A stretch of DNA of 48,600 nt from the NCBI GenBank assembly GCA_027365225.1, contig DAHXNV010000004.1, positions 45,875-94,474 on the forward strand. The letters run 5' to 3'. Within the stretch, counting starts at the first letter, position 1. Every line of letters starts with the position of its first letter. The notes under the pieces were generated by a model. It ran no database searches and was not told the origin of the DNA. It saw only the letters and a list, made by a program, of their open reading frames with translations. The position numbers and the translations under genes are program-made. Below, piece after piece: positions 1 through 48,600 of the stretch. The stretch is from Gammaproteobacteria bacterium. GTDB lineage: Bacteria; Pseudomonadota; Gammaproteobacteria; Steroidobacterales; Steroidobacteraceae.

Positions 1-864
1 GAAACCGCCGTGAAGGACGAGGATTTCGTGGAAAAACTGTTCGTGGCCCATACGCATGACACCGTGCTGTGCTTTTCCAATCGGGGCAAGGTTTACTGGC
101 TGAAGGTATATGAGCTGCCGCAGGCCGGGCGCGCTTCGGCCGGCAAGCCGATGGTGAACCTGCTGCCGCTCGAGCCCGCAGAGAAGATCAACGCACTGCT
201 GCCGGTGAAGGATTACGACGAGCAACACCATGTGTTCATGGCGACCAGTCAGGGTACGGTGAAGAAGACTCCGCTGACTTCGTTCTCGCGGCCGCGCGCG
301 AGCGGCATCATCGCCGTCGACCTGCGCGAGAACGACAAGTTGGTGGGGGTCGCGCTCACCGACGGGCAGCGCGAGATCGTGCTGGTCACCAGCGGGGGCA
401 AGGCGATCCGCTTCCCCGAGCACGAGGTGCGCGCGATGGGGCGCGATGCGGCCGGCGTGCGCGGCATCCGGCTCGGAGCCGATCAGGAGGTGATCGCGCT
501 GATCGTGGTGGCCGAGGGCGAGGTGCTCACCGCTTCGGCCGCCGGCTACGGCAAGCGCACGCCGATCGCGGAATTCCCGCTCCAGGGGCGCGGCGGGCAG
601 GGTGTGATCGCGCTGCAGACCAGCGAGCGCAACGGCGCGGCCGTCGCGGCGCTGCAGGTGCTGCCCGGGCAGGAAATCATGCTGATCAGCTCCAACGGCA
701 CGCTGGTGCGCACCGCGGTCGATGAGATTTCCGTGCTCGGGCGCAATACTCAGGGGGTGCGGCTGATCCGTCTGGACGACGGGGAGCGTCTGGTCGGCAT
801 CGAGCGGATCGAAGCGCTCGATGGCGCCGAGGAGGAGGAGAGCGAGCCGCCCGAGGGTGCCTGA
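1..864 (+). CDS. gyrA: DNA gyrase subunit A, C-terminal part (5' truncated by window)
   Basis: The frame is open from base 1, so only the C-terminal DNA-wrapping domain is present. The sequence shows the repeated beta-pinwheel blades of GyrA/ParC C-termini (for example the GYGKRTPIAEFPL and NTQGVRLIRL stretches). A GyrA box, read as QGRGGQG, lies at 583-603 and marks the subunit as gyrase rather than topoisomerase IV. The protein ends in an acidic tail rich in Glu. Gyrase introduces negative supercoils using ATP together with GyrB. In many gammaproteobacteria gyrA sits directly upstream of serC, as here. The catalytic tyrosine domain lies outside the window. Confidence 0.95.
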   Translation, partial: ETAVKDEDFVEKLFVAHTHDTVLCFSNRGKVYWLKVYELPQAGRASAGKPMVNLLPLEPAEKINALLPVKDYDEQHHVFMATSQGTVKKTPLTSFSRPRASGIIAVDLRENDKLVGVALTDGQREIVLVTSGGKAIRFPEHEVRAMGRDAAGVRGIRLGADQEVIALIVVAEGEVLTASAAGYGKRTPIAEFPLQGRGGQGVIALQTSERNGAAVAALQVLPGQEIMLISSNGTLVRTAVDEISVLGRNTQGVRLIRLDDGERLVGIERIEALDGAEEEESEPPEGA

Positions 865-909
865 ATCGCCGGCGCCGGGCCGCCGCGCCGGGGGGATGTT
901 CGGCCCGGG

Positions 910-939
910 GCGCCCCCGGGGGCGCGGACGCGAAAGTCC
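910..939 (+). terminator. tandem GC-rich hairpins after gyrA
   Basis: A perfect 16-bp palindrome GCGCCCCCGGGGGCGC (910-925) is followed directly by a second small stem GGAC/GTCC around the loop GCGAAA (926-939). They lie 46 bases after the gyrA stop. There is no U-tract, so an intrinsic terminator is only suggested. A weak -10-like TAGTAT (962-967) just downstream could start serC transcription, but its -35 is poor. Confidence 0.35.
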
Positions 940-1010
940 TGAACCCCGTCCGGGTGCTTGCTAGTATCCCGATTCCCCTGATTCCAGAATTCTTGGCCGG
1001 AAGGACTCTC

Positions 1011-2093
1011 GTGCGCGCGTTCAACTTTTCCGCCGGGCCTGCGGCACTGCCGCTGGAGGTTCTCGAGCAGGCCCGCGCGGAAATGACCGATTGGGCCGGC
1101 ACGGGCATGTCGGTGATGGAGGTCAGCCACCGCGGCGGGGCGTTTACGGCGCTGGCCGAGCGGGCCGAGCAGCGGTTGCGCGCGCTGCTGGCGGTTCCCC
1201 CGGACTACCGCGTTCTGTTCCTGCAAGGCGGGGCCACCGGACAGTTCGCGGCCGTGCCGCTGAATCTCGCCGCGCACGGGGCCGGGGCGGACTATCTCAA
1301 CACGGGCGTGTGGTCCGCCAAGGCCATCCAGGAGGCCGGCAGGCTCGGGGTGCGCGTGAGCGTCGCCGCCGACGAGGCCGCCTCGCATTACACGACCGTG
1401 CCGCAGCGCGCGGCGCTGCGGCTCGATCCGCATGCCGCCTACGTGCACTACACGCCCAACGAGACCATAGGCGGGGTGGAGTTTCCCTACGTGCCCGATA
1501 CCGGCGCGGTGCCGCTGGTGGCCGACATGTCCTCGACGCTGCTGTCGCGGCCCATCGAGGTGGGGCGCTTCGGGTTGATCTATGCCGGTGCGCAGAAGAA
1601 CATCGGTCCGGCGGGGCTGTGTCTGGTGATCGTGCACGAGGCGCTGCTCGGGCGCGCCCGCCCGCAGATACCCTCGATTCTCAGCTACCTGCGCATGGCC
1701 GAGAGCGGCTCGATGCTCAATACCCCGCCGACCTTCGCGTGGTATATGGCGGACCTGGTGTTCCAGTGGATCGAGGCGCGCGGGGGGCTCGCCGCCATGG
1801 CCGAACACAACCGCGCCAAGGCCGAACGCCTCTACGGCGCGATCGACGCCTCGGGGCTGTATCGCAATCCGGTGGCGCGCGAGTGTCGCTCGTGGATGAA
1901 CGTACCCTTCACGCTCGCTCGCCCGGAGCTCGAGACGCTCTTCCTCGCCGAGGCCGCCGAGGCCGGTCTGAGGCATCTCGAGGGACACCGCTCGGTCGGC
2001 GGGCTGCGCGCCAGTCTCTACAACGCGGTGCCGCTTGCGGCCGTCGAGACGCTGATCGAGTTCATGCGCCAGTTCGAGCGCCGCCACGGCTGA
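1011..2093 (+). CDS. serC: phosphoserine aminotransferase
   Basis: This PLP-dependent enzyme converts 3-phosphohydroxypyruvate plus glutamate to phosphoserine (serine pathway) and also serves pyridoxal phosphate synthesis. The N-terminus RAFNFSAGPAALP is the family signature. The PLP lysine is Lys196 in the context GAQKNIGPAG, close to Lys198 of the E. coli enzyme. The length of 360 residues is typical. I chose the GTG at 1011 because GGAAGG (999-1004) lies 6 bases upstream and the family motif begins three codons later. The in-frame ATG at 954 would add 19 residues not seen in the family. It is followed after 9 bases by the dehydrogenase of the preceding pathway step. Confidence 0.95.
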   Translation: MRAFNFSAGPAALPLEVLEQARAEMTDWAGTGMSVMEVSHRGGAFTALAERAEQRLRALLAVPPDYRVLFLQGGATGQFAAVPLNLAAHGAGADYLNTGVWSAKAIQEAGRLGVRVSVAADEAASHYTTVPQRAALRLDPHAAYVHYTPNETIGGVEFPYVPDTGAVPLVADMSSTLLSRPIEVGRFGLIYAGAQKNIGPAGLCLVIVHEALLGRARPQIPSILSYLRMAESGSMLNTPPTFAWYMADLVFQWIEARGGLAAMAEHNRAKAERLYGAIDASGLYRNPVARECRSWMNVPFTLARPELETLFLAEAAEAGLRHLEGHRSVGGLRASLYNAVPLAAVETLIEFMRQFERRHG

Positions 2094-2102
2094 GAGGTCC
2101 GC

Positions 2103-3272
2103 ATGCGTTACCGCATCCTGACGCTCAATGACATCAGCCCGCGCGGCCTCGAGCGCCTGCCGCGCGAGCGTTACGAGATCGGCGCGCAGCTCGAGCGGCC
2201 GCACGCGGTGCTGGTGCGCGGCGCGGACATGCACGAGTTGACACTCCCGGATTCGGTGCGGGCGGTGGCCTGTGCCGGCGCGGCGGTGGAGAACGTTCCG
2301 GTCGCTCAGTACAGCCGCCGCGGCATCGCGGTCTTCAACGCCCCGGGCGCCAACGCCAATGCGGTCAAGGAACTGGTGCTGGCGAGCCTGTTTCTGGCGG
2401 CGCGCAACATCTGCCAGGCCTGGCGGTTCGCCGTCTCGCTCGAGGGCGATGACCGGGCCATCGAGGCCGGGGTGTGCGCGGGCCGGGGCGCGTTCGCCGG
2501 GTTCGAGCTTGGCGGACGCACCCTCGGGGTGGTCGGGCTCGGAGCGGTGGGGGTCGAGGTGGCCAATGCCGCCGAGGCGCTCGGTATGCGCGTGCTCGGC
2601 TATGACCCGCAGATCACCGTGCAGCGGGCCTGGCAGCTCTCCGCGGGCATCGAGCAGGCACTCTCGCTCGATGATCTGTTCGCGCGCTCGGACCTGGTCA
2701 CCGTGCACGTGCCGCTCAACGAGCAGACCCGCGGGCTCGTCGGGGAGCACCGGGTGCGCCTGGTGCAACGGGGCGGGGTGCTGCTGAATTTCTCGCGCGC
2801 CGGCATCGTCGATGACGCCGCGGTGGTGGCCGCGCTCGATGCGGGCCGGCTGCATGCCTACGTGTGTGACTTTCCGAGCAACCTGCTCAAGGCGCATCCC
2901 CGCATCATCACTCTGCCGCACCTCGGTGCGCTCACCGGCGAGGCGGCCGACAACTGTGCGATCATGGCCGCCGATCAGCTGCGTGATTTTCTGGAGAACG
3001 GTAACATCAGCAACAGCGTCAATTTCCCGCCGGCGCATCTGGCGCGTTTGCCCGGCAGTGCGCGCCTGGCAGTGGCCAACCGCAACGTGCCGAACGTGGT
3101 CGGGCAGATCTGCACCCGTCTTGCCGCAGCGGGGCTGAACGTCGCGGGCCTGCTCAATGCCTCGCGCGGCGATTACGCCTATACGCTGCTCGATATGGAA
3201 GGAGCCTGCGGGGACGATCTGCTGGGGGCCGTTCGAGCCATTCACGGCGTGCTCAGCGCCTACCGGGTTTGA
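2103..3272 (+). CDS. D-3-phosphoglycerate dehydrogenase-like protein
   Basis: A D-2-hydroxyacid dehydrogenase of 389 residues. It shows an N-terminal substrate domain, a Rossmann fold with GLGAVG, the conserved Arg232 in NFSRAG, the catalytic His273 in LPHLGA, and a C-terminal ACT domain (about residues 315-389). The position next to serC supports phosphoglycerate oxidation, the first step of serine synthesis. By eye the catalytic Glu of E. coli SerA (Glu269) aligns with Asn260 in CDFPSNLL, and the segment between the Arg and the His is 11 residues shorter than in E. coli. This points to a divergent PGDH subgroup. The start ATG has AGAGG upstream. Confidence 0.85.
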   Translation: MRYRILTLNDISPRGLERLPRERYEIGAQLERPHAVLVRGADMHELTLPDSVRAVACAGAAVENVPVAQYSRRGIAVFNAPGANANAVKELVLASLFLAARNICQAWRFAVSLEGDDRAIEAGVCAGRGAFAGFELGGRTLGVVGLGAVGVEVANAAEALGMRVLGYDPQITVQRAWQLSAGIEQALSLDDLFARSDLVTVHVPLNEQTRGLVGEHRVRLVQRGGVLLNFSRAGIVDDAAVVAALDAGRLHAYVCDFPSNLLKAHPRIITLPHLGALTGEAADNCAIMAADQLRDFLENGNISNSVNFPPAHLARLPGSARLAVANRNVPNVVGQICTRLAAAGLNVAGLLNASRGDYAYTLLDMEGACGDDLLGAVRAIHGVLSAYRV

Positions 3273-3284
3273 GAGTTCCGCGCC

Positions 3285-4409
3285 ATGCCCCGCAAGTCCT
3301 CCCGCTCCCGCTCCGGTGCGCGTGCCGATGCCGCGCTGTCGGCGGTGCGCGAGCGGATCGATGCCGTCGATGAGCGTATCCAGCGGCTGCTCAACGAGCG
3401 GGCGCAACTGGCCCGGCGCGTCGCGGCGGCCAAGAGCGGTGCATCCGGCGCGACCGCCTTCTACCGTCCGGAGCGCGAGGCGCAGGTGCTGCGGGCGGTG
3501 CGCGCGCGCAATCGCGGGCCGCTGCGGGACGAGGAGGTGGTGCGGCTGTTCCGCGAGATCATGTCGGCCTGTCTGGCGCAGCAGGAGCCGTTGAAGGTCG
3601 CCTATCTTGGCCCCGAGGCGACTTTCAGCCAGACGGCGGTACTGACTCATTTTGGGCACTCGGTGCGCGCATTGCCGCTCGCTTCCATCGACGAGGTGTT
3701 CCGCGAGGTCGAATCCGGCGCGGCTGATTTCGGCGTGGTGCCCATCGAGAACTCGACCGAAGGCACGGTCAATCACACGCTCGATCGGTTCCTGGCCTCG
3801 TCGCTGAAGATCTGCGGCGAGGTGGAGCTGCGCATTCACCATCATCTGATGGGTAGCATGAACGCCGCCGGGCGCATCTTGCGCGTGTGCGCGCATCCGC
3901 AGTCCCTCGCCCAGTGCCGCATCTGGCTGCAGGAGCATCTGCCGCAGATCGAATTGATTCCCGTGGCGAGCAACGCCGAGGGGGCGCGCCGCGCGCGCGA
4001 TGAGCGCGGCACGGCGGCGATCGCCGGGCAGACCGCCGCCGAAGTATACGGACTGAAGGTGCTCGCCGCGCAGATCGAGGATCGCGCCGACAACACCACG
4101 CGTTTTCTCGTGCTCGGACGGACGCTGCTCGCTGCGAGCGGCCAGGACCGCACGACGCTGCTGGTGTCGGTCGGACACACCGACGCGCCCGGGGCCCTGT
4201 ACCGGTTGCTCGAGCCGCTGGCGCGCCATCGCGTCAGCATGACGCGCATCGAGTCGCGTCCTTCGCACCGGCGAAAGTGGGATTACGTTTTTTTCATCGA
4301 CGTCGACGGCCACGCCGAGGAGCCGCACGTCGCCCGGGCGCTCGCGTCATTGAAACGGCGCGCCTCGCTGTTCCGCCTGCTCGGTTCCTATCCTCGCGCA
4401 GTGCTGTAG
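3285..4409 (+). CDS. pheA: bifunctional chorismate mutase/prephenate dehydratase (P-protein)
   Basis: Converts chorismate to prephenate and then phenylpyruvate for phenylalanine synthesis. The order of domains is: an AroQ-type chorismate mutase helix bundle (about 12-98), prephenate dehydratase starting at AYLGPEATFSQ with the catalytic TRF motif at 272-274, and an ACT regulatory domain with the phenylalanine-binding ESRP motif at 323-326. The total of 374 residues is close to the usual 360-390. The N-terminal 12 residues are basic and unlike the family, so the exact start is less sure. The gene is 12 bases after the dehydrogenase and is clearly part of the same transcript. Confidence 0.93.
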   Translation: MPRKSSRSRSGARADAALSAVRERIDAVDERIQRLLNERAQLARRVAAAKSGASGATAFYRPEREAQVLRAVRARNRGPLRDEEVVRLFREIMSACLAQQEPLKVAYLGPEATFSQTAVLTHFGHSVRALPLASIDEVFREVESGAADFGVVPIENSTEGTVNHTLDRFLASSLKICGEVELRIHHHLMGSMNAAGRILRVCAHPQSLAQCRIWLQEHLPQIELIPVASNAEGARRARDERGTAAIAGQTAAEVYGLKVLAAQIEDRADNTTRFLVLGRTLLAASGQDRTTLLVSVGHTDAPGALYRLLEPLARHRVSMTRIESRPSHRRKWDYVFFIDVDGHAEEPHVARALASLKRRASLFRLLGSYPRAVL

Positions 4410-4424
4410 CCGTTAAGGATGTCC

Positions 4425-5750
4425 ATGACCTCGACAACGGGTGAAGCGTGCTTTCGAGTCGCTCCGGGCGGACGTATCGCCGGGGAGCTCACCGTGCCCG
4501 GCGATAAATCCATCTCCCATCGGGCGCTGATGCTCGGCGCGCTCGCCGAGGGTGACACCGAGATCAGCGGCTTTCTCGCCGGCGAGGATTGTCTGTCCAC
4601 CCTGCGGGCGCTCGCGGCCCTCGGGGTCGGCATCGAGCGGCCCGAGCGCTCCTCGGTGCGGGTCCACGGGGTCGGCATGGAGGGGTTGCGCGGCGCGAGC
4701 GCGCCGCTCGATATGGGCAACGCCGGCACGGCCATGCGGCTGTTCATGGGGCTGCTCGCCCCGCAGCCGTTCGATTCGCAGCTGATCGGGGATGCCTCGC
4801 TGATGCGCCGGCCCATGGAGCGGGTCGCCGCTCCCCTGCGGCAGATGGGGGCGCGCATCGAGACGCTCGAGGGGCGCCCGCCGGTGCGTATCCGCGGGGG
4901 AGCGTCGCTCGCGGGGATCGAGTTCCCGATGCCGGTGGCGAGCGCGCAGGTCAAATCGGCGGTGCTGCTGGCGGGGCTGCGTGCCAGGGGCCGCACCCGG
5001 GTCATCGAGCCGGCGCCCTCGCGGGATCACACCGAGCGGATGCTCGCGAGTTTCGCGGTGCGCCTGACCCGCGAGGGATCGAGCGTGGCCCTCGAGGGAG
5101 GACAGCGCCTGCGGGCGACCTCGGTACGGGTGCCGGGGGATTTCTCGTCCGCGGCGTTCTTCATCGTGGCCGGATGTCTGGCGGCCGAGCAGGGGTTGCT
5201 GCTGCGCAACGTCGGGGTCAATCCCACGCGCACCGGATTGCTCGAGATGCTGCGCTCGATGGGCGCCGATATCCGCCTGCATCGTCACGCCAGCGATACG
5301 CCCGATGCGGAGCCGACAGCGGACATCGAAGTGCACAAGAGCCAGCTGCGCGGCATCCGGGTGCCCGAGTCACTGGTTGCGCTTTCGATCGACGAGTTCC
5401 CGATTTTCTTCGTCGCGGCGGCGCTGGCCGAGGGTGAGACGCTGGTGCGCGGGGCGCAGGAGCTGCGGGTCAAAGAAAGCGACCGTCTTGCGGCAATGGC
5501 CGAGGGGCTGAGCCGCCTCGGCGTCGAGAACCGGCTGCTCGAGGACGGTTTGTGGATTCGCGGGGGGACGGGCCTCGAGGGTGGCTGCATCGAGAGCCGC
5601 GGCGACCATCGTATCGCCATGGCTTTTGCCATCGCCGCGCTCGCCGCGCGCGCGCCGATCGAGATTCGCGATGTCGCCAATGTTGCGACCTCGTTCCCGG
5701 GTTTCCTGGAGCTGGCCCGCGCGGCGGGCTTGGGGGTGGAGGCGACGTGA
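4425..5750 (+). CDS. aroA: 3-phosphoshikimate 1-carboxyvinyltransferase (EPSP synthase)
   Basis: Transfers enolpyruvyl from PEP to shikimate-3-phosphate. Visible family motifs are PGDKSISHRA near the N-terminus, LDMGNAGTAMRL, the Arg-rich RRPMERV, and RVKESDRLAAM toward the C-terminus. The length of 441 residues is typical. I prefer the ATG at 4425: AAGGA (4415-4419) is correctly spaced for it, whereas the ATG at 4419 overlaps that Shine-Dalgarno sequence. Unlike in pseudomonads, there is no fused TyrA domain and no hisC between pheA and aroA. The stop overlaps the start of cmk. Confidence 0.95.
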   Translation: MTSTTGEACFRVAPGGRIAGELTVPGDKSISHRALMLGALAEGDTEISGFLAGEDCLSTLRALAALGVGIERPERSSVRVHGVGMEGLRGASAPLDMGNAGTAMRLFMGLLAPQPFDSQLIGDASLMRRPMERVAAPLRQMGARIETLEGRPPVRIRGGASLAGIEFPMPVASAQVKSAVLLAGLRARGRTRVIEPAPSRDHTERMLASFAVRLTREGSSVALEGGQRLRATSVRVPGDFSSAAFFIVAGCLAAEQGLLLRNVGVNPTRTGLLEMLRSMGADIRLHRHASDTPDAEPTADIEVHKSQLRGIRVPESLVALSIDEFPIFFVAAALAEGETLVRGAQELRVKESDRLAAMAEGLSRLGVENRLLEDGLWIRGGTGLEGGCIESRGDHRIAMAFAIAALAARAPIEIRDVANVATSFPGFLELARAAGLGVEAT

Positions 5751-6430
5751 ATCCCCCGGTACACGTGGTGACCCTCGACGGCCCGAGTGGATCGGGCAAG
5801 GGGACGATCAGTCGAGCGGTCGCGCGGCGACTGGGCTGGCATCTGCTCGATAGCGGAGCCCTGTACCGTCTCGTCGCGCTCGCCGGGATAGAGCGGGGAC
5901 TCGAGCCTGGCAATGCTCAGGCTCACGCCCGGCTCGCGGGCACGATGACGGTGCGGTTCGAAGCGACGGGGGATGTGGAGCATGTCCTGCTCGAGGGACG
6001 TGAGGTCACGGACGCCATTCGAACCGAGGAAGTGGGGCAGAGCGCCTCGCGGGTTGCCGCCTGGCCCGCCGTGCGAGAGGCGCTGCTCGAGCGCCAACGG
6101 GCGTTTGCCGTGCCTCCGGGCCTGGTTGCGGATGGACGGGATATGGGCACGGTCGTGTTCCCGCAGGCCCCCCTGAAGATCTTTCTGACGGCGAGTGCCG
6201 AGGAGCGGGCCCGCCGCCGCTATAACCAGTTGAAACAAAAGGGTCCCGGTGCTAGCCTCTCGGCCCTTTCGCGTGAGATCGCCGAGCGTGATGCGAGGGA
6301 CTCGAGCCGGGCCACAGCGCCGCTCGTCCCGGCAGCCGACGCGGTGGTGATCGATTCGACCCGGCTCGACGTCGAGGCGGTGCTCGGGCAAGTGATCGAA
6401 TTGGGCCGGCAGCGCGCACTATGGGCGTAA
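5747..6430 (+). CDS. cmk: cytidylate kinase
   Basis: Phosphorylates CMP and dCMP. The start is a GTG whose last two bases form the TGA stop of aroA (GTGA overlap), which indicates translational coupling. The P-loop GPSGSGKGT is at about residues 11-19. DSGALYR (CMP-binding) and the DGRDMGTVVFP segment are also conserved. The length of 227 residues equals that of E. coli Cmk. An ATG at 5552 in the same frame lies inside aroA and was not used. The cmk-rpsA order is conserved throughout proteobacteria. Confidence 0.95.
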   Translation: MNPPVHVVTLDGPSGSGKGTISRAVARRLGWHLLDSGALYRLVALAGIERGLEPGNAQAHARLAGTMTVRFEATGDVEHVLLEGREVTDAIRTEEVGQSASRVAAWPAVREALLERQRAFAVPPGLVADGRDMGTVVFPQAPLKIFLTASAEERARRRYNQLKQKGPGASLSALSREIAERDARDSSRATAPLVPAADAVVIDSTRLDVEAVLGQVIELGRQRALWA

Positions 6431-6567
6431 CGCGGTCCTGCTGAAGGTTTTCATGGTCGGCGTGCGCAGCGGATGCGCAGGTCGTGTTTCGCATCTGCCT
6501 GGGCCCGAAGGACGCACGGGGCGCCAGATTCTGAGCACGGGGATCGAAACTTCGTGCGAGTGAAGGT

Positions 6568-8244
6568 ATGACAGAAAGTTTTGCGGAGCTTTTCGAGCAG
6601 AGTCTCGCCAATCAACGCATCCGTCCGGGAATGATTTTGACGGGACTCGTCGTGGAGGTGACCCCCGATGTGGTCGTGGTCAACGTCGGCCTGAAGTCCG
6701 AAGCGGTCATTCCGATCGAGCAGTTCAAGGACGAGCAGGGTGAAATCGAGGTCAAGGCCGGAGACGAGGTGGAGGTGGCCCTCGATTCGGTCGAGGACGG
6801 CACCGGGGAGACTCGCCTCTCGCGCGAGAAGGCCAAGCGGGCCCGCACGTGGACGCGTCTCGAGGAGGCGTTCAACAAGTCCGAGATCGTCAGCGGCGTG
6901 ATCACCGGCCGGGTCAAGGGCGGTTTCACCGTGGAAATCGACAACGTGCGCGCCTTCCTGCCTGGCTCGCTGGTCGATGTGCGCCCGGTGCGCGACACGG
7001 CCTATCTCGAGGGCAAGCCCCTGGAGTTCAAGGTCATCAAGCTCGACCAGAAGCGCAACAACGTGGTGGTCTCGCGCCGCGCGGTGGTCGAGCAGGAATT
7101 CTCGGCCGAGCGCAGTGCGCTGCTGGAGAACCTGCAGGAAGGCGCGGTGGTGCGCGGCGCGGTCAAGAACCTCACCGACTACGGCGCCTTCGTCGATCTC
7201 GGCGGCATCGATGGGCTGCTGCACATCACCGACATGGCCTGGAAGCGCGTCAAGCATCCCTCCGAAGTGGTCAAGGTCGGCGAGGAGATCGAGGTACGGA
7301 TATTGAAGTTCGACCGCGAGCGCTCGCGGGTGAGCCTGGGGCTGAAACAGCTCGGGGCCGATCCGTGGGAGAACATCTCCCGGCGCTATCCGGCGCACAC
7401 CCGGGTATTCGGCAAGGTGACGAACATCGCCGACTACGGCGCATTCGTCGAGATCGAGGACGGCGTCGAGGGCCTGGTGCACGTTTCGGAGATGGACTGG
7501 ACGAACAAGAACGTCAATCCCGCCAAGGTCGTGCATACCGGCCAGGAAGTCGAGGTGATGGTGCTCGACGTCGACGAGGAGCGCCGGCGCATCTCCCTTG
7601 GCCTGAAACAGTGTCAGGCCAACCCGTGGAAGGAATTCGCCGAGAATTACAACCGCGGCGATCACGTCAGCGGCCAGATCAAATCGATCACCGATTTCGG
7701 CATCTTCATCGGGTTGACGGGCAACATCGACGGTCTCGTGCACTTGTCGGACATCTCCTGGGACGTGCCCGGCGAGGAAGCGGTACGCAGCTTCCAGAAG
7801 GGCCAGCAGGTCGAGGCCATGGTGCTGTCGATCGATCCGGAGCGCGAGCGCATCAGCCTCGGTATCAAGCAACTCGCCAAGGATCCGTTCTCGAGTTACA
7901 TTGCCGAGAATCCCAAGGGCACGATCGTCAAGGGCGTGGTCAAGGACGTGGATGCCCGCGGCGCGGTCATCGACCTCGGCAACGGGATCGAGGGTCAGCT
8001 GCGCGCTTCCGAACTCGGCCGGGATCGAGTCGAGGATGCCCGCACGGTGCTCAAGGTCGGCGAGGAGATCGAGGCGAAGTTCATCGGCGTGGATCGCAAG
8101 ACCCGCACCATCTCCCTGTCCATCAAGGCCAGGGAGGCGCACGAGGAGGCCGAGGCGGTACAGAACTACCGCTCCTCGGAGGCTGCGACGACAGGCACCA
8201 GCCTGGGCGAGCTGCTCAAGGAGCACATTGGAGATCGTGGCTAG
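6568..8244 (+). CDS. rpsA: 30S ribosomal protein S1
   Basis: RNA-binding ribosomal protein needed to load most mRNAs on the 30S subunit. The 558 residues match the usual six-S1-domain form. The first two degenerate repeats bind the ribosome. Four canonical repeats follow, recognisable by recurring [20 protein letters not shown]-type segments and by the repeated S-L-G-[LI]-K-Q ends (about 255, 340 and 430). GAAGG lies just upstream of the ATG. The 137 bases between cmk and rpsA contain no clear promoter that I can defend, although rpsA usually has its own. Confidence 0.97.
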
Positions 8245-8251
8245 CTGTGAA

Positions 8252-8281
8252 GGCGCCGCTCCCGGGACCGGGGGCGGCGCC
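8252..8281 (+). terminator. strong hairpin between rpsA and ihfB
   Basis: The arms GGCGCCGCTCCC (8252-8263) and GGGGGCGGCGCC (8270-8281) pair over 12 positions with one G-T wobble around a 6-base loop, 7 bases after the rpsA stop. Only three T residues follow (TTT in CGGTTTG). It may be a weak or Rho-assisted terminator, an attenuator, or an mRNA-stability element that makes ihfB expression much lower than rpsA. The arm ends 14 bases before the ihfB ATG, where a Shine-Dalgarno would normally lie. Confidence 0.6.
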
Positions 8282-8295
8282 GGTTTGCCCGTGTC

Positions 8296-8598
8296 ATGAC
8301 CAAATCCGAGCTCATCGAAATCATCGCTGCGAAGCAGAAGCATCTGCCGGCCAAGGATGTCGAGCTCGCTCTGAAGCAGATGCTCGAAGTGATGAGCGAT
8401 GCGCTGGCGCGCGGGGACCGCATCGAGATCCGCGGTTTCGGCAGCTTTTCGCTGCATTTTCGCCCGCCGCGGCAAGGCCGCAATCCAAAGACCGGCGAGG
8501 CGGTGGCGCTCTCGGGCAAGCACGTGCCGCACTTCAAGGCGGGCAAGGACCTGCGCGAGCGGGTCAACAGCGGCGCCGGCGGTCCGATCCGGGGGTGA
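8296..8598 (+). CDS. ihfB: integration host factor subunit beta
   Basis: DNA-bending nucleoid protein that pairs with IhfA. The 100-residue sequence has the N-terminal MTKSELIE, the [23 protein letters not shown] beta-arm with the intercalating proline, and the [16 protein letters not shown]-terminus. These features distinguish it from HU. There is no good Shine-Dalgarno before the ATG, and the upstream hairpin occupies that area, so translation may depend on the structure or on S1. IHF is relevant to the window because an exact IHF consensus site lies in the sigma-54 control region at 22321-22333. Confidence 0.95.
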
Positions 8599-8736
8599 GC
8601 CCCGCGCGGGGCGAGGCGCGCGTGCTCCGGCGGCGCGCCGGCCCCGGGCGCGACGCCTTGGGGATCGCCTCGCGCCGGTGAGCGACTGACCCGCCGAGCT
8701 GCGGTCCTGGTCGACGCGGCATGCTACATTGCGGAC

Positions 8737-9915
8737 GTGATCGTGCTGCCCGCTTATCTGCTCGCGCTGGCGTTCGCGGCCATCGGCGTTGCGGCCTGGC
8801 TGCTCGGGCGGCTTACCGGTGATCGGCGCACCGTGCGGCTGCCGCGCGACTACTACATCGGCCTCGATCATCTCATCAACGACCGATTCGACCACGCCGT
8901 GGAAGTATTTGCGCGCATGGCCGAGGCGGGCGATGCCGCGGAGATTCAATTCGCGCTCGGCAGCCTCTTTCGGCGGCGCGGCGAGGTCGATCGGGCGATC
9001 GCCGTGCATACGCGGCTGCGCGAGCAGGGCGATGCGGGTCTGCGCGGCAAGGCGACGTTCGCGCTGGCGTTGGATTACTTGAGTGCCGGGCTGATGGATC
9101 GGGCCGAGCTGCTGTTCCAGGAGCTGACGGCCTCGGCCGAGTATCGCCACACGGCGCTCGATCAACTGCTGCGCATTTATGAGTCGCAGGGCGACTGGAC
9201 CAACGCGTTGCAGACTCTGCAAGCCCTGCCCTTGCACGTCCAGGCCGAGCGTGGCCGCATTGCGGCGCATTATCTGTGCGAACTCGCCGAGCAGTCGCTC
9301 GCGCAGGGGGACCGCGATCGCGCCCGCGAGCTGCTGCGCCAGGCGCGTGCCAGAGAGCGCGATCTGCCGCGTGCGCACATGCTCGCCGCGCGTATCGCCG
9401 AGTCCGATGGCGCGCGCGATGCGGCGCTCGAGGGCTATCTGCGGATCGTGCAGGCGCACCCGGCGCTCGCCCTCGAGATCATCCCGCGCGCGCTGGCGCA
9501 GGCGGAGACGGGGCAACAACCACGGGTGCTCGCCGCATTGTGGGAGCGGTTGCAACGCGCCGGTGAGACCAGCCCCCGGCATCTGGCGTGGTTGCTGGCC
9601 GGGGCGCTGCCACCGGCCGAGCTGCAGCATCTGGCCGACACGCAGGGACCGCAGGCCGCGCCCGCGGCCGAGGCGTACGCGCTCGCCCTGCTGCTGAAGC
9701 GGCTCGGCGATGGCACCGGCCGCTATCAGTGTGAGGAGTGTGGTCTGCTCAGCGCGGGCTGGTTCTGGCGCTGCCCCAAGTGCCGCACCTGGGACAGCAT
9801 GCGTCCGGCGGCGTTCAAGTGGGACGTCGCTCCGGACACGGCGGGCGCGCACCCCAGTCCGGTGGGGAAACGTGCGCGGGACGAGGCTCGCAATCTCAGT
9901 GACGTCGGGCGCTAA
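8737..9915 (+). CDS. lapB: lipopolysaccharide assembly protein B (TPR, rubredoxin-like)
   Basis: LapB (YciM) is an inner-membrane TPR protein that controls LpxC turnover through FtsH and YejM and so balances LPS synthesis. The sequence has an N-terminal membrane anchor (about 3-22), a row of TPR helices with [17 protein letters not shown] near the start, and a C-terminal metal-binding module with YQCEECG and CPKC motifs (about 327-350). The 392 residues are close to the E. coli 389. GTG start at 8737. The usual partner gene lapA, normally between ihfB and lapB, is absent: the 138-base gap holds no membrane-protein ORF. Confidence 0.93.
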
Positions 9916-9928
9916 ACTACTCGAATCA

Positions 9929-9956
9929 GGTCCCCCACGGGGACCGGGCAGGTTTT
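9929..9956 (+). terminator. hairpin with short T-run in the lapB-galU gap
   Basis: A perfect 7-bp stem GGTCCCC (9929-9935) / GGGGACC (9939-9945) with a 3-base loop, followed by TTTT at 9953-9956. It begins 13 bases after the lapB stop and ends only 12 bases before the galU ATG. The galU Shine-Dalgarno (GGAG, 9957-9960) directly follows the T-run. It could end lapB transcription or act as an attenuator in a galU leader. Confidence 0.5.
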
Positions 9957-9968
9957 GGAGACATTCAG

Positions 9969-10937
9969 ATGCGGACAGCACCGAAGTCGATCATTCGCAC
10001 GGCCGTGTTCCCGGTTGCCGGCAGGGGCACGCGCTTTCTGCCGGCCACCAAAGCCAGCCCGAAAGAGATGTTGCCGGTGGTCGACAAGCCGCTCATCCAG
10101 TACGCGGTCGAAGAGGCACTCGCCGCGGGCGCGACGCGTCTGGTGTTCATCACGGGCGCGGCCAAGCGCGCCATCGAGGATCATTTCGACTCGGATCAGG
10201 AACTCGAGCAACTGCTTCAGCGTCAGGGCAAGAGCAGCCTGCTCAACCAGATCCGTAGCGTGCTGCCCTCGTACGCCTCGTGCATCTACATTCGCCAGCC
10301 CGCGCCGCTCGGTCTCGGTCATGCGGTGCTGTGCGCGCAGCCGGCCGTCGGCTCCGAGCCGTTCTTCGTGCATCTGGCCGACGACCTGATTCGCAGCGAG
10401 GTTGCCTGCCTGAAGCAGATGGCCGATGTGTACGAGGCCAAGCGCGCCAGTGTCCTTGGCGTACAGTCGGTGCCACGCGCGGACACCGACAAATACGGCA
10501 TCGTTGCGGTGGAGGCCGACAAGTCGGCCACCAGCCGGGTCCGCAGCATCGTCGAGAAGCCCAAGCCGGCCGTGGCGCCCTCCAACCTGGCGGTGGTCGG
10601 GCGCTACGTGCTTGCGCCGTCGATCTTCGAGCACCTGGAGAAGCTCGGGCAGGGCGCGGGCGGGGAAATCCAGCTGACCGACGGGATCGCGGCACTGATG
10701 CGCGAGGAGGCGGTCTACGCCTACCGCTTCGCGGGCACGCGCTATGATTGCGGCAGCAAGCTCGGGTATCTGCAGGCCACCGTCGAGTACGCCCTCGGAC
10801 ATCCCGAGCTCGGCAAGGAGTTTCGCCGTTACCTGCGGGACCTGCAGCTCAAGACGGCGAGGTCCGAGGGGGGAGCGCGCCACGCCAACGGCGGGGGGGC
10901 CACCCGACGGACTGCCCCGCCGGTCCCCTCGGCCTGA
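9969..10937 (+). CDS. galU: UTP--glucose-1-phosphate uridylyltransferase
   Basis: Makes UDP-glucose for LPS, capsule and glycan synthesis. The N-terminal nucleotide-binding motif [22 protein letters not shown] and the downstream [20 protein letters not shown] and VEKP stretches are diagnostic of bacterial GalU. At 322 residues it is slightly longer than usual because of a low-complexity tail rich in Gly, Arg, Pro and Ala after about residue 300. GGAG (9957-9960) serves the ATG. It converges with the FUSC gene with 13 bases between the stops. Confidence 0.95.
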
Positions 10938-10958
10938 CCCGCCGAATTATTCAGGCCG
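10930..10958. terminator. convergent hairpin formed by the two stop codons
   Basis: CGGCCTGA (10930-10937) and TCAGGCCG (10951-10958) form an 8-bp perfect stem with a 13-base AT-containing loop. The TGA in the left arm is the galU stop and the TCA in the right arm is the complement of the FUSC gene stop, so both genes end inside the same symmetrical hairpin. There is no long T-run in either direction. Confidence 0.5.
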
Positions 10959-13050
10959 GTTGTGCGATGAGCGCCGCGGACGCGGCGCGCGAGACGATGT
11001 GGGCGACGGTGTCGATGCTGTCGACCACCCGGTCGCAGCTGCCGATCAGTTCCGCGGTGGCCCCGCCGGCGGACGCGGCCTCGAGCGTGCGCGCCAGATG
11101 TCGCTGCAGGGCGCGGATGGGCGGCAGCTCACCGGGCGCGCGCTGTGCGCTCAAGGCATCGGCCACCTCGCGCAGCGCCGCGGCGCAGTCGAGGACCAGG
11201 GACTTTGTCGCTGCACCGCCGATCACTCTGCCGTGCTGCGAGCTCAGCGCCTCGAGCGTCATGATCGCCCGCGCCAGGCGGTTGCCGTTGGTCAGTAACG
11301 ATTGGGCGAGCTCGGCGAGCGCCGGCGGCGTGGCCGGTTCGGCGAGCAGTCGCTTGACCGATGCCTCTGCGTTGATGCGTGCGACACGCGCGCCCTGGCG
11401 CGCTTCGTGCCGCTCGGGCGCGTTAGCCGTGAGGATCGCGCCCAGATAGGTTGCATAAGCCAGCAGCGATTGGGCCAGCATGTCCCGCGCGCGTCCTTTC
11501 TCCCAGGTCGGCCACAGGCCGTAAGCGGCGAGCGCCACCACGCTGCCGAGCACGGTGTCGATCAGCCGGGCGATGACGGTCGGCTCCGGCCTCTCGCCCA
11601 CGAATGCCAGCAGCAGCACCACCAAGCCGGTGAGACAGGCGACCGCCGCCGCGTAGTGCACGTTGCCGAGGTAGCGATATCCCGCGCACAGCGCCGCCAG
11701 CACGGCCAGGTGGATCCAGGCGTTGGCCGGCAGCACGAGCACCAGCGCCGTGGTGAGGACCAGGCCGAGCACGGTGCCGGCCATGCGCAACAGCCCGTAG
11801 CTGAGCGTGCCGGCGTAATCCGCCCGCAGCACGATCGCCACCGTCATCGGCAGCCAGTAACCGTGCTTGAGCGGCAATATCCGCCCGAGCCACAGCGCCA
11901 GCGAGAAGCACACCGCGGTGCGGATGGCATGGCGGAACGCGGCGGAGCGGGGCGTGAGACTGGCCGTGAAGATCGCGAGCGCGGACTGCGGGCGCAGTGC
12001 GCTCGGCAGTTGCCGATCTTCGACCCCGGCGCCCCTGGTGCCCCGTATCCCGGCCCTGCCGGCATTACGGACCGCGGCGGCGAGCTGCCCGGAGAGCGCC
12101 TGCAAGTGCCGCCAGGGCGCGCCCGGTACGGCCGGCTCCTGCGCGGCGGCACGCCGCTCGGCGCTCTGCAAGGCCTGTAACGCCTCGCTCATGGCGTGGG
12201 CCGGATCGCCTCCGGCCATGACGGCCGCGGCGATGGCATCGAGCAGCGCGGCTGCCTCGTGTTGCACGAGAGGACCGATCCGCGTGTCGAGGGCTTGCGC
12301 GCCGAGCGCAATCAGCTCCAAGCGGATTCGCTCGGCCAGTTCCAACATGACGCCGAAGTACTCCATGACGGGCCCGCGCGCGCGGTGCGGCCCGAGCAGA
12401 GTATGTTGCAGGTCGGTCATGGCGCCGGTGAGTTCGAGCGCGCTGCCGGCGTCAGGGGTTGCGCCGCGGGCCATGGCGGCCAATCCCCGATACACGGTCG
12501 CGAGCGCGGCGCGCTCCGGGCCATAGCGCTGCAGCGGCCAGGCGGCGATCGAGAGCAACGTCAGCAGCACTCCGCCGGCGGTGACCTCGAGCGTCAATTG
12601 CAGCGCCGCCGACAGGGTCGGCGCCGGCAGATCCGTGGCGATGACGAGCAGGATCATCGAGGTCATGCCCACCCGGGCGACGGCATCGCCGAATGCCACC
12701 AGCAGCGCGCCGAAAAAGCCGATCGCCAGACTGGCGAGCAGCAGCGCCGCAAGATGATGGTTCAGCGTCAGGCCGAGCAAGCTCGCCAGTCCCCCGGCGG
12801 CCGACACGGCCAGCAGCAGTGTCAGCCGCTCGCGGTAGGGTCCGGGCTGGTCGGAGTACATCGTGACCAGCGCCCCGATGCTGACCGCGATGCCGGCGAG
12901 CACGTTGCCGCTGCCAATGCCCCACACCAGGGGTAGTACCACCGCGGCGGTGTTGCGCACCAGGACCGTCCAGGGCAGCTGCGCCGGCCCGGTTGCCAGC
13001 AGCGTCGCGAGCAGTTTGGCGCGCGTGCTCTCAGGGGGATATCGCATCAT
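10951..13050 (-). CDS. FUSC-family (YccS/AaeB-like) inner-membrane protein
   Basis: A 699-residue protein with two membrane blocks (about 30-175 and 375-520), each with several closely spaced hydrophobic helices, separated and followed by soluble alpha-helical regions. This 6TM-soluble-6TM-soluble plan is that of the fusaric acid resistance-like family (YccS, YhfK, AaeB). Members export aromatic acids or have unknown roles, so the substrate cannot be stated. The second block begins with HAIRTAVCFSLALWLGRILPLKHGYWLPMT, the conserved FUSC core. It lies 114 bases after the kinase gene and reads in the same direction, so it may be the last gene of the efflux operon. Confidence 0.8.
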   Translation of the reverse strand: MMRYPPESTRAKLLATLLATGPAQLPWTVLVRNTAAVVLPLVWGIGSGNVLAGIAVSIGALVTMYSDQPGPYRERLTLLLAVSAAGGLASLLGLTLNHHLAALLLASLAIGFFGALLVAFGDAVARVGMTSMILLVIATDLPAPTLSAALQLTLEVTAGGVLLTLLSIAAWPLQRYGPERAALATVYRGLAAMARGATPDAGSALELTGAMTDLQHTLLGPHRARGPVMEYFGVMLELAERIRLELIALGAQALDTRIGPLVQHEAAALLDAIAAAVMAGGDPAHAMSEALQALQSAERRAAAQEPAVPGAPWRHLQALSGQLAAAVRNAGRAGIRGTRGAGVEDRQLPSALRPQSALAIFTASLTPRSAAFRHAIRTAVCFSLALWLGRILPLKHGYWLPMTVAIVLRADYAGTLSYGLLRMAGTVLGLVLTTALVLVLPANAWIHLAVLAALCAGYRYLGNVHYAAAVACLTGLVVLLLAFVGERPEPTVIARLIDTVLGSVVALAAYGLWPTWEKGRARDMLAQSLLAYATYLGAILTANAPERHEARQGARVARINAEASVKRLLAEPATPPALAELAQSLLTNGNRLARAIMTLEALSSQHGRVIGGAATKSLVLDCAAALREVADALSAQRAPGELPPIRALQRHLARTLEAASAGGATAELIGSCDRVVDSIDTVAHIVSRAASAALIAQPA

Positions 13051-13164
13051 GGTCCTCGGCGATTCGGCGGATGTACGGGTTGTGCGGCGGATTGTAATGA
13101 CCGGGGCGTGGCGCGCCGAGTCATGGTCGGAGCGAGGTCGCGCGCTGCGGCCGCAACCGCGCCC

Positions 13165-14487
13165 TCAGGGCAGATATATCGAGACTCGCGCGCCGCCGCC
13201 GGGGCGGTTGGCGATGTCGAGGCGCCCGGCATGAGCCTCGATGATCTCGCGGCACAGCGTGAGCCCGAGGCCCGTGCCGGAGGGCTTGGTCGAGAAAAAC
13301 GGCAGCAACGCATCGCGCAGCGCCGCTTCGGTGAACCCTGCGCCGCGGTCGGCGACCTCGATCTGAAACCCCGGTGCGCGTTCGCGCACGCTCACGGTGA
13401 TCTCCCCGGGGTCCGAGCCGGATTCGGCAGCGTTTTTCACCAGATTGATCATGACCTGCTCGAGCTGCGCGGCGTCGAAATTCCCCGGGCGCTCGGGGAG
13501 GGTGCCCTCGATGCGAAATTCCAGGGTCGCGGCCAGTCGCGCGATGAACGCGGACCAGGCGAGCGGTGCCGGCCGGGGACGTGGCAATTTGGCGAAGCGC
13601 GCGTACCCGTCGATGAAGACTGCCAGGTGCGCCGTGCGGTCCCCGATGGTGGAGAAGATGCGCTCGAATTGCGGACCGAGAGCGGCCGGATCGCATTGCT
13701 GGGCGAGCAACTTGCCCGAGTGCACCAGGGAGCTGATCGGGGCGAGGGAGTTATTGAGCTCATGGGCGATCACGCGGATGACCTTCTTCCACACCGCGAT
13801 CTCTTGCGCGGTGAGCTCGCGGGTCAGGCGCTCGAGCAGCCAGAGCTGGTGCGGCCGGGTATTGAGCTGAAAGGCGCGCCGGGAGAAGCGGTAGACCTCG
13901 TTTTCCGAGCCGGTGCCGAGGGTGAACAGCGTGTCGTCGCTGCCCGCAACCGCCGTACGCAACTCCCGCGGCTGCTCGCGCAGCAACACCTCGAGCTCCA
14001 GGCCCTCGAGTTTGCTGCCGCCGTTGAGCAGCGCGCGCGCGGCGATGTTCCCGTACACGATCCGCCCCGCGTCGTTGCTTAGTACCAACGCATGCGGGGT
14101 GGTCTGCAGAACGGTGTCGAGCAGCAGCTCGCGCTGATACAGATCGAATCGCTCGCGCCGCAGCACCGCTCCGAGCCCGTTATAGGCCTCGACCAGGGTG
14201 CGCAACTCCTCGATGCGTGGTGTGGCGATGGTGACGCTGAAATCCCGCTCGCGCAGGCTGCCGATCGCGCCGCGGAGCGCCGCGAGCGTCGTGCGCCAGG
14301 GGCGCGCGGCGCGCTGCGCGAGCCATGCGAGCACCGGCACGCACACGAGCAGCGCCAGCGCGAGCCCGAGCACGGGCGAGGCGAGCCAGTGCAGGGCCGC
14401 GGCGGTCAAGCCCGCGGCGATCAGCGCCTGGGCGGCGAGCGCCAGGCTCATGCGAGCGGTGATCGACCCGCGCAGCCTACCGGCCAT
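13165..14487 (-). CDS. NtrY-like sensor histidine kinase
   Basis: Two-component sensor of 440 residues: two N-terminal membrane helices (about 15-58), a HAMP-like linker, a PAS-like region (about 120-225), a phosphoacceptor His242 in the NtrY/NtrB-type box IAHELNNSLAPI, and a HATPase domain with NLVKNAAES (N box), DRGAGF and GTGLGL. No large periplasmic loop is visible, so it probably senses within the membrane or in the cytoplasm. The ATG overlaps the end of the response regulator gene by 11 bases, so the two are co-translated and form a pair. It most likely controls the upstream efflux genes. Confidence 0.88.
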   Translation of the reverse strand: MAGRLRGSITARMSLALAAQALIAAGLTAAALHWLASPVLGLALALLVCVPVLAWLAQRAARPWRTTLAALRGAIGSLRERDFSVTIATPRIEELRTLVEAYNGLGAVLRRERFDLYQRELLLDTVLQTTPHALVLSNDAGRIVYGNIAARALLNGGSKLEGLELEVLLREQPRELRTAVAGSDDTLFTLGTGSENEVYRFSRRAFQLNTRPHQLWLLERLTRELTAQEIAVWKKVIRVIAHELNNSLAPISSLVHSGKLLAQQCDPAALGPQFERIFSTIGDRTAHLAVFIDGYARFAKLPRPRPAPLAWSAFIARLAATLEFRIEGTLPERPGNFDAAQLEQVMINLVKNAAESGSDPGEITVSVRERAPGFQIEVADRGAGFTEAALRDALLPFFSTKPSGTGLGLTLCREIIEAHAGRLDIANRPGGGARVSIYLP

Positions 14488-15859
14488 CGTTGGCCTTCAG
14501 ACCGAGCTTCTCCATGCGGCGGTACAGCGCCTGTCGGGACAAGCCGAGCTCGCGCGCCGCACGCGATACGTTGCCGCCGTTGCGCTCGAGGGTCGTTTCG
14601 AGCCCGAGGCGATCGAGGGACCCTGACTCGGTGTCGCCCGCCGGCTCCACGTGCGGCAGGTTGAGCGCCCCGACGTCGATCAGCGGCGCCTCGGACAACA
14701 GGCATGCGCGCCGGATGACGTTGCGCAGCTCGCGCACGTTGCCTGGCCACGGATAACGGGCCAGCGCGTACTCGGCCTCGCGCGAGAGCGCACGGTTCGG
14801 CTCGAGAAAGTGGCGCGCCAGCGGCACGATGTCCTCGGGACGGCGCGCCAGCGGCGGCACTTCCAACTCGATCACGTTCAAGCGGTAATACAGATCTTCG
14901 CGAAAGGCTCCGGCGCGGATCGCCGCGCGCAGATCTGCATTGGTGGCCGCCACCAGCCGCACCGGCGCGCGCCGCGTAATGCTCGATCCCAAGCGCTCGA
15001 ATTCTCCGGTCTGCAGCACCCGCAGCAGCTTGGCTTGGCCGAGCGGCTCGAGGGTGGCGAGCTCGTCGAGGAACAACGTTCCGCCGCTCGCGGCCTCGAA
15101 GCGTCCGATGCGCGCCCGCGCACCGGTGAACGCACCGGCCTCGGTGCCGAACAGCTCCGCCTCCATCAGGTCATGGGGCAGGGCGCCGAGATTGACCTTC
15201 ACGTAGGGGCCGGTGCGGACGGAAGAATTCGCCTGAATGATGTCGGCGAGCACTTCCTTGCCGGCGCCGTTCGGTCCGGTGATCAGCACCGGCACGTCCG
15301 CGTGCGCGATCTGGGCGGCCACCGAGACCAGCGTGTGCATCGCGTCGCTCTCGTAGATCGCCCCGCGCAGATCGAAGCGGCCCGCGAGCGACTCGCGCGC
15401 CCTGCGCCGCCGCGAGCGCAGCGCGGCGGCTTCGAGGCGCGCACGGCGCAGCTCGAGCAGATTGCGCACAGTGGTGAGCAGACGCTCATCGTCCCAAGGC
15501 TTGGCGATGTAGTCGGCGGCTCCGGCCTTGACGAGATCGACCGCCGTCTCGAGGTGCGTCCAGGCGGTCAGCAGCACGATGGGTACATCGGGGTGCTGCC
15601 GGCGGATCGCGTGAAACAGCGCCACGCCTTCCTCGCCTGCGGTGGCCTCCCGGCGGAAGTTCATGTCTTGGATGACGAGGTCGACCGCTTCGCGCTGCAA
15701 CAGCGCGAGAGCCTCGGGCGGGGAGGCCGCACCGAGCAGCTGCGCGCCGTGCAGGCAGAACAGCACCTCGAGCGCGGTCCGCACCGCCTCGTTGTCATCG
15801 ATGACCAGCACGAGGCTGTGTGCGAGGCTCGCGCGCGACTGCCCGGGCAGACTACTCAT
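14477..15859 (-). CDS. NtrC-family sigma-54-dependent response regulator
   Basis: A 460-residue enhancer-binding protein. The receiver has the acidic pair Asp21/Asp22, phosphoacceptor Asp65 (VIQDMNF), Thr98 and Lys120. The AAA+ domain has a Walker A at 195-202 (GPNGAGKE, with Ala where Thr is usual), the sigma-54-contacting GAFTGA loop at 242-247, and Walker B LFLDE. A Fis-type helix-turn-helix (NVSRAARELGLSRQALYRRM) ends the protein. The start ATG at 15859 fits the receiver boundary; an in-frame extension to 15958 is Arg/Pro-rich and unlikely. It is probably the activator of the sigma-54 promoter at 22288-22303, giving positive feedback because its own gene is in that operon. Confidence 0.9.
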   Translation of the reverse strand: MSSLPGQSRASLAHSLVLVIDDNEAVRTALEVLFCLHGAQLLGAASPPEALALLQREAVDLVIQDMNFRREATAGEEGVALFHAIRRQHPDVPIVLLTAWTHLETAVDLVKAGAADYIAKPWDDERLLTTVRNLLELRRARLEAAALRSRRRRARESLAGRFDLRGAIYESDAMHTLVSVAAQIAHADVPVLITGPNGAGKEVLADIIQANSSVRTGPYVKVNLGALPHDLMEAELFGTEAGAFTGARARIGRFEAASGGTLFLDELATLEPLGQAKLLRVLQTGEFERLGSSITRRAPVRLVAATNADLRAAIRAGAFREDLYYRLNVIELEVPPLARRPEDIVPLARHFLEPNRALSREAEYALARYPWPGNVRELRNVIRRACLLSEAPLIDVGALNLPHVEPAGDTESGSLDRLGLETTLERNGGNVSRAARELGLSRQALYRRMEKLGLKANDGR

Positions 15860-15997
15860 CCGGGCGATGGTACCGGATCGGACCGAGCGCCGCCGGCTCG
15901 GGCGCCGGGCACGACCCGTGCGCAGGCCACTGCCGCCGGGAGGGTTCCTTGCCGGCATTCCCGGGCTCGAAAGCGCGCAAGCCCGAGCGCGCCGAAT

Positions 15998-17455
15998 TCA
16001 CTTCAGTCGAGCGGCGGGGGTCATGTCCTGGGAAGTCGGCTCGCCGTGGCGGACCGGCACGACTCGGGTGAGCCAGGAATTGATGGCGCGCACCTCGGCC
16101 GGGTAGAGCATGCCGGCGGCGTACTGCAGCTGAACGAGGCTGTCGATGTAGGCGTAGCGGCTGGTGGCGTAATTGGTCTGGGCCGACACCAGTGTGCTCA
16201 GGGCGTTGAGCACGTCGACTTCCGTTTCCCGGCCGACCTTGTATCCGTCCTCGGTGGCGGTATAAGCGGCCTTGCTCGACACGAGGGCCTGGCTCAGCGC
16301 GCGCACGTCGGCGATGCCGGTGATCACCCCGAGGTAGGCCGTGCGCGTCTGTTCAATGATCGAGCGGGAGGTGACCTGCACCGCGTCATTGGCCGCGATC
16401 GACTGGTACTCGGCCTGGTGAATGCGCGCCTCGTCGCCGCCGCCGCTGAAGATCGGCAGGGAGAATTCGATGCCGATCTGGCGGTCGTTGTCGGCTCCGC
16501 CGAGGCCGTGGAACAGGTGGCCGAATACCGCCTCGTTGGTGGAGTTGTCGGTGTAGGAGCGACTGGCGAACAGCTGAATCGAGGGGAGGTCGCTGCCGTA
16601 GGCGGCGCGTACACCGTCTGCGGCAGCCTTGGCCGCGAGGCGGCTCGCGATCAAGCTCAGGTTCTGCCGCAGCGCCGTCTGCACCCAGGCGTGCCGGTCG
16701 GCCGGATCGGGCATGGCGAGCGGCAGGTGCGGACCCGGCTCGGCCAGTGAGCGGTAGTGCCGGCCGGTGATCGCCTGCAGCTGATCCTCGGCGGCCGAGA
16801 GCGCCTGCTCGTCGACGATGACTTCGGCGGCCGCCGCGTCGCGCGCCGCGCGCGCCTGCTGGACGTCCGTTATGGCGATCATGCCGATGCGGTATTCCTT
16901 GCGGGCGCGAGTGGTCTCGAGCGTCAGGGCCTCGAGCGAGGACTGCTGCGCGTGCAGCGTATCGAGCGCCGCAAGGACGTTGAAATAGGCTTGCGCGGTG
17001 CTCAGGATCAGACCTTGGGTCGCGGCTTCGTAGTTCGCCTGCGCCTCGGCGACCTGATGATCGGCGGCCTTGAGGTTCATCCAGTCCGTCCACGAGAACA
17101 GAGTCTCGCTGAGATTCAGGCTCCAGCTCTTGCCGGTGGTGTTCTCGGCATACGGCAGTTGATAGCTGTAGAGCGAGCCGCTGGAGGTGGAGCTGATCTG
17201 GCCGGCTCGGCCGGAGGAGTGGTTCCACGTCTCGCCGGCCGAGGCGCTGAGCTGCGGCAGCAAGAGCGCAAAGGCTTCGGGGCGCGCCTCGCGGGCCGCC
17301 CTGTAGTTCGCGTGCGCCTGGCGGTAAATCGGGTCATGCCGCACGGCCTGGTGATAGACCTCAAGGAAGTTCGTCGCCGAGGCGGCGGTGGCGACACCGA
17401 GGGCGAGCGCGCCGCCGAGCAGCGCCACGGCACAGTGAGGGGCAATGTTTCGCAT
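15998..17455 (-). CDS. TolC-family outer-membrane efflux protein
   Basis: Outer-membrane channel-tunnel subunit of 485 residues. It has a signal peptide ending near ATAASA (about residue 27) and two long repeat halves of coiled alpha-helices. Typical elements include LPQLSAS, WSLNLSETLFSW, LPIFSGG and the equatorial Gln/Ala-rich helices. Its position after an adaptor, an ATPase and two permeases says it is the exit duct of the ABC efflux system. GAGGAAA lies upstream of the ATG. A 122-base gap separates it from the preceding permease, enough for an internal promoter. Confidence 0.9.
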   Translation of the reverse strand: MRNIAPHCAVALLGGALALGVATAASATNFLEVYHQAVRHDPIYRQAHANYRAAREARPEAFALLLPQLSASAGETWNHSSGRAGQISSTSSGSLYSYQLPYAENTTGKSWSLNLSETLFSWTDWMNLKAADHQVAEAQANYEAATQGLILSTAQAYFNVLAALDTLHAQQSSLEALTLETTRARKEYRIGMIAITDVQQARAARDAAAAEVIVDEQALSAAEDQLQAITGRHYRSLAEPGPHLPLAMPDPADRHAWVQTALRQNLSLIASRLAAKAAADGVRAAYGSDLPSIQLFASRSYTDNSTNEAVFGHLFHGLGGADNDRQIGIEFSLPIFSGGGDEARIHQAEYQSIAANDAVQVTSRSIIEQTRTAYLGVITGIADVRALSQALVSSKAAYTATEDGYKVGRETEVDVLNALSTLVSAQTNYATSRYAYIDSLVQLQYAAGMLYPAEVRAINSWLTRVVPVRHGEPTSQDMTPAARLK

Positions 17456-17543
17456 GGGGTTTCCTCATCCAGATAAAGGCTTGCTGGGACGCGAGCGGGC
17501 CGGGATTGATACGCCGGACGGTCGCAACGGCCGACGCAACCGG

Positions 17544-17558
17544 GCAAGACACACGCCG
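17544..17558 (-). promoter_or_regulatory. possible second sigma-54 promoter before tolC
   Basis: On the - strand the sequence CGGCGTGTGTCTTGC keeps the invariant GG and GC 10 bases apart and the TT before GC, but lacks A5 and C6 of the consensus TGGCACG-N4-TTGCW. It would start transcription near 17533, about 78 bases before the tolC ATG. This is a weaker match than the site at 22288-22303, and no enhancer repeats are visible next to it. Confidence 0.25.
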
Positions 17559-17577
17559 CGGCGCACTCCCTCGGGCT

Positions 17578-18798
17578 TCAGATCGTGCGTGTGGCCACCG
17601 CCGGCGGGATGCGCGCGGCGCGGCGCGCAGGCTGCCAGACGGCGAGCTGGCTGGTGAGGGCCAGTACCGCGACGCCGACGAGCAGATACCACGGATCGAG
17701 GCGGGCGAGGCCGTCATGAGTCGTCAGCCACTGCCCGATGCCGAGCGCGAGAAAACAGCCGAAAATCGCGCCTGCGGACACGGTGATGGCGTTCTCGGCG
17801 AGAAACAGCGTCACGATGTCGCGCCTGCGCGCCCCGAGGGCGCGGCGGATGCCGATCTGCCGGGTGCGGGTGACGACGTTGAAGGTGCCGAGACCGAAGA
17901 TGCCGAGACAGCACAACACGAGCATCACCAGGGTGAGGAACGACAGGAAGACCGCCAAGTTGCGCAGCCCCGAGTACATCCGGTATTTGGCGTGGCTGAG
18001 AGTCCACGTGTAGCCGACCACTGCGTTCTGGTCGGCGGCGTCGATGTGGCGCTTGGCCTCGCGCAGCACGACAGCCCGCTTGCCCGGCTGGGTGCGCACG
18101 AGCAGGTCATAGGCCGCGTACTGGGTCACGATTTCGGGTACCAGCACAGTGTCGTACGCATGTTCCCCGCCGCCAAGCTGCGGTCCCATGAAGTTGCGGG
18201 TGATTCCAATGATCGTCGACGGTGTGCGGCCACCCAGGTAGATCGATTGCCCGAGGGCGCTCCGGTGCGCAAACAGGGCGTTGGCGAGCGCCTGGGTGAC
18301 GATCACTATTCCGATCCGCGGATCCGGATGCGCAACCGTCGGCACGCGGATTTCGCTGGCGCGGAAGTCTCGGCCCGCGACCAGCGGGACGTCGAGCGTC
18401 CGCAGACCCTGCTGATCCACCGGCAGGTAGGCGCTCGTGATGGTCGGGCCTTGTGATTCCGGCAAGCGTCCTACCGTTGTGGTGCCGCCGTCGTCCGTCA
18501 GCGGGATGCCGACGATGACGCTGGCGGCGGCAACGCCCGGCAGATGGCGCAAGTAGGCGAGATCCGCGCTCGAGGCGCTGTAGACGTTGAACTGCCTGGA
18601 CAGATCCGCGACTTCCATCGCGAAGGTATCGCGGGTATCGAGGCCGGTCGGCCGGTCCATCTTCTGGAGCGCATGGGTGACGATCGCGGCGGCATTGACC
18701 AGGATGGCGAGCGTGATGCCGATTTGCAGCGCGATCAGGACAGCCCCGGTCGGATTGCGTCGCAGCGCGGACAGCAGCGGATGGGAAGTGAGTGCCAT
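17578..18798 (-). CDS. MacB-like ABC transporter permease (FtsX fold), second
   Basis: A 406-residue permease. One N-terminal membrane helix (about 18-38) is followed by a large periplasmic MacB-type domain (about 40-280) and three C-terminal helices of the FtsX domain (about 285-395). The FtsX-linked motif [19 protein letters not shown] precedes the second-to-last helix. It lacks its own ATPase domain and so must use the separate ATPase encoded upstream. It follows the first permease by 24 bases. The two permeases are different in sequence and probably form a heterodimer. The substrate is unknown; MacB relatives export peptides, macrolides or lipoprotein-like molecules. Confidence 0.85.
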   Translation of the reverse strand: MALTSHPLLSALRRNPTGAVLIALQIGITLAILVNAAAIVTHALQKMDRPTGLDTRDTFAMEVADLSRQFNVYSASSADLAYLRHLPGVAAASVIVGIPLTDDGGTTTVGRLPESQGPTITSAYLPVDQQGLRTLDVPLVAGRDFRASEIRVPTVAHPDPRIGIVIVTQALANALFAHRSALGQSIYLGGRTPSTIIGITRNFMGPQLGGGEHAYDTVLVPEIVTQYAAYDLLVRTQPGKRAVVLREAKRHIDAADQNAVVGYTWTLSHAKYRMYSGLRNLAVFLSFLTLVMLVLCCLGIFGLGTFNVVTRTRQIGIRRALGARRRDIVTLFLAENAITVSAGAIFGCFLALGIGQWLTTHDGLARLDPWYLLVGVAVLALTSQLAVWQPARRAARIPPAVATRTI

Positions 18799-18822
18799 GA
18801 GGATGCCGGTGATGCGATGCGC

Positions 18823-20160
18823 CTATTGGCTCTTGAGGTACGTCGCCGGCGGCCGGCGGCCGATCCGCCAGGCGGGATACAGTCCGGCGACGATCGTCGC
18901 GACGACCGCCAGGGCCAACGCCCACGCGATGCCGATCGGATCGAAGTGCGCGAATTTTCCGTACGCGGCAGCGCTGCCGCGATACAGCAGCCGCACGCCC
19001 GCCAGTCCGGCGGCGCTGAGTGCCAGACCGAGCGCGGCCCCCGCCAACGACAGGACGCCGGCCTCCACGAGGTGTTGGGCAAAGACTTGCCGGCGGCTCG
19101 CGCCGAGGGCGCGGCGGATGCCGGCGAGCGGCGCGCCCCGCAGGAATTTCGCGAGCAGAATGCCCAGGGTATTGATCAGGCAGACCGTGAGCAGCGCAAA
19201 GGCGAGGTTCACCAGCAATCCGCTGCGGCGCGTCACGATGTGGTGGAGGGAGAGCCACTGACTCACGGTCCACAGATGGGTGTTCACGGCGTGGAAGATC
19301 CCGGCTTTGCGCTGCGCCGCCGCGTAGGCCTGCAGGAATGCCCGGAAGTGCCGGCGGGCCGCGCGCGTGGGCAGCTCGACCCACATACCAATCCACGTGC
19401 AGCCCGAGCCCAGCAGGCCCTGGTAGGTGCTGCTCGCCGAGCCTTGCGAGCTGCAGCTCATGTGCCCGGCAGGCCAATCCCGCAGGGTCGGTCCCCATTG
19501 GAAGGGAATGAACGCATCGGCGGACCGGCCGAATGGGCCACCGTCGCCCGCGGAGAGGTCGTAAAATCGGGGCAGCGGATGCCAGGGCGCCAGCACCCCG
19601 ACGATGCGGAAGCGGTGCCCGCTCCACAGGAGCGTGCGTCCGACACTGTCGGTGCCGCCGAAGAGTTTCGCATTTTCCCGGTGGCTCAGTACCATGACCG
19701 GCTCCGGCCCGCGATCGGCGGCCGCATTCCACGGACCGCCGTAGCGGAACGGCACGTCGAACATGCGGAAAAATCCCCCGGTCGTCGCCTGGATCATCAC
19801 CGGTAGCGGGCGAGTCTGATCCGGCGTGCTGGTGATCGCTCCGAACAGGAACGCCAATACAGTCTCGCGCTTCGGGATGCCGGAACCGGACAGGTAGGTT
19901 GCATCGTCGTAGGCGAGTTGGCTCGACCCGTAGGCGGGGTCTCCGGCTTTGCGCGTCTGGCTCGGGCTCAGCGGATTGACCGTCACGGCATAGAGCTCGC
20001 CGTTCTTCCACCAGATCGGATTGCTCGACATGCCGTGATAGACCGTCAGCGTCACGATGCAGGCGGCGATTCCGAGGGCGATGGTGCTCACCATCAGCGC
20101 GGTCAAGCCCGGCGCGCGCCGAAAGCTCCGCAGGGACAGGCGCAGGTAGTAGCCGAGCAC
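18823..20160 (-). CDS. MacB-like ABC transporter permease (FtsX fold), first
   Basis: A 445-residue permease with an N-terminal helix after the conserved [19 protein letters not shown], a periplasmic MacB_PCD-type domain containing [11 protein letters not shown] and VGRTL segments, and C-terminal helices with [21 protein letters not shown], the FtsX coupling motif. The periplasmic part includes a Cys pair (CSSQGS...GCTW) that could form a disulfide. It is 14 bases downstream of the ATPase gene and pairs with the second permease. No substrate can be assigned from sequence. Confidence 0.85.
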
Positions 20161-20174
20161 GGCCGCAGCCTGAC

Positions 20175-20906
20175 TCAGTCCGTCGCCGATTCGGCGTGCG
20201 CCGGGCCCTGCCGTTCCCGCCTGCGCGCACCGGAGGCGGGAACGGTATCCGCGACCAGCCCGTCGATGATGTGGATGTTGCGCTCGGCGCGCCGGGCGAG
20301 CTCGGGATCGTGGGTGACCAGCACCACGGTGGTGCCCATCGAGTTGATCTTCTCCAGCAGATCCATGATCTGGCGGGCCATGAGCGAGTCGAGGTTGCCG
20401 GTGGGCTCGTCGGCGAGGATGAGCGCCGGGTCGCCGGCGATGGCGCGGGCGATCGCGGCGCGCTGCTGCTGGCCGCCGGAGAGTTGGGCGGGCAGATGCC
20501 TCATGCGCGAGGACAGGCCGACGAGCTCGAGGCTGTTCGCGATGCGCGCCGTGCGCTCGGCGGCTTTCATGCCCCGATAGCGCAGCGGTACGTCGACGTT
20601 ATCGAAGATGTCCAGGTCGGGAATGAGGTTGAAGCTCTGGAACACGAAACCGATCTTCTCGTTGCGAATGCGCGAGCGCGCATTGTCCGATAGCCCGCGG
20701 ATGTCCTGGCCGTCGAGCTTGTACGTGCCGCTGTCGAAGGTCTCGAGCAGTCCGGCCACATTGAGGAACGTGGTCTTGCCCGAGCCGGAGGGGCCGCTGA
20801 CGGCGATGAATTCCCCGGCCGCGACCTGCAGCGAGAACTCGCGCAGCGCATGCGTTTCGATCAGGTCGGTCCGATAGATCTTGCTGATGTTATGCATCTC
20901 GAGCAT
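20175..20906 (-). CDS. ABC transporter ATPase (LolD/MacB type)
   Basis: A 243-residue ATP-binding subunit with Walker [10 protein letters not shown] (38-46), Q-loop FVFQSFNL (87-94), signature LSGGQQQR (142-149), Walker B ALILADEP (161-168) and switch His199. The sequence is of the LolD/MacB/FtsE type that drives mechanotransmission through FtsX-fold permeases rather than transport across the inner membrane. A GAGG motif precedes the ATG. It follows the adaptor gene by 18 bases. The C-terminal 25 residues are a low-complexity charged tail. Confidence 0.92.
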
Positions 20907-20924
20907 GGCAACCTCGGTCGGCGC

Positions 20925-22253
20925 TCAGCGCGTGATCCTGACTTGGCGTGCGCCGTGCAGCGCGCGGGGATTGGAGATCACGACGGTATCGCCGGCCGTG
21001 AGTCCCCGAAGGATCTCGATTTGCGATGTCGAGGCGGCCCCGAAGGTCACCGGGACGCGAAACGCTTCGGTGCCGTGCACGAGGTAGGCGAAGCGCGTCT
21101 GCGGATCGATGTACGCGCCGCGGTCCATTATCAGCACGTCATTCTTCTGGCCGAGGATGATCCGAACCGAGGCTTGCTCGTTCTGGCGCAGGCCCGGCGG
21201 CGCCGGGCCTTTGAAGTGTGCCCGTCCGGTGACCCAGCCGTCCACGACGTCCGGCGCGATGTCCGTAACGACACCTCGGACGGTCTGGCCGCCGAGGGTG
21301 ATGTCGGCGGGAACGCCGGGCACGATGCCGTTGGCCAGCGATTCGGCCACCTGGAACCGGATTGCGAGCGCCTTGAGGTCCACGACTCTTACCAGCGGGG
21401 CGTTCTCGGCAACATAGGACTGATCGGGCTGCAGGGTCTGCGCCACCAGGCCGGTGACCGGGGAGCGGACGGTGAGGGCGTCGGCGCGGGCTTTGAGCTC
21501 CGCGACGCGCAGCGCCTGGGCGTCGCGTGCCAGGGTGCGCCGGCGCAGACTGAGCAGGATCTGCTGGTGCTCGAGGTGCGCATCATCCCGCGCGTTCTCG
21601 AAGTCGAGCCGGGCGACCGAAAAAGCGTCGTAGGCCGCCTCGTAGCGCCTCTCGCTGATGACGTGTACCCGCCAGGCGGCCTGCGCGCGCTGCAGGTCGC
21701 GCAGCTGGGCATTCATTCTGACGGCGGCGAGGTTGGCTTGCTGCTGGCTGTTGATCAGCTGCTCGCGCAGCCCGACCTGCTCCTGCTCGAGCGCGGCGTT
21801 CATGCTCTTCAGCGTGGCGAGCTGGCGCTGGTATTCATTTTCCAGCTCTGGGCTGTCGACTTCGGCGAGGATCTGGCCGCGCTCGACGCGGTCGCCGGGG
21901 TGCACTCGGTAGTGGACCGTTCCAGCCGCCGTGGCCACCAACGTCGGACTGACTGCCGCAATGACCGTACCGCTGGCTGACACGTCCTGGACAAAGGAGC
22001 CGCGTTTGACTGTTGCAAGCTCCAGGTTCGAGAGCGAAACGACGTTCCCCGACAGCAGCCAGCCGTGGATCAGCCATGCCGCCGCGAGCATCGCCAGCGC
22101 CACGACGCTCAGGAGCGCCTGGATCCGGCCGCGCCGATACCATGGCGGCGGTGCGGATGTGGCACTGTCCTGACCCGCGGTGCTGCGAATCGGCGGCGGC
22201 TCGTGCTGCGCAGGAGCCTCGGGACGCGGGGACTTCAGATCGAGAATGCTCAT
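20925..22253 (-). CDS. HlyD/MacA-family periplasmic adaptor
   Basis: Membrane fusion protein of 442 residues that links the permeases to TolC. It has a proline-rich cytoplasmic N-terminus, one membrane helix (about 47-68), a barrel-sandwich (lipoyl-like) half starting at VSASGTVIAAVSPTLVATAAGTV, a long coiled-coil hairpin (about 130-260) and the returning half DALTVRSPVTGLVAQT. I chose the ATG at 22253: upstream in-frame codons to a GTG at 22292 run into the sigma-54 promoter. It is the first gene of the efflux operon, with a predicted leader of about 25 bases. Confidence 0.88.
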   Translation of the reverse strand: MSILDLKSPRPEAPAQHEPPPIRSTAGQDSATSAPPPWYRRGRIQALLSVVALAMLAAAWLIHGWLLSGNVVSLSNLELATVKRGSFVQDVSASGTVIAAVSPTLVATAAGTVHYRVHPGDRVERGQILAEVDSPELENEYQRQLATLKSMNAALEQEQVGLREQLINSQQQANLAAVRMNAQLRDLQRAQAAWRVHVISERRYEAAYDAFSVARLDFENARDDAHLEHQQILLSLRRRTLARDAQALRVAELKARADALTVRSPVTGLVAQTLQPDQSYVAENAPLVRVVDLKALAIRFQVAESLANGIVPGVPADITLGGQTVRGVVTDIAPDVVDGWVTGRAHFKGPAPPGLRQNEQASVRIILGQKNDVLIMDRGAYIDPQTRFAYLVHGTEAFRVPVTFGAASTSQIEILRGLTAGDTVVISNPRALHGARQVRITR

Positions 22254-22287
22254 AGATGGCCCAACAGCGCTGGCATGTCCGTGCTGA

Positions 22288-22303
22288 TGCACACCTCGTG
22301 CCA
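22288..22303 (-). promoter_or_regulatory. sigma-54 (-24/-12) promoter of the MacAB-like operon
   Basis: Read on the - strand, the sequence is TGGCACGAGGTGTGCA against the consensus TGGCACG-N4-TTGCW. Every consensus base matches except the first T of TTGC. The invariant GG (22302-22301) and GC (22290-22289) are exactly 10 bases apart. Transcription would begin near 22278, 25 bases before the adaptor ATG. The operon encodes a GAFTGA-containing NtrC-type activator, which is what such a promoter requires. Confidence 0.82.
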
Positions 22304-22320
22304 GTGCGCGTAGAGTCTGG

Positions 22321-22333
22321 TAACCCGTTGATT
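22321..22333 (-). promoter_or_regulatory. IHF binding site
   Basis: The - strand reads AATCAACGGGTTA, an exact match to the IHF consensus WATCAANNNNTTR. It is centred about 49 bases upstream of the predicted start, between the promoter and the half-site cluster. That is where IHF bends DNA in sigma-54 systems to bring the activator to the polymerase. Confidence 0.7.
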
Positions 22334-22370
22334 AGCAGAGGACGGGTTGGTGCCCAACCTTGGGCGTGAC

Positions 22371-22414
22371 CGGACACGCTGTCCGATCCGCGGACAGCGG
22401 ACGGTCAGCGGACA
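22371..22414 (-). promoter_or_regulatory. candidate enhancer (UAS): cluster of CGGACA half-sites
   Basis: Five copies of CGGACA or its complement lie in 44 bases: CGGACA at 22371, TGTCCG at 22380, CGGACA at 22391, CGGACG at 22398 and CGGACA at 22409. The pair at 22378-22398 forms a perfect inverted repeat, GCTGTCCG-N5-CGGACAGC. The cluster lies about 93 to 136 bases upstream of the predicted transcription start, the usual distance for a NtrC-type enhancer. A separate perfect palindrome GCCCAA-CC-TTGGGC sits at 22352-22365. Confidence 0.65.
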
Positions 22415-22575
22415 ATCCAAGTGTTCGTCGGGCGCGGCAGGCCGGCGATGTGGTGTGCGTGCCCGTTCCGTCCTATACTGCCCTCGACGCCGCAGGGGCG
22501 GTCGTTCAGCCCGCTGCAGGGGGAGGCACAGTGAGTGCCCGCGTCATGTCATCAGCGCCATCACGAGGAGGATTT

Positions 22576-22869
22576 ATGGCAGCCCGTCGATCTGATCCCG
22601 CTCCGGCCATCGAGGCAAGAGAATCCACACCAGTCCCGTCGCGTCGCCCGACACGGCAGGTCGAGCCCAAAATCAAGGTGCAGGCCCATTCGGGTGGCAC
22701 GTTCGGGCATGTGACCGAAGAGGCGCGACGCGCAATGATCGCGGAGGCGGCGTACTTTCACGCCGAGCGGCGCGGTTTCGCGCCGGGCAATGAGACGCAG
22801 GATTGGCTGCGGGCCGAAGCGGAGATTGACGCGCTGCTGCGAGCCGCTCACCCCGGACCTCCGCAATAA
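22576..22869 (+). CDS. DUF2934 domain protein
   Basis: A 97-residue cytoplasmic protein. The N-terminal half is disordered and rich in Arg, Pro and Ser. The C-terminal half contains IAEAAYFHAERRGFAPGNETQDWLRAEAEID, the DUF2934 signature, whose function is unknown. The ATG at 22576 has a very strong Shine-Dalgarno (GAGGAGG, 22565-22571). An upstream in-frame extension to 22360 would cross the enhancer region and was rejected. A -10-like TATACT at 22474-22479 may serve it, but no good -35 is seen. It is divergent from the efflux operon. The 154 bases after it, before the convergent thioredoxin gene, hold nothing I recognise. Confidence 0.75.
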   Translation: MAARRSDPAPAIEARESTPVPSRRPTRQVEPKIKVQAHSGGTFGHVTEEARRAMIAEAAYFHAERRGFAPGNETQDWLRAEAEIDALLRAAHPGPPQ

Positions 22870-23023
22870 CCCGCGCGCGAGTTCTCGTGTCTCGAATCAA
22901 CCTGACGCGGCGTATTGCCGCGGTGCAGGTCGAGGGCTCCTGAGCGCGCACGGTGTCAGCGCCGTGCCCGAGCCGCGTGGGCGCCTTGTGCTGGGTGGGG
23001 GACGGAACGACGTGCTCGGCGGG

Positions 23024-23896
23024 TCAGCGATTGAGCAGGAGCGAGAGCTTCTTGCGATAGTCCGCGACCAGCGCCGGCTTGTGGGCGGCGAGTTCCAGAA
23101 CCGACAGGAAGGTGCGCCGAGCGGCGCCCTGATCGAAGTTCCGATCGCGCCGGATGACTTCGAGCAACTGCTCGAGAGCGGGCTCGAACTCGCCTCGGGC
23201 GATGTGCTTGGTTGCCAGCGCCGAGCGGGCCGGCAGATCGTCGGGCCGCGCCGACACCGCGGCCTGCAGCGTGTCGAGGTCCGCAAGCGTCGCCGCCTTG
23301 CGCAGGGTCTCGAGGCGCGTGATCAGTGTGCCATAGCGTGCGTCCCCCTGAGCGCGAGCACCCACCGAAGAGAGTGCCTGGTCGGCGTCCGCGAGCTGCT
23401 GCGGATCGGGAGCGCGCGATAGGCGGTTGAGCAGAACATCCGCGAGGTCGAGTTTGGCCTCGTCGTGATCCGGCTCGATGCGCAGCGCCGCCCGCAGCGC
23501 GGCGAGCGCGCCGCTGAAGTCACCTTGCCCGATGAGCTGCAGCGCGCGGCGCCGCTCGGACTCCGCCGGTCCGGGCAGCAGCCGATCGAGAAAGGCTCGC
23601 ACCTGGATCTCCGGCAGCGCGCCGATGAAGCCATCGGCGGGATTGCCGTCGAGGAAGGCGATCACGTAGGGGATGCTGCGCACCATGTAGCGCTGCGAGA
23701 GTTCGGGGTTCTCGTCGGAGTTGATCTTGATGAGCTTGAACCGCCCGGCATAGGCGCCCTCCAGACGCTCGAGCACCGGCCCCAAGGCGCGGCAGGGCCC
23801 GCACCACGGTGCCCAGAAATCCACCAGCACGGGCAGTTGCCGCGAGGCATCGAGGACTTCGAGCTCAAAGGTGGTCAGGTTGGCTTCGATCATCAT
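23024..23896 (-). CDS. CnoX/YbbN-like thioredoxin with TPR tail
   Basis: A 290-residue protein: a thioredoxin domain with the active site WAPWCGPC (Cys32 and Cys35) and the cis-Pro segment VRSIPYVIAF, followed by a helical TPR-like region (about 120-285). This is the architecture and length of CnoX (YbbN), a chaperedoxin that protects proteins from hypochlorous acid and hands clients to GroEL. E. coli CnoX lacks the first active-site Cys; here both are present, so redox activity is likely. I chose the ATG at 23896 because GGAG lies 7 bases upstream. The long upstream in-frame extension overlaps the kinase gene. Confidence 0.85.
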   Translation of the reverse strand: MMIEANLTTFELEVLDASRQLPVLVDFWAPWCGPCRALGPVLERLEGAYAGRFKLIKINSDENPELSQRYMVRSIPYVIAFLDGNPADGFIGALPEIQVRAFLDRLLPGPAESERRRALQLIGQGDFSGALAALRAALRIEPDHDEAKLDLADVLLNRLSRAPDPQQLADADQALSSVGARAQGDARYGTLITRLETLRKAATLADLDTLQAAVSARPDDLPARSALATKHIARGEFEPALEQLLEVIRRDRNFDQGAARRTFLSVLELAAHKPALVADYRKKLSLLLNR

Positions 23897-23945
23897 TTCA
23901 TCTCCGTTGCGCCACGGTCGGTCATTGGGACGGCGGCCGGGGTTT

Positions 23946-25337
23946 TCAATCGCGACCGCGCGTCGGGGTCGGTGGCGCCTCGCCGGGAAGCCGCACCACG
24001 ATCCGGCCTTCTCCCGGCACGAAGCGGGCATTGCCGCCGTGGCTGCGAGCCACCTGACGCACGATGGCCAGCCCCAGGCCGGAGCCGGGTGTCTGCGCAT
24101 CCAGGCGGTGGAAGCGCTCGAAAACCGACTCTTCCTGGCCCGCCGGAACGCCCGGCCCCTCGTCGTGTACCTCCAGCGTCAACATGCTTTCCCCGGGAGG
24201 AGGCGGCACGATGCGGGCGCGCACCGAGCCGCGGCCATGCACCAGGGCGTTGTCGAGCAGATTGCGTACCATGTCGCGCAGGTCATCCCCTCGGCCCGGC
24301 AGCCGCGCCGTGTCCGGTACATCGACCTCGAGCCGCCGGCCGCTCGCTTCCATCAGCGGTAATACCTGGGCGGCGGCCTCGCGTGTCACGCGCGAGAGGT
24401 TGACGAGCGGGAGCGGGTGCGCGTCGTGTTCGTGGGAGAGTGATTCCTTGCGCGCCAGGTCGATGAGTTGATCGACCAGCCGGCCCATCTGACTGAGCTC
24501 GCGCTCGACCGCCGGCCAGTCCGTCGTGCCGGTCAGGCGCGCGCGCTGCAGGCGCAGATGCAGCACGGCGAGCGGGGTGCGCAGCTCGTGGGCGGCATCG
24601 GCCGTGAGGCGCCGCTCGATGGCATAGGCGCGCGAGAGTCGGTCGAGCGCGCCGTTGACCGCTTCCACCAACGGTTGGATCTCTCGCGGCAGGCCCTGCG
24701 CGGAGATGCGCAGGTCCGGCTGTCCCGGGCCGACGCGCGCGGCTTCCCGCGAGGCCCGCTCGATCGGTTGCAGGCTCCAGCCGCTGATCAGCCAGATCAG
24801 TCCGAGCGCGGCGAGCGCGAAGGGAATGAGCACGGAAAGGTGCTCGGAGTCCTCGGCAAACAGGCTGTCGACCAACGTGGCGCGGCTCATGTCGCGCCGT
24901 GCGACGACCACGGTGTCGCCATCCGCGGCGCGGGCCGCGACGATCGGCTGCTCGCCGGCGCCCACCCCGATGAATTCCACCGGACTGACGGCCCCGCGCG
25001 CGGCCACCGGGATGTAGGGTAGCGGGTGCGCGAGGTTCGCCGACCACGCCCGCGGACGGTGATCGGGGCCGAACACGGTGAAGGTGAACTGTCGCGACGG
25101 ATCGGCATACACGCGCCGCCAGTCGGCGCGCATGTGCAGCGCGAGGGTCCCGCCGGGAGCGATGTGGATCGCGTCGGTGAGCTCGCGCGCCTGGTTCTGC
25201 AGCGTGCGAGCGTGCAGACCCTCGATGATGTCGTGCACTTCGAAGCGGTATTCGGCGAAGGAGGCGCCGAATCCGAGCGTGAACAGCGCGAACATCACCC
25301 CGAGCAGCCGCAGCTTCAGGCTGTGCGGGCGGCTCAT
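23946..25337 (-). CDS. EnvZ/QseC-type sensor histidine kinase
   Basis: A 463-residue kinase with membrane helices at about 9-28 and 167-187 that flank a periplasmic sensor domain of about 135 residues. The phosphoacceptor is His250 in DAAHELRTPLAVLHLRLQRA. The HATPase part has NLLDNALVHG, DEGPGVP, FERFHRLD and GSGLGLAIV. The start ATG shares ATGA with the TGA of the regulator gene, so the two are translationally coupled. The pair is divergent from the RND efflux operon at 26190 and probably controls it, as CusRS does cusCFBA. The stimulus is unknown. Confidence 0.88.
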   Translation of the reverse strand: MSRPHSLKLRLLGVMFALFTLGFGASFAEYRFEVHDIIEGLHARTLQNQARELTDAIHIAPGGTLALHMRADWRRVYADPSRQFTFTVFGPDHRPRAWSANLAHPLPYIPVAARGAVSPVEFIGVGAGEQPIVAARAADGDTVVVARRDMSRATLVDSLFAEDSEHLSVLIPFALAALGLIWLISGWSLQPIERASREAARVGPGQPDLRISAQGLPREIQPLVEAVNGALDRLSRAYAIERRLTADAAHELRTPLAVLHLRLQRARLTGTTDWPAVERELSQMGRLVDQLIDLARKESLSHEHDAHPLPLVNLSRVTREAAAQVLPLMEASGRRLEVDVPDTARLPGRGDDLRDMVRNLLDNALVHGRGSVRARIVPPPPGESMLTLEVHDEGPGVPAGQEESVFERFHRLDAQTPGSGLGLAIVRQVARSHGGNARFVPGEGRIVVRLPGEAPPTPTRGRD

Positions 25338-26014
25338 CGCGCGGTGGCCTCGACCAGGCGGTAGCCGATCCCCCATTTGGTCTCGATGGACAGGCGGACC
25401 TGTGCGCCGGCGAGCTTGCGCCGCAGGCGCGATACGGCCGCCTCGAGGGCATTGGCGCTGCCGGCGTCCTCCAAGGCATAGAGGCGGTCTTCGAGCAGAT
25501 CTTTCGTGATCACCTGGCCGGGCATGCGCAGCAGCTCCTCGAGCAGCGCGGCTTCCCGACGGGTCAGATCGAGCGGCCGGCCGAATGCGGTGGCCTCGCG
25601 CGTGACCGTATCGAACGTGACTCCGCCGAGCGTGTAGCGGCTCTCGCGCCGGCTGCCGGCGCGGCGTAGTACCGCGCGCAGGCGCGCTTCCAGCTCGAGC
25701 AGGTTGAACGGCTTGACGATGTAATCATCGGCGCCGGAATTCAGGCCCAGAAGCCGCTCATCGAGTCCGTCACGGGCCGTCACGACGATGGCCGGCACGT
25801 CCGCATGCAAGGAGCGCAACGCCGTGAGCAGCGAAATGCCGTCGGTGTCGGGCAGGCCCAGATCCAGCACCACGGCATCGATCGGCGCAACGCGCGCCGC
25901 GGCGAGCGCCTGCTCGCCGCGGCCGACCGCGTCAACGGCAAAGCCACGCTCGCGCAGATGATCGGCGATCATCTCGCGGATGGCCTGGTGATCTTCGACC
26001 AGCAATACTCTCAT
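25334..26014 (-). CDS. OmpR/QseB-family response regulator
   Basis: A 226-residue regulator. The receiver begins MRVLLVEDHQ, with phosphoacceptor Asp51 in VVLDLGLPD and Lys in IVKPF. The C-terminal winged helix contains LTRREAALLEELL and VSRLRRKL. I chose the ATG at 26014 because it starts directly with the receiver strand; an upstream extension of 11 codons has no family similarity. It is followed by its kinase with an ATGA overlap. The 175 bases between this gene and the divergent efflux operon must hold both promoters. I found no direct repeats there that I can defend as its binding site. Confidence 0.9.
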   Translation of the reverse strand: MRVLLVEDHQAIREMIADHLRERGFAVDAVGRGEQALAAARVAPIDAVVLDLGLPDTDGISLLTALRSLHADVPAIVVTARDGLDERLLGLNSGADDYIVKPFNLLELEARLRAVLRRAGSRRESRYTLGGVTFDTVTREATAFGRPLDLTRREAALLEELLRMPGQVITKDLLEDRLYALEDAGSANALEAAVSRLRRKLAGAQVRLSIETKWGIGYRLVEATAR

Positions 26015-26189
26015 GCATGGCCCGTACGGATGCTGCGCCGGAGGCACACTCTCGATTATTATGCGCAGTCCGGCTCCGTGGCGCTCGTCAGGACTTGGTC
26101 AGCAATGCCTGCCAAGGTGCGGTGCCAGCTTTAGGATCGCCGGCGCCCGCGGGGCTATTCACGTGATTTTCAGGAGAGACAGACGACCG

Positions 26190-27638
26190 ATGTCTCGGAT
26201 TGGCAGGTACAGCCCAAGTTCGGCTCGCCGGTTTTTCAGTGCTCCCCGTGGGACGCGGCCCCGCCGCGCGGGCCACGGGATGCTGGTGCGGATGCTCGTG
26301 GGGTCTGCGGCTGCGCTGCTCGGGGGCTGCGCGACGTATCACGCGCTGCCGCTTGCGCGCGGACCGGATCTCGCGCCCCGACTGTCGCTGCTGCGCGCCA
26401 CGGTGCCGCCGCTGCGTCCGGGCGCTCATCCGCGGCGGATCGACCTCTCCAGGCCCCTTTCGCTGGCTGATATCGGGCTGCTTGCGGTGCTCAACGACCC
26501 CGCGCTGCGCTCGCAGCGGGGCGAGCGGGGTCTTGCCGAGGCCGGTGTGCTGCAGGCTTCCCTGCTGCCGAATCCGACCGCCAGCCTGAGCTTCGAGCCT
26601 TTGCTGTCCGCGGGTGTCTCACCGTCCTGGACGGCCATCCTGACCGAGAACGTGCGAGCGATCCTGACCTATCACACCCGGGTGGAATCGGCGCACTTCG
26701 CGCTCGGTCAAGTGGACGCGGATCTGCTCTGGCGCGAGTGGCAGGTGGCGCAGCAGGCGCGGGTGCTTGCGCTCAATTTGTATTGGGGCGACCGCTCGGT
26801 CAGGCTCGCTCGGCGAGAGCTCGGCGTGCTGGGGCGGGAGGTGCGCGCGGTTCGCTCGGCCACCAAGGCCCGTATTCTCGGCCTTGCCGTGCTCGCGCCG
26901 CTGCTCGCCGCCCAGGCTGCCGCGCAACAGATTCTGGATACGGCAAATCTCAGTCAACTGCGGGGCTGGCAGGACCTCGATGCATTGCTCGGACTGGCTC
27001 CGGGGGTGCGCTTCGCGATCGCCACGCCGGTGTTGCCGCCGCTGCCCGCCTCGCTGAGGACCGTGATCGACCGCTTGCCCGATCGGCGTCCCGACCTCGT
27101 GGCGCTCAGGCTCGGGTATCGCTCGGCGGACGAAAATGTGCGCACGGCGATCGTCGGGCAGTTTCCCGCCCTCACGCTCGGCGGCGAATGGGATCAGGAC
27201 AATACCAACACCCGCAATGCCGGGCCCACCGCCGCCTTCGCGGTGCCGATCTTCGACCGCAATCAGGGACAGATCGCCGTGGCACGCGCGACGCGCCGGC
27301 TGCTGCATGAACAGTATCAGGCGCGGCTCGATCAGGCGGTGGGCATGGCCCGAGCCCTGGCGGCGCGGATTCGCCAGCTCACGGGAGATGTCCGGCGGGC
27401 ACGGCGCGAGGCGCGGGTGGCCGAGTCGATGTCCAGAGCCGCCCGCAAGGCCTATGCCGAGGAGAATCTGGATCAGCGCTCACTCGTCGATTTCGAGACC
27501 ACAGCGCTGGAGCGCAGGATCGACGCCAATGCGCTCGAGCTGTCGCTGGGGGAGGCGCGCGTGGCCCTCACCGTCGATCTGGGGCTCGGGCTGCCGAGAA
27601 TCCGCCTGGCCCTGCCCGCACACCCGAGGACTCTGTAA
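26190..27638 (+). CDS. RND outer-membrane factor lipoprotein (CusC/OprM-like)
   Basis: A TolC-fold outer-membrane factor. A hydrophobic stretch ends in the lipobox LLGGC, with the acylated Cys about 46 residues after the ATG at 26190. Long helical repeats follow, with ASLLPNPTASLSFEP and VPIFDRNQGQIAVARATRR, typical of the NodT/CusC branch. Two starts are possible: ATG 26190 has AGGAGAG 11-12 bases upstream but gives a long n-region, and ATG 26280 gives a canonical 17-residue lipoprotein signal but has no Shine-Dalgarno. It heads an operon with the adaptor and pump genes. Confidence 0.85.
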   Translation: MSRIGRYSPSSARRFFSAPRGTRPRRAGHGMLVRMLVGSAAALLGGCATYHALPLARGPDLAPRLSLLRATVPPLRPGAHPRRIDLSRPLSLADIGLLAVLNDPALRSQRGERGLAEAGVLQASLLPNPTASLSFEPLLSAGVSPSWTAILTENVRAILTYHTRVESAHFALGQVDADLLWREWQVAQQARVLALNLYWGDRSVRLARRELGVLGREVRAVRSATKARILGLAVLAPLLAAQAAAQQILDTANLSQLRGWQDLDALLGLAPGVRFAIATPVLPPLPASLRTVIDRLPDRRPDLVALRLGYRSADENVRTAIVGQFPALTLGGEWDQDNTNTRNAGPTAAFAVPIFDRNQGQIAVARATRRLLHEQYQARLDQAVGMARALAARIRQLTGDVRRARREARVAESMSRAARKAYAEENLDQRSLVDFETTALERRIDANALELSLGEARVALTVDLGLGLPRIRLALPAHPRTL

Positions 27639-27640
27639 CG

Positions 27641-28693
27641 ATGAGCCGTCGATCCTTTGCCTGCTTCGCGCTCGGTCTGCTCGCCGCATTGCCGGTGGCA
27701 CATGCCGGCGGCACCAAGGTGAAGCCGAGCGTGTTGGTCACGCTGGCGCAACTGAAGGAGGGGGCCCTGCCTCATCAGGTGATCGCTTACGGTACCGTGG
27801 GTCCGAGCAGCGCGAGCCGCAAGACGATCATGGCGCCGGTGTCGGCGGTCGTCGACACAGTCTATGTGCGTCTCGGCGAGGCGGTCTCCCGGGGCGCGCC
27901 GCTGGTGCGTCTGGCGCCGAGTCCGCAGACCGCCGCCGCGTATGCACAGGCGCGATCGGCCATGGCCGTGGCGCGGCATTTGCTGGCCAGCACCCGCAAG
28001 CTCGTCGCCGAGCATCTGGCGACCGCGCAACAGCTGGCCGACGCCAAGAAGTCGCTGGCCGATGCGCGCGCGCAGCTGCGGGCCTTCCAGTCGCTCGGGG
28101 CCTCCGGCTCGAACGTCGTGCGCGCGCCGTTCGCGGCGATCGTGACCCTGCTCGCGGCGAGCCCGGGCGCGATCGTCACGCAGGGCTCGCCCCTGCTCGA
28201 TCTGGCGGCGCGGCGCGGGCTGGTGTTGACCGTCGGGGTGGTGCCTGTGCAGGCGGGCGAAATCAACGCCGGTGACAAGGCGCGCGTCACCCTCATCGGC
28301 GCCGGTCGCTCGGTGGGTGGGCGGGTGGTGCTGCGCGGGGACATGGCCGTCTCCGGCTCCGGCCTGGTGCCGGTCGAGATCGCGCTGCCGCCGGGGAAGT
28401 TCATGCCCGGGGAGATGGGCGAGGCGGCGATCACGACACGTAAGGTGCGCGGTTACGTCGTGCCCCATGCGGCCATTCTGGTCAACAGCAGCGGCGCGAC
28501 GTATGTCGTCCAAGCTGTCGGTCAGGTTGCGCACGAGGTACGCGTGCGCATCCTCGATTCCCAAGGGGACCGCAACGTCATCGCCGGGCCGCTCATCGCG
28601 CGCGCGCCGCTGGTGTTGACGGGCAACCACCAGTTGAGCAATGGCATGCGCATCCGGCTGGCCGACCCGGGCGCGCATGGAGCGCGGCGGTGA
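27641..28693 (+). CDS. RND efflux periplasmic adaptor
   Basis: A 350-residue membrane fusion protein with an N-terminal signal peptide (cleavage near VAHAG, about residue 23), an early beta-barrel/lipoyl half (IMAPVSAVVDTVYVRLGEAVSRG), a short coiled-coil hairpin (about 90-150) and the second lipoyl half (VVRAPFAAIVTLLAASPGAIV). The beta-barrel and membrane-proximal domains follow. It starts 2 bases after the outer-membrane factor stop and overlaps the pump start. CusB-like Met clusters are not evident, so a copper or silver role is not supported. Confidence 0.87.
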   Translation: MSRRSFACFALGLLAALPVAHAGGTKVKPSVLVTLAQLKEGALPHQVIAYGTVGPSSASRKTIMAPVSAVVDTVYVRLGEAVSRGAPLVRLAPSPQTAAAYAQARSAMAVARHLLASTRKLVAEHLATAQQLADAKKSLADARAQLRAFQSLGASGSNVVRAPFAAIVTLLAASPGAIVTQGSPLLDLAARRGLVLTVGVVPVQAGEINAGDKARVTLIGAGRSVGGRVVLRGDMAVSGSGLVPVEIALPPGKFMPGEMGEAAITTRKVRGYVVPHAAILVNSSGATYVVQAVGQVAHEVRVRILDSQGDRNVIAGPLIARAPLVLTGNHQLSNGMRIRLADPGAHGARR

Positions 28694-31600
28694 CTTTCGT
28701 CGATTGGATCGAGCGCTATCGGCGCTCGCTGCTGACAGTCTCGTTCGCGCTGGGCCTGGCAGGCGTTTTCGCGTGGATCGTCATACCGGTCGGGCTGTTC
28801 CCGGTGACCAGTTTCCCGCGTATCCGCATCGAGGTGAGCAGCGGGCACGTGCCGCCCCGGCAGATGCTGATCGATGTGACCGAGCCGCTCGAGCGCGTGG
28901 CCCGGGCCGTACCGGGTGCCGTGGACGTGAGTTCGGTCACCTCGCGGGGATCGGCGCAGATCTTCGTGGACTTCCCCTGGGGCTCGAACATGAAGCAGGC
29001 GGTGCTCAGGGTCGACGCCGCCTTCGCCCAGGAGTTGCCGGCGCTGCCGAAGGGTACCACGTATATCGTGATCAGGATGAGCCCGTTCATCCTGATGCCG
29101 TTCGTCGCCTACTCGCTGACTTCGAACACGGTTCCGTATGCGGCGCTCAGACGTCTGGCCAAGTATCAGATCGCGCCCCTGCTCACCGGCATCGCCGGGG
29201 TTCGCAAGGTGGGCGTGCTCGGCGGATCGACCCCCGAGGTGGAGGTGCGCGTCAATCCGCGCGAGCTGTCGGCCTACGGATTGACCCTCACACAGGTCTC
29301 TCAGGCGCTCGCGCAGACCAACGTCATTCGCGGGGTCGGGAGGCTGCAAGACAATGACTTGCTGTATCTGACGATCAGCGACAACGCCTTCCACTCGCTT
29401 GCTTCGGTGCGTAACGTCGCGCTGCGCGCAGGGGCCGCCGGCATCGTGCGGCTCGGGCAGATCGCCACGGTCACCATGGGGTCGGTGCCGCGGTGGCTGA
29501 TCGTGGATGACAACGGCCAGCCGGGCGTGAACATCAATGTCTATCAGCAAAGCTCGGCCGATTCCCTGCAGCTCGCCCGGAAGGTCAAGCGCAAGCTCGC
29601 GGTGTTCATGAAGACCCAGCCGCCGGCGATCCATCTGGACAAGTGGTACGACCAGACGCAGCTGGTGCGCTCCTCGGTCGCGGCGCTCGAGGAGGCGATC
29701 CTGATCGGCCTGGTCTTCGCCGGGCTGGTCCTGTTGGCGTTCCTGCGCAACTGGCGCGTGACGATGGTGGCCATGATCGTGGTGCCGCTGTCGGTGCTGA
29801 TCACGGTGCTGCTGCTGTCGCTGCTCGGCATGACGCTGAACATCATGACCCTCGGGGGCATCGCCGCGGCGATCGGCCTGATGATCGACGATGTGATCGT
29901 CATGGTCGAGCACATCGCGCGCCGCACCGGCCTGCCGCACATCGTGAACCCGCAGGCCACGGTCCTGCAGGCGGCCAAGGAATTCTTCGGCCCATTGCTC
30001 GGCTCGAGCCTGGCGACCACCATCATCTTCATCCCGCTCGCCTTTCTCTCGGGCGTCACCGGGGCGTTCTTCAAGTTCCTCTCGCTCACGGTCGCCTCGG
30101 CGCTGATCATCTCGCTGCTGTTGACGGCGTTCACCGTGCCGCTGCTCGCCCGTAGCTTCATTGACTTCAAGACCTTCAAGGACCCGGCGCACGGTCGGGA
30201 GACCTGGTTCGTGCGCGGCCATCGCCGGGTCCTGAACCGGCTGCTCGATCGGCCGCTGTGGTTGATACCGGGGATCGTGGTGCTGCTCGCCATGGGGTTT
30301 TTCGCCTACACGCACGTGGCCACCGGCTTCATGCCGAGAATGGACGAGGGCGGTTTCGTGCTCAACTATCACACGAAACCCGGCACCTCGCTGCCCGAGT
30401 CCAACCGGGAATTGCTCGAGATCGAGGCGATCCTGGAGAAGGATCCGTACGTTGAGAGCTTCTCGCGGCGCACGGGCGCCGGTCTCGGCGGCGACCTGAA
30501 TGCGACGTATGAGGGGGATTTCTTCGTTAGGCTCATTCCCGCCGCGAAACGGCCGAACATCTGGGCGGTGATGGACGAGATCTCGCGCAAGATCTCGGTG
30601 CAAGTGCCGGGAATTCACTTCGACACCGCGCAGCTGATGAGCGACATGATCGGCGATCTGGTGGGACGCCCGCAGCCGGTGGTGATTGACCTCACTGCCA
30701 ACAATCCGGCGTTGCTGCCCGCGGTTGCCCGGCGGGTGGCCGCCGCGATCGCCAAGGTTCGCGCCATCCAGCCAGCCTCGGTCGACAGCGGGTTGGTGCC
30801 GGCCGGCGATGCGCTCGAGTTCCACATCGACCGCGCGGCGGCCGCGATGGAGGGCGTGACGGCGCAGGAAGTGGCGAGCCAGCTGCATGACTATCTGTAC
30901 GGCTCGGTCGTGACCCATTACCTCGGCGTCGTTCGCAACGTCGGCGTGCGGCTCTGGCTCGATCCGCCGCAGGGCAAGATCTATCGGAACGAACTCGGGA
31001 ATCTCCTCATTAGCGCGCCGGACGGACGGATCATGCGGCTTGCCACCGTGGCACGGGTCAAATTCGTCGCCGGACAACCGCGGCTGACCCGCAACAACCT
31101 CGCGCAGATCGTGCCCGTGACCGCGCGGATCAGAGATGGCGGCAGCCTCGGTGCGGCGATCACGGCGGTGCAGAAAGTGCTCGCGCGCCCGGGAATGATT
31201 CCGCACGGGGTCTATTACACGCTCGGCGGGCAGTACAAGCAGGAGCAGGCGGCGGTGAGCGGTATGATCAAGGTGTTCACCGCGGCGCTCATTGCCGAGT
31301 TCATCCTGCTGCTGTTCCTGTACCAGCGCTTCTCGCTGCCCATCGTCGTCATCGCCAGCTCGCTGTTCTCGACCGGAGCGGTGTTCATCGGCCTGTGGCT
31401 GACTGGCGTGGAGCTCAATATCACGGCCATGATGGGCATGGTGATGGTCATCGGCATTTCCACGGAGATGGCGATCTTCCTCATCTCCGAGTACCAGGAG
31501 CTGGGCAAGACGATGCCGCCGCACCAGGCGATCTACGAGGCGGCCCGCAACCGGCTGCGACCGATCACCATGAGTACGCTCGCCATGATCCTCGCCCTGT

Positions 31601-31761
31601 TGCCGCTCGGGGCGGCAATCAGCGGCTCGGGCGATCAGATGCTGCAGCCGCTCGCCATTGCGATCATCGCCGGCGCACTCCTGCAGCTGCCTCTGGTGCT
31701 GCTCGTCATGCCGGTGGTCATCGGGCTGCTTTCGGGGCGCTCGCGCACCGCGGTGGCATGA
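28690..31761 (+). CDS. RND efflux pump, inner-membrane transporter
   Basis: A 1023-residue RND transporter with 12 predicted membrane helices and two large periplasmic loops. The GTG start forms a GTGA overlap with the adaptor stop. Helix 4 has the proton-relay pair Asp400-Asp401 in GLMIDDVIVMVEH, as in AcrB. In helix 10 the residue that aligns with AcrB Lys940 is Glu926 (GISTEMAIF), a feature I associate with heavy-metal-type pumps such as CusA. The protein is thus neither a plain HAE1 nor an obvious HME pump, and the substrate is open. It ends 13 bases from the convergent hydrolase gene. Confidence 0.9.
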   Translation: MTFVDWIERYRRSLLTVSFALGLAGVFAWIVIPVGLFPVTSFPRIRIEVSSGHVPPRQMLIDVTEPLERVARAVPGAVDVSSVTSRGSAQIFVDFPWGSNMKQAVLRVDAAFAQELPALPKGTTYIVIRMSPFILMPFVAYSLTSNTVPYAALRRLAKYQIAPLLTGIAGVRKVGVLGGSTPEVEVRVNPRELSAYGLTLTQVSQALAQTNVIRGVGRLQDNDLLYLTISDNAFHSLASVRNVALRAGAAGIVRLGQIATVTMGSVPRWLIVDDNGQPGVNINVYQQSSADSLQLARKVKRKLAVFMKTQPPAIHLDKWYDQTQLVRSSVAALEEAILIGLVFAGLVLLAFLRNWRVTMVAMIVVPLSVLITVLLLSLLGMTLNIMTLGGIAAAIGLMIDDVIVMVEHIARRTGLPHIVNPQATVLQAAKEFFGPLLGSSLATTIIFIPLAFLSGVTGAFFKFLSLTVASALIISLLLTAFTVPLLARSFIDFKTFKDPAHGRETWFVRGHRRVLNRLLDRPLWLIPGIVVLLAMGFFAYTHVATGFMPRMDEGGFVLNYHTKPGTSLPESNRELLEIEAILEKDPYVESFSRRTGAGLGGDLNATYEGDFFVRLIPAAKRPNIWAVMDEISRKISVQVPGIHFDTAQLMSDMIGDLVGRPQPVVIDLTANNPALLPAVARRVAAAIAKVRAIQPASVDSGLVPAGDALEFHIDRAAAAMEGVTAQEVASQLHDYLYGSVVTHYLGVVRNVGVRLWLDPPQGKIYRNELGNLLISAPDGRIMRLATVARVKFVAGQPRLTRNNLAQIVPVTARIRDGGSLGAAITAVQKVLARPGMIPHGVYYTLGGQYKQEQAAVSGMIKVFTAALIAEFILLLFLYQRFSLPIVVIASSLFSTGAVFIGLWLTGVELNITAMMGMVMVIGISTEMAIFLISEYQELGKTMPPHQAIYEAARNRLRPITMSTLAMILALLPLGAAISGSGDQMLQPLAIAIIAGALLQLPLVLLVMPVVIGLLSGRSRTAVA

Positions 31762-31774
31762 GGGGCGCGGCGGC

Positions 31775-32644
31775 TCAGCCGCTCCAATACCCCTGATGCG
31801 AGTGCGCACGGCCCTCGGCCCGCAGCTTCAGCAGATGCGCGAGTAACGAACGTGCCGCGAGGGGATGTAGCGCGGGGGGCACGTCGAGATATACCTGCGC
31901 CACGAGCGCCGTCAGGTCGGCGCTCGATCCGGCGCGCAGTGCCGCGAGAACCCGCGCCTCGCGCCGCAAGCGGTGGGCAATGAGGGCGCGCAGCGCCTCG
32001 TGGGGGCGCGTGATCAGCGTGCCGTGACCGGGCGCCAGCGCCACAAGGTTCTCGCCCAACAGCCGCTCGAGCGAAGTGAGGTAGTGCGCCATGTCGCCGT
32101 CGGGTGGATCGATCACCACGGTCGAGCCCTGAATGATGTGATCGCCGGTGAACAGCACTCCCTCGGGCTCGAGCAAATAACACAGATGATTCGAGGCGTG
32201 TCCCGGGGTGTGAATGACGCGCAGCGTCATGTCGGGGCCGAGTTCGATCCGCTCGCCATCGGCGAGCTCGCGGTCTGGAATGAATGTGGTGTCTTGACCG
32301 CGCGCTTGCGCGCTCGGTCGTCCGAGCAGCACGGCACCCGTTCGCTGGCGCAACGCGGCGGCCCCCGGCGAGTGGTCGGGGTGGGTATGGGTGACCAGGA
32401 TCCGGCGGATGGGTGCCGCGGCGAGGGCCCGCAGCCCCCGCAAGTGGTCCGCATCCATCGGGCCCGGATCGATCAGTGTCCACCCATCGGCCGCATCGAT
32501 CAGGTAGCTGTTGGTACCCGGCCCGGTCATCACGCCGGCGTTGCCACAGGTGAGACGCCAGAGCCGCCCCGAGAGCCGGACCGGCTCGCCTGGCCGGATC
32601 GGCAGATCCGCCGCCGGCATGTGTTTGCCGAACTCGTGGCTCAT
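31775..32644 (-). CDS. metallo-beta-lactamase-fold hydrolase (LACTB2-like)
   Basis: A 289-residue MBL-fold protein. The metal motif is His86-x-His88-x-Asp90-His91 in THTHPDHSPGA. HTPGHASNH and TGDHI supply further ligands, and a C-terminal winged-helix-like region (about 215-289) is present. The N-terminal GVMTGPGTNSYLID and overall plan resemble LACTB2/glyoxalase-II-like hydrolases, not ETHE1-type persulfide dioxygenases. The ATG at 32644 fits the family start. It is divergent from the DODA-like gene with 45 bases between the two starts. Confidence 0.85.
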   Translation of the reverse strand: MSHEFGKHMPAADLPIRPGEPVRLSGRLWRLTCGNAGVMTGPGTNSYLIDAADGWTLIDPGPMDADHLRGLRALAAAPIRRILVTHTHPDHSPGAAALRQRTGAVLLGRPSAQARGQDTTFIPDRELADGERIELGPDMTLRVIHTPGHASNHLCYLLEPEGVLFTGDHIIQGSTVVIDPPDGDMAHYLTSLERLLGENLVALAPGHGTLITRPHEALRALIAHRLRREARVLAALRAGSSADLTALVAQVYLDVPPALHPLAARSLLAHLLKLRAEGRAHSHQGYWSG

Positions 32645-32654
32645 CGCGCCGGGA

Positions 32655-32664
32655 ATGCTAGCAT
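32655..32664. promoter_or_regulatory. palindrome in a 45-base divergent gap
   Basis: ATGCTAGCAT is a perfect 10-bp palindrome lying between the starts of the divergent hydrolase and dioxygenase genes. It could be an operator shared by the two, but its short length means chance cannot be excluded. Confidence 0.3.
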
Positions 32665-32689
32665 GGCGGTCGATCACGCGGAGATGTCC

Positions 32690-33505
32690 ATGTCGAGCCT
32701 CGCGCGCCAGCCGGCGATCTACCTCACCCACGGCGGCGGACCTTGTTTCTGGATGGAGTTTCCGGCGCCGTTCGGGCCGCACGCCTATGATGGCCTGCGC
32801 GCCTACCTCGCGGGCCTGATCGTCAGCCTGGCGGCCGTGCCGCGCGCAATCATTATGGTCTCGGCGCATTGGGAGGCCGCCGTCCCGACCGTCAGCACCG
32901 CGCCCGCCCCCGGGATGCTGTTCGACTATTACGGATTTCCGCCGCATACCTATCAGCTGCGCTACGGTGCGCCGGGCTCTGCGGAGCTTGCCGAGCGCGT
33001 CGTGACGCTGCTGCGCACCGCCGGCTGTCCCGCCGCCGCCGACCCGGTGCGGGGTTTCGATCATGGCGTGTTCGTGCCGATGCTGATCATCGATCCGGCG
33101 GCGCGCATTCCCGTGGTGATGCTCTCGCTGGCGAATGATCTGGATCCCGCCCGACATCTGGCCGTCGGGGCGGCGCTTGCGCCGCTGCGCGCCGAGAACG
33201 TGCTCATCGTCGGCAGCGGCAGCAGCTATCACAACCTGGGCGCGATCTTTGCCCCCGGCGAGGGCGGCTCGGCCGCATTCGACGCGTGGCTCAACGAGAC
33301 GGCGACGGGCGTTGCGCCACAGGTCCGGCGCGCACGGCTGATCGACTGGCGCTCGGCCCCGAACGCGCGTGTCTGTCATCCGCGCGCCGAGCATCTCATG
33401 CCGCTCATGGTGGCCGTCGGTGCCGCCGGTGATGATCCGGGACGTGCCGAGTTTCGCGGCACGATCGGTGCCAAGGCCTATTCCTGCTTCCGCTTCGGTG
33501 AGTGA
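32690..33505 (+). CDS. DODA/LigB-type extradiol ring-cleavage dioxygenase
   Basis: A 271-residue protein of the class III extradiol dioxygenase family (4,5-DOPA dioxygenase, E. coli YgiD). The metal-binding and active-site histidines are in YLTHGGGPCFWM, VSAHWEA, GFDHGVFVPM and GSGSSYHNL, all typical. The C-terminal CHPRAEHLMPLMVAVGAAGDD is also conserved. The ATG at 32690 is chosen because GGAG lies 6 bases upstream; in-frame ATGs at 32663 and 32684 are alternatives. The real substrate is unknown. Its stop is 6 bases from the stop of the convergent reductase gene. Confidence 0.85.
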   Translation: MSSLARQPAIYLTHGGGPCFWMEFPAPFGPHAYDGLRAYLAGLIVSLAAVPRAIIMVSAHWEAAVPTVSTAPAPGMLFDYYGFPPHTYQLRYGAPGSAELAERVVTLLRTAGCPAAADPVRGFDHGVFVPMLIIDPAARIPVVMLSLANDLDPARHLAVGAALAPLRAENVLIVGSGSSYHNLGAIFAPGEGGSAAFDAWLNETATGVAPQVRRARLIDWRSAPNARVCHPRAEHLMPLMVAVGAAGDDPGRAEFRGTIGAKAYSCFRFGE

Positions 33506-33511
33506 GCGCGG

Positions 33512-34591
33512 CTACGCGCCGCGGGCCGCGTGCGCCGCGGCCGCGAGCGCCGGGTAGTCGGTGTAGCCCGCCGCGCCGCCCTGGTAGAAGTATTCGGGGC
33601 GCGGCTCGTTGAGCGGGGCGCCGCTGCGCAGTCGCGCGGGCAGATCCGGATTGGCAATGAACAGTTTGCCGAAGGCCACCGCGTCGGCCTCGCCGCGCTG
33701 CAGCAGTTGCTCGGCGGCCTGGCGATCGAGTCTTTCGTTGGCGATGTAGGCGCCGCTGAAGGTGCGCTGCAGCTGCGGGCCGATCCGCTCGCCTTGCAGG
33801 TGCTCGCGCGCGAACAGGAATGCGATGCGACGCCGGGCGAGTTCCCGTGCCACATATCCAAATGTCGCGGCGCGGTCCGAATCCCCCATGGAGTGCGTGT
33901 CACCTCGCGGCGCGAGGTGCACGCCGACCCGTCCGGGTCCCCAGACGGCGATCGCCGCGTCTGTCACTTCCAACAGCAGTCGGGCACGGTTCTCCACTGA
34001 GCCACCGTAGTCGTCAGTGCGGCGGTTCGCGCCATCCTGCAGAAACTGATCGAGCAGGTAGCCGTTGGCGCCGTGTATTTCCACGCCGTCGAAGCCTGCA
34101 CGCTGGGCGTTCTCGGCGCCGCGGGTGAACGCCGCAATGACCTCGGGAATCTCTGCGCGCGCGAGCGCGCGCGGCACCACGTAAGGCTGCTTCGGCGTGA
34201 CGAGGCTGACGTTGCCTTGCGGAGCAATGGCGCTAGGGGCGACCGGCAGCGCACCGGCGAGGAACAGCGGATGCGAGATCCGACCGACGTGCCAGAGCTG
34301 AAGAAACATGCGTCCGCCCGCCTGGTGCACCGCGCGGACCACGTGCCGCCAGCCCTCGGTCTGCTCGTCGGACCAGATGCCGGGCGTATCGGCGTATCCG
34401 ACACCTTGCCGGCTCACCACGGTCGCCTCCGAGATGATCAGTCCGGCCGATGCGCGTTGCCGGTAGTACTCGCGCATCAGCGCATTGGGCACACGCTCGC
34501 GGCCGGCCCGGCTGCGGGTCAGGGGCGCCATGACGATGCGATTGGGGAGAGTCAGCTCACCGAGTTGCAGCGGTTCGAACAGCGAAGGCAT
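33512..34591 (-). CDS. Old Yellow Enzyme-family FMN reductase (NemA-like)
   Basis: A 359-residue alkene/N-ethylmaleimide reductase. The N-terminus LFEPLQLGELTLPNRIVMAPLTRSRA is diagnostic. The substrate-binding His and Asn are in HGANGYLLDQFL, the catalytic Tyr is two residues after that Asn, and NRRTDDYGGSVENR is conserved. OYE enzymes reduce electrophilic alkenes and quinones with NADPH. The ATG at 34591 matches the family start; longer in-frame versions overlap the ArsR gene. It lies 49 bases after the ArsR stop in the same direction, so the two may be co-transcribed. Confidence 0.92.
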   Translation of the reverse strand: MPSLFEPLQLGELTLPNRIVMAPLTRSRAGRERVPNALMREYYRQRASAGLIISEATVVSRQGVGYADTPGIWSDEQTEGWRHVVRAVHQAGGRMFLQLWHVGRISHPLFLAGALPVAPSAIAPQGNVSLVTPKQPYVVPRALARAEIPEVIAAFTRGAENAQRAGFDGVEIHGANGYLLDQFLQDGANRRTDDYGGSVENRARLLLEVTDAAIAVWGPGRVGVHLAPRGDTHSMGDSDRAATFGYVARELARRRIAFLFAREHLQGERIGPQLQRTFSGAYIANERLDRQAAEQLLQRGEADAVAFGKLFIANPDLPARLRSGAPLNEPRPEYFYQGGAAGYTDYPALAAAAHAARGA

Positions 34592-34640
34592 GGGATCGGC
34601 GAAACTCCGAGGTGGCAAGCGCGTATTGAAGCACGAGGGG

Positions 34641-35003
34641 TCAGGGGCTGCAGAATTCATCATGCAATAGGGCAAGCAGGCGCGTGACGATGCCCGGGGC
34701 CAGGGAGTAATGGACCGTTTGCGACTGGCGTTCGGTGCGCACCATGCCGGCTTTGCGCAGCACCGCAAGGTGCTGGGAGAGCGCGGACTGGCTGAGCGGT
34801 ACGCGCTCGTTGAGCTGACCGACCGACAGAGACTCGGGCACCAGGTGGCACAGGATCATCAAGCGCTGCTCGTTGGCGAGTGCCCGCAGTACAGCGACCG
34901 CTTCCTGACAGTGCGGCTGCAGGTCGCGGGCGGCGCGCGTGAGCGCCCCGGCGCGTGCCGGTGGCCGGTGGGTTCTCGGTGCGACGGGCGGCTCGGTTGC
35001 CAT
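34641..35003 (-). CDS. ArsR-family repressor of the BigR/SqrR/YgaV persulfide-sensor type
   Basis: A 120-residue winged-helix repressor with LRALANEQRLMILCHL, SQSALSQHLAVLRKAGMV (recognition helix) and VHYSLA. It carries Cys52 and Cys118, 66 residues apart. From memory this is the spacing of the redox cysteines of BigR (Cys42 and Cys108), in the same local contexts (RLM-x2-C and FC near the C-terminus). A third Cys32 lies upstream. No metal-binding ELCVCD motif is present, so arsenic sensing is unlikely. I chose ATG 35003; a GTG at 35024 is possible. It is divergent from DUF2892, the E. coli ygaV-ygaP arrangement. Confidence 0.88.
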   Translation of the reverse strand: MATEPPVAPRTHRPPARAGALTRAARDLQPHCQEAVAVLRALANEQRLMILCHLVPESLSVGQLNERVPLSQSALSQHLAVLRKAGMVRTERQSQTVHYSLAPGIVTRLLALLHDEFCSP

Positions 35004-35042
35004 GATGGAGCGAGTGTAATGCACGGCTCTGTAAATCGCTAC

Positions 35043-35070
35043 TTGCTAAATTAGGGAGACCTAATATACT
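35043..35070 (+). promoter_or_regulatory. promoter of the DUF2892-RND operon with ArsR operator in the spacer
   Basis: -35-like TTGCTA (35043-35048), a 16-base spacer and -10-like TATACT (35065-35070). The inverted repeat ATTAGG-GAGA-CCTAAT (35050-35065) fills the spacer and touches the -10. With flanking bases, 8 of 9 arm positions pair. A dimeric ArsR repressor bound here would block polymerase. Transcription would start near 35077, 48 bases before the DUF2892 start. This is the AT-rich spot in an otherwise GC-rich region. Confidence 0.68.
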
Positions 35071-35124
35071 GGCTGTCATCGCGCCCGCCCGGATGCGCTG
35101 CGGGCGCGCGCACAGGAGAAGGTC

Positions 35125-35325
35125 ATGACAGTCGATCGGATCATATTCGCCTTCGCCGGCACCCTCGTGCTGCTCGGTGTGCTGCTCGCCTGGCTGCTCG
35201 GTCCATGGTGGCTGCTCCTGCCGGGGCTGATCGGGATGAACATGCTGCAGGCGGCCTTCAGTGGCTTCTGTCCGCTCGCGCGCATCCTGAAGCATTTCGG
35301 CGTCAGGCCGGGTGCGGCGTTCTGA
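35125..35325 (+). CDS. DUF2892 (YgaP transmembrane-type) small membrane protein
   Basis: A 66-residue protein that is almost entirely two membrane helices (about 5-24 and 27-43), followed by GFCPLARILKHFGV. This Cys-containing signature is shared with the membrane half of the E. coli rhodanese YgaP and with the DUF2892 proteins of BigR operons. The rhodanese domain itself is missing. AGGAGA precedes the ATG. It is the first gene of the operon controlled by the divergent ArsR repressor. The exact biochemical role is not known; a sulfur or thiosulfate link is inferred from context. Confidence 0.87.
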   Translation: MTVDRIIFAFAGTLVLLGVLLAWLLGPWWLLLPGLIGMNMLQAAFSGFCPLARILKHFGVRPGAAF

Positions 35326-35338
35326 GCGGCAGCGAGCC

Positions 35339-36421
35339 GTGGCGCGCCGAGCCGGATACTGGGCCGTCGTTGGCGCGTGCGCGCTGACCGCCGGGCTGAG
35401 CGGGTGTGCCGCGCGGCACGGCCCGCCGATGCGCGCCGCCGGCGCGCCGCTGAGTGCGGTGCGCGTGGAGCCGCGCAGCACCCTTGCCGAACGCGGTTTC
35501 GACGGGATCGTGCACGCGGTCGAGCGCGCAACCCTGAGCGCCCAGACCGGCGGACGGGTCGCGGCGATCTACCACGACGTCGATCAGTCCGTGCCGGCCG
35601 GGGCGCTGTTGATCCGGCTGCGTGCCACGATCCAGCGCGCGGATCTGGCGCAGGCGCGAGCCGCGCTGCATGCGGCCCGGGCGCGGGCCACGGAAGCCGA
35701 CACGCGTTACCGGCGCATCCGTGCCCTGTACGAGCAGCGGGTCGTACCCAAAGCGGACTTCGATCAGGTGACTGCCGCGCGCGCCACCGCGGTCGCCTCG
35801 CTCCACGCGGCGCGCGCGGCGCTCGCCGCCGCGGCCGAGGGGGTCGATTACACCGAGATCCGCGCGCCCTTCGCCGGCGTGGTGAGCGCGCGCATGGTCG
35901 AGGTGGGCGAGGCGGTCGCCCCCGGAACGCCGCTGATGCGGGTGGCGTCGCTGACGCATCTGCGGGTGCTGACGAGCGTGCCGCAGTCGCTGGCCGGCAC
36001 GATCAGGCGGCTCGGCAGGGCCACGGTCAGCTTCGACGGTCGCTCGATCGAAGCGGCTGACGTGACGGTCTATCCGCAGGCCAGCGCCGGCGCCAATGTT
36101 TTTCCGGTGCGCGTGTCGTTGCCGCAGCCGATCCCCGGGCTGTTTCCGGGCATGGTGGTGCGCGTGCGGTTCCCGACGGGCCGGCGCACGGAATTGCTGG
36201 TGCCGGCGAGCGTGATCGTGCGCCGCAGTGCGGTGACCGCCGTGTACCTGGTGCAAGCCAACGGTGACACGCTGTTGCAGCAGGTCAGGCTCGGGCGCAG
36301 GGTCGGCGGGCAGGTGGCGGTGCTCTCGGGGCTCGCCGCCGGCGAGCGGGTCGCGCTCGATCCACTGGCGGCCATGCGCCGGCTCGAGCCGTTCCCGGTG
36401 CTCACCGGGAGCGCGCGGTGA
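35339..36421 (+). CDS. RND efflux periplasmic adaptor, lipoprotein
   Basis: A membrane fusion protein of 360 residues with an N-terminal lipoprotein signal ending in LSGC (Cys23). A lipoyl half (TGGRVAAIYHDVDQSVPAGALL), a short coiled-coil hairpin (about 95-165) and the second half (YTEIRAPFAGVVSARMVEVGEAV) are followed by beta-barrel and membrane-proximal domains. I chose the GTG at 35339, which gives a compact signal peptide. A GTG at 35312 in the same frame overlaps the DUF2892 gene and would add 9 basic residues. The stop overlaps the pump start. Confidence 0.87.
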   Translation: MARRAGYWAVVGACALTAGLSGCAARHGPPMRAAGAPLSAVRVEPRSTLAERGFDGIVHAVERATLSAQTGGRVAAIYHDVDQSVPAGALLIRLRATIQRADLAQARAALHAARARATEADTRYRRIRALYEQRVVPKADFDQVTAARATAVASLHAARAALAAAAEGVDYTEIRAPFAGVVSARMVEVGEAVAPGTPLMRVASLTHLRVLTSVPQSLAGTIRRLGRATVSFDGRSIEAADVTVYPQASAGANVFPVRVSLPQPIPGLFPGMVVRVRFPTGRRTELLVPASVIVRRSAVTAVYLVQANGDTLLQQVRLGRRVGGQVAVLSGLAAGERVALDPLAAMRRLEPFPVLTGSAR

Positions 36422-39400
36422 GCACGGAGCTCGGATTCAGCGGGCGGCTCGCCCGGCGCTTCCTGCATCATCAGATCACCCCGCTGATCGCGATCGTGGC
36501 CGTGGTCGCGGGGCTGTTCGCGCTGGCCGTGACCCCGCGTCAGGAAGATCCTGACATCAATGTCACCTTCGCCAATGTGTTCGTTCCATTTCCGGGGGCG
36601 TCCTCGGCCCAGGTCGAGCGCGAGGTGAGCACGCCCCTGGAGCAGGTGCTCGGCGCGGTCCGGGGCATCAAGCACATCTATGCCGTCTCGCGGCCGGGGC
36701 TCGCGGTGATTACCGTGCAATACCGGGTCGGCCAGCCGCGCACCGCCGCCATCGTGCGGCTTTACAATGCGATCTATTCGCATCGGAATCTGTGGCCCGC
36801 CAATTCCGGCATCCTCAGGCCGCTCGTGCGGCCGATGGGCATCGCCGATGTGCCCATCATGACGCTGACGCTCTGGAGGAATGATCCGAGCCGCGGCTCC
36901 TACCAACTCGGTCAGGTGGCGCACGCCATCGAGACTCAGCTGCAGCGCGTGCCGGGCACGCGCCGGGTCCACACGATCGGGGCGCCGCGCGGCATCATGC
37001 GGGTGCGGCTCGATCCGGGAAAGCTTGCCGCCTACGGGCTCGCCGCCGGCGAGATCATGCACTCGCTGCAGGCGGCCAACCTCACGCTGCAAGCCGGCTC
37101 GCTGATCGGCGATGACCGGGTGGTGCCGGTCCAGGCCGGACAGTTCCTGGCCGACCGCGCCGCGGTGGCGAATCTCGTGATCGGCGTTCACGCTGGACGG
37201 CCGGTGTATCTCGCCGACGTCGCCGACGTCGCCTTCGAGCCCGATGCGCCGCATTCCTACGTGTGGTTCGGCACCGGGCCGGGCGCTGCCCGGCGCGATC
37301 TGCCGCAAGTCAGTTACGCCCCGGCGGTGACGATTGCCATCGCCAAGAAGACCGGCACGAACGCCGGCACCGTCGCGGCCGGGGTGCTGCGGCGCCTGCG
37401 GCAGCTGCGCGGCACGTACATTCCCGCGGGAGTGCACGTCACTGTGACCCGCAATTACGGGCACGGCGCCGACCAGAAGGCGAGGAAGCTGATCGAGAAG
37501 CTGATCGAGGCCACCGTCTCGGTGGTGTTGCTCGTCATGCTCGCCATGGGCCGGCGCGAGGCGGTCGTGGTCGGGGCGGCGGTCGGGGTCACGCTGATGG
37601 CGACACTGTTCGCCTCATGGGCGTGGGGATTCACCATCAACCGGGTGTCGCTGTTTGCGTTGATTTTCTCGATCGGCATCCTGGTCGACGATGCGATCGT
37701 GGTGGTGGAGAACGTCCACCGGCACATGCGCCTCGGCGGCGGTACGCTGAGCGACATCATTCCGGTGGCGGTCGACGAGGTCGGGGGTCCGACCATTCTC
37801 GCCACGCTGACGGTGATTGCGGCGCTGCTGCCCATGGCCTTCGTCGGCGGCATGATGGGTCCCTACATGAGCCCCATCCCGATCAACGCCAGCTCCGGGA
37901 TGCTGATCTCCCTCGCCGTGGCGCTCATGCTGACCCCGTGGCTGTGCCGCAAGCTGCTCGGCGGCCGTCATATCGAGGCCACCGAGCACCGCCCGCAGTT
38001 GCCGCTGCTGCCCCTGTTCCAGCGCGTGGTCGGCCCCTTTCTCGCCGGCTCGCGCGGCCGCCGCCGCCGCCGCTGGCTGTACGCGGCCATCGGCCTGGCG
38101 ATCCTGGCGGCGTTGAGCCTGGCGCTCACCGAGTCGGTGGTATTCAAGATGCTGCCCTTCGACAACATGTCGGAGTTCGAGGTGGTGGTGGAGATGCCGG
38201 TCGGCACCACCGTGGAGAGCACCGCGCACGTGCTCGATGAGCTGGCGCAGGTGATCGCGCGGGTGAAGCAAGTGAGCGACTATCAGGTCTATGCCGGCAC
38301 TCACGCGCCCGTGAACTTCAATGGCCTGGTGCGCCAATACTATCTGCGGCGGGCACCGCGCTACGGGGAAATCGCGGTGGAGCTGGTCCCGAAGAGCGAG
38401 CGTCGTCTCCAGAGTCATCGGATCGCGCTTGCGGTGCGCCCGGCGCTGGCCCGGGTGGCGCGCCGATTCGGGGCGGATATCCAGGTGGTGGAGGTGCCGC
38501 CGGGACCGCCGGTGCAGGCGCCCATCGTCGCGGAGATTTTCGGTCCCAGCTACGCCGTGCAGCGCGCGCTCGCGCTGCGGATCCGCAAGGTGTTCGACAG
38601 CACGCCGCACATCGTCGATACCTACGACACCGTCGATGCGCGAGCCCGACGCCTGGTCGTCGCTGTCGATCGGCAGAGGGCCGCGTTGCTCGGTGTGTCC
38701 CAGGCCCAGATCGCGCGGACGCTCTCCATGGCGCTCTCGGGATATGACGCCACTTACGTGCACATCGGATCGGAACGACACTTGATTCCGGTCCGGCTCG
38801 AGCTCTCTCCGGCGCGCCAGGCAAGGATCAGCCAGGTGCTCGCTCTGCGGGTCCGGGCCGTCGATGGGGCGCTCGTGCCGCTCTCGGAGCTGGTGCGGGT
38901 CCGCAAGCGCGCGTGGGACGGCGCAATCTATCAGAAGGATCTTATGCCCGTGACCTATGTCATGGGGGATATGGCCGGTCCGCTCGACAGTCCTTTGTAT
39001 GGCATGTTCGATATCGCCGCGAGGCTGCGCGGTCTGAAGGTCGCCGGGCAGACCCTGGAGCAGCGCTTCATCAGCGCACCGGCCAATCCCAACCGCTTCG
39101 CGGTGAAGTGGAGCGGGGAGTGGCAGGTCACCTACGAAACCTTCCGGGACATGGGGATCGCCTATGCGGCGGGGCTGGTGCTGATCTACCTGCTGATCGT
39201 GGCGCAGTTCGGCTCGTACGTCGTGCCGTTCATCATCATGGCGCCGATCCCGCTCACCATCATCGGGGTGATGCCCGGGCACGCGCTGCTGCACGATCAG
39301 TTCACGGCAACCTCCATGATCGGGATGATTGCGCTGGCCGGCATCATCGTGCGCAACTCGATCCTGCTGGTCGACTTCATCGACGGCGCGGTGCGGGCCG

Positions 39401-39657
39401 GCTACTCAGTGGAGGAAGCGGTGGTGCGCGCCGGTGCGATCCGCGCCAAGCCGATCGCGCTCACGGCGGTGGCGGCGATGCTGGGCGCGGTCTTCATCCT
39501 GTCCGATCCGATCTTCAACGGACTGGCGATCTCGCTCCTGTTCGGCATCTTCGTCTCGACGCTGCTGACACTCGTCGTGATTCCGATTCTGTACTACGTC
39601 TACCTGAAGCGTAAAGAAGCGCGCACGGTGCGCGCGAACGCGGCGCACGCCCCATGA
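36418..39657 (+). CDS. RND efflux pump, inner-membrane transporter
   Basis: A 1079-residue HAE1-like RND transporter. The GTG start forms a GTGA overlap with the adaptor stop. Helix 4 carries Asp424-Asp425 in ILVDDAIVVVENVHRH. Helix 10 has Arg979 in GIIVRNSILLVDF where AcrB has Lys940, so the basic residue of the proton relay is conserved in charge. Two large periplasmic loops are present, and an Arg-rich linker (GRRRRRW, about 550) precedes helix 7. Neighbours (persulfide-type repressor, DUF2892, SQR remnant) suggest export of a reactive sulfur compound or a thiol-reactive toxin. That is inference only. Confidence 0.92.
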   Translation: MSTELGFSGRLARRFLHHQITPLIAIVAVVAGLFALAVTPRQEDPDINVTFANVFVPFPGASSAQVEREVSTPLEQVLGAVRGIKHIYAVSRPGLAVITVQYRVGQPRTAAIVRLYNAIYSHRNLWPANSGILRPLVRPMGIADVPIMTLTLWRNDPSRGSYQLGQVAHAIETQLQRVPGTRRVHTIGAPRGIMRVRLDPGKLAAYGLAAGEIMHSLQAANLTLQAGSLIGDDRVVPVQAGQFLADRAAVANLVIGVHAGRPVYLADVADVAFEPDAPHSYVWFGTGPGAARRDLPQVSYAPAVTIAIAKKTGTNAGTVAAGVLRRLRQLRGTYIPAGVHVTVTRNYGHGADQKARKLIEKLIEATVSVVLLVMLAMGRREAVVVGAAVGVTLMATLFASWAWGFTINRVSLFALIFSIGILVDDAIVVVENVHRHMRLGGGTLSDIIPVAVDEVGGPTILATLTVIAALLPMAFVGGMMGPYMSPIPINASSGMLISLAVALMLTPWLCRKLLGGRHIEATEHRPQLPLLPLFQRVVGPFLAGSRGRRRRRWLYAAIGLAILAALSLALTESVVFKMLPFDNMSEFEVVVEMPVGTTVESTAHVLDELAQVIARVKQVSDYQVYAGTHAPVNFNGLVRQYYLRRAPRYGEIAVELVPKSERRLQSHRIALAVRPALARVARRFGADIQVVEVPPGPPVQAPIVAEIFGPSYAVQRALALRIRKVFDSTPHIVDTYDTVDARARRLVVAVDRQRAALLGVSQAQIARTLSMALSGYDATYVHIGSERHLIPVRLELSPARQARISQVLALRVRAVDGALVPLSELVRVRKRAWDGAIYQKDLMPVTYVMGDMAGPLDSPLYGMFDIAARLRGLKVAGQTLEQRFISAPANPNRFAVKWSGEWQVTYETFRDMGIAYAAGLVLIYLLIVAQFGSYVVPFIIMAPIPLTIIGVMPGHALLHDQFTATSMIGMIALAGIIVRNSILLVDFIDGAVRAGYSVEEAVVRAGAIRAKPIALTAVAAMLGAVFILSDPIFNGLAISLLFGIFVSTLLTLVVIPILYYVYLKRKEARTVRANAAHAP

Positions 39658-39727
39658 GTGATGGGCCGCTGCTCGCGGCAGGACGGTTGGTTTCTCGCCT
39701 CGGAGAGTCTCTCCACGGAGGTCTGTC

Positions 39728-39994
39728 ATGGCACACGTAGTCATCATGGGCGCGGGCCTCGGCGCAGTGCCGTGCGCCGACCCGATGCGCAAGGGCCTCG
39801 GCGCGGCACACCGCCGTAGACTCCTCGGGTCATCGGCATTCTGCGAGTTCACCCCGTCGAACCGGTGGATCGCGGTGGGCTGGCGCGAGAAATACTTCCC
39901 GCGCACGCTGCGCAGCGGATCGACCGCGCCCGTTCATGAGCGCTACGTATGCAAGGCGCTCGGCGCCCACACACTGAAGGACCTGCGCTCATGA
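39728..39994 (+). pseudogene. sulfide:quinone oxidoreductase remnant with large in-frame internal deletion
   Basis: An 88-codon ORF. Residues 1-53 (MAHVVIMGAGLG near the start, FTPSNRWIAVGWR at the end) match the FAD-binding N-terminus of SQR-type flavoproteins. Residues 54-88 (EKYFPRTLRSG, ERYVCKALG) match their extreme C-terminus. Roughly 340 residues between, with the redox cysteines and quinone site, are missing, and the two ends are joined in frame. The last Gly of the FAD motif is Ala (GAGLGA), and the stretch after AAHRRR has drifted, as expected of decay. Yet GGAGG lies 6 bases before the ATG, and the stop overlaps the tolC ATG. It may survive as a translated coupling peptide. Confidence 0.75.
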
Positions 39995-41292
39995 AGGCAC
40001 TGCACGGCGCTCTTGCCGGCGCGCTGCTCGCTGTCGCGCTCGCTCTGTCCGCGCCGGTGCGCGCCCAGACCCTCGAGCAGGCCTGGCGCCTCGCGGCCGA
40101 ACATGATCGGACGCTCGCGGCAGCCGCCGATGACGTACAGGCGGCGCGCTCCAGTGCGAGGGCCGCACGCGCCGGACGCTGGCCGAGCATCCGGAGCCAG
40201 GCGAGTTATACCCGCTTTGGGCAGACACCCGAACTCGACGTGGTGACGCCGGCATCGGCGTTGCGATCCGGACCGATCTTCAAGAATGACCAGTACGTCA
40301 GTGCGTCGGTGCAGGTGCGCCTGCCGCTGTACAGCGGCGGGGCGATTCGCAACGGCATCGACGCGGCGCGCGCGGGTCTGAAGGGCGCATCGGCCACCGA
40401 GCACGCCGTGAGTGCGGACGTGAAGCTCGAGGTCGCCGACGCGTACGTGGCGGTGTTGCGCGCACAACGTGCGCTCGGCGTGACACGGGAAAGCGTCACC
40501 AGTCTCGCCGCGCAGGTGCGCGATGTGCGGGCGAAGTACCAGCGGCAGGCGGTGGCCAAGAGCGATCTGCTGGCCGCGCGCGTGGCGCTGGCGAATGCCC
40601 GCGAGCAGCAAGTCGCAGCGGACAATACGCTCGCCATCGCCCGGGCCAGCTACGAGCGCCTGCTCGGGGCGCCGCTCGATCGGGTGCCGCACCTGGATCC
40701 GAGGTTGCCGGTGTTCGCCGTCGACAGTCTGCCGCTTGCGGCATTGCTCGCGCGCGCGCTGCACTCGCGCCAGGAGCTGCGGGCACTCGGTGCGCGGGCC
40801 GCGGCGCTCGCCGCCCGCGCCCGCGTCGTCGATGCGAGCCGTCTGCCGCACATCGTGGCGCTCGGCGGCTATACGCACTTCGACAACCAGATTCTCAATC
40901 ACCAGAATTTCTCGATGGTCGGACTGGGGTTCACCTGGAAGCTGTTCGACGGCGGTGCGGCGGGGAACGCGGCGGACGCGCTGCGGGCGCGCAGCCGTGC
41001 CGAGCGGCAGCGTCTCGCGGACCTGCGCTCGCGGATCGAGCTCGCCGTGCGAGCCGCCTGGCTGCAGCTCGCCGCCGCGCGCGCACAGATCGAGGCGTCG
41101 CGAGCCGCCACGGCGCAGGCGGCCGAGAATCTGCGCATCTCGCGCGAGCTGTACCGGGTGGGGCTCGCCTCGAACACGCAGGTGCTCGAGGCCGTGACCC
41201 TGCGCGCCGAGGCCGCGCGCAACTATGACGATGCAAGGCTCGATGCGGCGCTCGATCGGCTGCGCCTGGCGTACGCGGTCGGTGCGCTCTGA
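39991..41292 (+). CDS. TolC-family outer-membrane efflux protein
   Basis: A 433-residue TolC-fold protein with a signal peptide ending near APVRAQ (about residue 25), two helical repeat halves, and motifs AGRWPSIRSQASYTRF, VRLPLYSGGAIRNGIDAARAG and FTWKLFDGGAAGNAADALRARS. No lipobox is present, unlike the outer-membrane factor at 26190. The ATG shares ATGA with the stop of the SQR remnant, and AAGGA lies about 10 bases upstream. It is the last gene of the operon and completes the tripartite pump. It converges with the K+ channel gene with 7 bases between the stops. Confidence 0.9.
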   Translation: MKALHGALAGALLAVALALSAPVRAQTLEQAWRLAAEHDRTLAAAADDVQAARSSARAARAGRWPSIRSQASYTRFGQTPELDVVTPASALRSGPIFKNDQYVSASVQVRLPLYSGGAIRNGIDAARAGLKGASATEHAVSADVKLEVADAYVAVLRAQRALGVTRESVTSLAAQVRDVRAKYQRQAVAKSDLLAARVALANAREQQVAADNTLAIARASYERLLGAPLDRVPHLDPRLPVFAVDSLPLAALLARALHSRQELRALGARAAALAARARVVDASRLPHIVALGGYTHFDNQILNHQNFSMVGLGFTWKLFDGGAAGNAADALRARSRAERQRLADLRSRIELAVRAAWLQLAAARAQIEASRAATAQAAENLRISRELYRVGLASNTQVLEAVTLRAEAARNYDDARLDAALDRLRLAYAVGAL

Positions 41293-41299
41293 GGCGCGG

Positions 41300-42532
41300 C
41301 TATCCGAGCTTCAGCAGCTGAGTGATCAGCGCGTCGGTTTTGATTTCCTCGCCGCTCAAGGCCATCGCGAGCAGCTCGCCGCCGAGCAGCGGCAGCGTCA
41401 GGAGCACGTCGGGACGGGTACGCGCGACCCGGCCGGTGTTGCGCGTATCGCTCACGGCCGCGACGGTGCGCAGCTCGGCGTTCATTTCCTTGGCGGCGAG
41501 CACCACGAACGCGTTGTACGAATCGTCCTCGCTGAGGGCGAGCACGGCGCGCGCGGTCTCGACGCCGGCGCGGGTCAGCGTCTTCGCATCGCTGCCGTCG
41601 CCGACGACCACGTCCTCGCTCGGCTCCTCCTCCTCGGCCGGCTTCTGCGCAACGATGTGTGTGACGCTCAGGCCCCGGGTCATCAGCGCCCGGACGGCAT
41701 CGTGGGCGAGCGCGCCGTCGCCCACGACGATGATATGCGCGACGCGCTTCATATTGGACTTCCTCCGCGGTTGCACCAGATTCATCAGCCGCTTGTCGAT
41801 CAGCGGGGCGGCAATGGCCGGCAGGGCCGTGGCAAATACACCCAGTCCGAGTGCGATCAGCGACATCGTGAACAGCCGCGCCTCGCGCGTCACCGGAACG
41901 ATGTCGCCGTAGCCGACCGTCGACATCGTCTCGACGGCGAAATAGGCCGCGTTGGTGTATGAGGTGATATGCGGCTGGAATCCGTCGCCGAGAAACATCG
42001 CGCCGAATGAGCCGTAGCCGAGCGTCAGCATTACCGCGGTGAGTGCGAACACCGTGGCGGTCGCGAGGCTGCTGCGATCGAACGCGCGCCGCGCCGCCAG
42101 CAGCAGCAGCAGCTGCACGACGGTGAAGATCTCGAGCGGCCAGGAGGCGCGCGACAGGGGTGAGACCTCCAGCGCCAGCGTCGCCAGGGTGAGCAGGAAC
42201 GCCATTACCCAGGCGAGGCGCGAACGCCAGAGCATGCCGAACGCCACCAGCACCAGCAGCACGCCGATGCCGATGTGCGAGAAGTCGCCGATCCGCAGGC
42301 TGCCGATTCCGCCGGCGAATGTGATCAGGGAGGGGGTCGAGAACAGCTGCATCACCGAGTGCAGCGAGCCGAGCGCAATCAGAATGTGCAACACACCCTG
42401 GAAGCCGACCAGGATGGCGAGCGGCACGTGGGGAAACCATGCGCGCGTATGCAGCTTCCGTTCCACATGGCGTTGCTTCTTGCGCAGCCAGGCGCGCTGG
42501 GTATCGAGCCACTTGAGAGTCGCGGGCCTCAT
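41300..42532 (-). CDS. voltage-gated-type K+ channel with RCK (TrkA-N) domain
   Basis: A 410-residue channel with about six membrane helices (about 35-240), a selectivity filter STVGYGD just before the last helix, and a cytoplasmic RCK domain starting at AHIIVVGDGALAHDAVRAL (about 265-410). The second half contains ARAVLALSEDDSYNAFVVLAAKEMN. The plan is like E. coli Kch. I chose the ATG at 42532; the preceding in-frame codons are low complexity. On the - strand a -10-like TATAGT is present at 42753-42758, but no good -35 is visible. Confidence 0.87.
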   Translation of the reverse strand: MRPATLKWLDTQRAWLRKKQRHVERKLHTRAWFPHVPLAILVGFQGVLHILIALGSLHSVMQLFSTPSLITFAGGIGSLRIGDFSHIGIGVLLVLVAFGMLWRSRLAWVMAFLLTLATLALEVSPLSRASWPLEIFTVVQLLLLLAARRAFDRSSLATATVFALTAVMLTLGYGSFGAMFLGDGFQPHITSYTNAAYFAVETMSTVGYGDIVPVTREARLFTMSLIALGLGVFATALPAIAAPLIDKRLMNLVQPRRKSNMKRVAHIIVVGDGALAHDAVRALMTRGLSVTHIVAQKPAEEEEPSEDVVVGDGSDAKTLTRAGVETARAVLALSEDDSYNAFVVLAAKEMNAELRTVAAVSDTRNTGRVARTRPDVLLTLPLLGGELLAMALSGEEIKTDALITQLLKLG

Positions 42533-42933
42533 CGCTCCTGTGCCCCGATCCGCCCCGGTAGCGGCAGCGCCGCCGCGCACGGGTGCGGTGCCTGCGAGCG
42601 GGGCTTGGCCCCGCGAGTGCGGGCGGCAGCACGGACAGCGCCGGGGAGCGGCCAGCCGGTCCTGCCGCTCATGCGGGCCCGTGGGGTCTGCGTGGTCTGC
42701 GGGTTCTGCATGGCTGCACTGCCGATCCTGGCGTCTCCTTCAACGTCTCAACACTATAGCAGGACCGGCTCGGCGCACAGCCGAGTGCGACGGAACGGCG
42801 TGCGCTTGCGCCGGACACGCGGCGCGGCCGCTGGCAGCGGCCGCTGCGCGCCGGTACAGTAGCGTCTTTCGCCGTTGCCGCGCATCGGCGTGCCGGACTC
42901 GCCGCGGCGCAGATATAGAAAGGGGGGGTTGCG
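42533..42933. other. 401-base divergent intergenic region with two perfect hairpins
   Basis: The gap lies between the K+ channel and the Asp-box protein. It contains a 7-bp hairpin GCGGGGC-TTG-GCCCCGC (42598-42614) and a 9-bp hairpin GCGGCCGCT-GGC-AGCGGCCGC (42824-42844). A 60-codon - strand ORF (42711-42529) ends in an ATGA overlap with the channel gene but has no good ribosome binding site. The promoter-like motif for the + strand gene is listed separately. No other gene is seen. Confidence 0.5.
42855..42870 (+). promoter_or_regulatory. promoter-like motif TACAGT-AGCGTCTTTC before the Asp-box gene
   Basis: The -10-like TACAGT is directly followed by AGCGTCTTTC. Nearly the same string (CATAGT-AGCGTTTTTC) lies before the M61 gene at 47777-47792, and both genes also share a poly-G Shine-Dalgarno (AAAGGGGGGG here). 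The shared 13 bases AGTAGCGTYTTTC suggest a common promoter or start region. No convincing -35 is present. Confidence 0.45.
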
Positions 42934-45900
42934 ATGAGAACTTCGATTCCGATCCGTGTCGCGGCCGCTTTTCTCCTGCTCGCGAGCCCCCTGGCGCTCG
43001 CATTACAGCCCGGACCCCAGCGGGAGAACAACCAGGGCCGCACGCTGTTGCCCATGCCGGTGAGCAGCGCCATTCACTTTCGCTCGATCGGCCCGGCGAT
43101 CGCGGGTGGGCGAGTCACCGCCGTGGCCGGTGTTGCGGGCGATCCCCGGATTTATTACGTCGGTGGGGCCGATGGCGGAGTGTTCCGGAGCGAGGACGGC
43201 GGCATGACCTGGCGGGCGCTGTTCCAGCACCGCCCGGTCGCCTCGGTCGGGGCGCTCGCGATCGATCCGCGCAATCCGTCCGTGATTTGGCTCGGCACGG
43301 GTGAGGCCAATATCCGCAATGACGTCTCCTACGGCGATGGCGTGTACGAGTCGACGGACGGCGGTCTGCATTGGCGGCACCTCGGCCTGAAGGGCACGAT
43401 GCAGATCTCGAGTATCCTGATCGATTCACACCATCCCGATACGGTGTTGGTGGGGGCGATGGGCAATCCGTGGAAGAACAGCGGCGAGCGAGGCGTGTAC
43501 CGTACCCGCAACGGGGGCAAGAGCTGGCAGCGCGTGCTCTACGTCGGTCCGGACGTGGGCATCTCGGACATGGCCATGAACCCGCGCAACCCCAACGTGG
43601 TGTACGCGGCGACCTACCGCTTCCGGCGCACCCCCTGGCACTACTCGGACGGCGGGCCGCAGGACGCGATCTACAAGTCGATCGACGCAGGCCTCACCTG
43701 GACCCGTCTGTCCGGTCACGGGCTGCCCGCCGGACCGCTCGGGCGCATTGGGCTCGCCGTGGCCCCGAGCGCGCCCAATGTGGTGTATGCGGTGATCGGC
43801 AGCCACCAGGGCATGCTCTGGCGCTCCGATGACGCGGGCGGGAACTGGACCTTGGTGAGCAAGGACCAGAGCATCGATTCGAGGCCGTTCTATTTCTCGC
43901 ACATCGCGGTCGATCCGAAGAACCCGAACCACCTGTTCGCCCTGTCGATGAACCTGCTCGCCTCCGACAACGGCGGGCGCACCTGGCGGCACATCGCCAA
44001 GTCCATACACGTCGATAACCACGCCATCTGGATCGATCCGACCGGCAGCGGGCGCATCATCGAAGGCAATGACGGCGGCGTGGCGCTCTCTGTGGACAAC
44101 GGCAAGCACTGGGCGTATGTGGATAACATCGCGCTCGAGCAGTTCTATCATGTGGCCGTCGGCGGCGGACTGCTCTATCAGGTCTGCGGCGGACTGCAGG
44201 ACAACAATTCCTGGTGCGGGCCGAGCGCGAGCAAGAACCCGAGCGGTATCTCGAGTCGCGCCTGGTACGGCTTCAACGGTGACGACGGAATCTACGGGAT
44301 GCCGGCGGCCGATGATCCGAATCTGATCTACAACGAAGGGCAGAACGGCGCGTATTTCATCTACAATCGAGCCGAGGAGCAGATCCACGATATCGAGCCG
44401 TACCCGCGCGATGACAACGGCCGTGGCGCGGACGGTGCGCGCTACCGCTTCGCGTGGGAAGCGGCCTTCGCGGTCTCGCCCGCGGATCCCAAGGTGCTCT
44501 ATGCCGGGGCCAACGTCGTATTCGAGAGCACCAATCGCGGCCGCACCTGGAAGGCGATCAGTCCTGATCTGACCCGCGATGACAAGGCGAAGGAGGGGCC
44601 CTCGGGCGGACCGGTCATCCAGGATAACTCCGGCGCCGAGTACTACGATGCGATCCTCACCATCACGCCGGCTCCGTCCGATTCCCGGGTCATCTGGGTC
44701 GGCACCGACGACGGGCTGGTGCAACTGACCCGCGACGGCGGCAAGCACTGGATCAACGTCACGAGCAACATTCCGGATCTGCCGCCGTGGGGCCGGGTCG
44801 AGTCGATCGATGTTTCGGCACACCATCCGGGCAGTGCGCTGATCGCGGTCGACCGGCATTTCAGCGGCGACTTCCGGCCGTACCTGTACCGCACCGACGA
44901 CTACGGCGCGCAGTGGACTTCGATCAGCGGCAATCTGCCGCGCGATGTCTATGTGCACGTGGTACGCCGCGATCTGCGCAACCCCAACCTGTATTATGCG
45001 GGCCTGGAAAATGGCCTGTATGCCTCATGGGACGCGGGCCGCAAATGGTACAAGCTCGGCCTCGGCCTGCCCGATGCCGCCGTCTACGATCTGGCGCTGC
45101 AATCGCGCACCGACTCGCTGGTGGTGGCCACCCACGGCCGGGGTGTGTGGATCCTCGATGACCTCAGGCCGTTCCAGGACTGGAATGCGCGCGTGGCGCG
45201 CAGCGAACTGAGGCTGTTCAAGCCCCCGGAGGCGGTGCGCTACTGGCCTTTCTCGACGGTCGAGTCGATGGGCGATGGCGTCTTCTACGGCCAGAATCCG
45301 CACTACGGTGTGGACATCAGCTACTACCTGGCGCACGCGGCCAGGCGGCCCGGCAAGCTGATCATCACCGACGCGAGCGGCAAAGTGATACGCACGTATC
45401 AGGGGCTGCACAAGGGCAAGCCGCCGGTGATGACTCCAGGGGTGGCTGCGGCGCCGGCCCCGGCCGCGGTCAAGGGCGAGGTGCCCTGGGTGCCGGGGGA
45501 GGCGGGGCTGCAGCGGATCTTCTGGAACCTGCACGCGCAGGGGCCGGTGCGCTGGCGTTCGGCGCCGAAATACAACCGGGGTCCTAGGAACGGCGCGCTG
45601 ATGCCCCCGGGCACGTACACCGCGACGCTCGAGATCGGTGGTGCCAGGGCGTCGCGGACCTTCACCGTGGTCAATGATCCGGCCTCCACGGGCACGCTCG
45701 CGGGCATGACCGAGCGCTGCCAGGTCACCGAGGCGGTGCTGCACGAGATCTCGCAGATCGATGTGGCGCTGAACCGGCTGCATGCAATCCGGGTGCGGCT
45801 CGCGGGCCTGCGGCGGGCGGTGCAGGGCCTGCCGGAGCATAGCGCGGTGGATACGGCGATCGGGAAGCTCGCCGGGGAGCGCCGCGCGATGCTCCTGCAG

Positions 45901-46170
45901 CTCACCAGCGACGCGGGCTCCTCGGAGTCGACTCTGTGGGTGCCCGATCGCATTCACGAGAAACTGATGGCGCTCGAGCAGCTGCTGCTGGGCTCGGATG
46001 AGCCGGTCGATGCCGCGACGCTGCATGAGCAGGCGGTTTACCGGCGCGAGTATCGTGGCGCGATCGCAAAGTACGATCGGTTCCTGCGCACCGCGGTGGC
46101 CGACTTCGATCGGACGATCGCCGGTTACGGCCTGGGGGTGGTGGCAAGCGGCTCGACATTGCGGCCGTAG
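42934..46170 (+). CDS. exported Asp-box beta-propeller protein (sortilin/BNR-like)
   Basis: A 1078-residue secreted protein with a signal peptide (about residues 1-24, ending near LALA). About eleven Asp-box repeats follow across residues 80-720 (SEDGGMTW, STDGGLHW, TRNGGKSW, SIDAGLTW, SDDAGGNW, SDNGGRTW, SVDNGKHW, STNRGRTW, TRDGGKHW, TDDYGAQW, SWDAGRKW). They predict one or two large beta-propellers of the VPS10/sortilin glycosyl hydrolase-like kind. Then comes a FlgD-like Ig segment (PPGTYTATLEIGG, about 890-910) and a helical tail. No glycosidase active site can be assigned, so the activity is unknown. The Shine-Dalgarno is a run of G. Confidence 0.88.
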   Translation: MRTSIPIRVAAAFLLLASPLALALQPGPQRENNQGRTLLPMPVSSAIHFRSIGPAIAGGRVTAVAGVAGDPRIYYVGGADGGVFRSEDGGMTWRALFQHRPVASVGALAIDPRNPSVIWLGTGEANIRNDVSYGDGVYESTDGGLHWRHLGLKGTMQISSILIDSHHPDTVLVGAMGNPWKNSGERGVYRTRNGGKSWQRVLYVGPDVGISDMAMNPRNPNVVYAATYRFRRTPWHYSDGGPQDAIYKSIDAGLTWTRLSGHGLPAGPLGRIGLAVAPSAPNVVYAVIGSHQGMLWRSDDAGGNWTLVSKDQSIDSRPFYFSHIAVDPKNPNHLFALSMNLLASDNGGRTWRHIAKSIHVDNHAIWIDPTGSGRIIEGNDGGVALSVDNGKHWAYVDNIALEQFYHVAVGGGLLYQVCGGLQDNNSWCGPSASKNPSGISSRAWYGFNGDDGIYGMPAADDPNLIYNEGQNGAYFIYNRAEEQIHDIEPYPRDDNGRGADGARYRFAWEAAFAVSPADPKVLYAGANVVFESTNRGRTWKAISPDLTRDDKAKEGPSGGPVIQDNSGAEYYDAILTITPAPSDSRVIWVGTDDGLVQLTRDGGKHWINVTSNIPDLPPWGRVESIDVSAHHPGSALIAVDRHFSGDFRPYLYRTDDYGAQWTSISGNLPRDVYVHVVRRDLRNPNLYYAGLENGLYASWDAGRKWYKLGLGLPDAAVYDLALQSRTDSLVVATHGRGVWILDDLRPFQDWNARVARSELRLFKPPEAVRYWPFSTVESMGDGVFYGQNPHYGVDISYYLAHAARRPGKLIITDASGKVIRTYQGLHKGKPPVMTPGVAAAPAPAAVKGEVPWVPGEAGLQRIFWNLHAQGPVRWRSAPKYNRGPRNGALMPPGTYTATLEIGGARASRTFTVVNDPASTGTLAGMTERCQVTEAVLHEISQIDVALNRLHAIRVRLAGLRRAVQGLPEHSAVDTAIGKLAGERRAMLLQLTSDAGSSESTLWVPDRIHEKLMALEQLLLGSDEPVDAATLHEQAVYRREYRGAIAKYDRFLRTAVADFDRTIAGYGLGVVASGSTLRP

Positions 46171-46209
46171 GCGCGCCGCGCGGCTGCCAAGGGCGGCGGC
46201 GCCGGCGGC

Positions 46210-47649
46210 TCAGGAGTCCGTCCAGCCGCCGGCGCGGATCGGCGTGCCCTGTGCCGGGTCCGTGTGCGGCGCGGCGGTTACCTGCGGCGCCCAGCCGCCC
46301 GGGCGCCGGTTGAGCACGCAGTGGTACCACAGGAGCGCTGCACCCAGCACCGCGCCGAGGGCGAGCAGACTCGGGCGCCCGATCGAGGCGTCCGCCCAGT
46401 CCGCGGCGGCAAACGCGCATGCCAGGGCGAGGCCGAGCAGCGGCGCGAGCGGAAACAGCGGTGAGCGCCAGCGGTCCGCGCCGCCGGTGAGTCCCTTGAG
46501 CCGCCCGACGAGCACCGCGGCGCTGACCAGGGCGAGCGCATAGACGACCAAACCCGATAGAAACACCAACAGCACGCGCTGGCTGAGGACGCAACAGGCG
46601 CCCGAGAGCACCCCGACCGTCATTGTGGCGATACGGGGCACGCCGCTGCGGCCGTGCACTTTCGCGAGCGCCGCGCTGATCGGCGCCGGGAAGACCCGAT
46701 CCCTGGCGAAGCTGTACCACAGGCGCGCTCCGAACATGATCTGTGCGATCAGGGCGTTGAATACCGCGAGCGCCACTGCGGCGCTCAGGGCGATGCCAGC
46801 CCAGGGTCCGGCCACCGAACTGATGTAGGCGCTGAAGGGCGCGGCGCTCGCGAACACGGCGGGATCGCCGGCCGCTCCAACCACCACCGCGATGACGGGC
46901 AGAGCGATCGCCAGCGCTCCGAGGAGGCAGGCTGCGAGCAGCACCCGGCCCATGTTGCGATGGGGGTCGATCAGTTCCTCGCCGAAGGCGATCGCCTGGT
47001 TGCCTCCGGCGGTGGCGAAGGCCGCGTTGACCGCCCCGAGGGCGAGCGCCGCGGCGCCGACCGGCGCCCAGCGCCCCGCCACCGGCAGCCGCGGATGGGC
47101 GATGGCCATCCATGCGCTCGCGGCCGGATGCAGGAATCCGGCTAGCACCAGCGCCAGCACCGCGACGAATTCGATGCTGAGAAAAATGCCGGTCACGAGC
47201 GCACTGGCGCGCACCGCCAGCAGCGCCACGGCGAGGGCGGCGAGCAGCGCGCCGTAGATCCACGCCCACGGGGCGCTGCCCGGCAGGACTTCCGTGGCAT
47301 AGGTGGCGACGAGCTTGGCAAGGTACGCGTCCATCGGCAGGATGATGACCGCCCACAGAGCGAGACACGCAAAGCCGGCCGCGGGCCCGAGGACCGTTCC
47401 GACGCCGACGTAGTCCCCGCCAGCGTATGGATACGCCGAGCCGAGCTCGGCGTAGACCATGCCCCAGACCGCCGCGACGCCGATGCCGAGGGCGAACAGC
47501 GCCGCCGCGCCGGTGCCGCTCTGGCGCAGGACCTCCGCGCCCGGACCGTACACCGAGAACACCGGGGAGAGGCACGAGAGTGTCAGCAGCAACGCGTCGA
47601 ACGGCGTGAGCCTGCGGTGCAGTCGAGTCTCGGGTGTGGTTGAATTCAT
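46210..47649 (-). CDS. APC-family amino acid permease
   Basis: A 479-residue inner-membrane transporter with about 12 hydrophobic helices. The N-terminal LTPFDALLLTLSCLSPVFSVYGPG matches the helix 1 unwound region of APC transporters, and AYPYAGGDYVGVGTVLGPAAGF matches helix 2. FATAGGNQAIAFGEEL corresponds to helix 6. The substrate cannot be told from sequence. The ATG at 47649 was chosen by the family start; upstream in-frame codons belong to the divergent leader region. It converges with the Asp-box gene with 39 bases between stops and diverges from the M61 gene. Confidence 0.85.
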   Translation of the reverse strand: MNSTTPETRLHRRLTPFDALLLTLSCLSPVFSVYGPGAEVLRQSGTGAAALFALGIGVAAVWGMVYAELGSAYPYAGGDYVGVGTVLGPAAGFACLALWAVIILPMDAYLAKLVATYATEVLPGSAPWAWIYGALLAALAVALLAVRASALVTGIFLSIEFVAVLALVLAGFLHPAASAWMAIAHPRLPVAGRWAPVGAAALALGAVNAAFATAGGNQAIAFGEELIDPHRNMGRVLLAACLLGALAIALPVIAVVVGAAGDPAVFASAAPFSAYISSVAGPWAGIALSAAVALAVFNALIAQIMFGARLWYSFARDRVFPAPISAALAKVHGRSGVPRIATMTVGVLSGACCVLSQRVLLVFLSGLVVYALALVSAAVLVGRLKGLTGGADRWRSPLFPLAPLLGLALACAFAAADWADASIGRPSLLALGAVLGAALLWYHCVLNRRPGGWAPQVTAAPHTDPAQGTPIRAGGWTDS

Positions 47650-47776
47650 CGTGTTGCACGCGCTCGAGCGGGATGGTGTGGCAGCTCGGTCGCGGGCATC
47701 GCTCGCGTCGTCGCGCCGAGCGCACGGCTCATCGCAACTGCCGCGGGCGGCGCGCGCCGGCCGGTCGTACCGGTCG

Positions 47777-47792
47777 CATAGTAGCGTTTTTC
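47777..47792 (+). promoter_or_regulatory. promoter-like motif CATAGT-AGCGTTTTTC before the M61 gene
   Basis: Second copy of the motif at 42855-42870, with 12 of 13 bases identical in AGTAGCGTYTTTC. It lies 68 bases before the M61 start codon, against 79 bases for the first copy. The -10-like CATAGT matches TATAAT at four positions. No good -35 is visible. Confidence 0.45.
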
Positions 47793-47844
47793 CACCGCCG
47801 GCCGGTGCCGGCGGGCGAACCGCAACGGAGAAGGGGGGGATATC

Positions 47845-48600
47845 GTGAAGGTCAAGTCCATTTGCTCGCTGCTGGCGATCGCCTCGCTCGGGCTGTGCGC
47901 GCTGGCGAGCGCCACGGGCATCATTCCGGAACCCAACGCCAACGCCGTGCCGTATGCCACCAAGGCCGATCCGGAGACCCTGGTGTTGGATGCGCGCATG
48001 GCCGGGCGCGGTATCGCGATCTCGACCATGCACATTCCGGTCAAGCCCGGTCCGTTCACCTTCGTGTATCCGCAGTGGATCCCGGGCTACCACTCGCCGG
48101 CCGGTCCGCTCGCCGACATCTCGCAACTGACGGTGAGCGCCGCCGGCCGTCCGCTCCCCTGGCATCGCGACAAGGTGGACATGTACGCCTTCCACGTCGT
48201 GGTGCCCCGGGGCGTGCACGCGATCAAGGTGCGGTTCACCATGCTGTTGAACGGCGGGACGAGCACGCGCGCGACACCCAATCTTGCGGTGATCACCTGG
48301 ACACGGGCCTTCTTCTATCAGAACGACATCAACTACCACCATTACTACCTCAAGGCGAGCATCATCCTGCCGAAGGGTTGGGGTTACAGCACCGCGCTCA
48401 CCACGGTGAGCCGGGTGGGACAGCGCGTCAACTTCGCCGAGGAGCCGCTGACCTATGTCGGGGACTCGCCGCTGTTCACGGGCCGCTTCTACAAGAAGGT
48501 GCTGCTGTGGCACGCGGGCGATGCCCATATGTGGCTCGACATGTTCGCCGATGCGCCGCAGGATCTGGACGTGCCGGCCAAGATCCTCGCTGCGTACAAG
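47845..48600 (+). CDS. M61 family glycyl aminopeptidase, N-terminal part (3' truncated by window)
   Basis: An open frame of 252 codons runs from the GTG at 47845 to the window end. A signal peptide (basic VKVKS, then a hydrophobic stretch to about ALASA, residue 22) is followed by the N-terminal beta domain of M61 peptidases, with FVYPQWIPGYHSPAGPLADISQL, TRAFFYQNDINYHHYYLKASI and PLTYVGDSPLFTGRF. The HEXXH zinc motif would lie beyond the window. The family cleaves N-terminal Gly, Ala or other residues in the periplasm or outside the cell. GGAG and a following poly-G tract precede the GTG. It is divergent from the amino acid permease, which suggests linked use of peptides. Confidence 0.87.
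   Translation, partial: MKVKSICSLLAIASLGLCALASATGIIPEPNANAVPYATKADPETLVLDARMAGRGIAISTMHIPVKPGPFTFVYPQWIPGYHSPAGPLADISQLTVSAAGRPLPWHRDKVDMYAFHVVVPRGVHAIKVRFTMLLNGGTSTRATPNLAVITWTRAFFYQNDINYHHYYLKASIILPKGWGYSTALTTVSRVGQRVNFAEEPLTYVGDSPLFTGRFYKKVLLWHAGDAHMWLDMFADAPQDLDVPAKILAAYK

Follow-up and report, generated by a model that had tools for sequence, protein, structure and literature searches.

What does a tripartite RND efflux operon export, and to what does it respond, when it is faced by an ArsR-family repressor with the cysteine pair of reactive-sulfur sensors and carries the remains of an SQR gene? This question is raised by a locus in the window, i.e., the whole stretch of 48,600 nucleotides of proteobacterial DNA that was analysed. 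To our knowledge, the route by which zero-valent sulfur at the inner membrane leaves the Gram-negative cell is not settled. Here we argue that the locus is probably a reactive-sulfur-inducible tripartite efflux operon whose SQR was lost in the window's lineage, a reading in which we have reasonable but incomplete confidence.

Architecture of the locus

The initial annotation described a two-cysteine ArsR facing genes for a YgaP-TM protein (DUF2892), an MFP, an RND permease, an SQR remnant and a TolC; coordinates, Pfam domains and cysteine columns all agree with this description. The whole gene layout at 34641-41292 was confirmed by a coordinate re-check and Pfam, and comprises the following features.

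34641..35003, minus strand: ArsR-family repressor, 120 aa (PF01022, E 1.5e-11)
35043..35048, plus strand: -35-like box TTGCTA of the operon promoter, placed by eye
35046..35064, plus strand: operator-like element CTAAATTAGGGAGACCTAA, between the -35-like and -10-like boxes
35051-35064, plus strand: core inverted repeat TTAG-N6-CTAA of the operator-like element
35065..35070, plus strand: -10-like box TATACT, placed by eye, with a 16-nt spacer from the -35-like box
35125..35325, plus strand: small membrane protein with a YgaP-like_TM domain (formerly DUF2892), 66 aa (PF11127, E 1.8e-10)
35312..36421, plus strand: RND periplasmic adaptor (MFP) (TIGR01730, 199 bits against a cut-off of 95; PF16576)
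36418..39657, plus strand: RND permease, 1079 aa (PF00873)
39728..39994, plus strand: SQR remnant (A. ferrooxidans type), both ends homologous to the SQR of relatives
39991..41292, plus strand: TolC-family outer-membrane channel (PF02321, E 7.6e-54)

The last 4 nt of the adaptor gene are also the first 4 nt of the permease gene. By eye, the N-terminus of the adaptor, as given by the predicted start codon, has a lipobox-like LSGC. Relatives have these genes in the same order, and the arrangement is thus not due to chance. A second RND operon upstream was judged to encode a different pump and was set aside as a part of this system.

The repressor and its promoter

The ArsR of the window has two sensor-type cysteines, C52 and C118, in the arrangement of reactive-sulfur sensors, where one cysteine follows an RLxILC-type motif and the other is C-terminal. 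Both are kept in all 11 of the 11 aligned congeners; among the named genomes (best 80 of 582 loci), 23 of the 33 ArsR matches close to the pump have both. The rows of the 18-row ArsR alignment were chosen because they have the two cysteines, so that it does not test their conservation independently. A further cysteine, Cys32, occurs in 10 of 11 congeners but in none of the 23 two-cysteine ArsRs of the named loci, and is therefore genus-restricted. When ranked against the PDB, the closest solved protein is HlyU, followed by SqrR, NolR, BigR and YgaV, and C52 and C118 align with cysteines of HlyU and SqrR. An AlphaFold2 model of the repressor has a pLDDT of 87. A phylogenetic tree separates the window ArsR, together with SqrR, BigR, HlyU and YgaV, from CzrA/SmtB with support of 99/96, with long branches flagged and weak branching inside the sensor side. 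Thus, the grouping with reactive-sulfur sensors that had been claimed for this repressor was recovered in a test set beforehand. NolR, which has no cysteine pair in the PDB alignment, also falls on the sensor side, and one ArsR (L113, 49 bits) fell under the tree's limit of 50. Metal sensors score lower in the PDB comparison and branch apart in the tree, and a metal-sensing role for the window ArsR was rejected. The protein does not reach the curated BigR model of NCBIfam (NF040642; 74.9 bits against a cut-off of 155); judged by its sequence, it is a relative of BigR that is not filed as BigR.

Published sensors with a pair of the C52/C118 type are described as forming a tetrasulfide with sulfane-sulfur donors, and HlyU is reported not to react with H2O2 (PMC12423496, PMC10509353). 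By analogy with these characterised homologues, we infer that the window ArsR would sense sulfur and respond by derepression.

The inverted repeat TTAG-N6-CTAA is kept across the window's branch. With at most one mismatch, it lies upstream of 25 of 33 two-cysteine ArsRs (L083 was dropped as too short) versus 45 of 1650 random 300-nt stretches, the base composition of which was unmatched. The number of matches expected in the window at two or fewer mismatches is 0.01 for a pattern that was itself drawn from these promoters. In the cluster-bearing congeners, nearly all sites of the operator pattern are located at the ArsR-RND cluster, and a reversed control pattern also occurs 0-3 times in these genomes. 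A wide regulon in the window's own genome was rejected, as the pattern (one mismatch at most) is found there once, equal to the reversed control. Neither is the operator universal: in the Thiobacillus/Gallionella/Sulfurimicrobium branch, the eight two-cysteine ArsRs are without it, with 2-3 mismatches to TTAG-N6-CTAA. A similar promoter layout was noted by eye in promoters of the genus.

A collapsed SQR gene

The SQR remnant has 88 codons, the first 53 and the last 35 of the gene, joined in frame at 39886/39887; compared with intact relatives, an in-frame deletion has taken away 338 codons. Its two halves match residues 1-55 (75% identity) and 392-426 (71%) of the SQR of a relative, G011. The G011 protein is intact and aligns to the sulfide-quinone reductase 3sz0 with an E-value of 1.3e-164; we take 3sz0 to be the A. 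ferrooxidans enzyme. No Pfam or NCBIfam model matches the remnant, its first glycine motif is altered, and the later conserved cysteines fall in the deleted part. Because 338 codons and the conserved cysteines of the middle of the protein are gone, what is left reads as a pseudogene, not a working SQR. The remnant's stop overlaps the tolC start (ATGA), and this overlap was kept despite the deletion.

That the remnant instead arose in assembly, or encodes a small protein that works, appears to us very improbable. In favour of such readings, the source genome is a draft in 218 contigs with a completeness of 65.6%, and the remnant keeps an open frame up to the conserved ATGA. However, the flanks of the junction carry many extra amino-acid changes that an assembly join does not make, and a search of the assembly did not turn up the missing middle at any other site; on these grounds, an assembly error was rejected. 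For the remnant versus G011, dN/dS is 0.157/0.187 (0.84), compared with 0.13-0.38 for neighbouring genes, and there are 22 amino-acid-changing and 7 silent codons (56 and 78 for TolC). The dN of the remnant is 0.127 on the window branch versus 0.030 on the G011 branch, and that of TolC is 0.035 versus 0.033. The RND comparison between G011 and G010, whose two pieces share no overlap, was left out of account. The near-neutral ratio argues against a working peptide, and the changed glycine motif and the deleted cysteines also speak against these readings.

Thirty-nine genomes were searched for the pump orthologue. Of the 15 others that have it (57-94% identical), 11 have an SQR of full length, placed exactly between RND and TolC. 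These eleven congeneric genomes bear out two earlier proposals, namely that relatives carry an intact SQR at the position of the remnant and that SQR and efflux were linked in the ancestral operon. The further proposal that this lineage kept only efflux holds at the window locus; for the organism as a whole, given the 65.6% completeness of the assembly, it is no more than likely. In Castellaniella caeni, which belongs to another part of the pump tree, the SQR has collapsed independently.

The pump and its subfamily

The ACR_tran domain (PF00873) spans residues 17-1061 of the permease (E 2.6e-142). The protein lies below the cut-off of all 14 RND models listed in NCBIfam, the best being RND_permease_2 (453.7/1250 bits). 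It scores 201.6 bits with the CusA/CzcA heavy-metal model (cut-off 701.45) and is also under every multidrug-model cut-off listed; its best PDB matches are multidrug-type pumps. The TM4 aspartates of the proton relay are present in 91 of 91 members of the pump family. At the position of the TM10 lysine, 88 of the 91 have Arg (with 2 gaps and 1 Asp), and 20 of 22 paralogues have Lys. The relay positions presumably correspond to D407 and D408 (the aspartate pair) and K940 (the lysine) of AcrB. A cysteine site in the pump was considered and rejected; the sole cysteine, C510, is not conserved. Invariant positions cluster near residues 631-644 and 692-699. These clusters, which we place in the porter domain, hint that the substrate is a dedicated one.

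The window pump is a member of a proteobacterial RND subfamily that is often found beside sulfur genes. Among the named loci, which are the best 80 of 582, 23 have a two-cysteine ArsR (assigned by pattern), 46 a YgaP-TM protein and 18 a close SQR, a count that excludes L080 (a remnant) and L074 (a 23% homologue) and includes L091, which is cut by a contig end. None of 20 paralogous pumps has any of the three neighbours; these controls come from the window's genus, not from the named genomes, and four are on contigs shorter than 7 kb. Across 275 genomes, with the window's own excluded and four incomplete pump matches (57-61% identity) added by hand, 50 have both a pump orthologue and an SQR among the matches listed, 32 only the pump, 34 only SQR and 159 neither, in a count uncorrected for kinship. 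A separate search covered 16 genomes, representing 14 of the 15 two-cysteine loci without an intact SQR at the pump (all except L055) and two loci with YgaP-TM only.

These associations have limits. Within 6 kb of the pump, 46 of the 91 family members in the tree have neither ArsR nor SQR, some of them because contigs end. BLAST clustering of the other neighbours in the best 80 of 582 loci returned mostly housekeeping-looking genes; rhodanese-like and thioredoxin-like clusters were each present at 7 loci, and clusters resembling PDO and TauE at 4 each. Further, nine of these 80 loci have another ArsR, without C52. The eight of the nine that are in the tree fall on the CzrA/SmtB side, as does the ArsR of G001, which does not match the two-cysteine pattern; L120, the one of the nine compared with the PDB, is closest to CzrA/SmtB. 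Sulfur sensing is therefore not universal for the subfamily, whose members occur in several gene orders and are paired with ArsRs of at least two unrelated kinds. Taken as a whole, the pattern suggests that the pump family is a part of sulfide defence that can be retained after SQR is lost.

Proposed mechanism and alternatives

We envisage that a reduced ArsR dimer would occupy TTAG-N6-CTAA inside the promoter and block transcription. Persulfide or polysulfide would link C52 to C118, the repressor would leave, and YgaP-TM, MFP, RND and TolC would be made. In relatives, the same transcript would also yield SQR, converting sulfide to zero-valent sulfur at the membrane, and the pump may move the product or a by-product of this enzyme from the inner membrane or periplasm out via TolC. 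In the window's lineage, the in-frame deletion would have removed SQR without breaking the coupling to tolC, and the response would now consist of efflux only. Candidate cargoes are polysulfide, a low-molecular persulfide, S8 or a thiol adduct. Our favoured hypothesis is that the substrate is formed in sulfide oxidation, either as its product or as a by-product. We advance only tentatively the broader idea that the subfamily is dedicated to exporting zero-valent or persulfidic sulfur and would supply the missing step that takes the SQR product out of the cell. Export would be controlled by sulfane sulfur itself and separable from oxidation, such that lineages that meet polysulfide instead of sulfide keep the export arm only.

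Two other substrates have to be weighed. The pump might export metal sulfides, heavy metals or further poisons that arise secondarily when cells are exposed to sulfide, with sulfane sulfur as no more than the trigger and SQR as no more than a companion. Metal-sulfide export was indeed what the authors of an Azospira suillum study proposed for RND pumps raised under H2S (PMC5358917), and the nine named loci with another ArsR, one of them (L120) nearest to CzrA/SmtB, would fit such a role. However, the permease falls far short of the heavy-metal cut-off, resembles multidrug-type pumps of the PDB, and does not conserve its only cysteine; we consider metal export unlikely. A multidrug or electrophile pump, induced by a thiol-reactive toxin or by sulfane sulfur as one signal among several, seems to us somewhat more doubtful still. 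It could draw on YgaV, which lies on the same side of the tree as the window ArsR and whose operon is described as tributyltin-inducible (Gueune 2008), and on MexR, which is reported to react with sulfane sulfur and to control a drug pump, MexAB-OprM (PMC11211675). Against it are the recurrent association with SQR, across differing gene orders and regulator types, the co-occurrence of pump and SQR across the 275 genomes (uncorrected for kinship) and the invariant permease clusters. The recurrent association and the co-occurrence tie the pump itself to sulfide.

Found repeatedly next to SQR and to sensors of the sulfane-sulfur type, and this in several groups of proteobacteria, the subfamily is a concrete candidate for the exit step of zero-valent sulfur. 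The loci that have lost SQR only, in the window and in C. caeni, are natural experiments in which export stands apart from oxidation. The recurrence of the subfamily at such loci also suggests that a general drug or metal response is not a necessary reading of sulfide-induced RND pumps.

Comparison with known systems

The closest counterpart is Dsui_3440-3443 of A. suillum PS, a sulfide-induced SQR-RND operon described in 2017 as highly expressed under H2S and as the single operon to which Bar-seq pointed (PMC5358917). Deletion of its SQR or of the whole operon is reported to have left the rate of H2S oxidation unchanged, and metal-efflux and iron-uptake proteins also changed under H2S (PMC5358917). 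Like the window's relatives, this operon unites MFP, SQR and RND, along with a protein of unknown function. Its SQR is intact and sits between MFP and RND, whereas the window's remnant lies between RND and TolC; the accessible description of the operon lists no TolC and mentions no ArsR (PMC5358917). An Accumulibacter locus (L114) has the MFP-SQR-RND order of A. suillum with YgaP-TM as the fourth gene. From gene content alone, we infer that Dsui_3440-3443 is orthologous to the window operon.

Like the window ArsR, SqrR, BigR, YgaV and HlyU have both sensor cysteines and a compact inverted repeat in the promoter that they face; the window ArsR differs in that the adjoining output is a tripartite RND pump. 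The BigR operon is described with PDO and YeeE-type genes (PMC7315123). E. coli ygaV-ygaP likewise places a two-cysteine ArsR beside a YgaP-type membrane domain; unlike the window, it has no adjoining pump, and its YgaP is annotated as a sulfurtransferase (the rhodanese part). In P. aeruginosa MexR/MexAB-OprM, a cysteine-pair repressor again meets a tripartite RND pump, but the repressor is of the MarR family, the pump is a multidrug pump, and no SQR is mentioned in the operon in the accessible text (PMC11211675). Another RND set is reported to be up on pyrite (PMC11267869).

The initial annotation had held an RND output to be foreign to BigR/SqrR-type regulons. The literature does not bear this out: besides the A. 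suillum operon (PMC5358917), a 2025 survey of sHdrR/SoxR in Hyphomicrobium denitrificans names RND pumps among the likely targets beside two-cysteine SqrR-type regulators (PMC12423496), with neither the SQR collapse nor the pump subfamily described in the parts of that survey available. The idea of an SQR-RND operon is thus not unprecedented, having antecedents in A. suillum in 2017 and in the SqrR-type survey of 2025.

The operon and its pump

The gene list of the initial annotation was borne out, with an ArsR regulator facing an RND operon that holds a collapsed SQR gene:

34641–35003, minus strand: ArsR, facing the operon
35125–35325, plus strand: YgaP-like_TM
35312–36421, plus strand: RND adaptor (MFP)
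36418–39657, plus strand: RND permease (the pump)
39728–39994, plus strand: SQR remnant, 88 codons
39991–41292, plus strand: TolC

The frames overlap at YgaP/MFP, MFP/RND and remnant/TolC, as would fit a single, translationally coupled transcript. The window is part of contig C163 in a draft genome that is fragmented (218 contigs) and 65.6% complete. A frame for an Old-yellow-enzyme-type flavin oxidoreductase (33515–34768, minus strand) adjoins ArsR on the same strand, overlaps its listed end and could be part of its transcript. A second RND operon lies just upstream (26013–31761, plus strand; outer-membrane factor, HlyD-type adaptor, 1023-aa permease), and several relatives also have other RND genes near the cluster. 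At 13165–22292 (minus strand), a histidine kinase and a sigma-54 response regulator lie next to a gene cluster for a MacB-type exporter, made up of an outer-membrane factor, two permeases resembling MacB and an HlyD adaptor.

The permease matches ACR_tran over its whole length, but it touches 14 NCBIfam models without reaching the cut-off of any; its best solved relative is MdtB (225 bits). The TM4 aspartates are present in 91/91 members of the pump subfamily. R979 aligns to the proton-relay lysine K940 of AcrB; this position is arginine in 88/91 subfamily members and lysine in 20/22 paralogous pumps. The pump's only cysteine is not conserved across the subfamily. Positions conserved at 99% or more cluster at 631–644 and 692–699, which would lie in the porter domain and hint at a dedicated substrate.

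Collapse of the SQR gene

The SQR remnant reported in the initial annotation is real, and most relatives with a pump orthologue retain the intact gene at the equivalent position. A search with the permease found an orthologue (at least 57% identity; next match 31%) in 16/40 genomes, our own included; in 11 of the 15 others (G003, G005, G007, G010, G011, G013, G017, G020, G021, G022 and G023), full-length SQR and then TolC directly follow RND. Contig ends cut the cluster in G019 and G012, with the SQR start visible in G019; G001 differs in its kind of ArsR and has SQR farther downstream, and G030 has TolC-MFP-RND without SQR. The best solved relative of an intact relative's SQR is sulfide-quinone reductase 3sz0 (E 1.3e-164). 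An SQR search of 15 congeners gave matches above 60% identity in seven, each single-copy and on the pump contig; the window's own genome yielded two remnant pieces, one 32% partial match elsewhere and nothing else.

In the remnant, codon 53 is joined to the last 35 codons, and 338 codons are gone, exactly in frame. The deletion flanks in G010 have a short CGAG in common at the junction, so a microhomology deletion would fit as its origin. An ATGA usable as both SQR stop and predicted tolC start occurs in 11/11 intact relatives and is kept in the window. We infer that the in-frame deletion was retained because tolC stayed translated.

Judged by its substitutions, the remnant is decaying, and its accelerated change (dN/dS, codon counts and window-branch dN) argues against misassembly. 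Against congener G011, its dN/dS is 0.157/0.187, versus 0.13 for RND (345 codons), 0.23 for TolC, 0.30 for MFP, 0.32 for ArsR and 0.38 for YgaP. By codon, 22 of its changes alter the amino acid and 7 are silent. Fisher comparisons with the neighbours gave p values of 2e-6 (RND), 0.001 (TolC), 0.007 (MFP), 0.08 (ArsR) and 0.24 (YgaP); thus, the two smallest neighbours are not separable from the remnant. With G010 as third point, remnant dN is 0.127 on the window branch and 0.030 on the G011 branch, compared with 0.035/0.033 for TolC, 0.058/0.036 for MFP and 0.040/0.050 for ArsR.

The SQR of Castellaniella caeni NBRC 101664 (L080; order ArsR, SQR, YgaP, MFP, RND) is also internally deleted (7997–8350 of that locus), with different break points. 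Its start (8016) and C-terminal match (8087–8332) are in different frames, i.e. the deletion is out of frame. In a quick tree supported by SH-aLRT only, the pump of this locus shares a clade with pumps of relatives whose SQR is intact, and the window's pump belongs to a different clade. On this sequence evidence, the collapse is a second, independent event. Further, an SQR search covered 16 genomes (completeness not stated) with the pump, a two-cysteine ArsR (carrying the sensor-type C52 and C118) or YgaP, and no intact SQR beside the pump. Nine of these 16, of unstated completeness, gave no SQR at E 1e-20; the other seven comprise C. caeni, with its remnant only, and six with SQR elsewhere, one at 44% identity. 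It therefore seems that the pump has repeatedly come to stand without SQR.

Association of the pump with sulfur genes

In a scan of named genomes, the best 80 of 582 loci (53–62% identity to the pump) are by title mostly gamma- and betaproteobacterial; a few are alphaproteobacterial, and sulfur oxidisers account for many of the names. Of these 80 loci, 23 have a two-cysteine ArsR no more than 6 kb from the pump and 9 another ArsR (both kinds in L083); at this range, YgaP-TM is present in 46 loci and MFP in 76, and SQR was flagged in 20, as 18 close SQRs, one remnant and one distant homologue. Beside 20 paralogous pumps of the congeneric and own genomes, we found MFP in all 20 and neither kind of ArsR, YgaP-TM nor SQR in any.

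Gene orders around the pump (L, loci of the scan)
Window genus: ArsR facing YgaP-MFP-RND-SQR-TolC
L069, L070, L076, L079: ArsR facing SQR-YgaP-MFP-RND
L102: ArsR-MFP-SQR-RND-YgaP
L090, L104, L110, L115, L118, L120: other ArsR facing MFP-RND-YgaP, then SQR

Such genes could merely hitch-hike with the pump; that equal gene content recurs in shuffled orders points to function instead. Irrespective of gene position, among 275 genomes at least 90% complete from the window's class (taken as Gammaproteobacteria in the GTDB sense), 50 have both a pump orthologue and SQR, 32 the pump alone, 34 SQR alone and 159 neither (odds ratio 7.3, Fisher p 3e-12, kinship ignored). Against the link, 46 of the 91 pump-family members in the tree have neither ArsR nor SQR nearby. 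The pump has a sister group at about 40–46% identity, among whose genomes G070 and G108 also hold SQR.

The regulator and its predicted operator

The initial annotation's assignment of the ArsR to the persulfide-sensor type agrees with the tree, which places it with SqrR, BigR, HlyU, YgaV and NolR and splits these from CzrA/SmtB at 99/96, with weak branching inside the sensor side and long branches flagged. Its solved relatives are HlyU (87.9 bits), SqrR (63.6), NolR (63.4), BigR (56.5), YgaV (54.0) and NmtR (39.9), and its structure model is confident (pLDDT 87). Both sensor cysteines occur in 11/11 congeneric ArsRs. A third cysteine, C32, is found in 10/11 congeners and in 0/23 two-cysteine ArsRs among the best 80 of 582 named loci.

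C52 is absent from all nine other ArsRs among the best 80 of 582 named loci. The tree includes eight of these and that of G001, all on the CzrA/SmtB side, so at least two unrelated regulators have been recruited to one pump. The other-ArsR loci (L083, L090, L104, L110, L112, L113, L115, L118, L120 and L036, the last from G001) are mostly betaproteobacterial.

TTGCTA (35043) and TATACT (35065), with a 16-nt spacer, flank a predicted operator, CTAAATTAGGGAGACCTAA. Upstream of 33 two-cysteine ArsRs, the core TTAG-N6-CTAA occurs without mismatch in 17 and with one in 8, compared with 45/1650 random stretches at up to one mismatch; the eight misses form the Thiobacillus/Gallionella/Sulfurimicrobium branch. 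A longer pattern, searched with up to one mismatch in 25 genomes, has one site in the own genome, at the ArsR-pump promoter. All sites of G003, G010, G011, G012 and G013 fall on the contig that carries the cluster. There is one further site elsewhere in G005, and the sole site of G007 is on a contig without an established link to its split cluster. The ArsR looks like a local repressor. A reversed control pattern also gives 0–3 matches in these congeners, so single sites mean little, and it is position and recurrence that argue for the candidate operator.

Relation to known systems

The initial annotation had proposed export, rather than oxidation, of a reactive sulfur species or thiol-reactive toxin as a response different from those of known regulons. 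The analysis supports this reading in part: the pump-sulfur link proved stronger and wider than could be seen from the window, and less new than claimed. Our searches of an open-licence library brought up no account of either the SQR collapse or the pump subfamily as such. Characterised regulators with this cysteine pair are described as forming a tetrasulfide with sulfane-sulfur donors, and RND pumps are named among the likely targets of such regulators (PMC12423496); HlyU is reported to react with GSSH and not with H2O2 (PMC10509353). MexAB-OprM has been linked to sulfane sulfur via MexR (PMC11211675). A close parallel is in Azospira suillum PS, where one operon, described as encoding an unknown protein, an RND pump, SQR and MFP, was pointed to by Bar-seq under H2S and was highly expressed then; a separate DUF2892 gene was up about tenfold. 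Removal of SQR or of the operon is reported to have left the H2S oxidation rate unaltered, and the authors suggest that such RND pumps export metal sulfides (PMC5358917).
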